A stretch of DNA of 64,000 nucleotides from Apium graveolens (Eukaryota > Streptophyta > Magnoliopsida > Apiales > Apiaceae), in contig NC_133653.1 in the NCBI RefSeq assembly GCF_009905375.1, forward strand, positions 58,292,673-58,356,672, in the 5' to 3' direction. Shown here in pieces: positions 1 to 64,000 of the stretch. Below the pieces are notes generated by a model. It saw nothing but the letters and a program-made list of their open reading frames with translations, searched no databases and was not told where the DNA came from. The position numbers and the translations under genes are program-made. Positions within the stretch are counted from its first letter, which is position 1, and every line of letters starts with the position of its first letter.

Positions 1-551
1 CAAATATCAGTTGAACAGTGAAAGCTGACACACAGCCGTCGAGTTGGATACAAACACACTGTGGAAGCCCATTAATTGGGTAATAGAGGACGAAAAGCAG
101 CAAAGACCAAGACTGTTAGATTTTATATTTATTCAGTTCTTTTGATTTTGTAATCTTGGTAATATATAAACCAAGAGAGTAGCAAATAGAAAAATAACTA
201 AGAGAGCTAAGAAACAAACATAGAGAAATCTTTGTAAGCACTATCTTTAGCATTTCCTGTGTTCTTAGTAGTTCTATTTTGTATAAGCAGCTGTGAGCAT
301 TTCTGCACACAGAGTCCTCTCGATATATTAAATATATCTCTGGTGGAATTGTTTAAATCCACCAGAAAGTTTTTAAAGACTCTTGTTTTTAATTACTCTT
401 GTTTTGATTCAATAAAGTTTATATTCCGCATTGTGCTAATCAAAACAAATATATCTATAATCGAGTTGAACATTTTTATTTCAAGAAAAAGTTCAAGAAT
501 TCCATTCAACCCCCCTTCTGTAATTCTTGCTATATTGTTAAGGGACTAACA
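1..551 (+). repeat. Copia LTR, 3' part (cut by window start)
   Basis: This is the right-hand part of a + oriented Copia LTR. It ends in CTAACA at 551 and carries the near-terminal block ATTCAACCCCCCTTCTGTAA, which is shared with the LTR ends at 17923 and 61949. A TATA box lies at 163-172. No primer-binding site follows 551, so this is either a 3' LTR whose element lies left of the window or a solo LTR. It is clearly diverged from the LTR at 16863-17923 and is therefore probably not its partner. One copy of the CGTCGAG word is seen near position 38. Confidence 0.8.
155..175 (+). promoter_or_regulatory. LTR TATA box inside inverted repeat
   Basis: The arrangement is CTTGGT, nine bases containing ATATATAA, then ACCAAG. 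The TATA box is framed by a perfect 6-bp inverted repeat. The same arrangement is conserved at 17543-17563 and 61578-61598. It is the likely LTR promoter core; its use is inferred. Confidence 0.65.
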
Positions 552-1478
552 GAACTTGTCCTCAGAATTTATGCAACTGACACTTAAACTGTTCATCTAA
601 AACAAGATTGATCACTACAGTAATAATCATCATTCATATGGAGTGTAAGTGTGTGCTTTAAGCTAAATATCAGACAAAGAGTAAAGTCTGATTCACTTCA
701 GTACATCTTAGAAATAAGGCATAACTAAGAACTTTGCTCAAAATCTATCATTAGTCTGAAGTCTACTATAGAATGAGTTCATGCATGAGTCCACCTCAAC
801 TGTTTTGTGCTCATTTTATGCATCTTTTGAAATTCCTTTTTACAGTGGCTTCTCAGTGTAAGTGAGTCACGACTGCGTATCAGAATTTATGCTGTTATCA
901 GAGTATTTCTCCAGTAATCAGAGAATGTGAAAAGTCACCAAGAAAAATTTATTTTGCTTTTCTAATGCATATTACTTAATACCAGCAATGCACTTGGGTC
1001 TTCCCTTCCACATATATTTTTCTCTAGATCTCAAAGGAGTACCTGATATTTATTTCTTTTCTTTACTTTTTCTTTTGATAAGTGAGGCTTATCAGCACTT
1101 AATACATCCATAAGATTTACCAACATCAGAACTTAACAGATAAGAAGCATTATTCTAGTTTTTGACTTAGTAATAAGATACACAAAGTAAACCTAACCAA
1201 GCTCAATATCAGAATTTGCTTGTTGTAAAAGATTTCCACATAAACAATTACTTCAAATATAAGATCTTTAGTATATTAGAGAGTACTAGGTCAGCATCTA
1301 GCACAATTATCCTCATTGGATTGAATAGTCACAGAAACATTCATATCACTATCCGAGTTTAGAAATTTACATCAGACAACAATCAACACTTAAGTAAATT
1401 TCAATTTAAGCACATATTACATAAAGATAGTAATATCTGTAAATACTGATCATAAAGTCTGATGTATCAGAACATAAA
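552..1478 (-). other. 3' noncoding region of minus Copia
   Basis: No gene is seen here. On the minus strand this follows the RNase H stop. It contains scattered copies of the family word in the forms TCAGAACTTA and TCAGAATTTA (for example near 558, 880, 1128, 1209 and 1468). A long pyrimidine stretch at about 1048-1075 reads as polypurine on the minus strand, but no LTR follows it. An extra ORF like that of the + Copia would be expected further along and is not present before the break at 551. Confidence 0.6.
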
Positions 1479-3191
1479 CTAAGCAGATTTAGAGAAAGAA
1501 CCTGAAACCATTCCAAGTTCATTTACCAATCTTGTAAAAGTAGCTTCACATAGTGGTTTTGTCAAGACATCTTCTAGTTGTTGATCTGTTGGAACAAAAT
1601 GCAATTCCACTGTACCTTCCATCACATGTTCCCTTATGAAGTGGTACCTAACGCTAATGTGCTTTGTCATTGAGTGTTGAACTGGATTACCTTTTAGATC
1701 AATAACACTTTAATTATCACAATAAATAGGGATTTTAGAAAATTCTAACCCATAATCCAGTAACTGATTCTTCATCCAAAGAATCCGTGCACAACAGCTT
1801 CCTGCAGCAATGTACTCTGCCTCTGCAATTGATGTGGAAATTGACTTTTGTTTCTTGTTAAACCAAGAAACTAATCTGCCTCCAAGAAATTGGCAGCTTC
1901 CACTTATGCTTTTCCTGTCAATTTTGCACCCTGCAAAATCTGCATTTGAGTAACCTATTAGCTTAAAGTTTGATTCCCTAGGATACCACAATCCTAGATC
2001 AGTTGTACCCTTAAGGTACTTGAAAATTCTTTTCACAGCTGTTAAGTGAGGTTCTCTTGGATCTGCTTGAAATCTTGCACAAAGACAGGTAGCATACATA
2101 ATATCAGGTCTACTTGCAGTTAGATAGAGTAGTGAGCCAATCATACCTCTGTAATCATTAATATCTACTGATGTACCAGTATCCTTATCCAATTTTATTG
2201 CAGTGGCCATAGGAGTGGATGCACTTGAACAGTCTTGCATTCCAAATTTCTTCAATAAATTTCTGGTGTACTTAGATTGACAAATAAAAGTTCCTTCTAC
2301 GTTCTGATTGACTTGAAGGCCCAGAAAATAGCTAAGTTCTCTAATCATACTCATTTGATATCTTGACTGCATTAGTTTGGCAAACCTTTTACAAAGTCTG
2401 TCATTTGTAGAACCAAAAATGATATCATCAACATATATCTGCACCAAAAGTAAGTCCTTTCCATGGTTGAGATAGAATAAAGTTTTGTCAATAGTCCCTC
2501 TGTTAAATCCACTTTTCAGAAGAAACTGAGCTAATGTCTCATACCATACTCTTGGAGCTTGCTTAAGACCATAAAGTGATTTATCAAGTCTGTCGACATG
2601 ATTAGGAAATTTTGAATCTACAAAACCTGAAGGTTGTTCAACATATACTTCTTCTTCCAATTCTCCATTAAGAAAAGCACTTTTTACATCCATTTGAAAG
2701 ACTTTATACTTTTGTGAGCAGCATAAGCCAGAAATATCCTTATGGCTTCCAATCTAGCAACTGGTGTAAATGTTTCATCATAATTAATTCCCTCCTATTG
2801 AGAATATCCTTTTGCAACCAGCCTTGTTTTATTCCTTGTAATTATGCCATCACTATCAGTTTTGTTTCTGAACACCCATTTTGTACCAACAACTGATATG
2901 TTCTTTGGTCTTGGCACTAAGGTCCAGACTTTCTTTCTTTCAAATTCATTTAACTCTTCCTGCATTGCTTGCTCCCACTCAGCATCTTGAAGAGCTTCTT
3001 CCACTTTCTTTGGTTCAGCCTGAGAAAGAAAAGAATGATAGAGATATTTATTTGATGTTGCTGTTCTAGTTCTAATACCTGCTTCAGGATCTCCAATAAT
3101 CAAGTCAGGTGTATGTGCTTTAGTCCACTTCCTTGCAGATGGAAGGTTATCTCTAGAACTGGATGCTCCCACATGATCCATGCTGTCTCCA
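1479..3191 (-). pseudogene. pol: Copia reverse transcriptase and RNase H (broken)
   Basis: This copies the element RNA into DNA and degrades the RNA strand, inside virus-like particles. Blocks in order on the minus strand: the RT start with WTLVPRPKN and TKWVFRNK (3181-2795), KSAFLNGELEEEVYVEQP, the active site IYVDD followed by IIFGS (near 2430), SLLYLTASRPDIMYATC, then RNase H with STSIAEAEYIAAGSCC and ILWMKNQLLDYG, and the end with KHISVRYHFIREHVMEG and LTKPL. The catalytic YVDD is intact. The frame is broken by a stop near 2795, a frameshift near 2700 and a stop near 1710, so no continuous product can be made. The family is certain; activity is excluded by the breaks. Confidence 0.9.
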
Positions 3192-4440
3192 TCAACATTT
3201 TCTGATGCTCCCCCCTGAAATCATGCTATCTGATTTGGATCCTTCAGAATTTGAGTTTCCAGAATTATCAGAACTTGGCCCATCAGAACTTGATGAATCA
3301 GAACTTGAAGAGCCTGTTCTAGGTTCTGATGCTTCTTGAGATGTGGTTGGATCTTCAATATGCTCCCCCTGTACAGGTGCATTTTCCTTTGGCGTAGTCA
3401 CCACAGTTTCAATAACATCAGAGTTTAACCCATCAGAGTTTGCAGTATCAGGATTTAGACTATCAGAATTTACAGAATCAGAATTTAAAACTTCATTTTC
3501 AAATCTCAGCTGATCATTATCATTGAAATCTTCAAGTCCAGTAATCTTCTTATCATCAAAAGAGACATTGATAGATTCCATTACTACCCTTGTTCTTAAA
3601 TTGTAGACTCTGAAGGCTTTTGTGGAAAGTTGATATCCAACAAAAATTCCTTCACCAGCTTTTAGATCAAATTTGGATAGCTGTTCAGGATGAGTCTTAA
3701 GAACGAAACACTTGCATCCAAATACATGAAAGTACTTCAGATTTGGCTTATTTTTCTTCACCATCTCATATGGTGTCTTTCCATGCTTTTTGATAAGTGT
3801 TGCATTCTGAGTAAAATAAGCAGTTTGCACAGCTTCAGCCCAAAAGTAGGTTGGTAACTTTGCTTCATCAAGCATAGTTCTTGCAGCTTCAATAAGAGTT
3901 CTATTCTTTCTTTCAACAACTCCATTTTGCTGTGGAGTTCTAGGAGCAGAAAATTCCTTCTTTATTCCATGGTCTTTGCAGAACTCTTCCATGATCAAAT
4001 ACTTGAACTTGGTGCCATTATCACTTCTTATGATTTTCACAGTCTTTGACCAATTTATCCAGTTGTTTGACATGATTAATCAAGATAGATGCAGTTTCAC
4101 TTTTTGTGTGCAAGAAATACACCCATGTGTATCTGGTAAACTCATCTACTATGACCATAGCATATTTCTTCTTTGTAATAGACATGACATTCACTGGACC
4201 AAATAGATCAACATGTAGTAGGTGATAAGGCTCAAGAATTGAAGATTCAGTCTTGCTCTTGAATGAAAATTTTCTTTGTTTTGTCTTTTGACATGAATCA
4301 CAAAGGCCATCAGGAGAAAATACTGATTTTGGCAGTCCTCTCATAAGATTTTTCTTGACTAGTTCATTTATATTATTAAAATTTAAATGAGAGAGTTTCT
4401 TGTGTCAATCCCAACTTTCTTCAATTGATGCTCTGCTTAA
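3192..4440 (-). pseudogene. pol: Copia integrase (broken)
   Basis: Integrase inserts the DNA copy into the genome. A GAG-pre-integrase block with LCDSCQKTKQRKFSF is followed by the rve core with VDLFGPVNV, RSDNGTKFK and VVERKNRTLIEAART, which supply the D, D and E of the DDE site. The usual C-terminal region with VFGCKCFVLK follows. The last part (about 3220-3500) is rich in Ser and Asp (NSDS, SSSDG) and is built from repeats of the family word ATCAGAACTT / TCAGAATTTA read through the coding frame. The reading frame shifts near 4030-4070, so the core is split between two frames. Confidence 0.9.
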
Positions 4441-5599
4441 CAGACAAATTGCAGAACCATCAGAACTTGTTAAAAGCTTGCTTCATAAATGTTACCATGT
4501 CTGTATCCTTTCAGAACAACTTTGCATGTAGATTTGCTTATAACTTCACAATGTTCTTCAAAGAAATCCACATGATAACCTCTATCACAGATTTTACTAA
4601 CACTTAGCATATTGTGTTTATGTCCTGAGACTAGAGCTACTTTTTCAATGATGACATTCCCAAGATTGATATTGCCATATCCCAGAGTTTTTCCCATGTT
4701 GCCTTCTCCATAAGAAACTCCTGGGACAGCTTTCTCCACAAAGTCTGATAGCAGGGCTTTATTTCCAGTCATATGTCCTGAACATCCACTGTCCAGAACT
4801 AGGATATTTTTTCAGTTGCCCTGCAATCACAAAGACCACTAATGATTAGTTTTAAGGACCCAGACTTGTTTGGATCCTTCGGCCTTATTAAGTTTGTTAA
4901 CATTTGCAGCGGATTTAACATCAGAGTTTATGTTAACATTTTTCTTATCAGAATTTACAGTATCAGACTTTGCATCAGAACTTACACTAGAACGAATAAT
5001 GCTAACTTTCTTAAAAGAAGGTTTTATTTGATAATAATCATAGTACAAACTATGATATTCATTACAAGTGTAAATGGAATGCCATAAACTACCACAATGA
5101 AAACAAGGATTTTGTGGTTTAAACCTAACAGACTGACTCTTAACTCCTAATTTAGGAGGTAAAAAGTTGATATTCTTATTCTTCCTGCAAAAAGAAGCAA
5201 GATGGTTAGAGTTTCCACAGTTATAGCATTTCTTTCTGGGAGCATTAGGAACAGGCTTATAATTATTGCTTTTATTTACACCTTCCTTTCCATTCCTATT
5301 TTTCCTAGGTGGCTTTACCTTGTTTACATTCTTAATCTCTTTCAGCTTATACTTGATTGCTTCTTTGTCATTAAGCTTATGTTAACTTCAGCTGGTTTAT
5401 CCTGTTTTAATTTGTCAGAAGTTGACTCTGCCTTAACTTTTATCTCAATATCTTCCATCTTTTCAGAATCAGACTTTACAGTTTTAGCTACAAACTTAAC
5501 AGGATTTACCTTTGGCTTATTAGTCTGTTTAACAATAATTGGCTTAATTTGTTCAGTTCCTGTTTCACTTTTATCATCTCCATAACCTAAGCCCTCTTT
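4441..5599 (-). pseudogene. gag-pol: Copia Gag C-terminus and aspartic protease (broken)
   Basis: This continues the Gag-Pol polyprotein after the stop at about 5600. On the minus strand it encodes two further zinc knuckles, CYNCGNSNHLASFC (about 5230-5190) and CFHCGSLWHSIYTC (about 5110-5070), an Asn/Ser/Asp linker rich in the family word (4920-5000), and the retropepsin-like protease whose catalytic motif reads LDSGCSGHMTGN near 4770-4800. The block GNVIIEKVALVSGHKHNMLS follows. There are frameshifts near 5380 and just before the protease. With the knuckle in the upstream part this Gag has three CCHC motifs, more than the usual one or two. Confidence 0.82.
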
Positions 5600-7195
5600 C
5601 TAGTTTCCACTACTTAGTAAATTCTGAGTTGTTCTGCCAGAGTTAGTCCAAGTCCTGATAATCTTTCTTTCTTTTTCTAACTCAGTTTTTAGAGATTGAT
5701 TCAATTTTAACACTTCATCTCTAACATAAAAAGCATCATCTCTTTCTTTCTGAGTTTGATGGAACATAACTAACTCTTTTTCTAAATAGTCATTCCTTTT
5801 CTTAAAAGCCAGATTTTCAGAAGTTAACCTATCACATGTTAAATTCTGATCTCTATAGCTAATGAATATGGTTTTAAGATAAGATCTCAACTCAGTAATA
5901 TCATCAGTATGAAAAACATAAGTTGTTTGAGGTACTTTTAACTCAGCATCATCAGATGTGCTATCAACATTTGCCATCAAGGCATAGTTCACCTCATTTT
6001 CAGAATCTGAAGTGTCTGTCCAGCTTTTCTTCTTTGCGACAAGTGCCTTGCCTTTGTCACCTTTTCCTTTCTTGCAATCAGGAGATATGTGGCCTTTCTC
6101 ACCACAATTGTAGCATTTAACATTTGAGTAATCTCCTCTGTCAGACTTTCCTGCTTTGCCTTCAGATTTTATGAATCCCTTCTTATCAGAACTTCCACTT
6201 TTCCTGGAAAACTTCTTTCCCCTTCTGAATTTCCTGAAGGCTATCTTTGTGATGCCCTTTACCATAAGAGCACACAATCTCATCATCTCTTCATCAACAT
6301 CCATCTCAGATAGACTTTCAGTTTCTGAATCCTCATCATCGTCATCAGAACTTGATGAATCTGAATCAAACTTTGTGATGAGAGCCTTTCCTTTGCCTTT
6401 CTTTGAGACAACCACTTTGGGGGATTCCTCCTCGGCCTTAAGAGCAACTGTTCTTGACTTTCTCCCATGTCTCTTGCTTCTTTGATCCATCTCAAGTTCA
6501 TGAGTTTTGAGCATACCATAAATTTCATCAAGAGTAGTTTCATCAAGAGCATAGTTGTATCTTATAGTGGTTGCCTTCAAATCCCAACTTTTAAGAAGAG
6601 CTAAAAGGAATTTAAGATTAGTATCTTCAAGATCATATTCCTTATCCACCAGTGACAGATCATTCAAGAGTTTGACAAATTTGTCATATAAACCAGTTAA
6701 TGACTCATCAGGTTTTGAGTCAAAGTGCTCATACTCTTGAGTGAGTATAGTCCTCATGTTCTTCTTAATTGTATCAGTTCCCTGACATCTTATTTCCAAG
6801 GCATCCCATATCTCCTTTGCATTCTTGCATTTAATTACCCTATTTGACATGACATTATCAATGGCACTATGCAGCAAATGCCTTACCTTTGAATCCTTGA
6901 CAATTGATGAGATATCTTCAGCTGTATACTCACTTTTCTCCTTTGGTACAGTCTTTGCTGGCTGATCTGCAACTACAACAGAGAGCTTTGTTGGCTTATG
7001 TGGTCCTTCATTAATTCTGTCAAGGTATTCTGGATATGTAGCTTCCAGAAACATAGCCATCCTCACTTTCCATATGGGATACTCAGAAGGTCTCAGCATG
7101 GGAACCCTAATAGTCTCACATCGACTGTGGATTTGAGTCTTTGGAGTTTCTTCAGTTTTGGTGGGCTTGGTTGGAGTTTGTTCTTCTTCAGACAA
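5600..7195 (-). CDS. gag: Copia Gag, ended early by a stop codon
   Basis: This is the structural protein of the virus-like particle; it binds the element RNA. The frame of 531 codons starts with MSEEEQTPTK 28 bases after the primer site, which supports the start. It has the UBN2/retrotran_gag-type block with YPIWKVRMAMFLEA and AKEIWDALEIRCQGTD, then a basic region, a CCHC knuckle CYNCGEKGHISPDC (about 6072-6118) and a coiled-coil-like tail (about residues 440-515). The frame ends at a TAG after SSGN, although sequence beyond it (KEGLGYGD) still reads as polyprotein in the same frame. Relatives have Trp here, so a TGG to TAG change is likely (inference). A single Gag-Pol frame is normal for this group. 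Confidence 0.85.
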   Translation of the reverse strand: MSEEEQTPTKPTKTEETPKTQIHSRCETIRVPMLRPSEYPIWKVRMAMFLEATYPEYLDRINEGPHKPTKLSVVVADQPAKTVPKEKSEYTAEDISSIVKDSKVRHLLHSAIDNVMSNRVIKCKNAKEIWDALEIRCQGTDTIKKNMRTILTQEYEHFDSKPDESLTGLYDKFVKLLNDLSLVDKEYDLEDTNLKFLLALLKSWDLKATTIRYNYALDETTLDEIYGMLKTHELEMDQRSKRHGRKSRTVALKAEEESPKVVVSKKGKGKALITKFDSDSSSSDDDDEDSETESLSEMDVDEEMMRLCALMVKGITKIAFRKFRRGKKFSRKSGSSDKKGFIKSEGKAGKSDRGDYSNVKCYNCGEKGHISPDCKKGKGDKGKALVAKKKSWTDTSDSENEVNYALMANVDSTSDDAELKVPQTTYVFHTDDITELRSYLKTIFISYRDQNLTCDRLTSENLAFKKRNDYLEKELVMFHQTQKERDDAFYVRDEVLKLNQSLKTELEKERKIIRTWTNSGRTTQNLLSSGN

Positions 7196-7223
7196 ACTTT
7201 ACTGTATATGTGTTAACAGATAG

Positions 7224-7235
7224 GCTCTGATACCA
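7224..7235 (-). other. Primer-binding site, tRNA-iMet
   Basis: The minus strand reads TGGTATCAGAGC two bases after the end of the LTR. This matches the 3' end of plant initiator tRNA-Met, the usual primer for Copia and many Gypsy elements. It fixes the orientation of the element and the inner LTR boundary at 7238. Confidence 0.92.
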
Positions 7236-7457
7236 CTTGTTAGGTCATACACACTGTACAAGGGGGTTGAATAGAGTGTATACTATAATCAAATCGAATT
7301 AAGAACACAAGTATGTAACAAAGAATAATCTTATTAATAAAATAGTATTGCAATGGAACCGTCCTCTCTCAGTGATGAACAAATATCACGAGAGCTGCTA
7401 GGGTTACAATAAATAATATTCTCAATAATCATAACACTTCTAGTGTAAACCCTATGT

Positions 7458-7475
7458 TGTGTTTATATAGACACA
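7458..7475 (-). promoter_or_regulatory. LTR TATA box inside inverted repeat
   Basis: The minus strand reads TGTGT-CTATATAA-ACACA, a TATA box framed by a perfect 5-bp inverted repeat. The design is the same as in the other Copia LTRs but with different arm sequence. It is the likely promoter core; the function is inferred. Confidence 0.6.
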
Positions 7476-7690
7476 CAGTTACAAGATAATCTTCTAATTG
7501 ATATCGAATATAATTCTGTATCCTAAAATATATCAATTAATTATCTTTTCTTCCAAGTCTTTTATTCTTCATAGAATTCTTCTCTATGCATATATCTTCT
7601 TATTTTAGTCTTGATCTTCTTTCCCTTTAAATCATCCGCCTTCCTTATCTGAAAGTCTTCTTAAGTCCTAATATTATCTCCTGATGAATA

Positions 7691-7795
7691 TCTTCTGATA
7701 TCTTAAGTTCTGATAACTTAAGTTCTGATATCTTAAGTTCTGACTTTAGTATAAGTACTGATTTCCAGTTAAGTCCTGATTTGTCCTGTTAGTCA
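7691..7795 (-). repeat. Cluster of family word AAGTTCTGAT in LTR
   Basis: TTAAGTTCTGATA-type units occur repeatedly (for example at 7704-7716, 7719-7731 and 7734-7744), with degenerate copies AGTACTGATT and AAGTCCTGATT after them. On the element's own strand they lie upstream of the TATA box. The same word, in the reverse orientation on the plus strand, fills the 3' noncoding part and parts of gag and pol. Confidence 0.75.
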
Positions 7796-7853
7796 AGATC
7801 TGAAAACTAAACACAAATCATTATTAGACATGACATCACAAATATATCTAACA

Positions 7854-8690
7854 TCATTTGTCTGTTAATTGCAAAACTGCCATGCCTACTTCCATATCCG
7901 TGCCACCTCATTTTCCCAACATAAATGCCATGCCTTATATGTCTATGAATGTTATGTCTACACATAATATGAATGCACAGTTTGCTAACATACCATTTGA
8001 ACCTAATCTTTATTATGCTGCATTTAGTATGCCACAAATACAATTTAGCATGCCTTACTGGAATAACATGTTTAGTAGTAGCATGCCATTTCCTGTTAAT
8101 TAAAATATGCATGATAATTTTGTTGTAATGAATGGTTTCAAAGGTTCAACTCAAATGACTAAGAATGAATCTGATATCCCCAAGTCAAATGAGATAAAGC
8201 CTAAGAAACAGAAAAAGAAAGCTAACAAGGCAGGACCCAAGAAAATTTGGTACCAAAATCAACTTGATTTGATTTTGATGTGTGCAGGGAAACAGAAAGA
8301 ATCTATGGTACTTGGATAGTGGTTGTTCAAGACACATGACTGGTGATTCTACCCTGCTCACAGAGTTCAAGGAGAAAGCTGGCCCAAGTATTACTTTTGG
8401 ATATGACAACAAGGGTTATACTGTGGGATATGGCTTGATTTCAAAAGACAATGTCATCATTGAGGAGGTTGCCTTAGTGGATGGTCTCAAGCACAATTTG
8501 TTGAGTATCAGCCATCTATGTGATAAAGGCAATTCAGTGAACTTCAACTCAAAAGCCTGTGTTATGACAAACATGAGAAACAACAAAGTGGTTCTCACTG
8601 GTGTGAGAAAAGGGAATGTGTACTTAGCTGACTTCAACTCATCAAATGCAGAATCTGTTACTTGTCTTCTCAGTAAAGCAAGTCAAGATG
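7854..8690 (+). pseudogene. gag-pol: Copia Gag C-terminal linker and protease (broken)
   Basis: The first 250 bases encode a Met/Pro/Asn-rich linker (SMNVMSTHN, MPYWNNMFSSSMPF), which in SIRE elements lies between the second zinc knuckle and the protease. A stop (TAA at 8101) and a frameshift near 8280 follow. The protease then reads NLWYLDSGCSRHMTGDS at about 8296-8346, with the catalytic Asp in DSG, and continues with GLISKDNVIIEEVALVDG and LKHNLLSISHLCDKG. The protease cuts the polyprotein. It is truncated on the left by the minus Copia insertion. Confidence 0.85.
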
Positions 8691-9740
8691 AAAGTTGGCT
8701 ACGACACAAGAAGCTATCCCATCTAAACTTCAAGACCATGAATGAACTTGTAAAGAAAGAACTGGTTAGAGGTATTACTCAAGTGGTGTTTTCTAAGGAT
8801 GGATTGTGTGATGCCTGCCAAAAAGGAAAGCATATCAAAGCATCATTCAGAAAGAAGCTTAATTCAACAATTGAAGAACGTTTGCAACTGCTACGCATGG
8901 ATTTGTTTGGACCAGTCAATGTGTTGTCCATCTCAAGAAAAAGATTTTGCCTAGTAATTGTAGATGATTTATCAAAGTTCTCTTGGACATATTTTCTAAA
9001 GTCTAAAGATGAGGCTAGTGAAATCATCATCAATCACATAAGGCAAGTCAATAATCATCCTGATTTCAAAGTTAGAAGAATCAGGAGTGATAATGGAACT
9101 AAGTTCAAGAATTCTGACATTAGAGCATTTTGTGAAGAAAATGGGATTTTGCATGAGTTTTCAGCAGCAAGAACTCCATAACAAAATGGAGTAGTAGAAA
9201 GGAAGAACAGATCATTTATTGAAGCTGCAAGGACAATGCTTGAAGAGTCTAAGTTACCAACATATTTTTGGGCTGAAGCTGTAAATATCGCATGCTACAC
9301 TCAGAATATTTCTCTGGTTAATCAAGTAAAATGCTTGACTCCCTATCAATTGTTCAAGAACAAGAAGCCAACTCTAAATTTTATTCATGTCTTTTGCTGC
9401 AAATGTTATATCTTGAGAAATCAAACTGATCAGAATGGGAAGTTTGATGCTAAAGCAGATGAAAGAATTTTTATTGGATATGTTGTTGGTAAAGCATATA
9501 GAGTCTACAATCTAAGAACCAACATTGTTGTGGAATCAATACATGTTGTGTTTGATGATAAAAAGATTGAAGGACTGCAAGATGGAGATTACCATGAGAG
9601 CCTCAAATTTGACAATGTGGAGATGGTTAGTGATGACAATGATGATAAAAGTGATCAAGAAACAGTATCAAAGGATAATGCAGAAAAATCCACTACCAAT
9701 GAAGCACAAAATTCAACATTTATCGAGTTGCATAATGCTT
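8691..9740 (+). pseudogene. pol: Copia integrase (broken)
   Basis: A GAG-pre-integrase block (SWLRHKKLSHLNF, LCDACQKGKHIKASF) leads into the rve core with MDLFGPVNVLSISRKRF, RRIRSDNGTKFKN and GVVERKNRSFIEAART. All three DDE residues are visible. A TAA at 9179-9181 falls inside the usually invariant PQQNGVVER block; relatives have Gln, so CAA to TAA is likely. The C-terminal region continues to about 9740 with KNKKPTLNFIHVFCCKCY and VVGKAYRVYNLRTN. It sits between the protease and the repeated linker, as in other Copia elements. Confidence 0.9.
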
Positions 9741-9846
9741 CATCCGTCGGGAGACAATCTACTTTATCCGTCGGGAGATAATCTGCTTTATCCGTTGGGA
9801 GACAACCAGCTTCATCCGTCGGTACTCAAAATTCACCATCCGTCGG
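9741..9846 (+). repeat. 24-bp coding tandem repeat with CCGTCGGG word, 5 copies
   Basis: ATCCGTCGG (one copy ATCCGTTGG) starts at 9742, 9766, 9790, 9814 and 9838, exactly 24 bp apart. In the integrase-RT linker frame this encodes an octapeptide of the SSVGRQST / LSVGR.. type. Since 24 is a multiple of 3, repeat gain or loss keeps the frame. A TAA at 9780-9782 interrupts the second unit. The word is the same one that is clustered in this element's LTR. Confidence 0.9.
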
Positions 9847-11652
9847 GTCATCAAAAGGAGCGGGAGGTCAGAATAGATCACTTACAGAAAGTTCCCCTTT
9901 CCCAAATCAAAGATCCATTAACTCAGGGGGAGCTTCTAATAATCTAAACTCAATCACACATCAAAACAATAATGAGGCCTCTTCATCTAGAGCTAATCTA
10001 CCTCAAGAAAGGAAATGGACAAAGGATCATCCCTTTGAGCTCGTCATTGATGATGTATCTTCTAGAGTTCAAACAAGGAGAGTAACTCAAGAAGAATGTC
10101 TATACACCAACTTTCTTTCTAAGGAAGAACCAAAGAAGGTAGAAGAAGCTTTGTTGGATCCTAATTGGATTTTAGCTATGCAGGAGGAGCTAAACCAATT
10201 TGAGAGGAATAAGATATGGAAGCTGGTACCCAAGCCTAAAGGAAAGAATCCAATAGACACCAAATGGGTATTCAGAAATAAGATGGATGAAAATGGCATA
10301 GTAGTCAAGAACAAAGCTAGATTGGTTGCTAAGGGCTATTGCCAACAAGAAGGGATAGATTTTGATGAAACATTTGGTCCTGTTGCAAGACTTGAAGCCA
10401 TCAGAATTTTCTTAGCCTATGCAGCCCATGCCAATTTCAAGGTCTATCATATGGATGTCAAAAGTGCCTTTCTGAATGGAGATTTGGAGGAGGAAGTCTA
10501 TGTCAGTCAGCCTCCTTGTTTTGAAGATCCAAATTTTCCAGAATATGTTTACTATCTTTTGAAAGCACTTTATGGACTGAAGCAAGCACCTAGAGCCTGG
10601 TATGACACTTTGTCAAAGTTTCTTTTAGAGAATCACTTCACTAGAGGTACTGTAGACAAAACCTTATTCTTTAGAAATGTTAATGGCTCTAGTATACTTG
10701 TTCAAATTTATGTAGATGACATTATTTTTGGCTCTACAGATGAAAAACTTTGCAAAAAGTTTGCCAAATTGATACAAAGTAAGTATGAAATGATTATGAT
10801 GGGAGAACTAACTTACATTCTTGGTTTGAAGTTAAGAAAGTTTGTGATAGAGTATTCATTAGTCAAACTAAATACATTTATGATCTTTTAAAGAAGTTTG
10901 ATCTAATGGATTGCACATCTGCAAAAACTCCCATGGCCACTGCAACTAAGCTTGAATTAAACACTACTTAAAAGTCTGTGGATATTTCAAGTTATAGGGG
11001 CATGGTTGGCTCACTTCTGTACTTAACAGCTAGTAGGCCAGATATAATGTTTGCTACATGTTTATGTGCTAGATTTCAGGCTGATCCTAGAGAATCTCAC
11101 TTAGTAGCTATTAAGAGAATTTTCAGATATCTCAAGGGAACACCAAAACTTGGCATTTGGTACCCTAGAGATTCTGGTTTTGATCTAACTGGTTATTCAG
11201 ATGCAGATTATGCAGGTTGTAGAATCGATAGAAAAAGTACAACAGGAACCTGTCAATTTCTAGGAAACAAGCTTGTGTCCTGGTTCAGTAAAAAGCAAAA
11301 TTCAGTTTCTACTTCTACAGCTGAAGCTGAATATATTGCTGCTGGAAATTGCTGTGCACAGATTTTGTGGATGAAAAACCAATTGCTAGACTATGGTTTG
11401 CAAGTTGAAAGGATTCCCATTTTCTGTGATAACACAAGTGCATTTGCCATCACTGAAAATCCAGTACAGCATTCAGGGACAAAGCACATAGACATCAAGT
11501 ACCACTTCATAAGGGAACATGTAATGAATGGTACTGTGGAACTACATTTTGTTCCAAGTGAAAAGAAGCTTGCAGATATATTTACCAAGCCACTAGATGA
11601 ATCCACCTTTTCAAGGTTGGTAAGTGAGTTAGGTATGCTAAATTACTCTTAA
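9847..11652 (+). pseudogene. pol: Copia reverse transcriptase and RNase H (broken)
   Basis: This is the RT and RNase H of the + Copia. Blocks: [69 protein letters not shown], the active site IYVDD followed by IIFGS (about 10708-10737), then a frameshift near 10835 and a TAA at 10969. RNase H (10978-11652) is an open stretch with SSYRGMVGSLLYLTASRPDI, STSTAEAEYIAAGNCCAQI and the terminal KLADIFTKPLDESTFSRL. The catalytic YVDD is kept. It is about as long as the family norm, with at least two breaks in this part. Confidence 0.92.
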
Positions 11653-12053
11653 ATCCTTATAGATTGTTTGCAAGTTGTGATGCAACCAGAAATTTAATTG
11701 ATTTTTTCAGTCATGGATGAAATTTTGGCTAAGTCAAAATTTACATCTCGACGGATGATCACTATCCATCAAGTTTGATCATCCGTCAGTATACTATTTG
11801 CTAATAAAATCAATTACTTTTCTGGAATATTTTATGACTCGACGGATAACTGATTTATCCTCATCCGTTGAATTGTCTTATTTTTAGCCGTTGATTCTCT
11901 TAACATTATCCATCGAGTATACTTACAGTTTGTAAGCATAACACGACGGATAATTGATGGAATTTTTACAGTTTATCTTTTAAACGGCTATTTTGGGCAA
12001 TTCTTATTGGTTACTTTATTTTAATTTATTATTTTCGACAGTTATTTTTGAGA
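11653..12053 (+). promoter_or_regulatory. Spacer with 7 copies of the CGACGGAT word before extra ORF
   Basis: There is no gene between the RNase H stop and the next promoter. Copies or near-copies of the family word occur in both orientations: CGACGGAT at 11749, 11840 and 11944; ATCCGTCA at 11781; ATCCGTTG at 11863; ATCCATC at 11764 and 11908. The cluster ends about 105 bp before a TATA box. The same word cluster lies upstream of the LTR TATA box, so it may be a shared upstream activating or silencing element (inference). Confidence 0.65.
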
Positions 12054-12173
12054 TATTATAAAAGCTAAATTCATTTTCATTACATTTCTTTTATCATTCT
12101 CAAATCCTCTACTCTAATTTCTTTCTTTCTCAAAAGCACTTACTCTCTCTCTGCAAGTTTTTACTCTCTAACA
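12054..12173 (+). promoter_or_regulatory. Internal TATA promoter and leader of extra ORF
   Basis: TATTATAAAAG (TATA core 12057-12063) lies 111-117 bases before the ATG at 12174. The stretch between is pyrimidine-rich (CTCTACTCTAATTTC, ACTTACTCTCTCTC), like the Y patches and leaders of plant mRNAs, and the ATG has the plant context AACAATGGC. No CAG splice acceptor is obvious next to the ATG. This suggests a separate mRNA for the extra ORF rather than splicing; it is inferred from sequence only. Confidence 0.55.
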
Positions 12174-15100
12174 ATGGCATCTGTCGTCAAGATAATGTCT
12201 CAAACTGGATTTATTTATGAGAAGAACAACTTCACTGCTCTTGTGAACGAGGGGATTCAACAGTCTGGTGACTACCACAAGATGATGGATTTTGTGAAGA
12301 ACTGCAAACTTAACTATGCCATGCTGGAATCACCCACCATCTACTGTGAGGTTGTTGAAGAGATGTGGACAACTGCTACATACAACTCAGCTGATAAGAC
12401 TATCACTTTCACTATTAAAGGTAAGGAATTTTATGTTAATAGTTACATTGGTAAAGCATGTTTCAAGAATCCTGATAATACTGTAACTTCACCACACACA
12501 GACACTGGCATTATTAACATGCTTAACTCCATGAACTATGCACTCTCTACTTCTAAATTAAGTGAAATTAGGAGGTTGGGTCTTAGAAAGGAATGAAGTT
12601 ATCTGTGTGATGTAGTTACCAAGGTCTTTTCTGGTAAAATCAGTAATTTTGATTCTGTCAATATCTCTATGCTTAACATGCTTTACATGCTTGTTACCTG
12701 ATAAATTTTTCAACTTTAGTGATCTTATCATAATTGAGTTGGGGTTTAAGTTAGGGGAGTTAAATAAGAGGGGTAGAAATGTTTAATATGCTAGATTTTT
12801 CATGATGCTTGCTAACCACCTCTCTGAGGAAATTGTGCTTGAGAACCCTACCAACAAATTAGATTGTTGGGTTAAAGAGAGAAGGATTATTGCAGATTTG
12901 AACAGGGCAAACCATCACAAAGAGGTGCCACTCTTCTATTTTCCTGTTATGGAGGCACCTCTGGTAAGTGAGGTAAGTTCAGCTGCCCCTACTCTTCCAG
13001 CCTCACAAATTTCTTTGCCTTATAGTGTAGCCCTGGCAACTGTGTCAATGACCCAACAGTTGCCTACCCAAGCTACCAAATCCAAAATTTCTAAATCCAA
13101 GTCAAATAAAGCCCCTTCTGGCATCTCTCAAAAGATGCCAGTTGTAAAATCTACCAAACCAAAAGAGGGGAGTGTGAAGGTGGGTAAGAAAGGTGAGGGA
13201 CATGGTGAACATCAAAGAAACCCTAAGGATAAGGTTGGGGAGGTGAGTGTTTCCCAGCTTAGCCACACTGCAGTTTCCTAAAAAACTGCAGTGCTTAATA
13301 AGGACATAAGCTCATTGCTAGTTGCATCCTCCCAAAAGGATGTGACTATTGAACAAAGCTCTCAGCCAAGAGCACAGGCCAAAAGGGTAAGAGACACAAG
13401 CTCACCCCAAACCTATACTAGAAAGAAGAAACCAAAAACCCTTGGGGATGCACAGGGTTCACACATTGTGCAAACTGGTGCTGAAGACACAGTCACTGCA
13501 CCTTCTCAAAGTCAGTTTGATGTCGCTCCAATAAATGTGGAGTCACAGCCAAAATCTTTAGTTATAGAAGCACCTCAAACACCAAATTCTCCCACAAACT
13601 CTCTGGATGTGGATATGATCAACACATCAATTCTTGATTCCCCTTCTTTAACTCTGTTGGGGAAGCCAAAATCTAGTGCAAGTGAGCATCATCTTTTGGA
13701 TGATTTGTTGGCTCACTTGCCAATTCTTTTAGGAACTGTTGAGACATCTGTGCTAAAATTCTCATCAATCTGCACAGAGTCCACAATAGTTTCCACTCCA
13801 AACACATTCATTTCTACTCACTCGATGGATATTGTTCATCCGTCGAGTAGTGATTGTATCCCGACGGATAAGCTTAACAGCAGTTATCCGTCAGATAGTC
13901 AAACTGCTAACCCGACGAATATCCCTTATCTGTCGAGTGTCTCTGCACAACTTCAAATTTCATCAATTATCTCAAGTGCAGAAGACTTAGTGGTAGTACA
14001 ATCACTCCTAGAATTGAGGGAAGGGAGTGAACTGAGTGAGAGTCTGGGTTGCTCCCAGGAAAAAGGAGAGGTAAAGAATGAAAATATGCAATCCAGTTCT
14101 TTAGGATTGGCAAAAGAGAGTGTGGGGAGTCCCACCTTAGATAGTGAAGGTGAGGGTGTGAGGGTGGTGAGCCAAGGTGAGACCTTGATGCAAGAAAATA
14201 GAGAAAATGAGAGAAAAGAAGGTATTGAAGATATAAGGATGGATGTTATTCTAAGTGAGTTAATGAATTTCCAGGATGCAGACAGGGAGGGACTATCTCA
14301 GCAAACTCAAGCTGTTATAGATTCCACTTCCTTAGATGCTGAGACATTTACTCACCCTGTTCCAGCCTACCAACTTCTAGTTGGACAGGGCAATGACAAT
14401 GCAAAAAGGATGCTAAACTTGGTGCACACCATACAGTCCATGCAAAGAGGTAAGGATGCCATCACAGCTTTGCCTTCTACAGCTGGTGATGTTGATTATG
14501 AGACTGGTGGTTCAGAAGAATTCTTTGGAGGTGAAGGTGGAGATAGTGAAGAAGAGCCATTGGACATAGGGGAGAAATAGGCTCTAGTTCAAGATCATGC
14601 ATGCCATCTTGGGTATTTTCAAAGCATTGTGATGAACACTACTTCAAGACAACCCTGATTCAACTCATAAATCAGACAAATTATGCTCTTCAAACCACCA
14701 CAAATGCCAGCACCAAAAAGCTCCTTCAAGCACATCTTGCTTCTCTGCAACTATAAAAAATCCAAGGTTTTCAACATGCTCGAGATGTCAACACTATCAA
14801 AGGTGATATTGATGAGATGAAAAAGGCCATTTCTGACAAGATGGACTCTAAACTTTCAGAAGCTACAATGCTTGACATTAAGAGACAACTCAGGAAAAAT
14901 TCTGATCTTGCCACAAAGATAGATGCCTTGGATATAAGAATGATAACAATGGAATCATCTCTTACAGCAATTCATCTACACTAAGCTCAACAAACAGACT
15001 TGCTTCAGAAACTAGTGGCTGCACAAACTTCCTCCTCCACTCAGCTTGATGATAACAAAAAGGGGGAGAAAGAGAGTTCTAGGGGTGAGGGGGAGAAAAA

Positions 15101-16725
15101 AGTGCTCAGCATTCAAGTTAGCAAAGTAATTGCGCCTACAATTACTATCTCAAAGCCACTAGCTAAGGACATTATTGATCTGATAAATGAAGCAGCAGCC
15201 AATATAAGAGCAGCTAAAAAAAAGCAGTTGAATCCAATCAACTGGGAGAAAATTGATGAGGATATTCAAAAGAAGTTTGGGCTAGCATAGAAGCCAGAAA
15301 AGTCAGCCATTCATCACTCTCAAGTCAGGCAAATCTCTATTGAGCATGAACTATCTGAAAAGAGGACATCCATCCTGCATCAAATCTCCAAAGGCTAAAG
15401 TACTTTTGAAGCCAAGGGTGAACTATCCAAAATCATCACTAAAGAACCCTTTGGATATAGTGTATGAGACACCAAAGCCTGATGAGAAGAAACTGTTTTC
15501 CAGATCCATTTCCTTCTACAAGGATCCAGCTGATTCAACTTTGAAAAGGAGAATTGCTAAAGTTTTCAGAAATGGTAAAGAAATTTGTGTGGTGGCTGGA
15601 CATCCTCAATTTGTTGAAGCAAAGAGAGAAGAAAAGGCAAGAAAAGAAGAAAGTTACTCTAGATGCTAAAAAGGTTAAACAAAAGAAAGAGCAAGCTGCT
15701 ATCTTGGCCAAGCTACAAGCTGTGAAACCAACACAACAAATTCCTGCTCAGCCATCTGAAATCACTGAATCTCAAGATCCAAAGAAGCAAGTTGAACCAC
15801 AACAGAAGAAATCTCACAGATACAAGGAATTGGCCAAAAGAACCAAAAGGAAATTGAACTTTGTTGGTAAGGAATTGGAGGATCAGTTTCCCAAGGAATC
15901 CATTCCAACTACAACTCAAGCATCAAAACCCTTAGTTGTATTTGAAGACATTAAGGTGGTGGATCCTTACAGGAACATTCATGGTGAACCTATTGTGCCT
16001 AAGGATGAACCAATAGACTGGGAAAGTCTACCAATTCCTGACTTCAATTTGCCAATCCTTAACAAGCCAAAGAGAACAAAGTCAAGAGCAGTCAAGAAAG
16101 TGAAGCTGTCACCTCTCAAATCCAAATCTCTAACCAAAGCTCAATCCAAAGTTAACAAGGGAGATTACATGTACTTATGTGACATCAAGGAATTCTCTGA
16201 TCTAAACCTCTATTTAGATGAACTGAAAGAAGTTAGAGGGATTAATGCCTACAGGAATCTACCTGAAAGGTTAGTTTTCAAGTACAAGGGAGGAAAGTAG
16301 ATTCAATGGCCACTTCACAGGATCCTTCAAGAAAGCCAATCCGTGCTGATAAAGGTTTATTCATCATTCAAGAAGAACTTTGGATTCAATGTAACTGCAA
16401 GAAGACTTGTTCTAAAGAAGATTGAAGAAATGAAGAGTATTAGAGCTAAAGAAGCACTCCCAAAGACTCTACCTATTCCTTACATAGGGAGTAGAGTGCA
16501 TCTAAGGCCCTACTGGCTGATGGAGTTCATTGATGACAAATGAGTTAGAAGATTTTTCAGATTAGAAGACCAATTGAGCATCTCTAGCAATGAGACTCTT
16601 TTGGAAATGCAAGAAAAGCTAAATCTCTCGGAATCTGATGAATTGGAATTCCACAGACAGCTCCAAAATCAGATAAAAGAAAACAACAGAAAACTTGGAA
16701 AGAGATCCAGATCTTCAAGGAATTA
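12174..16725 (+). pseudogene. Large extra ORF after pol (env position), unknown function, broken
   Basis: This is about 1,500 codons of decayed coding sequence between pol and the 3' LTR, where SIRE elements carry an extra 'env-like' ORF. Parts: a folded-looking N-terminus (12174-12596; MASVVKIMSQTGF...), a damaged stretch (12597-12801), a Ser/Pro/Gln-rich middle (12802-14580), a coiled-coil-like segment (about 14780-14980), a Lys/Glu-rich basic region (15000-16080) and a conserved-looking C-terminus (KGDYMYLCDIKEFSDLNLY, KKNFGFNVTARRLVLKKIEE) ending in basic residues at 16725. Clear stops are at 13279, 14578 and 16298, with several frameshifts. I see no signal peptide or membrane helix, so an envelope role is not supported. 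I do not recognise a named domain. Confidence 0.72.
13821..13939 (+). repeat. CGACGGAT word cluster inside extra ORF coding sequence
   Basis: Six copies or near-copies lie within the Ser/Pro/Thr-rich part of the extra ORF: CTCGATGGAT (13821), CATCCGTCGAG (13838), CCGACGGATAA (13861), TTATCCGTCAG (13885), CCGACGAAT (13912) and ATCTGTCGAG (13928). Both orientations occur. The reading frame stays open through them. Confidence 0.75.
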
Positions 16726-16850
16726 GATTAATCTGCTCAGGCTAGAGGAGCACCCTGAAAATTACTGTGAGCTAATCTTTGTGTATTTTTGGGCTGTTTT
16801 GTTATCATCAAGTTTCTCTTAATTTATGGCTACAATTCCAGTAGACATAA

Positions 16851-16862
16851 ATTGGGGGAGAT
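16851..16862 (+). other. Polypurine tract of + Copia
   Basis: ATTGGGGGAGAT lies immediately before the LTR start TGTTGTGG at 16863. It is the plus-strand priming site and has the usual plant Copia form GGGGGAGATTGTTG. It fixes the left LTR boundary. Confidence 0.85.
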
Positions 16863-16942
16863 TGTTGTGGATATGTTGTGAACTTGATGATTTCATTAAC
16901 AAAATACCTTAGTAGATTTTACTTAGTGAAAAATATAGCACT

Positions 16943-17063
16943 CGACGGATAAGGAATATAGTCCCGACGGATGACTCAATATAGTCTCGACGGATGACTC
17001 AATATAGTCCCGACGGATGACTCAATATAGTCCCGACGGATGATGATTAATTATCCATCGAGT
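16943..17063 (+). repeat. 23-bp tandem repeats with CGACGGAT word in LTR
   Basis: CGACGGAT occurs at 16943, 16965, 16988, 17011 and 17034 (spacing 22, 23, 23 and 23 bp). The intervening unit is close to ATGACTCAATATAGTC. It is closed by an inverted copy ATCCATCGAG near 17053. More copies follow at about 17242-17320 (CCGACGGATAA, CTCGACGGATGATC, CCGGCGGATAATC). The cluster lies 500-600 bp upstream of the TATA box. Confidence 0.88.
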
Positions 17064-17542
17064 GAGTAGCTTGTGTAATAATGAGTCTGTAGCACATTTC
17101 TGCATACACCTTGTTTATATTCTGTAGTAGCACTCAAGTCATGTTGACTTTAATTAGAAATGCATAATAGGTTGATTAATTGTACATAGATGATGTCTTG
17201 TAATTCTGCATAAATGAAATGAAGTCAAGTGCCAGATAGCTACCCGACGGATAAACAACAGTTCCACTCGACGGATGATCAACAAGGCAACCTGACAGAT
17301 GATCATGTACCCGGCGGATAATCAATTCAAACATCTGTTGACAGTGACAACACAGTCACATGCGTCGAGTGTATGCAAAAGGAATGTGGAAGCCTATTCA
17401 ACTAGGTTTTAGAGAACAAAGAAGCATTGCTATTTCCATGATATTATGAAGATATTCAAAGATGCTGGAATAGAGTAATGAAGCAGCATAGTATTAGACT
17501 TGATAGGTTTTGTTTTATTATCTTGTCTTATTACTTTGTAAT

Positions 17543-17563
17543 CTTGGTGATATATAAACCAAG
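17543..17563 (+). promoter_or_regulatory. LTR TATA box inside inverted repeat
   Basis: CTTGGT, GATATATAA, ACCAAG: a TATA box in a 6-bp perfect inverted repeat, the same as in the third Copia LTR. The likely transcription start is 25-35 bases downstream (inferred). Confidence 0.65.
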
Positions 17564-17923
17564 AAGTAGCAGATAGAACAACAAGAATAAGACTAAGAAC
17601 ATTATCTCAGAGAAAGAATTATAAGCTGTTTTTTTAGCATTTCTCTGTAAACTTAGTTGTTCATATTTGTAAGCAGCTGTGAGCTAATCTTGCTACACAG
17701 AGTTCTCTTGAAATAAGTGGATACATTCAAATCCACCATAAAGTTTTTAAAGAGTTATGTTTTTAATTACTTGTGTTTTGATTTTACTAACTTCTTATTC
17801 CGCACTTTGCAAATCAAACACGTATATATTATTAAGATATAACATTTTATATTTTTGAAAAAGGTTCAAGAATTCCATTCAACCCCCCTTCTGTAATTCT
17901 TGTTGCATTGTTAGGGACTAACA

Positions 17924-18901
17924 AATACAGTTATTCGCACAAAGACCAATTAAACCCCACAAATCAACTTACAATCCAGACACGTTCGTGTGTGCAAATA
18001 CTTACAGATATACTATCGTAACTAGATCAATAATCATGACTCACTACTCATCAAGGAAATCACAAGGTTATAACTAGAATAAACGCTAAACTCAAAATAA
18101 ATTATAACACTTCAAATTTTATTTCGGAGTTTTACATGGATTCACGCTTTTATTCACAACACGTAAACAACACAAATATGCTTATTCGATCGTGCAATGA
18201 GTGAGGTCCACAAAAGACTTATAAAATAATACCCATGTAATGAGCGTTAGGTTAGTGGATCCCAGACTATAAAAGCCTTAGGTCACTAGGAACAAAGTCC
18301 CCTATGAACTTAATAACTCGAGTACTAAAGAGCCCACTCGTGATCAATTATGCATAAACAAATATGTTTCCTTTTTCATATTTTCTGCATGAGTGTGTTT
18401 CACTCCATCTTGTTCAATCCTAGAATACTCATATAAAATGAGCCGGCTACTTGCCATTTGACACCTAGCCACAACAACTAGCAATGAAATCCAATTTTCT
18501 CCAATTTTTAAATATCCATGTTCTTTTATCATTAAGAGAATATCCTAAATTCTAAATATAAACAAGTGATTAAACCTCGACAAACAATTAAACCATGACC
18601 ATGATCTAGCACTCAAGCAACCTATAAGACTTAGTGAAATACAATTGTCTCTAGCATGCAAATCAACTCAATAAGACTTAATATCACTAAGCACAACATC
18701 ACTACACTAGCATCAATATCACAAATTAATCAGAAAAATCATCCAAGGGATCATGTTATAATGCAAATGCATGAAACTATATGAACAAACTATCATACAA
18801 AAATTAAAAAAACTACAAAAAAAACTACTACAAGGCACATATGCAACTATATGAACTAAACTAGCATGAATATGCAAACTATATACGACTCACACTTAAC
18901 A
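17924..18901 (-). repeat. Athila 3' LTR of copy A, partial
   Basis: This is the first about 980 bp of the LTR (minus strand), similar along its length to about 46085-47071 of the central LTR; the first 30 bases at 17924 align poorly. On the minus strand it starts TGTTAAGTGTGAG right after the polypurine tract. It contains no gene. The rest of the LTR should lie on the far side of the Copia insertion. The outer boundary is inferred from the TGTTA...TAACA symmetry with the end at 44654. Confidence 0.7.
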
Positions 18902-18903
18902 TA

Positions 18904-18930
18904 TAATCCTTAGCTACTACCCCCAACCTT
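18904..18930 (-). other. Athila polypurine tract, copy A
   Basis: The minus strand reads GGTTGGGGGTAGTAGCTAAG just before the inferred LTR start at 18901. The matching stretch in copy B is at about 47074-47099. It lies 50-75 bp after the extra ORF stop. Confidence 0.6.
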
Positions 18931-19252
18931 AAAATATTCACTGTCCTCAGTGAAGGTAAGAGTAAGGATTCAGGCATACCTACTCAGAATCAGGGTCATC
19001 ACCCTCAAGGGGTGGTGTGTCAGGAGTGTCTGGAGGCACATATCAACTCCTGAATATCAAAACCTGGCCACTGAATATCAACTCCTGTGGCTCTGAATGC
19101 AGTCCCCAACACCTGGGTAAGGTCCTGTGCAAAGCGACTATAGATGTCATGCATCACATCCATCCTCCACAACAAGCGTCTATATTGCGCTGAACTCATC
19201 CCAGTACTGCCCTGTGCTTCCTCCTGCTGCTGCTGCGATCCCGAAGGACCAG

Positions 19253-22200
19253 TGTAATATCCCATATTTTCAAATATTATTATTATTATTTGGAATTGTT
19301 TATGTGATTTTATGTGAATTTTAGTGAATTATATGATAACTGGAATTGATATTTGGGTGTTTATATATTATTTGAGTATTTTAATTTCTATATGTCCAGA
19401 ATAAAATATAGATAATTGTGATATTTTTCTGGTAATTTTTGGAGTGTTATATGATTTTATAATGATTTATGAATTATTAATTATTTTCTGAGTAATTACA
19501 AAATTATTTTATAAAGCCGGGAATCGTCCAACTTCCGGAAACTCCTTCCTAACCTAATCTGGTAATTCCAGACATTTTCCGTGTTTTGACTTTTTCGATC
19601 CGGATTATGGTTTGACCCGTGCGCATCCCGACACAATATTTTGGATACGATAGTTATTTCGATAAATCAACAAAACCCGTATTCTCGAGAGACGGGATAT
19701 TTTTACATTATTTTCGTATATGGTGTTTTATGAAAAGCTCGGTTTTAATAATTATCCAATTCTGGTATTAAATTATATCATTTTTATAGTTACTTGGCGG
19801 CTAAGTAATCTATTTTTGGATCATTTTGTAGTTACTTAGCGGCTAAGCAACTAATTTAACGATCCAAAATGATCCAAAACGATCCAGAACGAACCAATAT
19901 TCCGTAAATATAAATAGCCTATTTCTTATTTCCTTTATTTCGTTTATTCATTTACAACCAGTAAAAATACCGTAAATACAGAGAAAACCCTAGAAAACCC
20001 TTGAAGAATTCTGAGAATCAAATCCAAATTTGAGGGTGATTCTAATTTCCAAATTTCAAGTATGAGTAAACAAAATGAATCGTAGATCACCCTCTACCAT
20101 TTTATATGATCAAATAAATTCGAGGTTATATAATTTTTCAATTCGTAATTTTAGGGTTTATGTTCGATATGGGGGTTTCTTGTGTAAGGATTTTTGGTTT
20201 ATTTTGATGTTATGATTAGCTTTACATGATTATTTACAATCGATTATTGATAATTTTATGCTTGTTCTATTGCTCGATGATTCTACCGAGTTCATGAATT
20301 TTTTTGTTTTTTTTTAAATCGATTTTTCAATTTTATTCGGTGTTCTTGATTGTTTTTGATGGCCTGAATTGATTATGGATGATGTTAGCTTTATTTTGAT
20401 ACTGGAATCGCTGATTTTGCTCGAGTTCATTTTTTCCGATGAACTCGCCGGTTGTTCTTCTTTTTTAGCCGGAGAGTTTGATTCCGGCCCCGTTTGTGGC
20501 CGCTGTGTTGATTCTTGAGTTGTAGGAGTATTGTAGAATTACTCAGCATCAAAATCGAGTTGAAACCATGAAGAAATGGGGTTTCTGGAGTAGGGATGGT
20601 GTCGCCGGAATCGAGCCGGACGTCGGTCGGTTTCTGGACAATTCCAGATTTCGGTGACTGGTTCGTCCTTTTCCGGCAACCTCCCCACCTGTTTCCCGCC
20701 GTTCAATCCAGGGTTGATGACAACACATAGTCCTGAAAATGTTTCTGTTTTTTTTTATTTTAAAAATAATTCAAAATTTATTTCCTATTTCCAAAAAAAT
20801 CATTTTCTTAAATTTTAAAAATCATTTTCTTAATTCTTTTAAATTCCTAAAATTATTTTCTTTTATTATTTTCAAAATTCTATATTTGTTTTAATTATTT
20901 ATAATTTGTTTTAATTATTTATTTACAGATTTAATTAATTGGTTAATTCATTTAATCAATTAATTTTATTTATAAATAGTTAAGCAAAATACAATTATTT
21001 ATAATTAATTCAAATAAATCCTAAAAATTGTTTTAAGCTTATAAAAAATTTATATTCTGGTACTTAAAAAAATCAATTAATATTATTATTAATTGATTTA
21101 TTCTTAATTATTCATATTTTATTCATAATAAATAAACCGTTCATCCGTTTAATACGAAACGAACGCCTCTAGACTCAAAAAAATATTCCGCTTTCAATAA
21201 AAATACTTTCGAGACTCCAATCCTTTTTGTTTCAAAAGGTTGCTTGTTTTACAAGTCATTCTGAGTCAATTATTGATCGATAAATCATGTTATTGACCCG
21301 ATTTCAGTTTTAAACATACCGAGTCGAATGTTTTGATGAACCAAGTCATATGTGATACGTGGCTTATATGATTATGTGTTTATATATTATGTGAAATACA
21401 TGTGTATGTGGGTCAAGAGTCTTGTGTTTGATTGTTTTCTTTATGTGTGGGCTATCGTATAGGTAGACGGTAGGGTTTTGATGCGCAGTTCGTCGAGTCA
21501 TTATCAATTAGACGATTAAAGTGTATCTTTTAATTATAGATGCGAGTCTTTCAAGACGATCAGGACCAAATGGAATGGTATTGGGTATCTGGCTTCTAGC
21601 AATCGCAGGAGCAGCATATCAGTGAAGTGTTGAAAAGAATGACGGTGATGTTTTGAGAATGAATGTCAGAATAGATGCGTCATTGCGAGTGTGACTAACT
21701 ACTAAAAAAACCCAAAGGCAAGTATGCCTATCATCACTTATTGTTCAAGTGATATTTATTTTGAAGCTTATTATGCAAGTATTGCTTTAGCTATCCAGTT
21801 CGTAATAGATAGATGTTTTACATGTCGCTGAATTAAATGATTTTGTTTATGCGAGTACCCTCTGCTATTCTATGTTCAGAATAGTCAAGTGATTTTACTT
21901 ATCCAATTATCGGATTTATAAATGTTTTGGATTTTGAGAAAGATGATTTTGTTGCGAGAATTCCTGCCCAAGTGAATGGGGGAATAAAATTATTTAGGAT
22001 GTCGATTGATTTGGCTCCTTTTTCAATAAAAAGGTTTTAAGATTGGAATGGTTATTGGTTACTGGTTACAGCGTAGGTGATCGAGATATCGGTCCAGCTG
22101 TAATATATTTCAAGGCTAGTTATGCCTTTTCTGGTGCCCTATAGGTACCGTATGTCTTCGGGATATGAGTAGTACCTATATTTACGGTATGGCTGCGGGA

Positions 22201-23283
22201 TACCGGTGTTGTTTCGCGACTGATGATCGGGAACAATATGAAATATTATTGGTTCCAGTCTAAAATATGGTTTTCTAAATTGTTTTGATAATCATAGAAT
22301 AAATGATTTATCTACTATTTCTGTTTTGGATTAAAAATGAAATGCAGTTTTGATTCAGATTCTGATTTATGCTAATACTTATGTTGTTTAATATCAAAGG
22401 TGGTATTAATATAGATGATTGATGTTGACTTCAGTATGGAATGTTGTGAGCATCAAAGTTCGTATTGATATCTAATTTGATATGACAGCAAAATAAGTAT
22501 TAATATCAAGAGTTCGGTTTTGAGTAAAGTTTATGATTCATTCCATAATCATTGCTTCTTGTTATTGTTTACGATATTTTTGTAAACACTATTTTACGAG
22601 TTTTATTCTCGTCAAGATTCAAAGTGTTGCTAAAGCATTTCGCTCAAAAATATCAAAATGGTTTTGAATACAATTAAGGAATCAATTCTGGGGTTCCTCA
22701 ACTAAAATTTTATGATTTAGAAATTATGATTTTTAAATGTTCTGCGCTGAGGCAGATGTCGGTTTTTTTATCAAAACGACCCTATATATGTTATAATTAA
22801 CTTGCTGAGCATTTCTTCCGCTCATACTTGTCTATTTTCAAATTTAACCTCCAGTGAGGATTAGCTTGCGTTGTTTAGCTGCGAAATTCGAGGAAGCAAA
22901 GGAAAAGCTCTTGGAAGGTGGTTGGTCCAGGGTTTGCGGGCTAGTGTAAGTTTTATTGTGTAAAGTTGTTTATATTATATTATATTATAGTTGTGTTATT
23001 TTATAGTTGGGCCTAGTATACTTTTTTTCGAAGTTATACTAGCGGGTTAAGTTTTGAGATTGGTATTTGTTGAAAAGAGTTTTAAAATAAAGTGAAAAGT
23101 TATTTATGGAATTTGGATTCTTGTTTCTAGAACTGTAACCTTAAAAGATCTTGGATTAGTTTGGGGGTCATAAAATGATAAATATCTTCCGCTGGTATTT
23201 ATTTATTGATTAAACAGGTTAATTTGGATTGAGATTTCATAGTGACGACCAAATCCCTTGACCCCGGATTTGGGGGCGTTACA
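19253..23283 (+). repeat. LARD left LTR (4,031 bp)
   Basis: It starts TGTAATATCCCATATTTTC and ends GGATTTGGGGGCGTTACA. It contains no gene. A TATA-like ATATAAATAG lies at 19908-19917, preceded by two palindromic units and GATCCAAAA repeats. Compared with the right LTR it lacks about 35 bp (near 19537) and about 350 bp (near 19999); otherwise the two are closely similar. Confidence 0.93.
19790..19917 (+). promoter_or_regulatory. Palindromic U3 repeats and TATA box, left LTR
   Basis: TTACTTGGCGGCTAAGTAA (19790-19808) and TTACTTAGCGGCTAAGCAA (19832-19850) are 42 bp apart. Three to four GATCCAAAA-type units (19860-19890) and the TATA box ATATAAATAG follow. The same set is at 25113-25238 in the right LTR, where the first unit has perfect arms (TTACTTAG, CGG, CTAAGTAA). 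This is probably the transcription control region. Confidence 0.65.
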
Positions 23284-23286
23284 GGT

Positions 23287-23298
23287 TGGTATCAGAGC
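23287..23298 (+). other. LARD primer-binding site, tRNA-iMet
   Basis: TGGTATCAGAGC is complementary to the 3' end of initiator tRNA-Met, three bases after the LTR end. It sets the + orientation of the element. Confidence 0.92.
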
Positions 23299-24517
23299 TG
23301 AGGTTATAGTAAACTAGAAACGAGAGTGTGTAGGAGTGTGTATAGCTATATAAGGACGTTTGAGCTCATATTGAGTTTCTGTTGGACTATTGGATATAGT
23401 ACCAACGAGTAAGCTAAGATAGGTGCATTCATTTGAGATGGTTGTGTTCAGCTGGATGGAACTCCGGGAAGCTGCAAACTTCTATTGTGGAATCTGCCGA
23501 GACTACGATTCGGCGACGATGAAGATTATCGATATTCTTGTGAACGTGAAGAAGTGTCTAGAATCAGATGGCGAGTCAACTGAAGAGTTCAAATTGAAGA
23601 TAAATATTAAGACTTTGGCAATACTTTCTTTTTCTATAAATTCTTTGGACTTCTCTCAAAAAGAAATATCAGTTAGAAGACATAATCCCTAACACCAGTT
23701 TATTCATTTTGTGCCAGAATTTTATTCTCTGGACTTCAATTCCTTCAGAAATATCATTTTTGAAATCTTTTCAGTTTTATTCATTTGATTTTGATTTCCT
23801 TTGATACTCTTTTATGCTGACTGAGATGAACAACCCTATCTATAGGGGCCACAAGGTATACCTGTCTGTGTGATAGGAGTTGGATGGGACGCCATCACTT
23901 GTGTGTATTGTGAATATATGATGGTTAACAACCTTTAGTAGTGTCTTAATTTGGGCACGTAATACCAAGTTCATTTGATCATATTGATCTCTCAGTTATT
24001 CTTTTATTTCAACAATACTTTTTCTCAAATTCAGATCTTGGTCCCGTTATGGTATCAAATACTTTTTTTTGAATTCCATGATTTTATCATCCCAAATATT
24101 TGAAGGTATGCCAATCAAGTTAAGCTGAGTATCCTGGTCAAGTCAAAGTAAGGCGATGTGATGGAATTACAAAGGACGACAGTGGAATGCAATGCGATTA
24201 AAATATCAATGGCGTACAACGAAGTCGATCTGTTCCTTTATTTCTCTCTCTATCTCTCTTTCTTTTTCTTTCTCTTTCTCTCCATCTTTCTTTCTATTCT
24301 TCTTTCTCGCAATCGATAAAAGTAATTTTATTGAAGAGTTGGTCAAAGGAGGTGAGATGGAACAAGGTGCACAGTGAAGCTCCTGTAAAAGTTTTATTAT
24401 ACAAGGAATACAAGATCTATTCGAGATTTTGGAAAATTGAGATTATTTGGAAATGGAAAGTTGGCTAGAAGATCCCTTAGTTCTTTCTTCTGCTAATTCC
24501 GAGGACGGAATCCTTAT

Positions 24518-24529
24518 AAGGGGGTAGAT
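24518..24529 (+). other. LARD polypurine tract
   Basis: AAGGGGGTAGAT lies immediately before the right LTR start (TGTAATATCCC at 24530). It is the plus-strand primer site. Confidence 0.85.
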
Positions 24530-27500
24530 TGTAATATCCCATATTTTCAAATATTATTATTATTATTATTATTTAGAATTGTTTATGTGATTTTATGTGA
24601 ATTTTAGTGAATTATATGATAACTGGAATTGATATTTGGGTGTTTATATGTGATATTATTTGAGTATTTGAATTTCTATATGTCCAGAATAAAATATAGA
24701 TAATTGTGATATTTTTCTGGTAATTTTTGGAGTGTTGTATGATTTTATAATGATTTATGAATTATTAATTATTTCCTGAGTAATTACAAAATTATTTTAT
24801 AAAGCCGGGAATCGTCCAACTTCAACCGTTTTTGCGTTTTTATAACCCTAAACTCTTCCGAAAACTCCTTCCTAACCTAATCTGGTAATTCCGGACATTT
24901 TTCGTGTTTTGACTTTTTCGATCCGGATTACGGTTTGACCCGTGCGCGTCTCGGCGCAATATTTTCGAAACGATAGTTATTTCGATAAATCAACAAAACC
25001 CGTATTCTCGAGAGACGGGATATTTTTACATTATTTTCGTATATGGTGTTTTATGAAAAGCTCGGTTTTGATAATTATCCAATTTTGGTATTGAATTGTA
25101 TCATTTTTATAGTTACTTAGCGGCTAAGTAATCTATTTTGGGATCATTTTGTAGTTACTTAGCGGCTAAGCAACTAATTTAACGATCCAAAATGATCCAA
25201 AACGATCCAGAACGAACCAATATTCCGTAAATATAAATAGCCTATTTCTTATTTCCTTTATTTCGTTTATTCATTTGCAACCAGTAAAAATACCGTAAAT
25301 ACAGAGAAAATCCTAGAAAACCGATACGTTCCTGAGAATCAATCGTACAAACGAAGGCGTTATCGAACTCCGATTCGGGCGTGCAACATATCAAAACGAA
25401 GCTCTCGAAATCTTCTTTTTGAATCAATCATCTGTTTTTTCCCAGAAATCAAGGTAATTTTCTTATTTATTTATTTATATTCAAATTATTTGATAATTAA
25501 ATTATGAAAATTTGTTTTTTATGTTGTTGATTTGATTTGATGCTTCCATCGTGTAGATAATATGTTTCTGGTCAATTTGGTATATTATACTTCAAAAATA
25601 GAGTTCAGTATCATATAGAAATTAAGGTTTGATTTTCTAAAAATTATTTGCATAACTGTTCTTGGTGTTCTTGAAGAATTCTGAGAATCAAATCCAAATT
25701 TGAGGGTGATTCTGATTTCCAAATTTCAAGTATGAGTAACCCAAATGAATCGTAGATCACCCTCTACCATTTTATATCATCAAATCAATTCGAGGTTAGA
25801 TAATTTTTTAATTCGTAATTTTAGGGTTTATGTTCGATTTTGGGGTTTCTTGTATAAGGATTTTTGGCTTGTTTTGATGTTATGATTAGCTTTACATGAT
25901 TATTTACAATCGATTATTGATAATTTTATGCTTGTTCTATTGCTCGATGATTCTACCGAGTTCTTGAATTTTTTTGTTTTTTTAAATCGATTTTTCAATT
26001 TTATTTGGTGTTCTTGATTGTTTTTGATGGCCTGAATTGATTATGGATGATGTTAGCTTTATTTTGATACTGGAATCGCTGATTTTGGTTAAGAATTGCT
26101 CGAGTTCGTTTTATTCCGTTGAACTCGCCGGTTGTTCTTCGTTTTTAGCCGGAGAGTTTGATTCCGGCCCCGTTTGTGGCCACTATTTTGATTTTTAAGT
26201 TGTAGGAGTATTGTAGAATTACTCAGCATCAAAATCGAGTTGAAACCATGAAGAAATGGGGTTTCTGGAGTCGGGATGGTGTCGCCGGAATCGAGCCGGA
26301 CGTTGGCCGTATTCTGGACAATTCCAGATTCCGATGACTGGTTCGTCCTTTTCCGACAACCTCCCCACATGTTTCCCGCCGTTCAATCCAGGGTTGATGA
26401 CAACCCATAGTCCTGAAAATGATTCTATTTTTTTTATTTTAAAAATAATTCAGAATTTATTTCTTATTTCCAAAAAAATCATTTTCTTAAATTTTAAAAA
26501 TCATTTTCTTAATTCTTTTAAATTCCTAAAATTATTTTCTTTTAATATTTTGAAAATTCCATATTTGTTTTAATTATTTATAATTTGTTTTAATTATTTA
26601 TTTACAGATTTAATTAATTGGTTAATTCATTTAATCAATTAATTTTATTTATAAATAGTTAAATAAAATACAATTATTTATAAATAATTCAAATAAATCC
26701 TAAAAATTGTTTTAATCTTTTAAAAATTTATATTCTGGTATTTAAAAAATCAATTAATATTATTATTAATTGATTTATTCCTAATTATTCATATTTTGTT
26801 CATAATAAATAAACCGTTTGTCCGTTTAATACGAAACAAACGCCTCTAGACTCAGAAAAATATTCCTCTTTCAATTAAAATAATTTCGAGACTCAAATCC
26901 TTTTTTTCGAAAGGTCGCTTGTTTTACAAGTCATTCTGAGTCAATTATTGATCGATAAATCATGTTATTGACCCGATTTCAGTTTTAAACATACCGAGTC
27001 GAATGTTTTGATGAAGCAAGTCATATGTGATATGAATTATGTGATACATGACTTATATGATTATGTGTTTATATGTTATGTGAAATACATGTGTAAGTGG
27101 GTCAAGAGTCTTGTGTTTGACTGTTTTCTTTATGTGTGGGCTATCGTATGGGTAGACGGTAGGGTTTTGATGCGCAGTTCGTCGAGTAATTATCAATTAG
27201 ATGATTAAAGTGTATCTTTTAATTATAGATGCGAGTCTTTCAAGATGATCAGGACCAGATGGAATGGTATTGGGTATCTGGCTTCTAGCAATCGGAGGAA
27301 CATCATATCAGTGAGGTGTTGAAAAGAAGGACAGTGATGTTTTGAGAAAGAATGTCAGAATAGATGCGTCATTGCGAGTGTGACTAACTGCTAAAAAAAC
27401 CCAAAGGCAAGTATCCCTATCATCACTTATTGTTCAAGTGATATTTATTTTGAAGCTTATTATGCAAGTATTGCTTTCCCTATCCAGTTCGTAATAGATA

Positions 27501-28970
27501 CATGTTTTACATGTCGCTGAATTAAATGATTTTGTTTATGCAAGTACCCTCTGCTATTCTATGTTCAGAATAGTCAAGTGATTTTACTTATCCAATTATC
27601 GGATTTATAAATATTTTCGATTTGGAGAAAGATGATTTTGTTGCGAGAATTCCTGCCCAATTGAATGGGGGAATAAAATTATTTAGGATATCGATTGATT
27701 TGGCTCCTTTTTCAATAAAAAGGTTTTAAGATTGGAATGGTTACTGGTTACTGGTTACAGCGTAGGTGATCGAGATATCGGTCCAGCTATAATATATTTC
27801 AAGGCTAGTTATGCCTTTTATGGCGCCCAATATGTACCGTATGTCTTCGGGATACGGGTAGTACATATATTTACGGTATGGCTGCGGGATACCGGTGTTG
27901 TTTCGGGACTGATGATCGGGAACAACATGAAATATTATTGGTTCCAATCTAAAATATGGTTTTCTAAATTGTTTTGATAATCATAGAATAAATGATTTAT
28001 CTACTGTTTCTATTTTGGATTAAAAATGAAATGCAGTTTTGATTCAGATTCTGATTTATGCTGATACTTATGTTGTTAAATATCAGGTGGTATTAGTATA
28101 GATGATTGATTTCACTTCAGTATGGAATGTTGTGAGCATCAAAGTTTGTATTGATATCTAATTTGATATGACAGCAAAATAAGTATTAATATCAAGAGTT
28201 CGGTTTTGAGTAAAGTTTATGATTCATTCCATAATCATTGCTTCTTATTATTGTTTACGATATTTCCCTAAACACTGTTTTACGAGTTTTATTCTCGTCA
28301 AGATTCAAAGTATTGCTGAAGCATTTCGCTCAAAAATATCAAAATGGTTTTGAATACAATTAAGGAATCAATTCTGGGGTTCCTCAACTAAAATTTTATG
28401 ATTCTGCAATTATGATTTTTAAATGTTCTGCGCTGAGGCAGATGTCGGTTTTTTTTTATCACAACGACCTTATATATGTTATAATTAACTTGCTGAGCAT
28501 TTCTTCCGCTCATACTTGCCTGTTTTCAAATTTAACCTCCAGTGAGGATTAGCTTGCGCTGTTTAGCTGCGAAATTCGAGGAAGCAAAGGAAAAGCTCTT
28601 GGAAGGTGGTTGGTCCAGGGTTTGCGGGCTAGTGTAAGTTTTATTGTGTAAAGTTGTTTATATTATATTATATTATGGTTGTGTTATTTTATAGTTGGGC
28701 CTAGTATACTTCTTTTCAAAGTTATACTAGCGGGTTAAGTTTTGAGATTGGTATTTGTTGAAAAGAGTTTTAAAAGAAAGTGAAAAGTTATTTATGGAAT
28801 TTGGATTCTTGTTTCTAGAACTGTAACTTTAAAAGATCTTGGATTAGTTTGGGGTCATAAAATGATAAATATCTTCAGCTGGCATTTATTTATTGATTAA
28901 ACAGGTTAATTTGGATTGAGATTTCATAGTGATGACCAAATCCCTTGACCCCGGATTTGGGGGCATTACA
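24530..28970 (+). repeat. LARD right LTR (4,441 bp)
   Basis: It has the same ends as the left LTR (TGTAATATCCC...GGGGGCATTACA). It holds two segments missing from the left LTR: about 24818-24852, and about 25319-25670 just downstream of the TATA box (25229-25238). The palindromic units are at 25113-25131 and 25155-25173. No gene is seen. A TATATTATATTATATTATGG stretch near 28659 is a simple repeat. Confidence 0.93.
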
Positions 28971-29928
28971 ACCGGCCTCTCCCAACTCAGCTCTCCACGT
29001 TGCCCTGCTCGCCTGCGTCATGTCACCAGCATATGCCTGAGGAGCTGACCTTCCACCTGGCAGATGGTCATAAGAATATCCAAGCCCCTTAAGATCGGGC
29101 TTCCCACCATACCACTCCATCATATTTAATAGCGTCGAACTATCAATTGGGGCACTCGGTAGCTGCAGCTGCTCATGTGCGGGACAGTGAATGCCAACCG
29201 TCATACAAATCTTCGTCACAATGGACGCATAGGGTATAGAACCCGTAGTACTCCGTCGAAGAAACCTCAAAGTACCTTGATAGATAATCATCCCAAGATC
29301 CATATAGTGTCCTTAGAGAATCCCTCACAATAGACGTGCACGCTCCAGAGTAACATTATGCATGTGAGAAGATGGCATTATGTTAGCACAAATAAAAGAA
29401 TTCCATGCACGTGCAAACCTGTTCATGCACGAGGCAGGAAAAGTGGCATATTCGTTCATGCCCTTCTTGAACTTCCAATGAGTCTCGGGAACACACAAGG
29501 TAGCAACAATCAAATCCAAGTTAAACTCCTCCGGAGTCTTCTCATTCCAATTCTCCTATTCTGGCCTCCACTCGGGCTGCTCAATCGCCCTACGAATAAC
29601 CTCAGCACTATACTCCATCGTCATCCCCCTAACCACCGTGAAACCGTTCTTCTCCGCCTTAGGATTCGTATAGAACTCACACACCACACCCATGCACAAC
29701 AACGGGTGTCTCACAAAAAGTAAGCCAGCCAATCTCCAAGATCATCCCCAACAACTTACCATCTTTCCCAGATGGCAGAAAACCACGCTCCTTGGCTACA
29801 GGCTTCGAAAGTAGCCTCGTATACTCCGTTTCAGCCTCGGAAGTTGAAAACTTGGGCCTCACACCACCCGCACTCGAAGAATCAGTGGTGATGCTACTAA
29901 CTTGGGTTCGTTGTCTTTTTGGTGCCAT

Positions 29929-30293
29929 TGAGATTGAATAAGCTTGAGAGAATTAAGGTTTGCAAGAGAGATTTGTGTGTTTGAGATTTGAGAAGTGATG
30001 GAGGAGTTGGTGTATAAGTGTATGTATATATATGAGAATGGGAGAGAATTAGTTATGAAAAAGGAGTGGGAATTGATTGTGGGAATAATGGGAATAATGG
30101 GAATAATGGGTTTGATTTGGAGAGGGAAATTTGGGATACGGAAGAGTAAAAATCGGGTTTGAATTGATTTTTTATTGAAGTCCCCAATTTTCTGTTATTT
30201 TGCTGTCTTATATGTTTTTTCGACTTCAGTGACCCAGCGCGGCCGACCCGCCTGGCAGCGCGGGTGCTCCGTGCTTCTGGAAAACCAACGCGG
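29929..30293 (-). promoter_or_regulatory. Internal promoter of Athila extra ORF, copy A
   Basis: On the minus strand a TATATATA box (30025-30033) lies 97-105 bases before the ATG at 29928, with a pyrimidine-rich leader. Copy B keeps the same spacing (52571-52580 to 52474). Upstream lies a GC-rich patch (30235-30293) with CAGCGCGG-type words, continued after the Tekay-like insertion at 38984-39045. The same words occur upstream of the LTR TATA box (45770-45850). Promoter use is inferred. Confidence 0.55.
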
Positions 30294-33200
30294 TGTAACG
30301 GATGGGGAATTATGCTTGTTATATCGTATTAATGATAAATTATGTGCTTTATTATGTCATTTATGTGTAATTAACTATAAAACCCTAACTGTTACGTGTT
30401 TTGTGTATTCTGTATTATCTGAGTATTTTCAGGGTATTTTTCAGATATTTTATTTCGTATTTAAAGCCTTCATATCAAAAGTTATACGACCCGAACTATG
30501 TTTTAATAGATGATAATTCAAATAAAATAATTGGCCTTATTTTTCGTAGAACGGCTTGTACCATCGCGTTATTCTGAACATCTAGATATTTTATAAATTT
30601 TCTCGTTTCGCGAAAAATGACTTTTCCGGGCCCCTTTGGGTGTTAAAAACCCCACAAAAATTACATTTTTATTTTGTTTTAAATTACAGGACCTTCATTT
30701 ATACCATTTCCTTTTATTTTTGAATTATTCACAATTTTTGGGAATTTTTTGCATATATATTGTATATATAAACTATTTAAAAATTAAAATTTAATACTCA
30801 AAAATTATAAAATTAGGGGCCAATTAATTTTAAAAGATGTATAATTAGGGCCTTAATTTTAATTAGGAGTATTATTTTTCCTACTATAAACAGCCTAATT
30901 TTTATTTAATTATTATTAATTAATCACTAAAAATCAAAAAAATACCAAAATTCTCTGAAATTAGGGTTCTTGAGTTCGAGAATCAAATCGTGATTTTCAT
31001 TGATTCTATAAACCAAAAGGGGTTGTGTTTGTGCTCAATCTTCATCATTTTTCAAGCTCTATTCAACCCTGTAATCAAATCGAATCGAGGAGGTATGAAA
31101 CTCAAATTAGATTCTAGGTTTCATGAACAAATTTGGGTTTTTAATTTCTGGGGATTTTTGGATGTTCTTGATGGGTGCTATGTGCGTATATGTGCTAGTA
31201 TAAGTTATATACATCATCAATTTCATGCTCTATTTACAGGTTTGATCAATTTGAATTTTTAGGGTTTATACCCGTTTTAATTTAGGTGTTTTTGATTTGT
31301 TGATATTTGGATTATGAAACTTATATGGTTAGTTTTGTCCTGTTGAGTAGTGAATTTTAAGTATTTTTACATGATTTTCATAGTTCAGGATTGTTAGTAC
31401 GAGTTCGATGGGTTTTGGCCCATTTTTGGTTCGAGTTGAATGAGTTTATGAACTCTATGATGATTGTTGGTTTTGTTTGATGTAATGGATAGTTTCCTCG
31501 TGCTCTAAGCTTCGTTTTGATGTACAAAACATTGTGTTTTAAGTTCGGGTTAGTTAAAACGTGTTTTGGCCGGAGTTTTTGGTTGCTGATCACCGGAGAT
31601 GAAGTTTCGGTGATGTTATGGTCATGTTCAGGTCGGAGTTGGACTTAGGAAGGTGCAGGGATGGATTTGGGATCAAAAACGAAGTGGAATGGTACGTTTT
31701 TTGCCATGAACAGACGTGGCCGGATTCGGCCAAAGGCCGCCGGAATCTGGAAAATTTTCACAAACCGGTGGACCTTCAAGGTCGACTTGGTTGTGTTCTT
31801 CATTACCCGTTTGACCCGATTAATTAACTCGGTTTTGATCTGTTTTGTCAGAGATTTTGGTTCTGACAAATGTTTCTGGAAATTATTTTTATTTTTATTT
31901 TTATTAATTATAAAATTAATTTTTATTTATTTTACAAATTAATTAATTAATTATTTAATTAATTAATTTATATTATAAATAATTCCGAAATATTTTCTAA
32001 AAATCAGAATTATTTATTTCTCTAAATATTTATTATTTATTAATTATTTATAAATGATAAATTATTTTGATAATTAATCAAATTATTTTCTATAAATCTT
32101 AATAAATTCATTTTAATTCCAAAAATTATGGAAAATTCATTTTTAATTCTAATTTTTCCCCAAATAATTATTTAAACATATTGTTAGGGTTTAATAATTA
32201 GTGATAATTATTAATATTGAATAATAAATTGATTTATCTGTATTTATCTGATAATAATTGAACGGTTTATCCGATTTAAGCGAAACGAAAGCCCTCTGAC
32301 TCAGAAAAATGATATGTTTTCTTTAAAAATAGTATTAAATCTTAATTTCTTCTAGAAGCGAGTTGACTTTCGATATTTATTTACTTATAAGCCTTATTGC
32401 GTATAGAGACGAGTCCAATAAATCTCGAAAAATAGGAAACGAGTCAGATAATTCTCAATTAAGCGAATAGCGAGTCAATTTCAATTTTAATAATTATTTT
32501 AAACCTAGAATGACTATGTGAACTTAAGTGTTATATGAATTATGTGGTTAATCGAGTCTTATCTGTTTATAATTAGTATAGAAGTCAATAATACGCGTAT
32601 AGGTAGACGATAAGGGCTATGTGAAGTCGGTTTGAGACGCGATTGAGATACAGGATGACTAAATAAGCCTATTTCCTTGATAGAAGCAAAGCCAACGAGG
32701 CGAGTCGAGCCGGTGATAGAAGACGGTGAAGTACTTGGAGTAGATCGCGTGAAAGACAAGTTTTTCCCCTTTTCTAATTTCAGAATAGTGAAAATTACTT
32801 CAGATTTTTATCTTAATTGCACACTTATGATTTCTGTTCACAAACATTGATACACAATTATTATTCCTTAGTTTATATTTCATTTCGATTCCTGATTTCT
32901 CCTAATTCATTGAATCCTCCGTTCATATTCCAATTGTTATACATATATACACATATTTTGGTATATTCTGGGGTTGAAATATATCAAAGCATACTGATTG
33001 TTCCTGTTGCTCCTCTATAGACTAGATGGTGATGATTGGTATCAGGTTTACATTTGATCCTAAGGACCGGGACATAACCAGATCCTTGTGTTGGGCCGTA
33101 GAGCCTAGGTACCCGAATGGATCTATACATTGAGGTATGGATCTACACTGTATCCTGGCTGATCAGCAGGATATAGGTGCGAACTTGTGTCCAGTTTGGT

Positions 33201-33773
33201 TCGTTTGATAATCGCCGATAGTGGCCTTCGTTCTTTTCTCGCAAGGTTATATCATTACAGATATAACCAAATTATCGGTTCATTAACTTACTATAACACT
33301 GCTTATATATTGTGAACTTGTTGAGCAACTTATGGCTCCCCCTTTGTTGTTGTTATTCACCTATTGTTTTCAGTTTAAAAGGAAAATGAAACCTATCAGG
33401 ACTCGAGTGGTAAAGAATCGAATCAAGCCGCGGGACCCTCTCATAACAAAGGTGTTGATCCCAATTCAGGAGGAAAGCTTTGAGTTTCCTGAGCAGGTGT
33501 AGTGTAGATAGTTAACGAGTGTGTTTGAATAAATGAGAAAAGTAGTTTATAACTTGTTAGACAAGGGGTTATAATAAAGAGAGTTTGTAAGATTTTAAAT
33601 TTGGGTTGTAATAAAGTAGATTGTGGTTCTTGTTTTCATACTTCAACCTAAAAACATCCTGGTTAGTGTTAAAGGGATTAGATTTATATTTGTTTAATTA
33701 TTATACAGGTTGTACAAGTTTGGTGATTAGCTAGTAACCCCAGACTTATACCCCGGGTCTGGAGGGCGTTACA
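30294..33773 (+). repeat. Tekay-like 5' LTR (3,480 bp)
   Basis: It runs TGTAACGGATGG...GGAGGGCGTTACA. A TATA-like CTATAAACAG lies near 30884. No gene is seen; several AT-rich stretches (31890-32230) are simple sequence. It shares terminal sequence and short internal blocks (for example ATAGGTAGACG near 32600) with the LARD LTRs, which suggests common descent. Confidence 0.88.
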
Positions 33774-33777
33774 GGTT

Positions 33778-33789
33778 TGGTATCAGAGT
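33778..33789 (+). other. Tekay-like primer-binding site
   Basis: TGGTATCAGAGT has one mismatch at the last base to the initiator tRNA-Met site. It lies four bases after the LTR end. Confidence 0.88.
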
Positions 33790-33950
33790 TGTAGGTTATG
33801 TCCTTGAAAAAAGAACAATAGGATTAGCATAAGATAGGGAGATCATATAAGATAGGAATAATAGTGTTAGGGATTAGATAAGTCAAGGTTAGGAAGGTAT
33901 AAGTTTTAGGATTGCTAAGTGACCCTTTTATTTCCTTGTTATATTATCAG

Positions 33951-34682
33951 ATGGCATCATTAGGATCTTCCGAGAGGATGGTGACTGGGCCAGCTGCTCC
34001 AGCTATACCACCAGTGTCAGCACAGGTGTTGCTACTACTTCTACCACCACCACCACTACCTCAGGAGCCATCACCACCAGCTCCAGAGCAGATACCAGAT
34101 CCAGTAGATATGTTTGATCCATTAGAGTTCTTTGAGCTGATGCTTCCACTTCTACTTCCGATGGAGTATCAATTTATTCCAGAGATAGAGACAGAGGTTC
34201 TATCGGTAGTATTGCCTCCTTTTCCTGTGTATGCTTCAGATCCAGGGGTGTTTCAGATGGCCCCGGTTGAGAGGATGGATGAGCACAATGTTGGATTACA
34301 GTTGGGTTTTCCACAGCAAGGCATGGCAGGGATACCTAGTGTTCCATCACAAGATTTTGTGGGACAGGTTGCAGCACCACATATGGTACTGTATCATGAG
34401 TACAATGTTACGAGAGAGGATGTTGAGTATTGGAGATCACATTGTAGAGAGAATATGGGTTTGTTTGACCAGAGAGACTGAGGACCATTAGCTGCACTTC
34501 AGCCAGACTACATGATGAGGCAGAGGCTTCAGTCGATAGTGCATAGTGCCACTTTTGAGTTAGATGCTATGATGCCTGATGGGCCGCATTCTTATACAGA
34601 GTTTCATAGAGCTACCCATTTGGCACAGTCAGTTATCGAGATACTCCGTGATGAGTTGAGGTGCATTCCGCCAGGGTTTTGA
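33951..34682 (+). pseudogene. Extra ORF upstream of gag, unknown, one stop
   Basis: This is a 243-codon frame starting MASLGSSERMVTGPAAPAIP and ending ...RDELRCIPPGF, open except for TGA at 34479-34481. It has a Pro-rich N-terminus (PPPPLPQEPSPPAPEQ), an acidic middle and a C-terminal part rich in charged and aromatic residues (NVTREDVEYWRSHCRENM). It lies between the primer site and gag, where Tekay elements do not normally carry a gene. I recognise no domain. It could be a diverged Gag-like or captured host segment; the ATG at 33951 is chosen for its position after the leader. Confidence concerns its being a real former ORF. Confidence 0.55.
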
Positions 34683-35205
34683 TGGTTGATAGTTGGAGCC
34701 TAGTGTTGTACTATATGTGACATATGTAGATAGAGACAACATAGTATAGTATGGTTACTTATGTATGTGTATAGTATCTAGTTTTGACGTGTATCAGCAG
34801 TAGCAATGGCAGATCTGACTTAGACTTTTGTATCAAGCAGTACACCTGAGGCTGGTATCATATATAAAATAAACTTTTTCAACTTTTTCTTTTCATTTAT
34901 TTAAATTTCAGTCTTTACAGTCTTTACAGCATTTACATTTTTCTTATTATTTTACAGTTCCGTATTTCAAATTCTGTTTAATCTAAAACAGTGTACTAAT
35001 CATTTTCATTTCAAATTATAAAATCCTTTCAACTGATTGTTTAAATTTCAAATCACTTAAATTCCTGTTTTAATATTAGTCAAGTTGTTTTCTTTCCATA
35101 ATCTATTATTTAAATTTTTGTTTTAATACCAGATAAATAGTTTTTTTATCTATTATCAACCGTTTGGTAAATCATTAAAATGAATCATTGTTTTATTATT
35201 ATAAA
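34683..35205 (+). other. Spacer between extra ORF and gag
   Basis: No open frame of note. It is AT-rich with TTTAAATTTC-type repeats and could hold an untranslated leader. The gag ATG follows at 35206. Confidence 0.5.
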
Positions 35206-36400
35206 ATGGCACCAAAAAGAAAGACCGGAACTGAAACCTCCAACAGCAACTCTGAGGGTCAGAATAATGATACTATGAACCAAATGTTCCATCTGATGCA
35301 ACAACAGATGTTAATAATGCAATAGCAGATGCAACAACAACATATTCAGCATCAGATGTTACAACAACCACCTCGTCCTGAACCCCAATTACCACCAGTT
35401 ATGCATGTTATTACCTTTAAGCAGTTTCAGTCAGTTAAGCCTCCAGAGTTTGAGGGTACACCAGATCCTACTAAGGCTAGGGCTTGGTTGAAAGAAATGG
35501 AGAAAGCGTTTGCACTCGTGAAAGTTGGAGAGGATTAGAAAACTGATTTCACCCACTACTTCCTGAAAGGGGAAGCAAATTACTGGTGGGAATCCAGGAA
35601 AGCTTTAGAGGATGAAGATATTGTGACATGGGATAGGTTTACGGAATTATTTATGGAGAAGTATTTTCCTCGCTATATGAAGAACCAGATGGAAATCAAG
35701 TTCTTGGAATTGAAGCAAGGGAATGTGTCTGTGACAAAATATGAAGCCAAGTTTACTGAATTAGCTAGGTTTGTTCCGGAGCAAGTTGATACTGAAGAAA
35801 AGCGGGCTAAGAGATTCCAACAGGGATTGAAGCCATGGATTCGTAGCGGAGTGGCAGTATTTGAATTGACGACTTACACCGCCGTGGTTCAGAAAATGAT
35901 GATTATTGAAGGGGAAAGTGAAAGGTCCCAAAGGGAAAAAGGACAAGGAAGTTTTCAGAACAGTTCCAACAGGAAGCTGGGATTCCAAGCCCGGAAAAAT
36001 ATGAATTTCAAAAGGACAGGACAAGGCAATCAGAGAGCAGGTAATCGTTTCCAAGCTCCCAACCAGCAAGGAATTATTAGACTCTCACTTCCATACTACA
36101 AAACATGTGGTCAGAAACATACGGGCATCTGTCTTAAGGCAAATCTGACATGCTTCAGATGCAAACAAAAAGGGCACTACTCTAACGAATGTCTAGCAGG
36201 AATAACCGAGGTTACTTGTTTCCAGTGTGGAAAGAAAGGACATATTTCTAGGGATTGCAGAGGACCAGCTATGGCAGCTAGTGTTCTAAAAGTGTTGGCA
36301 TTAACTCCACCACCACAGCAGAATCATCCTAGAGCAAGAACTTTTAACATGACAATGAAAGAAGCTTTACAGAGTCCTAGTGTGATTCCAGGTACGCTTT
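35206..36400 (+). pseudogene. gag: Tekay-like Gag with zinc knuckles (two stops)
   Basis: This is the particle protein of the Gypsy element. It starts MAPKRKTGTETSNS at 35206. A Gln-rich stretch leads into the retrotrans_gag domain (PPEFEGTPDPTKARAWLKEM; FLKGEANYWWESRK; WDRFTELFMEKYFPRYMKNQ), then a basic linker, the YKTCGQKHTGICLK motif and two CCHC knuckles, CFRCKQKGHYSNEC and CFQCGKKGHISRDC. The frame is continuous to 36630 apart from TAG at 35323 and TAG at 35536, both where relatives have Gln (CAG to TAG, inference). Confidence 0.92.
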
Positions 36401-36760
36401 CTGTGAATTCAGTAAATGCAAAAATATTGATTGATTCTGGAGCTACAAAATCTTTTATTTCTGAAAAATTCATCAATAAGATATGTTGCAAAATTCAACG
36501 GTTGGGCGAGACGTTAATTATAAAATTAGCGAATGACGACCAAGTTCATGTAGATCGAGTATGTCCCGAGTGCGATATCGATATAATCGGACATCATTTC
36601 GCTGTGAACTTGATTCCTTACAAGTTATGAGAGTTTGATGTTATTTTAGGAATGGATTGGTTAGCTTGTTATAATGCTCAGATAGATTGTGCGAATAAGA
36701 AAGTGAAATTGCGAACTGCGGAAAATGCAATGGTAATATTTAGAGGCGAGAAACAATGAA
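36401..36760 (+). pseudogene. pol: Tekay-like aspartic protease (broken)
   Basis: It continues the gag frame. The catalytic motif is ILIDSGATKSFIS (about 36426-36465). It continues to PYKL, where TGA at 36628-36630 interrupts; the same frame then gives EFDVILGMDWLACYNAQID, the usual protease end. Relatives have Arg or His at the stop, so CGA to TGA at a CpG fits (inference). Confidence 0.88.
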
Positions 36761-36779
36761 AGAATTCCTGACAATGATG

Positions 36780-37560
36780 CAGACCAAATGATTGCTACGA
36801 CAGGGATGTGAAATGTATATAGCCTATGTATTGGATATTGAGAAGGAAAGTCCCAAGATGGAAGATATTCCAGTTGTATGTGAATTTCCTAATATTTTTA
36901 TAGATGAACTTCCAGGATTACCGCCGGATCGAGAAATTGAGTTTACTATCGATTTAGCACCAGGTACGGAGCCAGTTTCAAAAGCTCCATATCGGATGAC
37001 AATGATTGAAATGAAGAAATTGTCAACGCAATTACAAGATCTTCTGGATAGAGGAATTATAAGACTTAGTGTATCCCCATGGGGTGCACCGGTGTTGTTT
37101 GTGAAGAAGAAAGACGACAACATGCGACTATGTATCGATTATCGTGAACTGAATAAGCTGACTATCAAGAATAAGTATCATTTGCCGTGAATCAACGATT
37201 TGTTTGATCAAATGAAAGGAGCTGCATGGATTTCTAAGATAGATTTGAGGTCGGGATACCATCAACTGAAGATCAAGGCTGAAGATATTCCCAAGACTGC
37301 TTTTCGTACCAGATATGGACAATATGAATTTCTCGTAATGGCTTTTGGTTTGACCAACGCACTAGCAGCATTCATGGATTTGATGAATAGGGTATTCAAG
37401 AGGTATTTGGATAAGTTCGTGATTGTATTTATTAATGGCATCTTGATTTATTCGAAGACTGAAGAAGAACATATCGAGCACTTAAGGATTATTTGGAAAT
37501 TTTAAGAAAGGGACAACTTTATGCAAAATTCTCAAAATGTGAATTATGGTTAAAGGAAGT
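36780..37560 (+). pseudogene. pol: Tekay-like reverse transcriptase, active site lost
   Basis: RT blocks: [80 protein letters not shown] and [16 protein letters not shown]. At the catalytic site the family's FIDDIL reads FINGIL (37431-37445): both catalytic aspartates are replaced by Asn and Gly. TGA at 37188-37190 sits after KYHLP, where relatives have Arg, and the frame shifts near 37497. The enzyme is therefore dead several times over. Confidence 0.92.
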
Positions 37561-38160
37561 ACAATTTTTGGGTCATATCATCAGCATGGGAGGAATTAAA
37601 GTTGATTTAGTGAAGATTGAAGCCGTATTGAATTGGAAAGGCCAAAGACACCGACAGAAATCAGAAGTTTCTTGGGATTGGCAGGTTATTACAGAAGATT
37701 TGTCAAGGATTTTGCAAAAATAGCTACGCCACTAACCAAATTAACTCGGAAGAATGAAAAGTTCGTATGGTATGACAAGTGTGAAGAAAGTTTTAAAAAA
37801 CTGAAGAATAGATTAGCAACTGCACCGGTACTTGTGTTACCAGATGAGCAAGGAGATTTTGTCATTTACAGCGATGCTTCATATCGAGGATTATAATGTG
37901 TATTGATGTAACATGGTAACATAATCGCATATGCTTCTAGACAATTGAAACATCATGAACAGAAATATCCTACGTATGATCTGGAACTAGCAGCAATCGT
38001 ATTCGCACGGAAACTATGGAGACGCTATCTTTACGGCGAGAAATGTGAAATTTACATGGATTATAAGAGTTTAAAGTATATCTTTTCACAGAGAGAACTT
38101 AACATGAGACAACGGCGCTGGCTAGAGTTGATTAAAGATTACGATGTTACAATCAGCTAT
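37561..38160 (+). pseudogene. pol: Tekay-like RT thumb and RNase H, truncated
   Basis: It has [16 protein letters not shown], then after a frameshift near 37630 [20 protein letters not shown] and TPLTKLTRKNEKFVW. RNase H has VIYSDASYRGL, two stops (37894 and 37915), [20 protein letters not shown] and [20 protein letters not shown]. The coding stops at ISY, about 38160, just before the usual HPGKANVVADALSR end. Everything from there through integrase is deleted and replaced by unrelated sequence. Confidence 0.9.
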
Positions 38161-38416
38161 ATGTGGGACTGGGGTGTTACAAACTCCCCCACTTAAACTC
38201 CTGACATCTTCATCAGGCCCGAAAAGACATCCCATAGGACCAAGATCGTACTTCTCTAGTCATTGTGGGATAATACCGACTGGCTTCGTGTCCCCACCTC
38301 CGGACCTCTTGCCATTGTGGGATAATACCACCAGCCTTTATGTCCCCACCTCCGGAAACTTGACGCATCAAGCATTCGACAGGAATTTTTCACACAATGA
38401 CAATCCAGCCAGAACT
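38161..38416 (+). other. Foreign filler with 52-bp tandem repeat
   Basis: 256 bp that is neither RNase H nor LTR. It contains GGGGTGTTACA near 38170, resembling an LTR terminus, and two copies of a unit starting CATTGTGGGATAATACC at 38261 and 38313, with GTCCCCACCTCCGGA in each. It was probably captured during repair of the deletion. The origin is unknown. Confidence 0.6.
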
Positions 38417-38847
38417 ATTACGGACATAGTATAACCAAATTACCGGTTCATTAACTTAGTATAGCCTGCTTATATATTACGGACTTGTTGAGCAACTTAT
38501 GGCTCACCCCTTTCTTGTTGTTATTCACCATATTGTTTTCAGTTAAGAAGGAAAATGAAACCTATCTGGACTAGAGTGGTAAAGAAACGAGTCAAGCCGC
38601 GGGACCCTCTCATACCAAAGGTGTTGATCCCAATTCAGGAGGAAAGCTTTGAGTTGCCTGAGCAGGTATAGTGTAGATAGTTAATGAGTGTGTTTGAATA
38701 AATGAGAAAAGTAGTTTATAACTTGTTAGACAAGGGGTTGTCATAAAGAGAGTTTGTAATATTTTAAATTTGGGTTGTAATAATGTAGATCGTGGTTCTT
38801 GTTTTCATACTTCAACCTAAAAAAATCCTGGTTAGTGTTAAAAGGGT

Positions 38848-38903
<56 letters not shown>

Positions 38904-38983
38904 TAATTATTATACAGGTTGTACAGGTCGGGTGATTAGCTAGTAACCCCCAGACTTATACCCCGGGTCTGGAGGGCGTTACA
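38417..38983 (+). repeat. Tekay-like 3' LTR remnant
   Basis: It matches 33252-33773 of the 5' LTR (ATAACCAAATTA, then GGTTCATTAACTTA, and the shared end GGAGGGCGTTACA). The first about 2,960 bp of the LTR are missing. A run of about 50 bp of (AT)n at 38850-38898 is absent from the 5' LTR and must have arisen after insertion. Confidence 0.9.
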
Positions 38984-39050
38984 CGCGGGTGCCGTGCTAC
39001 TGACTTTTCAGCGCGGCCGCCTCGCTTCTCAACGCGACCGCACCGTTGTC
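38984..39050 (-). promoter_or_regulatory. GC-rich Athila word patch, copy A (right part)
   Basis: After the target repeat, GTGCCGTGCTACTG and CAGCGCGGCCGC continue the patch begun at 30235-30293. It corresponds to 52770-52845 in copy B, which is not interrupted. Confidence 0.6.
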
Positions 39051-39202
39051 CTTTAGTTCGCACTGAATTTTTTCTGTTTTTCTGATTTTTTGTGTTTTTC
39101 TCATTTTTTCCTTCTTCCTCTATCTACTAATGTACAACAAACTTGGTTTGCCTCCCAAGAAGTGCTTGGGTTACGTCGTTAGCTTGACGTAGAATCTTGA
39201 GA

Positions 39203-40530
39203 TCATGTAGATAATAGAACGGCACTAACCACCTCACGGTTTGTCGTATCCCCATTGTAGTGCTTCAACCTCTGTCCATTCACTTTGAACGCTTAGCCAT
39301 GATCATTCTCAAAAATCTCCACAGCTCCATGCGGAAACAAAGTTTTGATTATGAAAGGCCCGGACCACCTTGACTTCAATTCTCTAAGAAAAAGACGGAG
39401 ACGAGAGTTGAATAAAAGAACTTGATGCCCCCACAGAAATGATTTAAGCACTAGACCCTTATCGTGCCACCTCTTGACTTTCTTCTTATACATTTTGTTA
39501 TTTTCATATGCTTGAAGCCATAATTTGTCAAGTTCATTCAATTGAAGCATTCTTTTCTTACCAGCTGCATTCAAATCAAGGTTCAAATTCTTCAAAGCCT
39601 AATAAGCTTTATGTTCGAGCTCCACCGGAAAATGACACCCCTTACCATAAACCAACTGAAACGGCGACATTCCTAACGGAGTCTTGTATGTTGTTTTATA
39701 TGCCCAAACAGATTCATCAAGCTTCAAAGACCAATCCTTCCTTGATGGATACACAACTTTCTCTAGAGTACACTTTATCTCTCTGTTGGATACCTCAGCT
39801 TGACCATTAGTTTGAGGATGGTATGTTGTAGCAGTGCGATGAATCACATTATACATCTGCATCATAGCAGTGAACTTGCGATTACAGAAATGCGATCCCT
39901 CGTCACTGATTATGACTCTTGGAGTCCCAAGTCATGTGAATATCTGCTTATGAAGAAAATTAAGCACTACCTTCGCATCATTTATCGTCAAAGCTTTAAC
40001 TTCAACCCATTTCGACACATAATCAACCACCAACAAGATATATCGATTATTGTAAGATGAGATAAACGACCCATAAAGTCGATTCCCCAAACATCGAAGA
40101 CCTCAACCTCGAGAAACACATTAAAAGGCATCTCATCCCTCTTAGACATATTTTCCACACTCTGGCATCGATCACACTTCAAAATAAACTGATGTGCATC
40201 CTTAAACAATTTAGGCCAGAAGAATCCCGCTTGAAGGACTCGACCTACTGTCTTCTCTCCACCATAGTGGCCTCCATAAACAGTCGAATGATAGTCTCGC
40301 AAGATCCCCCCATTTCGCTATACGGAATATATCTCTTGATGATTTGGTCAGCTCCTTGCCTAAAAAAATATGGTTCATCCCACATGTACCACTTCACCTC
40401 ATTAAGAAACTTCTTCTTTTGAGCATAAGACAAGTCTGGAGGCATGATATTACTCACAAGGTAGTTTACAATGTTTGCAAACCAGGGTTCTTCTTCTTGT
40501 ACCCAAACAGCTGCTCATTGGGAAAAGACT
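39203..40530 (-). pseudogene. pol: Athila integrase, copy A (broken)
   Basis: Minus strand. Zinc-binding part: HSTVYGGHYGGEKTVGRVLQ, then CDRCQSVENMSKRDEMP. Core: FDVWGIDFMG (first D), SDEGSHFCNR (second D, about 39890) and HPQTNGQAEVSNREIK (the Glu). The C-terminal part has LKSRWSGPFIIKTLFPHGAV and ends VVSAVLLST, stop at 39203-39205. Frameshifts near 39600, 39870-39990 and 40250-40300 and a stop near 39296 break it. It lies directly after RNase H, in Gypsy order. Confidence 0.9.
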
Positions 40531-41935
40531 CATTTATTAATGTTTTATCTTGTGAAGTTGCACTTGGGTCTTCTAAACGAGAGAGATGATCGGCGACTTG
40601 ATTCTCAGTACCTTTTCTGTCCTTGATCTCTAATTCGAATTCCTGAAGAAAAAGAACCCATCTAATCAATCTCGGCTTCGAGTCCTTCTTCGAGACGAGA
40701 TATCGAATCGCAGCGTGATCAGTGAAAACTGTCACCTTCGTCCCAAGTAAATAAGATTGAAACTTCTCAAAGTCGTAGACAATGACCATAAGTTCTTTCT
40801 CAGTAGTAGTGTAATTCAGTTGAGCGCCATTGAGGGTATTACTAATATAGTAGACCACATGAAATATGTTGTTCTTTCTCTGCCCAAGAACTGCTCCAAC
40901 TGCATAGTCACTTGTATCACACATCATCTCAAAAGGTTCATTCCAATCAGGTGCAGTTATGACAGGTGTCGTGATCAAACTCTTCTTCAAGAACTCAAAA
41001 GAAGCTAGACACTCGTCATCAAACTTGATAGGACATCCTTCTCCAGAAGATTGCACGAGAGTTTAGAGATTTTAGAGAAGTCCTTAATGAACCGTCCATA
41101 GAAACCCGCATGACCAAGAAAGTTGCGAACTCCCTTAACATAAATTGGTGGAGGAAGATTTTCAATGACCCCCACATTGGATTTGTCCACCTCAAGACCT
41201 TTACTAGAGACCTTGTGACCAAGAATAATGCCCTGCCTCAATATAAAGTGACATTTCTCCCAGTTGAGAATCAGATTGGTCTCAACACTCCTTTTAAGAA
41301 CTACGCCAAGATTCTACAAGCACTCTTTAAAAGAATCGCCAAACACAGAGATATCATCCATAAACACCTCCACATTCTAGCCAATCATGTCAGAGAATAT
41401 AGCCATCTTGCATCTTTGAAATATGGCAGGCACTCCACAAAAACCAAAAAAAACTTTTCTGAAGGCGAAATTACCAAATGGACAAGTGAAAGTAGTCTTT
41501 TCCTGATCTTCTGGAGCAATACATATCTGATTATAGCCCGAATAGCCATCCAGAAGACAGTAGTACTCGTGCCCAGCCCATTTGTCAAGCATCTGATTAA
41601 TAATAGGCAGAGCGAAGTGATCCTTTCTCGTTGCTTTGTTCAGCTTTCTGTAGTCCATGCAAACTCTCCACCCCGTGACTTTTTGAGTAGGAATGAGCTC
41701 ATTCTTCTCATTAGCAACAACGGTGATACCTCCTTTCTTTGGCACAGACTGAACTGGACTCACCCAAGAACTGTTAAAAATGGGATGGATGATTTCTGCA
41801 TCTAGCCACTTGAGAATTTCCTTCTTCACAACTTCTTTAATGATTGGATTGAGCCTTCTCTGTTGCTCAATAGTAGGCTTGCTACTTTCCTCCAGCAGAA
41901 TTTTATGCATGTAATAAGAAGGGCTAATTCCCGTA
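40531..41935 (-). pseudogene. pol: Athila reverse transcriptase and RNase H, copy A (broken)
   Basis: RT: LNPIIKEVVKKEILKWLD, WVSPVQSVPKKGG, GWRVCMDYRKLNKATRKDHF, FGFCGVPAIFQRCKMAIF, then TAG at 41377-41379 and directly VEVFMDDISVFGDS, with the FMDD active site intact. RNase [40 protein letters not shown] and the end [17 protein letters not shown] frameshift lies near 41050-41240. The TAG before the active site is shared with copy B (55175-55177), so it existed before the copies separated. Confidence 0.92.
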
Positions 41936-42946
41936 ATATCTGCTATCGTCTATCCAATTACCGATTTAAACTCTCTCAGAATTCTTAAGAATTTTTCCTC
42001 GTCACTACATGAAAGGTCAGATGCAATCATCACAGGCAAAGTAGATGCATCACCTAAAAAAGCATACCTTAAGTGTTCAGGCAATGGTTTAAGCTCTAGT
42101 GTAGGAGCTTCCTCAATAGATGGCTTCAAGCGCTTTGGAGATTTGTTCAGCTCCCCCATTCCAAGAGATTCAAAAGGCATATCCATCTTCCGCTTCCAGG
42201 GAGAAGCATTCAGATATTGCAACTGCTCATCACCTTCATCATCTTCACTATCTGAATTTCTCAACAAAGCCTTTTTTTAAGTCATCAGACCTTAGCAATT
42301 GATCAAGTTCTGAAGTAACCACAGAATCGACCAACTCCACCTTTAAGTACTCCTTATTTTCGGTAGGGAATTTCATGGCATTGAACACATTAAAAGTTAC
42401 ATCCTGATCCAACACTCACATTGTAAGCTCACCCTTCTGCACATCAATCAAGGTTCGGCTAGTAGTCAAGAATGGTCTTCCCAAGATTATGGGAATCTTC
42501 TTATCCTCCTCGAAATCAAGAATTACAAAATGAGCAGGAAATATGAGTTTATCAACTTTGACCAAAACATCCTCCACAATGCCTCGTGGGTATGTAATCG
42601 ACCGATTGGCCAACTGCAAGGTCATATAAGTAGGCTTTGGATCAGGTAAGTCCAACTTCTTGAAGATTGACAAGGGCATCAGATTGATGCTAGCTCCCAA
42701 GTCACATAAGCATTTGTCAAATGATACTTTACCAATGGTGCAAGGAATAGTGAAACTTCCAGGATCTTTGAGCTTCGGAGGCAACTTCTGTTGCAACACA
42801 GCACTGCATTCCTTCATGCGAGCAATGGTCTCTAAGTCATCGAGCTTCACTTTCCGAGAAAGAATACCTTTCATAAACTTCGCATAACTAGGCATCTGGT
42901 CAAGAGCTGCAGCGAAAGGTATGTTGATATGAATCTTCTTGAACAC
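41936..42946 (-). pseudogene. pol: Athila aspartic protease region, copy A
   Basis: A frame of 176 codons (42416-42946) contains CLCDLGASINLMPLSIFKKL, the Athila form of the aspartic protease active site (DLGAS in place of DSGA), and ends with KIPIILGRPFLTTSRTLIDV. The linker to RT (41950-42267) is acidic and has SDSEDDEGDEQLQYLNASPW. A frame break falls at about 42270-42420. It processes the polyprotein by family. Confidence 0.87.
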
Positions 42947-44507
42947 CTCCAGAAACTTCTCAAACTGCTTATCCTACTTATTCTTCTACAGCCTCTTAGG
43001 AAAGGGAGGGGGAGGATATATCTGCTTCTCCCCTGTATTACCCCCAGGAGGAGTGTGTTCAACAGTTGTATTCCTTGGTTCCACTTCTGCTTCCTTCTGT
43101 ACTTCTTCTTCAGCCACATCTTCTTCTTCCGAAAATTGAGATTTTTCGGGATGTGCAACCTTCCCAGACCTCAATATAATTGCCTTAACCCGCTCCTTAG
43201 CTTCCCTCTTTCCTGGTACTTCAGTGTCACTAGGGAGTGTACCAGGTTGACGATTTAGCAAGGCATTGGTAATTTGTCCAATTTGATTTTCCAAGGTCTT
43301 AATAGAAATCGCTTGACTCTTACACATGAGCCTCATCTCCTCCAATTCAGATTTTTCATTAGACTGTTGCAGCTGAAGTTGTTGTATTGGTGCATATTAC
43401 GGTTGCTGAAAACCAGGAGGGTTGTACTGCTTTGCTAAATACTGTTGATAAGGCCGTGGAACCGCATTCTGAGAATTGCTCCAGCTGAAGTTAGGATGAT
43501 TGCGGTTGTTAGGATGATAGGTGGCTGGCACAGGTTGCTGCGACCTCTGAAAGTTGCTCACAAACTGAGCTGATTCACTAGAAATAGCATATTGCTCCAT
43601 CTCATGGGAACCAGCACAAAGCTCACAGACACTAGAGATCTGATTAACTCCATAATTAGGCAAAGAATCCACCTTCATCGTCAAAGCTTTAAGCTGAGCA
43701 GTTATAGCAGTAGCTGCATCTAACTCCAGAATTCGTGCTACCTTACCCTGAGATAGTCTCTGAGTAGAATTTTGGTATTCATTCGCAGCCATCAGTTCAA
43801 TCAATTCATAAGCTTCATCGTAGCTTTTATCCCACAAGGCTCCTCATGATGCTGCATCAAGCATGGGTCTAGAAGTAGCACCCAAAATATTGTAGAAGCA
43901 GTTAATAATCATCCTATCAGGCATCCCATGGTGAGGAAACTTTCTAAGCATCTCCTTTTAGCGATCCCAAGCCTCACATAAAGATTCTCCAGATTGCTGA
44001 GCAAATTGAGTAAGTGCGTTTCTGATTGCCGCAGTCTTCGCTATAAGAAAGAATTTAGTTAAAAACTTTTGAGTAAGATCCTCCCATTTGGTGATAGACC
44101 CTGGTGGTAGAGAATATAACCATCACTTAGCTTTATCCCGCAGAGAGAATGCAAAAAGCCTCAACTTAATAGCATCTTCAGAAACTCCATTGAACTTGAA
44201 AGTGTCGCAGATCTCGATGAAATCTCTGATGTGCATGTTGGGTTCTTCTATCGGAGAAACCTCAATCTGAACTGAGTTCTGTATCATCTGAATCGTGCTC
44301 GACTTGATCTCAAAGGTATTAGCAGAGATGGCTGGTCGGACAATTATAGATTGAATATCATTAATCTTCGGTTGAGTAATCCATCAAAGCCTTCGGATTT
44401 GCTTCTGGTTCTCCCATTGCAATAAGTGCTTCTTCTTTAACTTTCTCCTCGACTACAACTACTTCCTCAGTTTGATCCAGTGTTCTCTTACGAGACCGAG
44501 AACGCAT
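42947..44507 (-). pseudogene. gag: Athila Gag, copy A (broken)
   Basis: It starts with ATG at 44505-44507 (MRSRSRKRTLDQTEE), 120 bases after the primer site. The Gag block has WDKSYDEAYELIELMAANEY and IAQLKALTMKVDSL-like sequence, then a degenerate knuckle CELCAGSHEMEQYA in which the last Cys is Tyr, an Asn/Gln/Pro-rich part, and a basic stretch ending in Pro-rich sequence (YPPPPFPKRL). A TGA at about 43847 and other stops interrupt. The family call rests on the DEAYELIE motif and position. Confidence 0.85.
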
Positions 44508-44629
44508 ATGCATGCACACTCGCTAGAGTACCTGAAACACGATAAGGAATTTAGTAAGTAATAATGTCCAACTCAATGAACTTTAACGACCACTAATGAC
44601 AAACGCATAAACTAAAAATTAACCACGAG

Positions 44630-44647
44630 TCCCCGGCAGCGGCGCCA
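44630..44647 (-). other. Primer-binding site, tRNA-Asp, copy A
   Basis: The minus strand reads TGGCGCCGCTGCCGGGGA, six bases after the LTR end at 44654. This fits the 3' end of plant tRNA-Asp, the primer used by Athila elements. Confidence 0.9.
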
Positions 44648-44653
44648 AAATCT

Positions 44654-47071
44654 TGTTAGGGCTAGAACACGCGCTAATATTCACGTAATTATACGTGATC
44701 ACAAGTAATATAGAATTAATTCTAGTTCGTTCCCACAAAGACTAGTTTAAGTTAATTTTAATAAATGTACTTATGCAACAATGGTATAGTTATTATCCAA
44801 TGCTAAGACGAATAACAAATAGAGATTTTTAACTAAAATTGACTAAGAGATTATAATAAGGAATATTAACTAAGAGAATTAAAGAGAGTTGAATACTATA
44901 TAATACAAACATGGGATTCTAACTTCATTAAATACTTCATTAAATAGCCTTTTCGTTCTTTACCTTAGCATGCAATGGTGATGACACTAATTAGATAATA
45001 CGGAACTGATAAATGCCAACTTTTATAGCATGAATACCATACTACCAGATATCCACAAAAGAGATAGAAGCTGAATAGACACCAATTATATTGAGACCCT
45101 ATATGTCTATATAATTTGACAACATAACGGTTTAACGCATAAGTTATCTATCATGATTATATAGGGCACATAAGATGGTTAGAATTACCCATGAATCATG
45201 CATATTAAATACATGAACCTATGCTAGCATGCCATGTTCTAAACCCCTAAATTCACTTTCACTTCATTAGAGATTAACACACTATCTTATAAGTTTGAGA
45301 CGCTCATAAGATAAATAAGCACAACTAATACTAGGTTATCATACAACCACCACACACTAAGGCATCGAAACACATTAACTAAAGAAATTCATAAATAAAT
45401 CCACTATAACCCCACGATAATGAGTAGCCCATAATCAGACTCATCATCAATGTGGATTCCGATATAAGCATGGTATAATAAACGTAGTCTTTATACTAAA
45501 TAAATAATGAACAAGTATGAAACAAGAGTATAGGTTCATAAGCAAGAAAATAACATCTTAATTACAACTTAAAACAAAGAATTACAAGATTAAACTAGAT
45601 CATCTTCGCCTTGGTTGAATTGTGCTCTACGGACTTCTTACACCTTCTCCTTAAGCTCTGGTACGTCTTGTTATCAAAAACGAACATAAGTTATGTTTAT
45701 ATAGCATCCCATGCAGATTAGAAGTCTTCTGGATCAAAATCAGAGTAGAAACATGATTCTTTGAATTCGATCCGGCACGGCCGCGCGCTTCATTAGCGCG
45801 GGCGCGCTGTACTTCTGCAATCCTTGCGCGGCCGCGCGCTGGCTCTCTGGAAAAATTTCTGACTTCTTCTTTTCTTGCTGGTTGAGTTGATCTTTTCACG
45901 AGCTTTTATTCTAGACCATCCTTACACCATATTAGCATCAAAACAATGCCAAATCACCCGAATTCCTGATAAATGCCTGAAATGCAAAATACTACAAAAA
46001 CACGTTAAAAACACCAACAACTTGAGTACAAAACACCAATTCAAAACTTTACGGAGCGCTATAACATGACATAAATGCCACTCAATAACAACTCAACTTA
46101 TAAACCAGAAACGTGTGTGTGTGTGCAAAGGCTTACAGATATACTATTGCAACTAGATCAGTGATCATGACTTACTACTCATGAAGGCAATCTCAAGGTT
46201 ATAAATAGAATAAAAGCTAAACTCAAAATGATTGAAAACACTTCAATTCTTATATAGGAGTTATTAAATGGATTCATGCTTTTATTCATAACATTAAAAT
46301 AACAAAACTATGCTTATTTGATCGTGCAATGAGTTAGGTCCACAAAAGACACATACAATAATACCCATGTAGCGAGCATTAGGAAGTGGATCCCAGACTA
46401 TAAAAGCCTTAGGTCACTAGGCACAAAGTACCCTAAGAACTTAATAACTCGAGTACTAAAAAGCCCACTCGTGATCAATTATGCATAAACACATTTTTTT
46501 TTCTTTCTTTTTTGTTTTTTTTTCACATGATTTCTGAACGAGTGCGTTTCGCTCCATCTCGCTCAACCCTAGACTACTCATTAAAAATAAGCCGGCTACT
46601 AGCCATTTGACATTTATCCATAACAATTAGCAATGAAATCCAATTTTTTTTCCAATTTCTAAATTTCCATGTTATTTTATCATTAAGAGAATATCCTAAA
46701 TTAATATATACAAGTGACTAAACCTCAACAAACAAATAAACCTCGACCATGATCTAGCACTCAAGCAACCTATAAGACTTAGTGAAATTTATTGCTTCTA
46801 GTACGCAAATCAACTTAATAAGACTTAAAATCACTAAACATGACCTCACCACACTTGCATCAATGTCACAAATCAATTGGAAAAATTAACTAAAGGATCA
46901 TGTTATAATGCAAATGCATGAAACTATATGCACCATACTAATAACAAATATGCAACATACTAATAACAATCATAAAAACAAAATAAAATAAAATAAAACT
47001 ACATGATAAATATGCAACTATATGGACTAAACTATCATAAATATGCAAACTATATAAGACACACACAAACA
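44654..47071 (-). repeat. Central Athila LTR shared by copies A and B
   Basis: About 2,418 bp. On the minus strand it starts TGTTTGTGTGTG right after the polypurine tract of copy B and ends CCCTAACA before the primer site of copy A. It is the 3' LTR of B and the 5' LTR of A. The TATA box is CTATATAAAC at 45695-45704 (minus), with a GC-rich word patch at about 45770-45850 upstream. Its low-coordinate part matches 58454-59148 and its high-coordinate part matches 17924-18901. No gene is seen. The outer boundary is inferred from end symmetry. Confidence 0.75.
45695..45850 (-). promoter_or_regulatory. Athila LTR TATA box and GC-rich word patch
   Basis: TATA box on the minus strand at 45695-45704. 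Upstream (higher coordinates) lies a GC-rich block with GCACGGCCGCGCGCTTC, TTAGCGCGGGCGCGCTGT and TGCGCGGCCGCGCGCTGG. The word TTAGCGCGGGCGCGC followed by the GT(A/G)CT(T/A)CTG pattern recurs at 52818-52844 ahead of the extra ORF promoter. Confidence 0.6.
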
Positions 47072-49448
47072 TATATTCCTTAACTACTACACCCAAACTT
47101 AAAATATTCACTGTCCTTAGTGAATGTAATAATAAGGAACCAGGCATACCTACTCAGAATCAGGGTCATCACCCTCATGTGATAGAGTCTCAGGAGTGTC
47201 TGGAGGCGGGTACACAGAGTCCTCACCGAATACTGGCCACTGGATATCAACTCATGTGGCTTTGAATGCAGTCCCCAACGCTTGAGTGAGGTCATGTGCG
47301 AACCGACTATGGATGTCATGCATCATATCTATCCTCCTCATCCAGGGCCTATACTGCGCTGAACTCATACCAGCACTGCCCTATGTTTCCTCCTACTACT
47401 GTTGCTGTTATGACCATAAAGGACCAGCCTCTCCCAACTCAGCTCTCCAAGCTGCTCTGCTCGCCTGAGTTGTCCCACCTGCATATGCCTGAGGTGCTGG
47501 ACGTCCACCTGGAAAATGGTCATAAGAATATCCAAGCCCCTTTGGATCAGGCTTACCACCATACCACTCCTGCATACTTAATAATGTCGAACTATCAATC
47601 GGGGCACTAGGAAGCTGCCGCTGCTCGTGTGCGGGCCAATGAACTCCAACCGCCACACACAGCTTCGTCACAATGGATGTAACACCCCCAAATCCGGGGT
47701 CGGGGATTCGGGTTGTCATGAGTTCCATTTCCCTTAATAATACTTAACCTTAACAATCAACCAACTGCTGCGTATTGTGACCCCACAATATATACACACA
47801 CACATAAGTTATAGTCTCAGAGATTAATATCAAAAATAACACAAGTCATTTTATTCCACAATTATAAACCATTTCACCTCAAAAGGGTTTCTGAATAATT
47901 TACATATTCTTTGCCATTATTACAATTCATAATATACATAAGTCTGGTTCATCAATAGTTGAAAGCCTAGCCTAGTGGTAGTTCCTACCTCAGCTACGGC
48001 GGCATCAACGCTTCCAGAAAACTGCGGAACGTTTCCTAACCGCTTGCGAATTGGAAGCTTGGTCCTGTTCATCTTTTCTATCTGTTGTTGTGTGATGAAA
48101 GAAGAAAGCAAGGGTGAGCAACAAGCCCACCGAAATAATATGTATAATGATTAACAATATATGAGCATTCTCATAGTACTCATGAAAGTCTTGGTCAAGA
48201 AGAAATGAACCAAGTTGATATCTTAACGCGATAAGTCACAAAATATTCAGTATATATATACATATATACTACTCAAAATCTTTAAAATCCTCTAACATGT
48301 ATAATGTACACAGAGTTCCAGTTTATAACTGTATAAAAATATCGTTGCAAGGTGATCTCATATATCTAACCTTGTCTCAACGTTTTTCTGAAAATCTTTG
48401 ACATGCATAAGATAATCATTTACTAGATATAAGTTCAAAAGATGAAGTTACAAGATACTCCAATATACTTATATCTTTTTCGAATACTACTTGAACTACC
48501 ACCGTTCAAGTTATAATTAGTTTCAAAAGTTCATCACACTGATGAGACTACAAGAAAAGACTTGGATAGATTCAATCTTTGAAATATCATTATAAATAAT
48601 GAAGTTACGAGATACTCCATTAAGTCCCGATATATATACACCTATATATATATACATTTCATACACTCCTTGAAAACCTCTGTTATGAAAATTATAAACA
48701 GAGTTGCAATATCCAATGAATTTGGAAAGGAGAAAACCTTGGCATAAACCTGATATCTTGCTTATCAGGCAAAGATACCAATAAGTAACCTTTTCTACTA
48801 GTAGATGGACGAATTCCCCACTGGTCATCACCCTGGCCGCAATAGGACCTTATGCTGGACTGCCACTCAGCCACTTACGCATTTGATCGACTCCCACTGA
48901 GCCACTTACACTTTATGGACGCCCACTGAGCCCATGTTGCTTATGCCGACTCAAATAGATGAACTTACTTCCCGAACGATGGGCAAGTAATCAAGATGTT
49001 TTCTCAAAACAGCAACCTCGTTGCGAATGTAAAATACACCACTGAGCCGGATCCCTCAGGTTTTGAGCGAGTATTTAAATCCCCTTCGAAAGGAAGATCT
49101 TAAATATAAAAATGAGTTTTGGGATCCGCTCTAACTTTTAAAAATCATTTTGAAGACTCGAAAACATTTTTTAAGAATGTTTGGAGTAATACTGATTTAA
49201 TGAAATAAATCAGTCCCGATATATTAGAAAATATCTGAATATTATTATTTAAATAATATTCCCATAAGGATAATCTTTATAAAAATAATTGAAGTAGAAG
49301 TTTTAAAACTCATACTTGAAATGAATAATAAATAACCAAAGATATACTTATACGAAAATACGATCTTTATTTGAATAATCGAAAATAAGTTTGATTATCG
49401 AAATATTATTCTTTAATAAAATAAAGAATATTATTTAGTAAATAATCG

Positions 49449-49616
49449 GAGTCACAAGTCCTCGAATGAATATTCAAAATAATATTCATTAAATAGAATA
49501 AACAGAGTCATAAGTCCTCGAATGAATATTCAAAGTAATATTCATTAAATAAAACAAAGGGAGTCATAAGTCCTCGAATGAATATTCAAACTAATATTCA
49601 TTAATTAAAATAAAGT
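49449..49616. repeat. 56-bp tandem repeat, 3 copies, in solo LTR
   Basis: Units start GAGTCAYAAGTCCTCGAATG at 49449, 49505 and 49561, exactly 56 bp apart, each with AATATTCATTAA in the middle. The first unit differs most. A (TA)n run follows at about 49662-49682. Confidence 0.88.
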
Positions 49617-50525
49617 TATCGAATAAACCTTATTCAATTAATAGTTTTGAAAACTATTCATATATATATATATATATATATATTATACTCGGGAACATCG
49701 ACTCCCGGTTAGAAAAATGTTCACCTTTGGGTCCCCTATACTAAGGGTATACGCAACTACTGCTTATCTCTAGCATAGGTATTATGCAACTTATAAGCAA
49801 TTAAATCAACAATTAGATATCAAGATTACGAAACAGACATGCATATATACCATATCAGCATGCTCCAATATATCGCAAAATTTGCTAATAACAATCATGC
49901 ACTTATCACAAGATAATGCATATACATATATTTACATCACAACAACAGTATAACGGGTAGAAAACTTGCCTGAGCGACTGGGGGTGGTAAAAGTCCTGGG
50001 ATGAGTCTGGTAACCTATAAACAACATATAAGTTAGAATTAAACCAAAGTCGCTTATAAATCTATACTTTAACCAATTAGATCCTAACGTTCGCTTTTGC
50101 GCTTAACGATTCACTTAAGTCGCTCAAGTACCCTCGGCTCCACCATTTTTAATAAATTAACCATTAAGAGTTTTAAGGCGATTCTTTCGCGAGTACCCTA
50201 CCAACTGCCTAGTCCACTTTACATAATTGTTTAATACCCCAATTAGTCATTTAAGGTCCTTAACCAAGGTTTCAAAGTAAGGCGAGGGGTAAAGGTTCGT
50301 TCGCGAAACACCGTTACTTAAAATGGTCGTTTCTCCTAAACCGTACATCGGATTCAAGCGAGCCACATATCAAAACGAAGCTCGTAACATGAACTATCTA
50401 ATCATGTCATTGGTCAAAACCTAACAGTGAGTTCACGGGTCCTGATGTTAAGAACAAAAACAGTCTAAAGTAAATCGGGCATTACGACGGCTATGTTTAC
50501 GCGATTACCAAATTTTATCCTACTC

Positions 50526-50570
50526 CAAATCAACCACAAATCAACCACAAATCAACCACAAATCAACCAT
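50526..50570. repeat. 11-bp tandem repeat in solo LTR
   Basis: Four copies of (A)CAAATCAACC in a row. It is a simple local duplication in noncoding LTR sequence. Confidence 0.85.
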
Positions 50571-52474
50571 ACAACCAAACTCCATCCATAAAATACTACA
50601 ACAGCCCCAATACCTCAAGTTCTCCAATTTATATTATTCTCAAACATGAACTAAAACTATACTTAAGTTCATTAAACAATAATCTAAGATTTACAACTCC
50701 AAACTCATTACAAAACCAACCACACTCTAAGTCTACAAGAATCATGCTTCTCATGAACCATACCAAACACAAAAACTCTAAATATACAAAAGTAGGGCTA
50801 GGGTATGAGAATATACCTTCCTTGGTGAGTAAAAGTAACTAAGGAGCTTGGAATCACCCTTGAAAGTCCTTACCAAAGCTTAATCTAACCAAAAACACAA
50901 GATCAAACAATTTAAATTTCTTGAAAACACTATTCACTCTCTTCTTAAATGATTTATTGAAAGAGATTGTGAAGGAATTTGGAGCTTAAACTCTTAGGAT
51001 AGCTATAACTAATCATAAGAAACCTTGGATAATTACCTTGCAATTTAACAATGCTTGGATCTTGGATTTTGGATTTTCTTCTTTGAAAAAAAGAAGAAGC
51101 CGAGAGCTTCTTGATGGAAATGAAGTGTTTTGTGTTTTTTGATGTTATGATTTGTTTTTGGCTTGGTTGATCCACTTTGTTTATTAATTAGATTATTACC
51201 ATGGTAAATTTTGTGTGGTTCACAATCAACCAACAACACACTTCTTTTTGTCATGCTTAGGTCATCATTCTTATGTCATCTTCCCATGCTTGTCCTCTTC
51301 TTATTGGTTTGATGACATCATCATCCCTAACCTCCTTGATTAACTCCTAATTGCTTGCCTAATGATCGCTGATCTGTTATACGGTTCGCTTAACTTTCGT
51401 TCTCGTTTGAGGGATCATACCCGGGATCTTATTACATGGGTTTCCTTAACCTTTCTCAATACATTATATTCCTTTTTATGATCCTCTCTTATAATCCTTG
51501 AATTTAAATATTTTTTTATCCTGTTACCTTATACTCAATTCTTTCGGTATCGGGTGGATTTTCGGGGAAAATCAAAGTGTTCGAATTTGGATTCTGACGA
51601 TCTTTATATACACTTATATACCATGTAGAGTACTAATAAGATCTCAGAATAACAATAGAAGAACCCCTACATAGTGTGGCATGAAAAGTTTTCTTATTCA
51701 GCATAATCAGCAAAAACACTATTCATAAGGGTTACAAAAAGTTCAAAATTTTGGGGTTATTACAATGGACGCATAGGGAGTGGAACCCTTAGTACTGCCT
51801 CGCAGAAACCTCAAGATACCCTGATAAATCACCATCTCGAGATCTACATAATCTCCCTCAAGAATGCCCCACAATAACTGTGCACGCTCCAGAGTAACGT
51901 CATGCATGTGAGAAGATGGCATGATGTTGGCATAAATAAAAGAATTTCATGCACGTGCAAACCTGTTCATACACGAGGCCGGGAAAGTGGCATACTCGTT
52001 CGTGCACTTCTTGAACTTCCAATTAGTCTTTGACACACACAACGTAGCAACGATTAAATCCAAGTCAAAATCATCACCGGTCTTCGCATTCCAATCCTCC
52101 TACTCCGGCTGTCTCTCGGGCTGATTTATCACCCTATGAATAACCTCTGCACTGTAATCCACAGTCAACCCCCTCACCACAGTAAAATTGTTATTGTCCG
52201 CCTTTGCATTCGCGTAAAACTCGCGAACCACACTCATAGGTACCGCAACGGGTTCCTCACAAAAAACAATCCACCCCATCTCCATAATCATCTCCAACAA
52301 CTTACCATCCCTTCCCTATGGAATAAAACCTTGCTCCTTGGCTATGCACTTCGAAAACAGCCTCGCATACTCCGCCTCATCCTCCAGAGTTGAAAACCTA
52401 GGCCTCACACCACCCACACTCGAAGAATCGATAGTGGTGCTGCTAACTTGGGTTCGTTGTCTTTTAGGTGCCAT

Positions 52475-52993
52475 TGAAAGTGAATATGTTTGAGAGAATA
52501 AAGGTGTATTAGAGAGATTTGTGTGTTGAGAATTTGAGAAGTGATAGAGAAGTTTGTGTATAATTGTGTGTATATATAGGAATTTGGGAGAGAATTAGTT
52601 ATGGAAAAGAAGTGGGAATTGATTATAGGAATAATGGGAGTAATGGGGGCGATTGAAATTGATTTGGAGAGGGAAATATGGAAGTGGGAGAGTAAAATTC
52701 GGTTGGGAATTGATTTGAAGTTCAAATTCCCGATTTTCTGCCTTTATTTTTTTCAGAACCAGGGAGCCAGTGCGGCCGCCTCGCCTGGCAGTGCAGGCGC
52801 GCTACACTTATTAAAAAATTAGCGCGGGCGCGCCGTGCTACTGTAGTTGGCATTGAATTTTTTTTCTTTTTCTTATTTTTTTGTGTTTTTCTCCTTGTTT
52901 TCTTCTTCCTTTATCTACTAATGTACAACAAACTTGGATTTCCTCCCAAGAAGCGCTTGGTTTACGTCGTTAGCTTGACGTAGAATCCCAAGA
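52475..52993 (-). promoter_or_regulatory. Spacer and internal promoter of extra ORF, copy B
   Basis: No gene. On the minus strand: pol stop at 52994, a T/C-rich tract, a GC-rich patch (52770-52845, with AGTGCGGCCGCC, CAGTGCAGGCGCGC, TTAGCGCGGGCGCGCC), then CCTATATATACAC (TATA at 52571-52580), a CT-rich leader and the ATG at 52474. TATA-to-ATG spacing (97-106 bases) equals that in copy A. A promoter for a separate mRNA is inferred. Confidence 0.55.
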
Positions 52994-54340
52994 TCAAGTG
53001 GATAACAAAACGGCACTAACCACCTCACGGTTTTCCGTATCCCCATAGTAATGCTTCAACCTTTGTCCATTCACTTTGAACGCTTGGCCTGGATCATTTT
53101 CAAAAATCTCCACCGCTACATGTGGAAACACAGGTTTGATAACAAACAGCCCTGGACACCTCAACTTCAACTTTCCAGGAAAAAAGATGGAGATGAGAGT
53201 TAAACAAAAGAACTTGTTACCCCGGCACAAATGATTTGAGCACTAGACCCTTATCGTGCCACCTCTTGACTTTCTCCTTATACATTTTGTTGTTCTCATA
53301 CGTTTGAGACGAAACTCATCGAGTTCATTCAACTGAAGCATCTTCTTCTTACCAGCTCCATCCAAATCAAGGTTTAACTTCTTCAAAGCCCAATATGCTT
53401 TGTGCTCGAGCTTCACAAGCAAATGACACCACTTACCATAAACCAACTGAAATGGTGACATACCGAGCGGAGTCTTATATGCTATTCGATACGCCCAAAC
53501 AGCTTCATCCAGCTTCAAAGACCAATCCTTCCTTAATGGACATACAAATTTCTTTAGGATACGCTTGATCTCTTTGATAGATACATTAGCTTGACATTAG
53601 TCTGAGGATAGTAGGCTGTAGCAATGCGATGATTCATATTATATCTTTGCATCATGGCAGTGAACTTGCGATTGCAGAAATGCGATCCCTCGTCACTGGT
53701 TATGACTCTTGGCATCCCAAACCTTGTGAATATTTGCTTGTGAAGAAAATTAAGCACTACCTTCACATCATTTGTTGGAAAATCCTTGACTTCAACTCAT
53801 TTCGACACATAATCAACCGCCAACAAGATATACTGATTATTGCAAGATGAGACAAATGGCCCCACGAAGTCAATTCCCAAAACATCAAAGACCTCCACCT
53901 CGAGAAGTACATTAAGAGGTATCCCATCCCTCTTTGACATATTACCAACCCGCTGGCATCGATCCCACTTTAAAATAAATTGATGCGCATCCTTAAACAA
54001 TGTAGGCCAGAAGAATCACGCTTTAAGAATACGAGCTGCTGACTTTTTTCCACCATAGTGTCCTCCATAAAAAGTCGATGGCAGTCTCACAAGATCCCCC
54101 CCCCCCCGTTTCGATGTACGGAATACATCTCCTGATGATTTGGTCAGCTCCTTTCCTAAACAAAAATGGCTCATCCCACATGTACCCCTTCACCTCATGA
54201 AGAAACTTCTTCTTTTGAGCAGAAGACAAGTCTGGAGGCATAATACTTCTCACAAGGTAGTTCACAATGTCTGCGAACCACGGTTCTTCTTCTTGCACCC
54301 CAAACAACTGCTCATCGGGAAAAAACTCATTAATCAATGT
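52994..54340 (-). pseudogene. pol: Athila integrase, copy B (broken)
   Basis: It has VEVFDVLGIDFVGPF, ITSDEGSHFCNRKFTAMMQ, a damaged YYPQTN..., then [20 protein letters not shown] and the tail AVEIFENDPGQAFKVNGQRL, stop at 52994-52996. The zinc-binding part near 53950-54150 is split by frameshifts, one close to a run of about 12 C at 54097-54108. The catalytic D, D and region of the Glu are as in copy A, but the Glu block is damaged near 53590. Confidence 0.88.
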
Positions 54341-55730
54341 CTTATCCTGTGAAGTTACACTTGGATCTTCTAAACGAGAGAGATGATCAGCGACTTGATT
54401 CTCAGTACCTTTCCTGTCCTTGATTTCTAACTCAAATTCCTAAAGTAACAGAACCCATCAAATCAGTCTAGGCTTCGAGTCCTTCTTCGAGACGAGATAG
54501 CGAATAGCAGCATGATCAGTGAAAACTGTCACCTTCGTCCCAAGCAAATAAGATCGAAACTTCTCAAAACCGTAGACAATTGCTAAGATTTCTTTTTCAG
54601 TAGTAGTATAATTCAGTTGAGCACCATTAAGGGTCTTACTAGCATAGTAGACCATATGAAATATGTTGTTCTTTCTCTGCCCAATAACTGCTCCAACCGC
54701 ATAGTCACTTGCATCACACATCATCTCCAAAGGCTTATTCCAATCAGGTGCAGTTATGACAGGTGCCGTGATTAAATTCCTCTTTAAGATCTCGAAAGAA
54801 GCAAAGCACTCGTCATCAAACTTGAAAGGGACATCTTTCTCTAGAAGATTGCACAAGGGTTTAGAGATTTTTGAGAAGTCCTTGATAAACCACGTATAAA
54901 AACCCGCATGACCAAGAAAGCTCCAGACTCCCTTAACAGAAATTGGTGGAGGAATGTTTAAAATGACCCCCACCTTGGCTTTATCCACCTCAAGACCTTT
55001 ACCAGAGAACTTGTGCCCAAGAATAATGCCCAGACGCACCACAAAGTGATATTTTTCCCAGTTCATAACCAGATTGGTCTCAACACACCTTTTAAGAACG
55101 GCGCCAAGATTTTGCAAGCACTCGTCAAAAGAATCATCGAACACAGAGAAATCATCCATGAACACCTCCACATTCTAGCCAATCATATCAGAGAAGATGG
55201 CCATCGAGAATCTCTGAAATGTGGATGGTGCTCCACACAACCCAAAAGAAACTCTTCTAAAGGCAAAAGTACCAAATGGACAAGTAAAGGTAGTCTTTTC
55301 CTAATCCTATGGAGTGATACAAATCTGAATATAACCCAAATAGCCATCCAGAAGACAGTAGTAATCATTCCCAGCCAATCTGTCAAGCATCTGATCAATA
55401 AAATGAAGAGGGAAGTGATCCTTCATCGTGGCTTTGTTCAGCTTCCTGTAATCCATACACACTCTCCACCCTGTGACTGCTCGAGTAGGAATGAGCTCAT
55501 TATTCTCATTAGCAACAACTGTGATAACTCCTTTCTTCGGCACACACTGAACTGGACTCACCCGAGAACTGTCAGAGTTGGGATAGATGATCCCTTCATC
55601 TAGCCACTTAAGAATTTTCTTCTTCACAACTTCTTTCAATATCAGATTAAGCCTTCTCTATTGCTCAACAGTTGGCTTGCTTCCTTCCTCTAACAGAATT
55701 TTATGCATGCAATAAGAATGGTTGATTCCC
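54341..55730 (-). pseudogene. pol: Athila reverse transcriptase and RNase H, copy B (broken)
   Basis: RT: EVVKKKILKWLDEGIIYPN, SRVSPVQCVPKKGVITVVA, RVCMDYRKLNKATMKDHFPL, a frameshift near 55307, then TAG at 55175-55177 just before [19 protein letters not shown]. RNase [41 protein letters not shown] and [20 protein letters not shown], with a stop just before 54458. FMDD is intact. The TAG position is identical to that of copy A. Confidence 0.92.
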
Positions 55731-56790
55731 TTGATATCTTCTATAGTCCATCCAATTGCTGATTTGAACTCTCTCAAAATTCTCAAGAGTTTTTCCTCAT
55801 CACTACCTGAAAGGTCAGATGCAATTATAACACGAAAAGTACATGCATCACCTAAAAAAACATACCTTAAGTGTTCAGGAAATGGTTTTGAGCTCTAATG
55901 TAGGAGCTTCCTCAATAGAAGGCTTGAGTCGCCCCTCAGCATTTTTCAGTTCTAACATTCCAAGAGATTCAAAAGGCATATTCAGCCTCCTCTTTTAAGG
56001 AGAAGCATTTAAATATTGCAACTGCTCATCACCTTCGTCATCTTCTCTATCTGAATTCCCCAATAAGGCCTTCTCTAAGGCATCAGACCATAGCATTTGA
56101 TCAAGTTCTGAAGTAACCACAGAATCGACCAACTCCACTTTTAAGCACTCCTCATTTTCAGTCAGGAATTTCATGGTATTGAATACATTAAAAGTCACAT
56201 CCTGATCCAATACTCGCATGGTAAGCTCGCCCTTTTGCACATCTATCAAGGTTCGGCCAGTAGCCAAAAAAAGGTATTCCCAAGATTATGGGAATTTTCT
56301 TATCCTCCTCAAAATCAAGAATTGCGAAGTCTGCAGGAAAGATGATTTTGTCCACTTTGACCAAGACATCCTCTACAATGCCTCGTGGACGTGTAATATA
56401 GCGATCGGCCAACTGTAAGGACATATAAGTAGGCTTTGGATTAGGTAAATCCAACTTTTTAAAGATAGACAAGGGCATCAGATTGATGCTAGCTCCCAAA
56501 TCACATAAACACTTGTCGAATGACAAGTTTCTGATAGTGCAAGGAATAGTGAAGCTTCCAGGATCTTTAATCTTTGGAGGCAACTTCTGTTGCAGCACAG
56601 AACTGCACTCATCCTTGAGAGCCACGGTCTCTAAGTCATCAAGCTTCACTTTTCGAGAGAGAATACCTTTAAAAAACTTCGCATAACTAGGCATCTGTTC
56701 AAGAGCTTCAATGAAAGGTATATTGATATGAAGTTTCTTGAACACCTCCAGAAACTTCTCAAAATGCTTATCCAAAATTTTCTTCTGCAA
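55731..56790 (-). pseudogene. pol: Athila aspartic protease region, copy B
   Basis: It has CLCDLGASINLMPLSIFKKL (active site DLGAS), VEDVLVKVDKIIFPADFAIL and KIPIILGIPF, then a frameshift near 56265 and an acidic linker with SDREDDEGDEQLQYLNASP. It matches copy A nearly residue for residue. Confidence 0.87.
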
Positions 56791-58319
56791 CCTCGTAGGA
56801 AAAGGAGGTTGAGGATAGATCTGTTACTCCCCTGTATTACCCTCAGAAGGAGTGTGTTCCACAGTAGTCTTCATTGGTTCCACTTCTGCTTCCTTCTACA
56901 CTTCTTCCTTAGCCATAACTTCATCTTCCGAAACCTGAGATTTTTTGGGATTTGCAACCTTTCTAGACCTCAATGTGATTGCCTTAACCTGCTTTTTAGC
57001 TTCCTTCTTTCCTGGAACTTCCGTGTAACTAGGTAGTGAGCCAGGTTGACGATTCAACAAGGCATTGGTAATATGCACAATTTGATTCTCTAAAGTCTTG
57101 ATAGACACCGCTTGGCTCTTGTACATGAGCCTCAACTCCTCCAATTCATATTTTTCATTAGATTGTTGCAGCTGGAGTTTTTGTCTTGGTGTATATCATG
57201 GTTGCTGAAAACCAGGAGAATTGTATTGCTTTGATTCATACTGCTGATAAGGCTGTTGAACCGCATTCTGAGTATTGCTCCAGTTGAAGTTAATATGATT
57301 ACGGTTGCTAGGATGATAGATGGCTGGAACTGGTTGTTGCGACCTCTAAAAGTTGCTCATGAACTGAGCTGATTCACTAGAAATAGCACATTACTCCGTC
57401 TCATGGGCACCAGCACAAAGCTCATAAACACTAGTGATCTGATTAACTCCATAATTAGCCAAAGAATCCACCTTCAACGTCAAAGCCTTAAGCTGAGCAG
57501 CTATAGCAGTAGTCGCATCTACCTCCAGAATTCCTGCTACCTTGCCTTGAGTTAGTCTTTGAGAAGGATTCTGGTATTCATTAGCATCCATCAGTTCAAT
57601 CAATTCATTAGCTTCATCGTAGCTTTTAGCCCACAAGGCTCCACCTGATGCAGCATCTAGCATGGGTCTAGAAGTTGCACCCAAACCATTATAGAAGCAG
57701 TTAATGATCATCCAGTCAGGCATCCCATGGTGAGGACACTTCATAAGCATCTCCTTATATCACTCCCAAGCCTCACACAAAGACTCTCCAGACTGCTGCG
57801 CAAATTGAGTTAGAGCATTCCTGATTGCAGCTGTCTTTGGCATAGGAAAGAACTTAGTAAGGATTTTTCAAGCGAGTTCCTCCCATTTGGTGATAGATCC
57901 TGGTGGTAGAGAATATAACCAGCTCTTAGCTTTATCCCTTAGAGAAAACGGGAAAAGCCTTAGCTTAATAGCATCTTCAGTAACATTGTTGAATTTGAAA
58001 GTGTCACAGATCTCGATGAAATCTCTAATATGCATGTTGGGGTCTTCCTTTGAGAACCCTCAAACTGAACTGAATTCTGTATTATCTGAATTGTGCTAGC
58101 TTTGATTTCAAAAGTGTTAGACACGATGGCTGGTCAGACAATGCTAGATTGAATATCATTGATCTTTGGTTGAGAATAGTCCATCCAAGCCTTTGTATTC
58201 GCTTCCGGTTCACCCATTGCAATAAGAGCTTCTTCTCCTTTCTCAACAAAGATTTCTTTTTCAACTTTCTCCTCTGCTTTTTCCAGTGTTCTCTTTCGAA
58301 GTTGAGAATGTGTTAGCAT
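56791..58319 (-). pseudogene. gag: Athila Gag, copy B (broken)
   Basis: The start is near 58319 (MLTHSQLRKRTLEKAEE). Gag block: MPDWMIINCFYNGLGATSRP, WAKSYDEANELIELMDANEY and AAQLKALTLKVDSLANYGV; then a degenerate knuckle in which the first Cys is Tyr (YELCAGAHETE), and a basic region (PGKKEAKKQVKAITLRSRKV). Several stops (near 57391, 56896 and 56840) and frameshifts break it. Confidence 0.83.
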
Positions 58320-58430
58320 ACACACTCTCTAGAGTACCTAAAAAAGAAACAAACAATAAGTAAAATATCTGAGTCAATGAAGTTTAACAAACACTGATGT
58401 AAAGCACATAAACTAAAAATTAACACCGAG

Positions 58431-58447
58431 CCCCGGCAGCGGCGCCA
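58431..58447 (-). other. Primer-binding site, tRNA-Asp, copy B
   Basis: The minus strand reads TGGCGCCGCTGCCGGGG, six bases from the LTR end at 58454. The last base of the 18-base site differs from copy A. Confidence 0.9.
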
Positions 58448-58453
58448 AAAACT

Positions 58454-59148
58454 TGTTAGGATGAAAACATGCGCTAATATTCACGCAAGTATACATGATC
58501 GCAAGTAATATAGAATTATTTCTAGTTCATTCCCACAGAGACTAGTTTAGGTTAATTTTAATCAGTGTACTTATGCAACAATGTTATGGTTATTATTCAA
58601 TGCTAAGATGATCACAATTTGAGATTGTTATAACTACAATTAACTAACATGCAAAATAACTATGAGATTAAAAGGGATTGATCACTATATGACATAAAAA
58701 TGGGATTCTACCTTCATTAATACTTCATTCAATAGCCTTTTTGTTCTTAACCTTGGCATGCAATGGTGATGACACTAATCAGATAACACGAAACTAGTAA
58801 ATGCTAACTTTCGTTGTACGAATACCCTACTACCAGACATCCACAAAAGAGATAGAAGCTGAATATACACCAATTATATTGAGACCCTATATGTCTATAG
58901 AATTTGACAACATAACGGTTTAATGTGCAAGTTATCTATCATGATTACATAGGGCAAGTAAGATGGTTAAAATTACCTACTACTCATGCATAACAATTAC
59001 ATGAACCTATGCTAGCATGGCAAGTTCTAAATCCCTAAATTCACTTTCGCTTTAATAGAGATTAACACGCTATCTTATAAGTTCGCAAAGCTCATAAGAC
59101 GAATAAGTCCAACCAATACTAGGTTATCATACAATCACCACACACTAA
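58454..59148 (-). repeat. Athila 5' LTR of copy B, partial
   Basis: It matches 44654-45355 of the central LTR with many base differences and is cut by the CACTA transposon after CACACTAA at 59148. No gene is seen. The remainder should lie beyond the CACTA element. Confidence 0.85.
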
Positions 59149-59169
59149 CACTACAAGAAATATGCCCAT

Positions 59170-59640
59170 TTACGACGATCAGCTTGCGACGGAAAAATTT
59201 TGCGCACAACTTTATGACGGAACGGTAGAAGTCATTGTAAGCACTTGTGACGGAACAAAACTAACGTCGTAAGTATAGTATTTTATTAATAAACAGGTTC
59301 TGAACAATTTAAAGAAAAAGAAAAAAAATTTGTAAAGAGAAACGACGTCATTTTGAATTTTCGACGGAACTGGTTTCCATCGCAAGTTTTATATTTTACT
59401 ATTTGTTTATAATTTAAATTAAATGAATATAAAGGTTCTTTGCATGTGCAAGAGGAAACGACGACGTTCATACCTAATTTACGACGGAATGGTCGTCATA
59501 AATAGATTACGACGGAAATGTGTCGCAAGTTCCCCCACCAACCATAATTAATGTCACCTTCCAATATTTATAGGAGCATTTAAAATAATATTTGTTAAGA
59601 AAACTTTCGACGGAATCAGTCGCCGTCGTAAGTAAATCTG
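59170..59640 (+). repeat. CACTA subterminal repeats, ACGACGGAA type
   Basis: About ten copies in both orientations: TTGCGACGGAA (59187), TTATGACGGAAC (59211), TTGTGACGGAAC (59245), AACGTCGTAAG (59266), TTCGACGGAAC (59359), TTACGACGGAATGG (59480), TTACGACGGAAA (59506), TTCGACGGAAT (59607), GCCGTCGTAAG (59622). Such repeats are binding sites of the TnpA-type protein in this family. No gene is seen in this stretch. Confidence 0.85.
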
Positions 59641-59891
59641 TGTAAAATGCTACTGCCTCTTTTTTTTTCTCATTCTTTCCCCTCTTCCTTTTATGCAAAA
59701 ACACATCATATGTAAAATGACATAACGACTAACTCCGACAACATTCATCAATGTAAGAACTCCATTCTACTCTCATATATTTAATTTGTATGCATGCATC
59801 TATGTGATTTAAATTTAAATTCATTACATGTTTAACTTATTATGTGTGCATACATATATAGCTTATTTGTAATTTATTTTTACATTTGTAG

Positions 59892-60757
59892 ATGTCTTAT
59901 GATACTAGTTGGATCTCCAAATGAACTATTCCCGGTGGTTATGGTTTTACGGAAGAATACATCAAAGGGGTTGATTTTTTTTGAAATTTTCAGGAGAAAA
60001 TATTAAGGAACCAAATGATCCGAAACTTTTAATTAGATGTCCATGTAATACATGTAAAAATCAACTCATCCAACTCATTCCCGATGTCGAGTTCCACTTA
60101 TATGCAACCGGTTTTCTTGAAAATTACGCCATGTGGAAATATCATGAAAAAGAGATTGGTTCAAGAAATGAATGATCATGAAGATATGTTTGATGAATTT
60201 GAAATGGTGAGAGATGCCTTTAGAGGGGGAGATTTTGGAGATGAAAATAGCAACCACGAGGACCCGAATGAGCAATCATCTAAATTTTTGAACAATATGA
60301 ATGATGTCGGGGAGCCAATATATCTGGGTAACTTGAAGTACACGCAATTGAAGTTTGTCATAAAATTACTCCATTGGAAGAATAAAAATAAATGTAGTCA
60401 TAAGGCCTGTGATGAGTTGCTCTTTTTACTAGGAGATGTATTTTTGGAGGGGCATAAGGTCCTATCTAATTATTATGCTATGAAGAAGATGTTCAAGAAG
60501 TTGAGCTTGGGATATGAAAAAATACATGCATGTGAGAATGATTGCATGTTGTTCTAGGGTGAAGATAAAGATTTGGAAAATTGTAAGTACTGTAAGTTGA
60601 GCCGTTACAAAGATGTGACTAACGGTGGGAGTGATAAAATTCTGAGAAAGATCTTAAGATATTTCAAAATCATTCCTCGTCTACAACATGTGTACATGTC
60701 TACTCGCACATCCCAGTATATGAAGTATCACAATAACAGAATTATGACTGAGATATG
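59892..60757 (+). pseudogene. CACTA transposase (TNP2-like), N-terminal fragment
   Basis: The transposase moves the element by cut and paste. ATG at 59892 gives MSYDTSWISK, then TGA at 59922. The transposase-associated zinc motif reads LIRCPCNTCKNQLIQL (about 60019-60070). After a frameshift near 60090-60170 comes an acidic linker (EDMFDEFEMVRDAFRGGDFG), CDELLFLLGDVFLEGHKV, TAG at 60555, then KILRYFKIIPRLQHVYMSTR and MKYHNNRIMTE, where TNP2 similarity stops. The catalytic domain is missing. Confidence 0.85.
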
Positions 60758-60845
60758 AGTGTGCCCTATAACGTAGTCTCTCGTGGCGGTCCTATAATTA
60801 GGGGTTAAATATCGTTGTAATGGATTATGAATGTTTGTAGGATAA
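60758..60845. other. Unassigned 88 bp between CACTA and Copia
   Basis: It starts TGAGTGTGCCCTATAACG and fits neither TNP2 nor the Copia LTR. It may be a fragment of another element or the flank into which the Copia inserted. Nothing else is seen. Confidence 0.4.
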
Positions 60846-61131
60846 TGTTAGGAATATGTGTATTAGTTTGATGATAAGTTAAACAAAACACTTAAGTAGA
60901 AATCTAGTGTTTGTAGCCTCAACGGATAAGATCATCTTGGCTATCCGTTGAAGGAGTAGCTTTACTTAGCAATAAGTTTAGTATTGTAGCACATTTCATT
61001 CTCTGTATTCAAGCTGCAATTCTTAGATGTTGTAGGAAATTATCAGTCATGTTGACTACTAATGATATGCAAATAGGAGGGTCAACTGTAAATATTTCAT
61101 GCCTTGTAATTTTGTATAAGTGAAGAAGTAT

Positions 61132-61330
61132 CAACGGATATTGAAGACCTTCAACGGATAAGAAACAAAGCTTCAACGGATGTCTCTAATGCTTCAACGG
61201 ATAATATCCATCAACGGATAAGTGTTTCAACAGATAAAAGACTTCAACTAATAATGCATCAACGGATAAAAGCTTCAACGGATAAAGCCTCAACGGATAA
61301 GGCATCAACGGATGAAAGCTTCAATGGATG
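61132..61330 (+). repeat. Dense cluster of TCAACGGAT word in LTR
   Basis: About 12 copies or near-copies in 200 bp, for example at 61132, 61151, 61173, 61193, 61210, 61257, 61272, 61289 and 61304, mostly followed by AA or GA. Spacing is irregular (15-24 bp), unlike the 23-bp ladder of the + Copia. The core AACGG is also the core of plant MYB3R (MSA) sites; this is noted only as a lead. The cluster lies about 260-450 bp upstream of the TATA box. Confidence 0.85.
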
Positions 61331-61577
61331 CTTAGTTCATTAGCAGTTGATAGTGACAATTCACAAGCTGACAGAGGCACATGGGTTGACAGAGACAAAC
61401 TGGAATGTGGAAGCCTCTAGGAGGAATCAAGAAAATGCAGCATTTCCATTCTGATGCAAACAAGGAAGTATTCAAAGATCTACAGCCAAGCCTAAATTGC
61501 ATTTGATAGAGAAATGAAGAAGAAACATGTGAAGAATCTTTTTAATTATATTTTACAGTTTTGTCTTCACTTGTAAA

Positions 61578-61598
61578 CTTGGTGATATATAAACCAAG
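61578..61598 (+). promoter_or_regulatory. LTR TATA box inside inverted repeat
   Basis: CTTGGT, GATATATAA, ACCAAG, identical to the + Copia LTR arrangement at 17543. Confidence 0.65.
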
Positions 61599-61951
61599 TA
61601 GCAGCTAGTAATTAGATATGAATTTTCAAGAGCTGTTTAGAAATATCCAGAGAGAAAATCATCTAGTTTGTACTAGGAAGCAGCTGTGATTTAATTCTTT
61701 GAATCACAGATTTTCTGAAATAACACATCTCTGGTGGAACAACAAATCCACCAGAAAAGTTTTTAAGTTCTTTGTGTTCTTTACATTTGTGTTTGAATAT
61801 ATATCTGTCTGTATCAGCTTCAAGCAATTCACACACATTTGTTCACTTAAATACTTAGCCTTAGAAACTGCTCAAAACTTGAAAAAGTTTTGAGATTTAC
61901 ATTCAACCCCCCTTCTGTAAATCTCATTGTTAGTCCACTTGGAATAACAAT

Positions 61952-61963
61952 TGGTATCAGAGC
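61952..61963 (+). other. Primer-binding site, tRNA-iMet, third Copia
   Basis: TGGTATCAGAGC lies two bases after the LTR end. The gag ATG follows 46 bases later. Confidence 0.92.
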
Positions 61964-62009
61964 TAGCTCTTAACATACAAAGAGTTTAAAGATCTATTCT
62001 GCTAACATC

Positions 62010-64000
62010 ATGAGTACGAAGGATATTGGTGTAAAAATTCCAATCCTGGAAAGAGATAACTATCATCACTGGAAGGTGAAGATGCATTTACATCTTCTCT
62101 CTCAAGATGAAAGCTACATCAACTGCATTGAGAATGGTCCTCACATCCCACACAAGGTGGCCACAGCTGCCACTGCTACAGTTACTGTTGGACAGTCTAT
62201 TCCCAAGCCAAAGGCAGAATGGACTGTTGAAGATATTGAAGAGGTCCACAAGGACAAAAAAGCCATAAACATTCTGTTTAATGGCCTGGATCAAGATATG
62301 TTTGACAATGTCATCAACAGCCAAACTGCTAAGGAAATTTGGGACACTGTGCAGCTTATCTGTGAAGGCACTGAGCAAGTTAGAGAAAACAAAATGCAGC
62401 TTCTCATTCAACAGTATGAATATTTTCATTTTGAAGAAGGAGAATCATTGAATGATACCTTCAACAGATTTTAGAAACTATTGAATGGATTAAAGCTGTA
62501 TGAGAGATTGTACCAAGTCAAGGACTCCAATCTAAAATTTCTAAGGTCTCTACCAAAGGAATAGAAGCCTATGACTGTTTCTCTAAGAAATTCTCAAGAT
62601 TATAAGGACTTCACACATGAAAGATTATATGGAATTTTGAAGACTTATGAACTTGAGATGGAGCTAGATGAGCTGTTGGAAAAGGGAAAGAGAAAAGGAG
62701 GATCAGTTGCACTTGTAGCTGACAGTGAAAAAGTTGAAGCCAGGAATGAGGAAAAGACACTGCCAAGTCTCAAAATTGGCACAAGCAAATCAGAATCAAG
62801 CAAGGGTAAAGAGCAAGTTGCTGAGGATGAAGACAATTCCAGTCAGGATGAATCTGATGATATTGATGAACATCTGGCCTTTCTGTCCAGGAGATTTGCA
62901 AAGATGAAGTTCAGGAAAAACACAAAGTTCACTAAGCCAAACAAAAACATGGTGGACAAATCAAAGTTCAAATGTTACAACTGTGGCATTAGTGGACACT
63001 TTGCAAGTGAGTGTAGGAAGCCAAATTCTGAGAAAAAGAAATATGAGCAAGTTGATTACAAAAAGAAGTATTTTGATTTGCTCAAACAAAAGGAAAGAGC
63101 TTTTCTCACTCAAGATGATTGGGCAGCAGATGGGGTAAATGAAGATGATGATGTGGAATATGTCAACCTAGCCTTGATGGCTAATTCTGATGAAAATGAA
63201 ACTAGTTCATCCAGCAACCAGGTAATTACTACTGATCTCTCTCAGCTTTCCAAACATAAATGCAATGAAGCCATAAATGATATGTCCAATGAATTATATC
63301 ATTTGCGTGTTTCTCTTATATCACTAGCTAAAGAAAACACTAGGATCAAAGAAAATAATGTGTTTTTAAGTGATAGGAATGCAGTGTTAGAGAGTCAGGT
63401 AATTGAGCTTGAAAAGATTAAACTTAAATGCTTGACTGTTGAGAGTGAACTAGAAGAAGCTGTTAAGAAAGTAGAAATTCTTTCTAAATAGTTAGAAAGT
63501 GAGCAAGAGGTAATCAAGGCCTGGAAAACATCTAGGGATGTTGGTGTTCAAATTGCCAAGGTTCAGGGAATTGAATCATTCTGTGAGGATGCCTGGAAGA
63601 AAAACAAAAAGAAGTTAGAATTAATTGATGCATTGTCAACGGATGTGGAATCAACGGATGATGAAAGTTATCCGTTGAAGGAAGAAAAAGAGCATCCGTT
63701 GAAGGCTCATCAATTAAAACAGGCAGGTAATAAAAATCTTAATAAGAAGAATGATTCAACTCTCAAGAACTTTGTCAAAGAAGGAGCTAGCACATCCAAA
63801 GATGTCAGTAAGGTGAATATAGGACACATGACTTTAGATCAGCTGAAAAATAGGCTTAAGTTGGTTGAGGATAAGAAGGAAACTAAAAGAAAATCTAAAA
63901 GAAATGGGAAGGTAGGGATTAATAAACATAACAATTACACACCTAACAGATATGCTCCTAGAAAAAGCTGTGTGCATTGTAAAAGTGTTAATCACCTATC
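62010..64000 (+). pseudogene. gag: Copia Gag, three in-frame TAG codons, runs off window
   Basis: It starts MSTKDIGVKIPILERDNY. UBN2-type Gag block: HHWKVKMHLHLLSQDESYIN, AKEIWDTVQLICEGTEQVRE, QYEYFHFEEGESLNDTFNRF. Then SVALVADSEKVEARNEE, a CCHC knuckle CYNCGISGHFASEC (about 62971-63012), a coiled-coil-like stretch (about 63290-63540) and the start of a second knuckle, CVHCKSVNHLS, at the window edge. The frame is continuous apart from TAG at 62472, 62562 and 63489, where relatives have Gln, Trp and Gln (inference). All three fit C-to-T or G-to-A change. Confidence 0.9.
63636..63702 (+). repeat. TCAACGGAT word cluster inside Gag coding sequence
   Basis: Four copies: TCAACGGAT at 63636 and 63651, inverted ATCCGTTGA at 63670 and 63694. 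Spacings between like-oriented copies are 15 and 24 bp, both multiples of 3. The frame reads STDVESTDDESYPLKEEKEH across them. Confidence 0.85.

What the first reader, a model, noticed from the sequence alone, without database searches (positions are those of the whole stretch)
11653..12173. Family-specific words mark both the LTR promoter and a second, internal promoter before an extra ORF, in unrelated retroelements
In the + Copia, CGACGGAT words cluster upstream of the LTR TATA (16943-17370, TATA 17551) and again at 11749-11951, just before an internal TATA (12057) and a CT-rich leader ending in AACAATGGC at 12174. In Athila copies A and B, a different GC-rich word (GCGCGG/GGCGCGC) lies upstream of the LTR TATA (45770-45850 before 45695-45704) and again upstream of an internal TATA (30025-30033; 52571-52580) with the same 97-106 base spacing to the extra ORF in both copies. 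Two unrelated lineages thus seem to have the same plan: a private word that could switch genome-length and extra-ORF transcripts together, or recruit the element's own protein. The extra ORF product may bind the word (speculation).
Basis: partly seen in the sequence, partly recalled or inferred. Interest (0 to 1): 0.85.

Follow-up and report, generated by a model that had tools for sequence, protein, structure and literature searches.

The report
Retrotransposon gene with a private DNA word
Certain plant retrotransposons carry an extra gene long called "envelope-like"; here it looks like a DNA-binding protein shaped like a known transposon anti-silencing factor, and each family repeats its own short DNA word at matching places, which suggests a self-recognition system that can be tested directly.

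Summary
The Copia half is real and goes further than reported. The + Copia is a Sirevirus (S1). Its word CGACGGAT lies in the LTR before the TATA and before the extra ORF, as stated, and also in two protein-coding linkers. A neighbouring Sirevirus (S2) has CAACGGAT at the six matching sites examined (39 exact copies, CGACGGAT 0); a third (S3) has ATCAGAACTT. Sampled copies elsewhere in the genome repeat the S1 and S2 patterns.

Best explanation: the "env-like" gene is a VANC-like protein that reads its family's word. Binding, anti-silencing and transcription starts are inferred, not shown.

The Athila half is weaker: GC-rich boxes at both places are real, but a long word shared by both reached p<0.05 in 4 of 10 further copies. 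Its ORF is Pfam Transposase_32, which Sirevirus relatives match only weakly.

The parts
8230..16862 (+). S1 Sirevirus internal region (its 5' part is interrupted by the S3 insertion)
   Evidence: RVT_2, rve, gag_pre-integrs; sequence
16863..17923 (+). S1 3' LTR (ends by eye; counts used 16867-17922)
   Evidence: TGTTG...TAACA ends, GGGGGAG tract just upstream, CAACCCCCCTTCT near the 3' end, TATA 17551
9742..9845 (+). S1 word cluster in the coding IN-RT linker (4 exact, 5 with <=1 mismatch, 24-nt spacing)
   Evidence: 0 of 2000 synonymous recodings reach it
11749..11951 (+). S1 word cluster before the extra ORF (3 exact, 6 with <=1 mismatch)
12057..12063 (+). internal TATA box
   Evidence: TATAWA at 113-124 nt before the start in 30 of 30 copies
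12064..12173 (+). pyrimidine-rich leader without ATG
12174..12596 (+). first open piece of the extra (env-like) ORF, VANC-fold domain (by homology to the modelled relative)
13823..13935 (+). S1 word cluster in the middle of the extra ORF (2 exact, 6 with <=1 mismatch, alternating strands)
16943..17367 (+). S1 word cluster in U3 before TATA 17551 (7 exact, 10 with <=1 mismatch)
60848..61950 (+). S2 Sirevirus 5' LTR (approximate ends), TATA 61586
60920..61329 (+). S2 word cluster in U3: CAACGGAT, 11 exact, 13 with <=1 mismatch
63637..63701 (+). S2 word cluster at the coding end of gag: 4 exact
7663..7804 (-). S3 word cluster in U3: ATCAGAACTT, 2 exact, 8 with <=2 mismatches; TATA 7469
4920..4983 (-). 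S3 words after gag (4 with <=2 mismatches)
3197..3486 (-). S3 words in the coding IN-RT linker (3 exact, 11 with <=2 mismatches, mostly 15-nt spacing)
879..1475 (-). S3 words after RNase H, before its extra ORF (9 with <=2 mismatches)
45764..45850 (-). Athila LTR GC-rich box before TATA 45703
52770..52845 (-). Athila copy B GC-rich box before the extra ORF; 16-mer shared with the LTR box; TATA 52578
51950..52474 (-). Athila copy B extra ORF, part (Transposase_32; interrupted by stops)
38965..39050 (-). Athila copy A GC-rich box, upstream side of a nested insertion
30225..30285 (-). Athila copy A GC-rich box, downstream side of the insertion; TATA 30032
29328..29927 (-). Athila copy A extra ORF, part (Transposase_32; interrupted by stops)

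Best explanation
The extra ORF of these Sireviruses (the gene usually called env-like) encodes a VANC-like, sequence-specific DNA-binding protein that binds the element's own private word. The words sit in U3, before the extra ORF and in tolerant coding linkers, so the protein can mark the element along its length and relieve silencing, restoring both the LTR promoter and its own internal promoter. Word and protein differ together between families, so each family recognises itself. Shown: word clusters, their concerted difference between families, the conserved TATA and leader, and a predicted fold match. Inferred: binding, anti-silencing, transcription from the internal TATA.
Confidence: 0.6

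Rival explanations
1. The words are binding sites of host transcription factors, recruited to both the LTR promoter and the internal promoter; the extra ORF does something unrelated.
For: Position before the TATA at both sites; Bousios et al. compared Sirevirus motifs with plant cis-elements and mainly recovered stress-related sites (PMC2829016 section 9). Recalled, from no call: AACGG resembles a MYB core.
Against: Copies in the IN-RT linker, gag end and mid-ORF are not at promoters; the word differs between sister families at all sites together; fold match to VANC21.
Confidence: 0.15
2. The words act in RNA (packaging, dimerisation or translation control) as hairpins or Gag-binding sites.
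For: Three segments fold well below shuffles: mid-ORF z -6.2, S2 gag end z -6.7, S1 pre-ORF z -3.7; two S1 U3 segments z -3.2 and -2.2.
Against: S1 IN-RT linker z -0.7 and S2 U3 z +0.3, so hairpins are not common to all clusters; words occur in both orientations.
Confidence: 0.07
3. The clusters are neutral tandem duplications or copies spread by template switching, without function.
For: Regular spacings (24 nt, 15 nt, 22-23 nt) show local duplication; no excess conservation of word columns within S1.
Against: Between clusters the flanks agree little more than composition predicts (0.38, 0.34, 0.30 vs 0.27), so blocks were not copied; S1' keeps the word with an LTR about 74% identical to that of S1; 39 of 39 S2 words share one change.
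Confidence: 0.08
4. The extra ORF is a true envelope or movement-type gene, expressed by splicing or readthrough; the word is incidental.
For: Historical naming; splice acceptors were predicted for Athila and BAGY2 and stop suppression for SIRE1 (cited in PMC2829016, passages); the Sirevirus leaders do contain 1-4 AG.
Against: No credible match among viral structures (best prob among the 50 rows shown 0.13); conserved TATA in 30 of 30 S1 copies; no AG at all between TATA and start in Athila copy B.
Confidence: 0.05

Closest known systems
Sirevirus repeated motifs (RM boxes), Bousios et al. 2010, PMC2829016 (outline, abstract, passages, sections 9 and 10 seen)
   Same: Family-specific repeated boxes in U3 before the TATA and, in ENV-bearing elements, clustered before ENV; an internal promoter was suggested.
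   Different: Here the words also lie in the IN-RT linker, gag end and mid-ORF coding sequence, the word of S2 differs from S1 at all sites together, and the ORF has a candidate fold. S3's word has no CGG-CCG core and is not palindromic. [quoted passage not shown]
VANC anti-silencing proteins of VANDAL transposons (PMC5735166, PMC10398659, passages seen; structure 9lnj)
   Same: Element-encoded protein; short repeated motifs private to a family, differing between relatives; predicted fold match.
   Different: Host element is an LTR retrotransposon; no detectable sequence similarity; some words are in coding sequence; anti-silencing untested.
Pfam PF20167 Transposase_32 (putative plant transposon protein)
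   Same: Two pieces of the Athila extra ORF match it; 7 of 60 Sirevirus relatives match weakly (E<=0.01).
   Different: Sirevirus matches are far below the curated cut-off (best 24.2 vs 45 bits); direct profile comparison with an Athila alignment was negative.

Membership tests
Sirevirus (Ty1/Copia) | Copia-type pol | tested here: met
   RVT_2 4.1e-68, integrase and gag_pre-integrase domains
Sirevirus (Ty1/Copia) | PPT octamer AGGGGGAG just before the 3' LTR | tested here: inconclusive
   TGGGGGAG, 7 of 8 bases, near the LTR start placed by eye (definition)
Sirevirus (Ty1/Copia) | polyC-rich signal near the 3' end of the LTR | tested here: met
   CAACCCCCCTTCT in the S1 LTR, and CAACCCCCCTTCTG in S2
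Sirevirus (Ty1/Copia) | repeated motif in U3 and before ENV | tested here: met
Sirevirus (Ty1/Copia) | palindromic motif with CGG-CCG core | tested here: inconclusive
   S1 and S2 words hold CGG and occur partly as inverted pairs; S3's word has no CGG. One of 13 published motifs also lacks the signature
VANC | VANC21-like fold | tested here: met
   (predicted model of a relative; moderate scores)
VANC | sequence similarity to VANC | tested here: inconclusive
   A3 profile does not list 9lnj at E<=10; no VANC family alignment was available
VANC | family-private short word in repeats, differing together with the protein | tested here: met
   three families
VANC | encoded by a VANDAL (Mutator-like) transposon | tested here: not met
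   the host element is an LTR retrotransposon; hence 'works like', not 'is'
VANC | binds the word; causes loss of methylation | not testable with these tools
   no binding or methylation data
PF20167 Transposase_32 | score above the curated cut-off (45 bits): Athila extra ORF | tested here: met
   of four pieces sent, one at 47.3 bits, one at 44.6 bits, two without a match
PF20167 Transposase_32 | score above the curated cut-off: Sirevirus extra ORF | tested here: not met
   best 24.2 bits, E 3.5e-5; 7 of 60 at E<=0.01; hhalign negative

The most novel reading that the evidence does not exclude
One kind of module (a VANC/Transposase_32-fold DNA-binding protein, its own promoter, and a private word repeated along the element, even written into protein-coding linkers) has been taken up by Copia Sireviruses and Gypsy Athila elements as well as VANDAL transposons; it is the real identity of plant 'env-like' genes and lets very large retrotransposon families escape silencing selectively.
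Probability: 0.33. Interest if true: 0.92.

Novelty: new variant of a known kind. Interest (0 to 1): 0.82.

Why it matters
The origin and function of the Sirevirus ENV-like gene and of its repeated boxes are open: PMC3414828 (passages) says the origin is unknown and that it may not be a true envelope gene. A VANC-like reading gives gene and boxes one directly testable role. It would extend sequence-specific anti-silencing from DNA transposons to a major group of plant LTR retrotransposons, and it adds coding sequence that must both encode protein and carry binding sites.

Tried and rejected
Viral-contig scans with the extra ORF and the RT gave no relative; the one genome-contig scan gave one 40%-identical RT in an alphaproteobacterial MAG, not used. 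Pfam finds nothing at 1e-3 in the S1 extra-ORF pieces. PDB by sequence with A3 and A4: nothing useful. hhalign A3 vs A4: prob 0.8, register not matching. RNA structure as a common denominator: inconsistent. Better conservation of word columns within S1: not found. TATAWA upstream of 10 S2-like copies: absent, but a TATA tetramer lies at -114 in 10 of 10, reading TATAAG in the three printed; two of these 10 have an ATG in the last 100 nt. De novo LTR-word test: S1, S2 and S3 recur inside the element; the Gypsy control's top word has 0 exact internal copies (<=1 mismatch 4 vs 1.1 expected), and Athila's top LTR words do not recur significantly by this test. Athila same-copy vs cross-copy sharing: no difference. 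In one search the S1 pol linker test used a wrong frame; repeated. S1 LTR limits 16867-17922 used in the counts are a few bases off those read by eye (16863-17923). Paper searches: (Athila, Sirevirus, transposase, envelope-like, DNA-binding) and one search listed none, and in the papers opened from 80 and 90 I saw no link between Sirevirus or Athila extra genes and VANC-type proteins beyond the question raised in PMC12844716 whether Tork and Athila encode extra ORFs that modulate methylation. PMC7145672, PMC8616336, PMC3485330 and PMC6212462 were seen as listings only. PMC9016345 is not held, nor is bioRxiv.

Full report
What is there. The + Copia is a Sirevirus, S1: RVT_2, integrase and gag_pre-integrase domains and a polyC signal near the 3' LTR end. 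Two more clusters were missed, both in coding sequence: the IN-RT linker (9742-9845) and the middle of the extra ORF (13823-13935). In the five other segments of the element counted there is one word with <=1 mismatch.

Three families, three words. The window holds two more Sireviruses. S2 (60848 onward) uses CAACGGAT; S3 (minus strand, 7860 to about 560) uses ATCAGAACTT. A blind search for the most over-represented LTR word, followed by a count inside the element, finds the recurrence in S1, S2 and S3; a Gypsy control at 33-39 kb has no exact internal copy of its top word, and Athila's top LTR words do not recur significantly by this test. Read on beyond the window in separate pieces, S2 has its word in both U3s, gag end, IN-RT linker, pre-ORF and mid-ORF: 39 exact copies, no CGACGGAT. 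S1', an S1-like element left of the window with LTRs about 74% identical to that of S1 over the aligned parts, keeps CGACGGAT at the five sites examined (4-7 exact each), with 0-2 CAACGGAT each. S3 has its own word at its seven sites examined, exact copies 0 to 3 and 3 to 11 with <=2 mismatches.

Is it more than chance or coding? With <=1 mismatch none of 2000 synonymous recodings reaches the count at the four coding clusters tested; for exact words in the S1 mid-ORF 1 of 2000 does. S1 writes the word in different codon phases and on both strands, so the peptide does not cause it there; in S3 most coding words share one phase. Flanks between clusters agree little more than composition predicts (0.30-0.38 vs 0.27). 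Of the S2 words within one mismatch of CGACGGAT, 39 of 39 are CAACGGAT; in S1 the non-exact ones scatter over seven forms. Against: within 30 S1 copies the word columns are not better conserved than other pre-ORF columns.

Copies elsewhere. The window's own genome (3.33 Gb; 150 scored hits, a lower bound) gave 30 S1 copies: 28 have at least 3 pre-ORF words, 23 have at least 3 in the stretch 1500-1920 nt after the start, 30 have TATAWA 113-124 nt before the start. Of 20 copies chosen from these, 15 have at least 3 words in the 3' LTR piece and 15 at least 2 in the IN-RT piece; the misses were not examined further. The search with P0014 listed 150 hits, many with open frames of 1534-1546 aa; 10 of them have 6-7 pre-ORF and 5-6 mid-ORF CAACGGAT each and no CGACGGAT.

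Promoter. In the 30 S1 copies TATA plus leader is the most conserved of the four stretches compared (0.974), and the leader has no ATG in 30 of 30. TATAWA lies at -108, -116 and -76 in S2, S1' and S3, and TATA at -114 in 10 of 10 S2-like copies. A spliced leader remains possible for the Sireviruses (a few AG); in Athila copy B there is no AG between TATA and start. An internal promoter was hypothesised earlier by Peterson-Burch and Voytas, as cited in PMC2829016 (passages).

Athila. GC boxes stand before the LTR TATA and before the extra ORF. The 16-mer shared in copy B is significant; copy A's 9- and 10-mers are not. In 10 further copies taken from 150 hits the pre-ORF CpG box is in 9 and a TATAWA in 9; a shared long word reaches p<0.05 in 4; some LTR pieces show no GC box and may have missed it. 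The ORF is Transposase_32. Seven of 60 Sirevirus relatives match that family weakly (best 3.5e-5), but the direct profile comparison failed. A link between the two ORFs is possible, not shown.

Known and new. Bousios et al. 2010 (PMC2829016) described Sirevirus motifs in U3 and before ENV and favoured an internal promoter, so that part is known. Motif and protein co-evolution is known for VANDAL transposons (PMC5735166, PMC10398659, passages). In the searches made I found no paper that joins the two. Reading: a VANC-like self-recognition system in Sireviruses. Shown: words, concerted difference, predicted fold. Inferred: binding, anti-silencing, internal transcription.

Noticed in passing
own genome, one search list: The S2-like extra ORF is open for 1534-1546 aa in many of 150 listed copies, which suggests recent activity of a very large family.
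   Followed up: partly
window 1-545 with L076-L078: An S1-like element (S1') lies inside S3, and S3 lies inside S1: nested Sireviruses of two word classes.
   Followed up: partly
44660-46580: The LTR between Athila copies B and A appears to be shared by both, as a tandem arrangement; copy B's extra ORF continues at 47677 after an insertion.
   Followed up: no
59152-60850 (limits by eye): A CACTA-like element with repeated CGACGGAA and CGTCGTAA near its end, similar to but not the Sirevirus word (the name is recalled).
   Followed up: no
P0016: A record named Klebsiella pneumoniae holds a plant-type extra-ORF fragment on a 1044-bp contig, probably contamination.
   Followed up: no
13815-13940 and 63630-63710: Coding word clusters with inverted pairs fold into unusually stable RNA hairpins (z -6.2 and -6.7).
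   Followed up: partly
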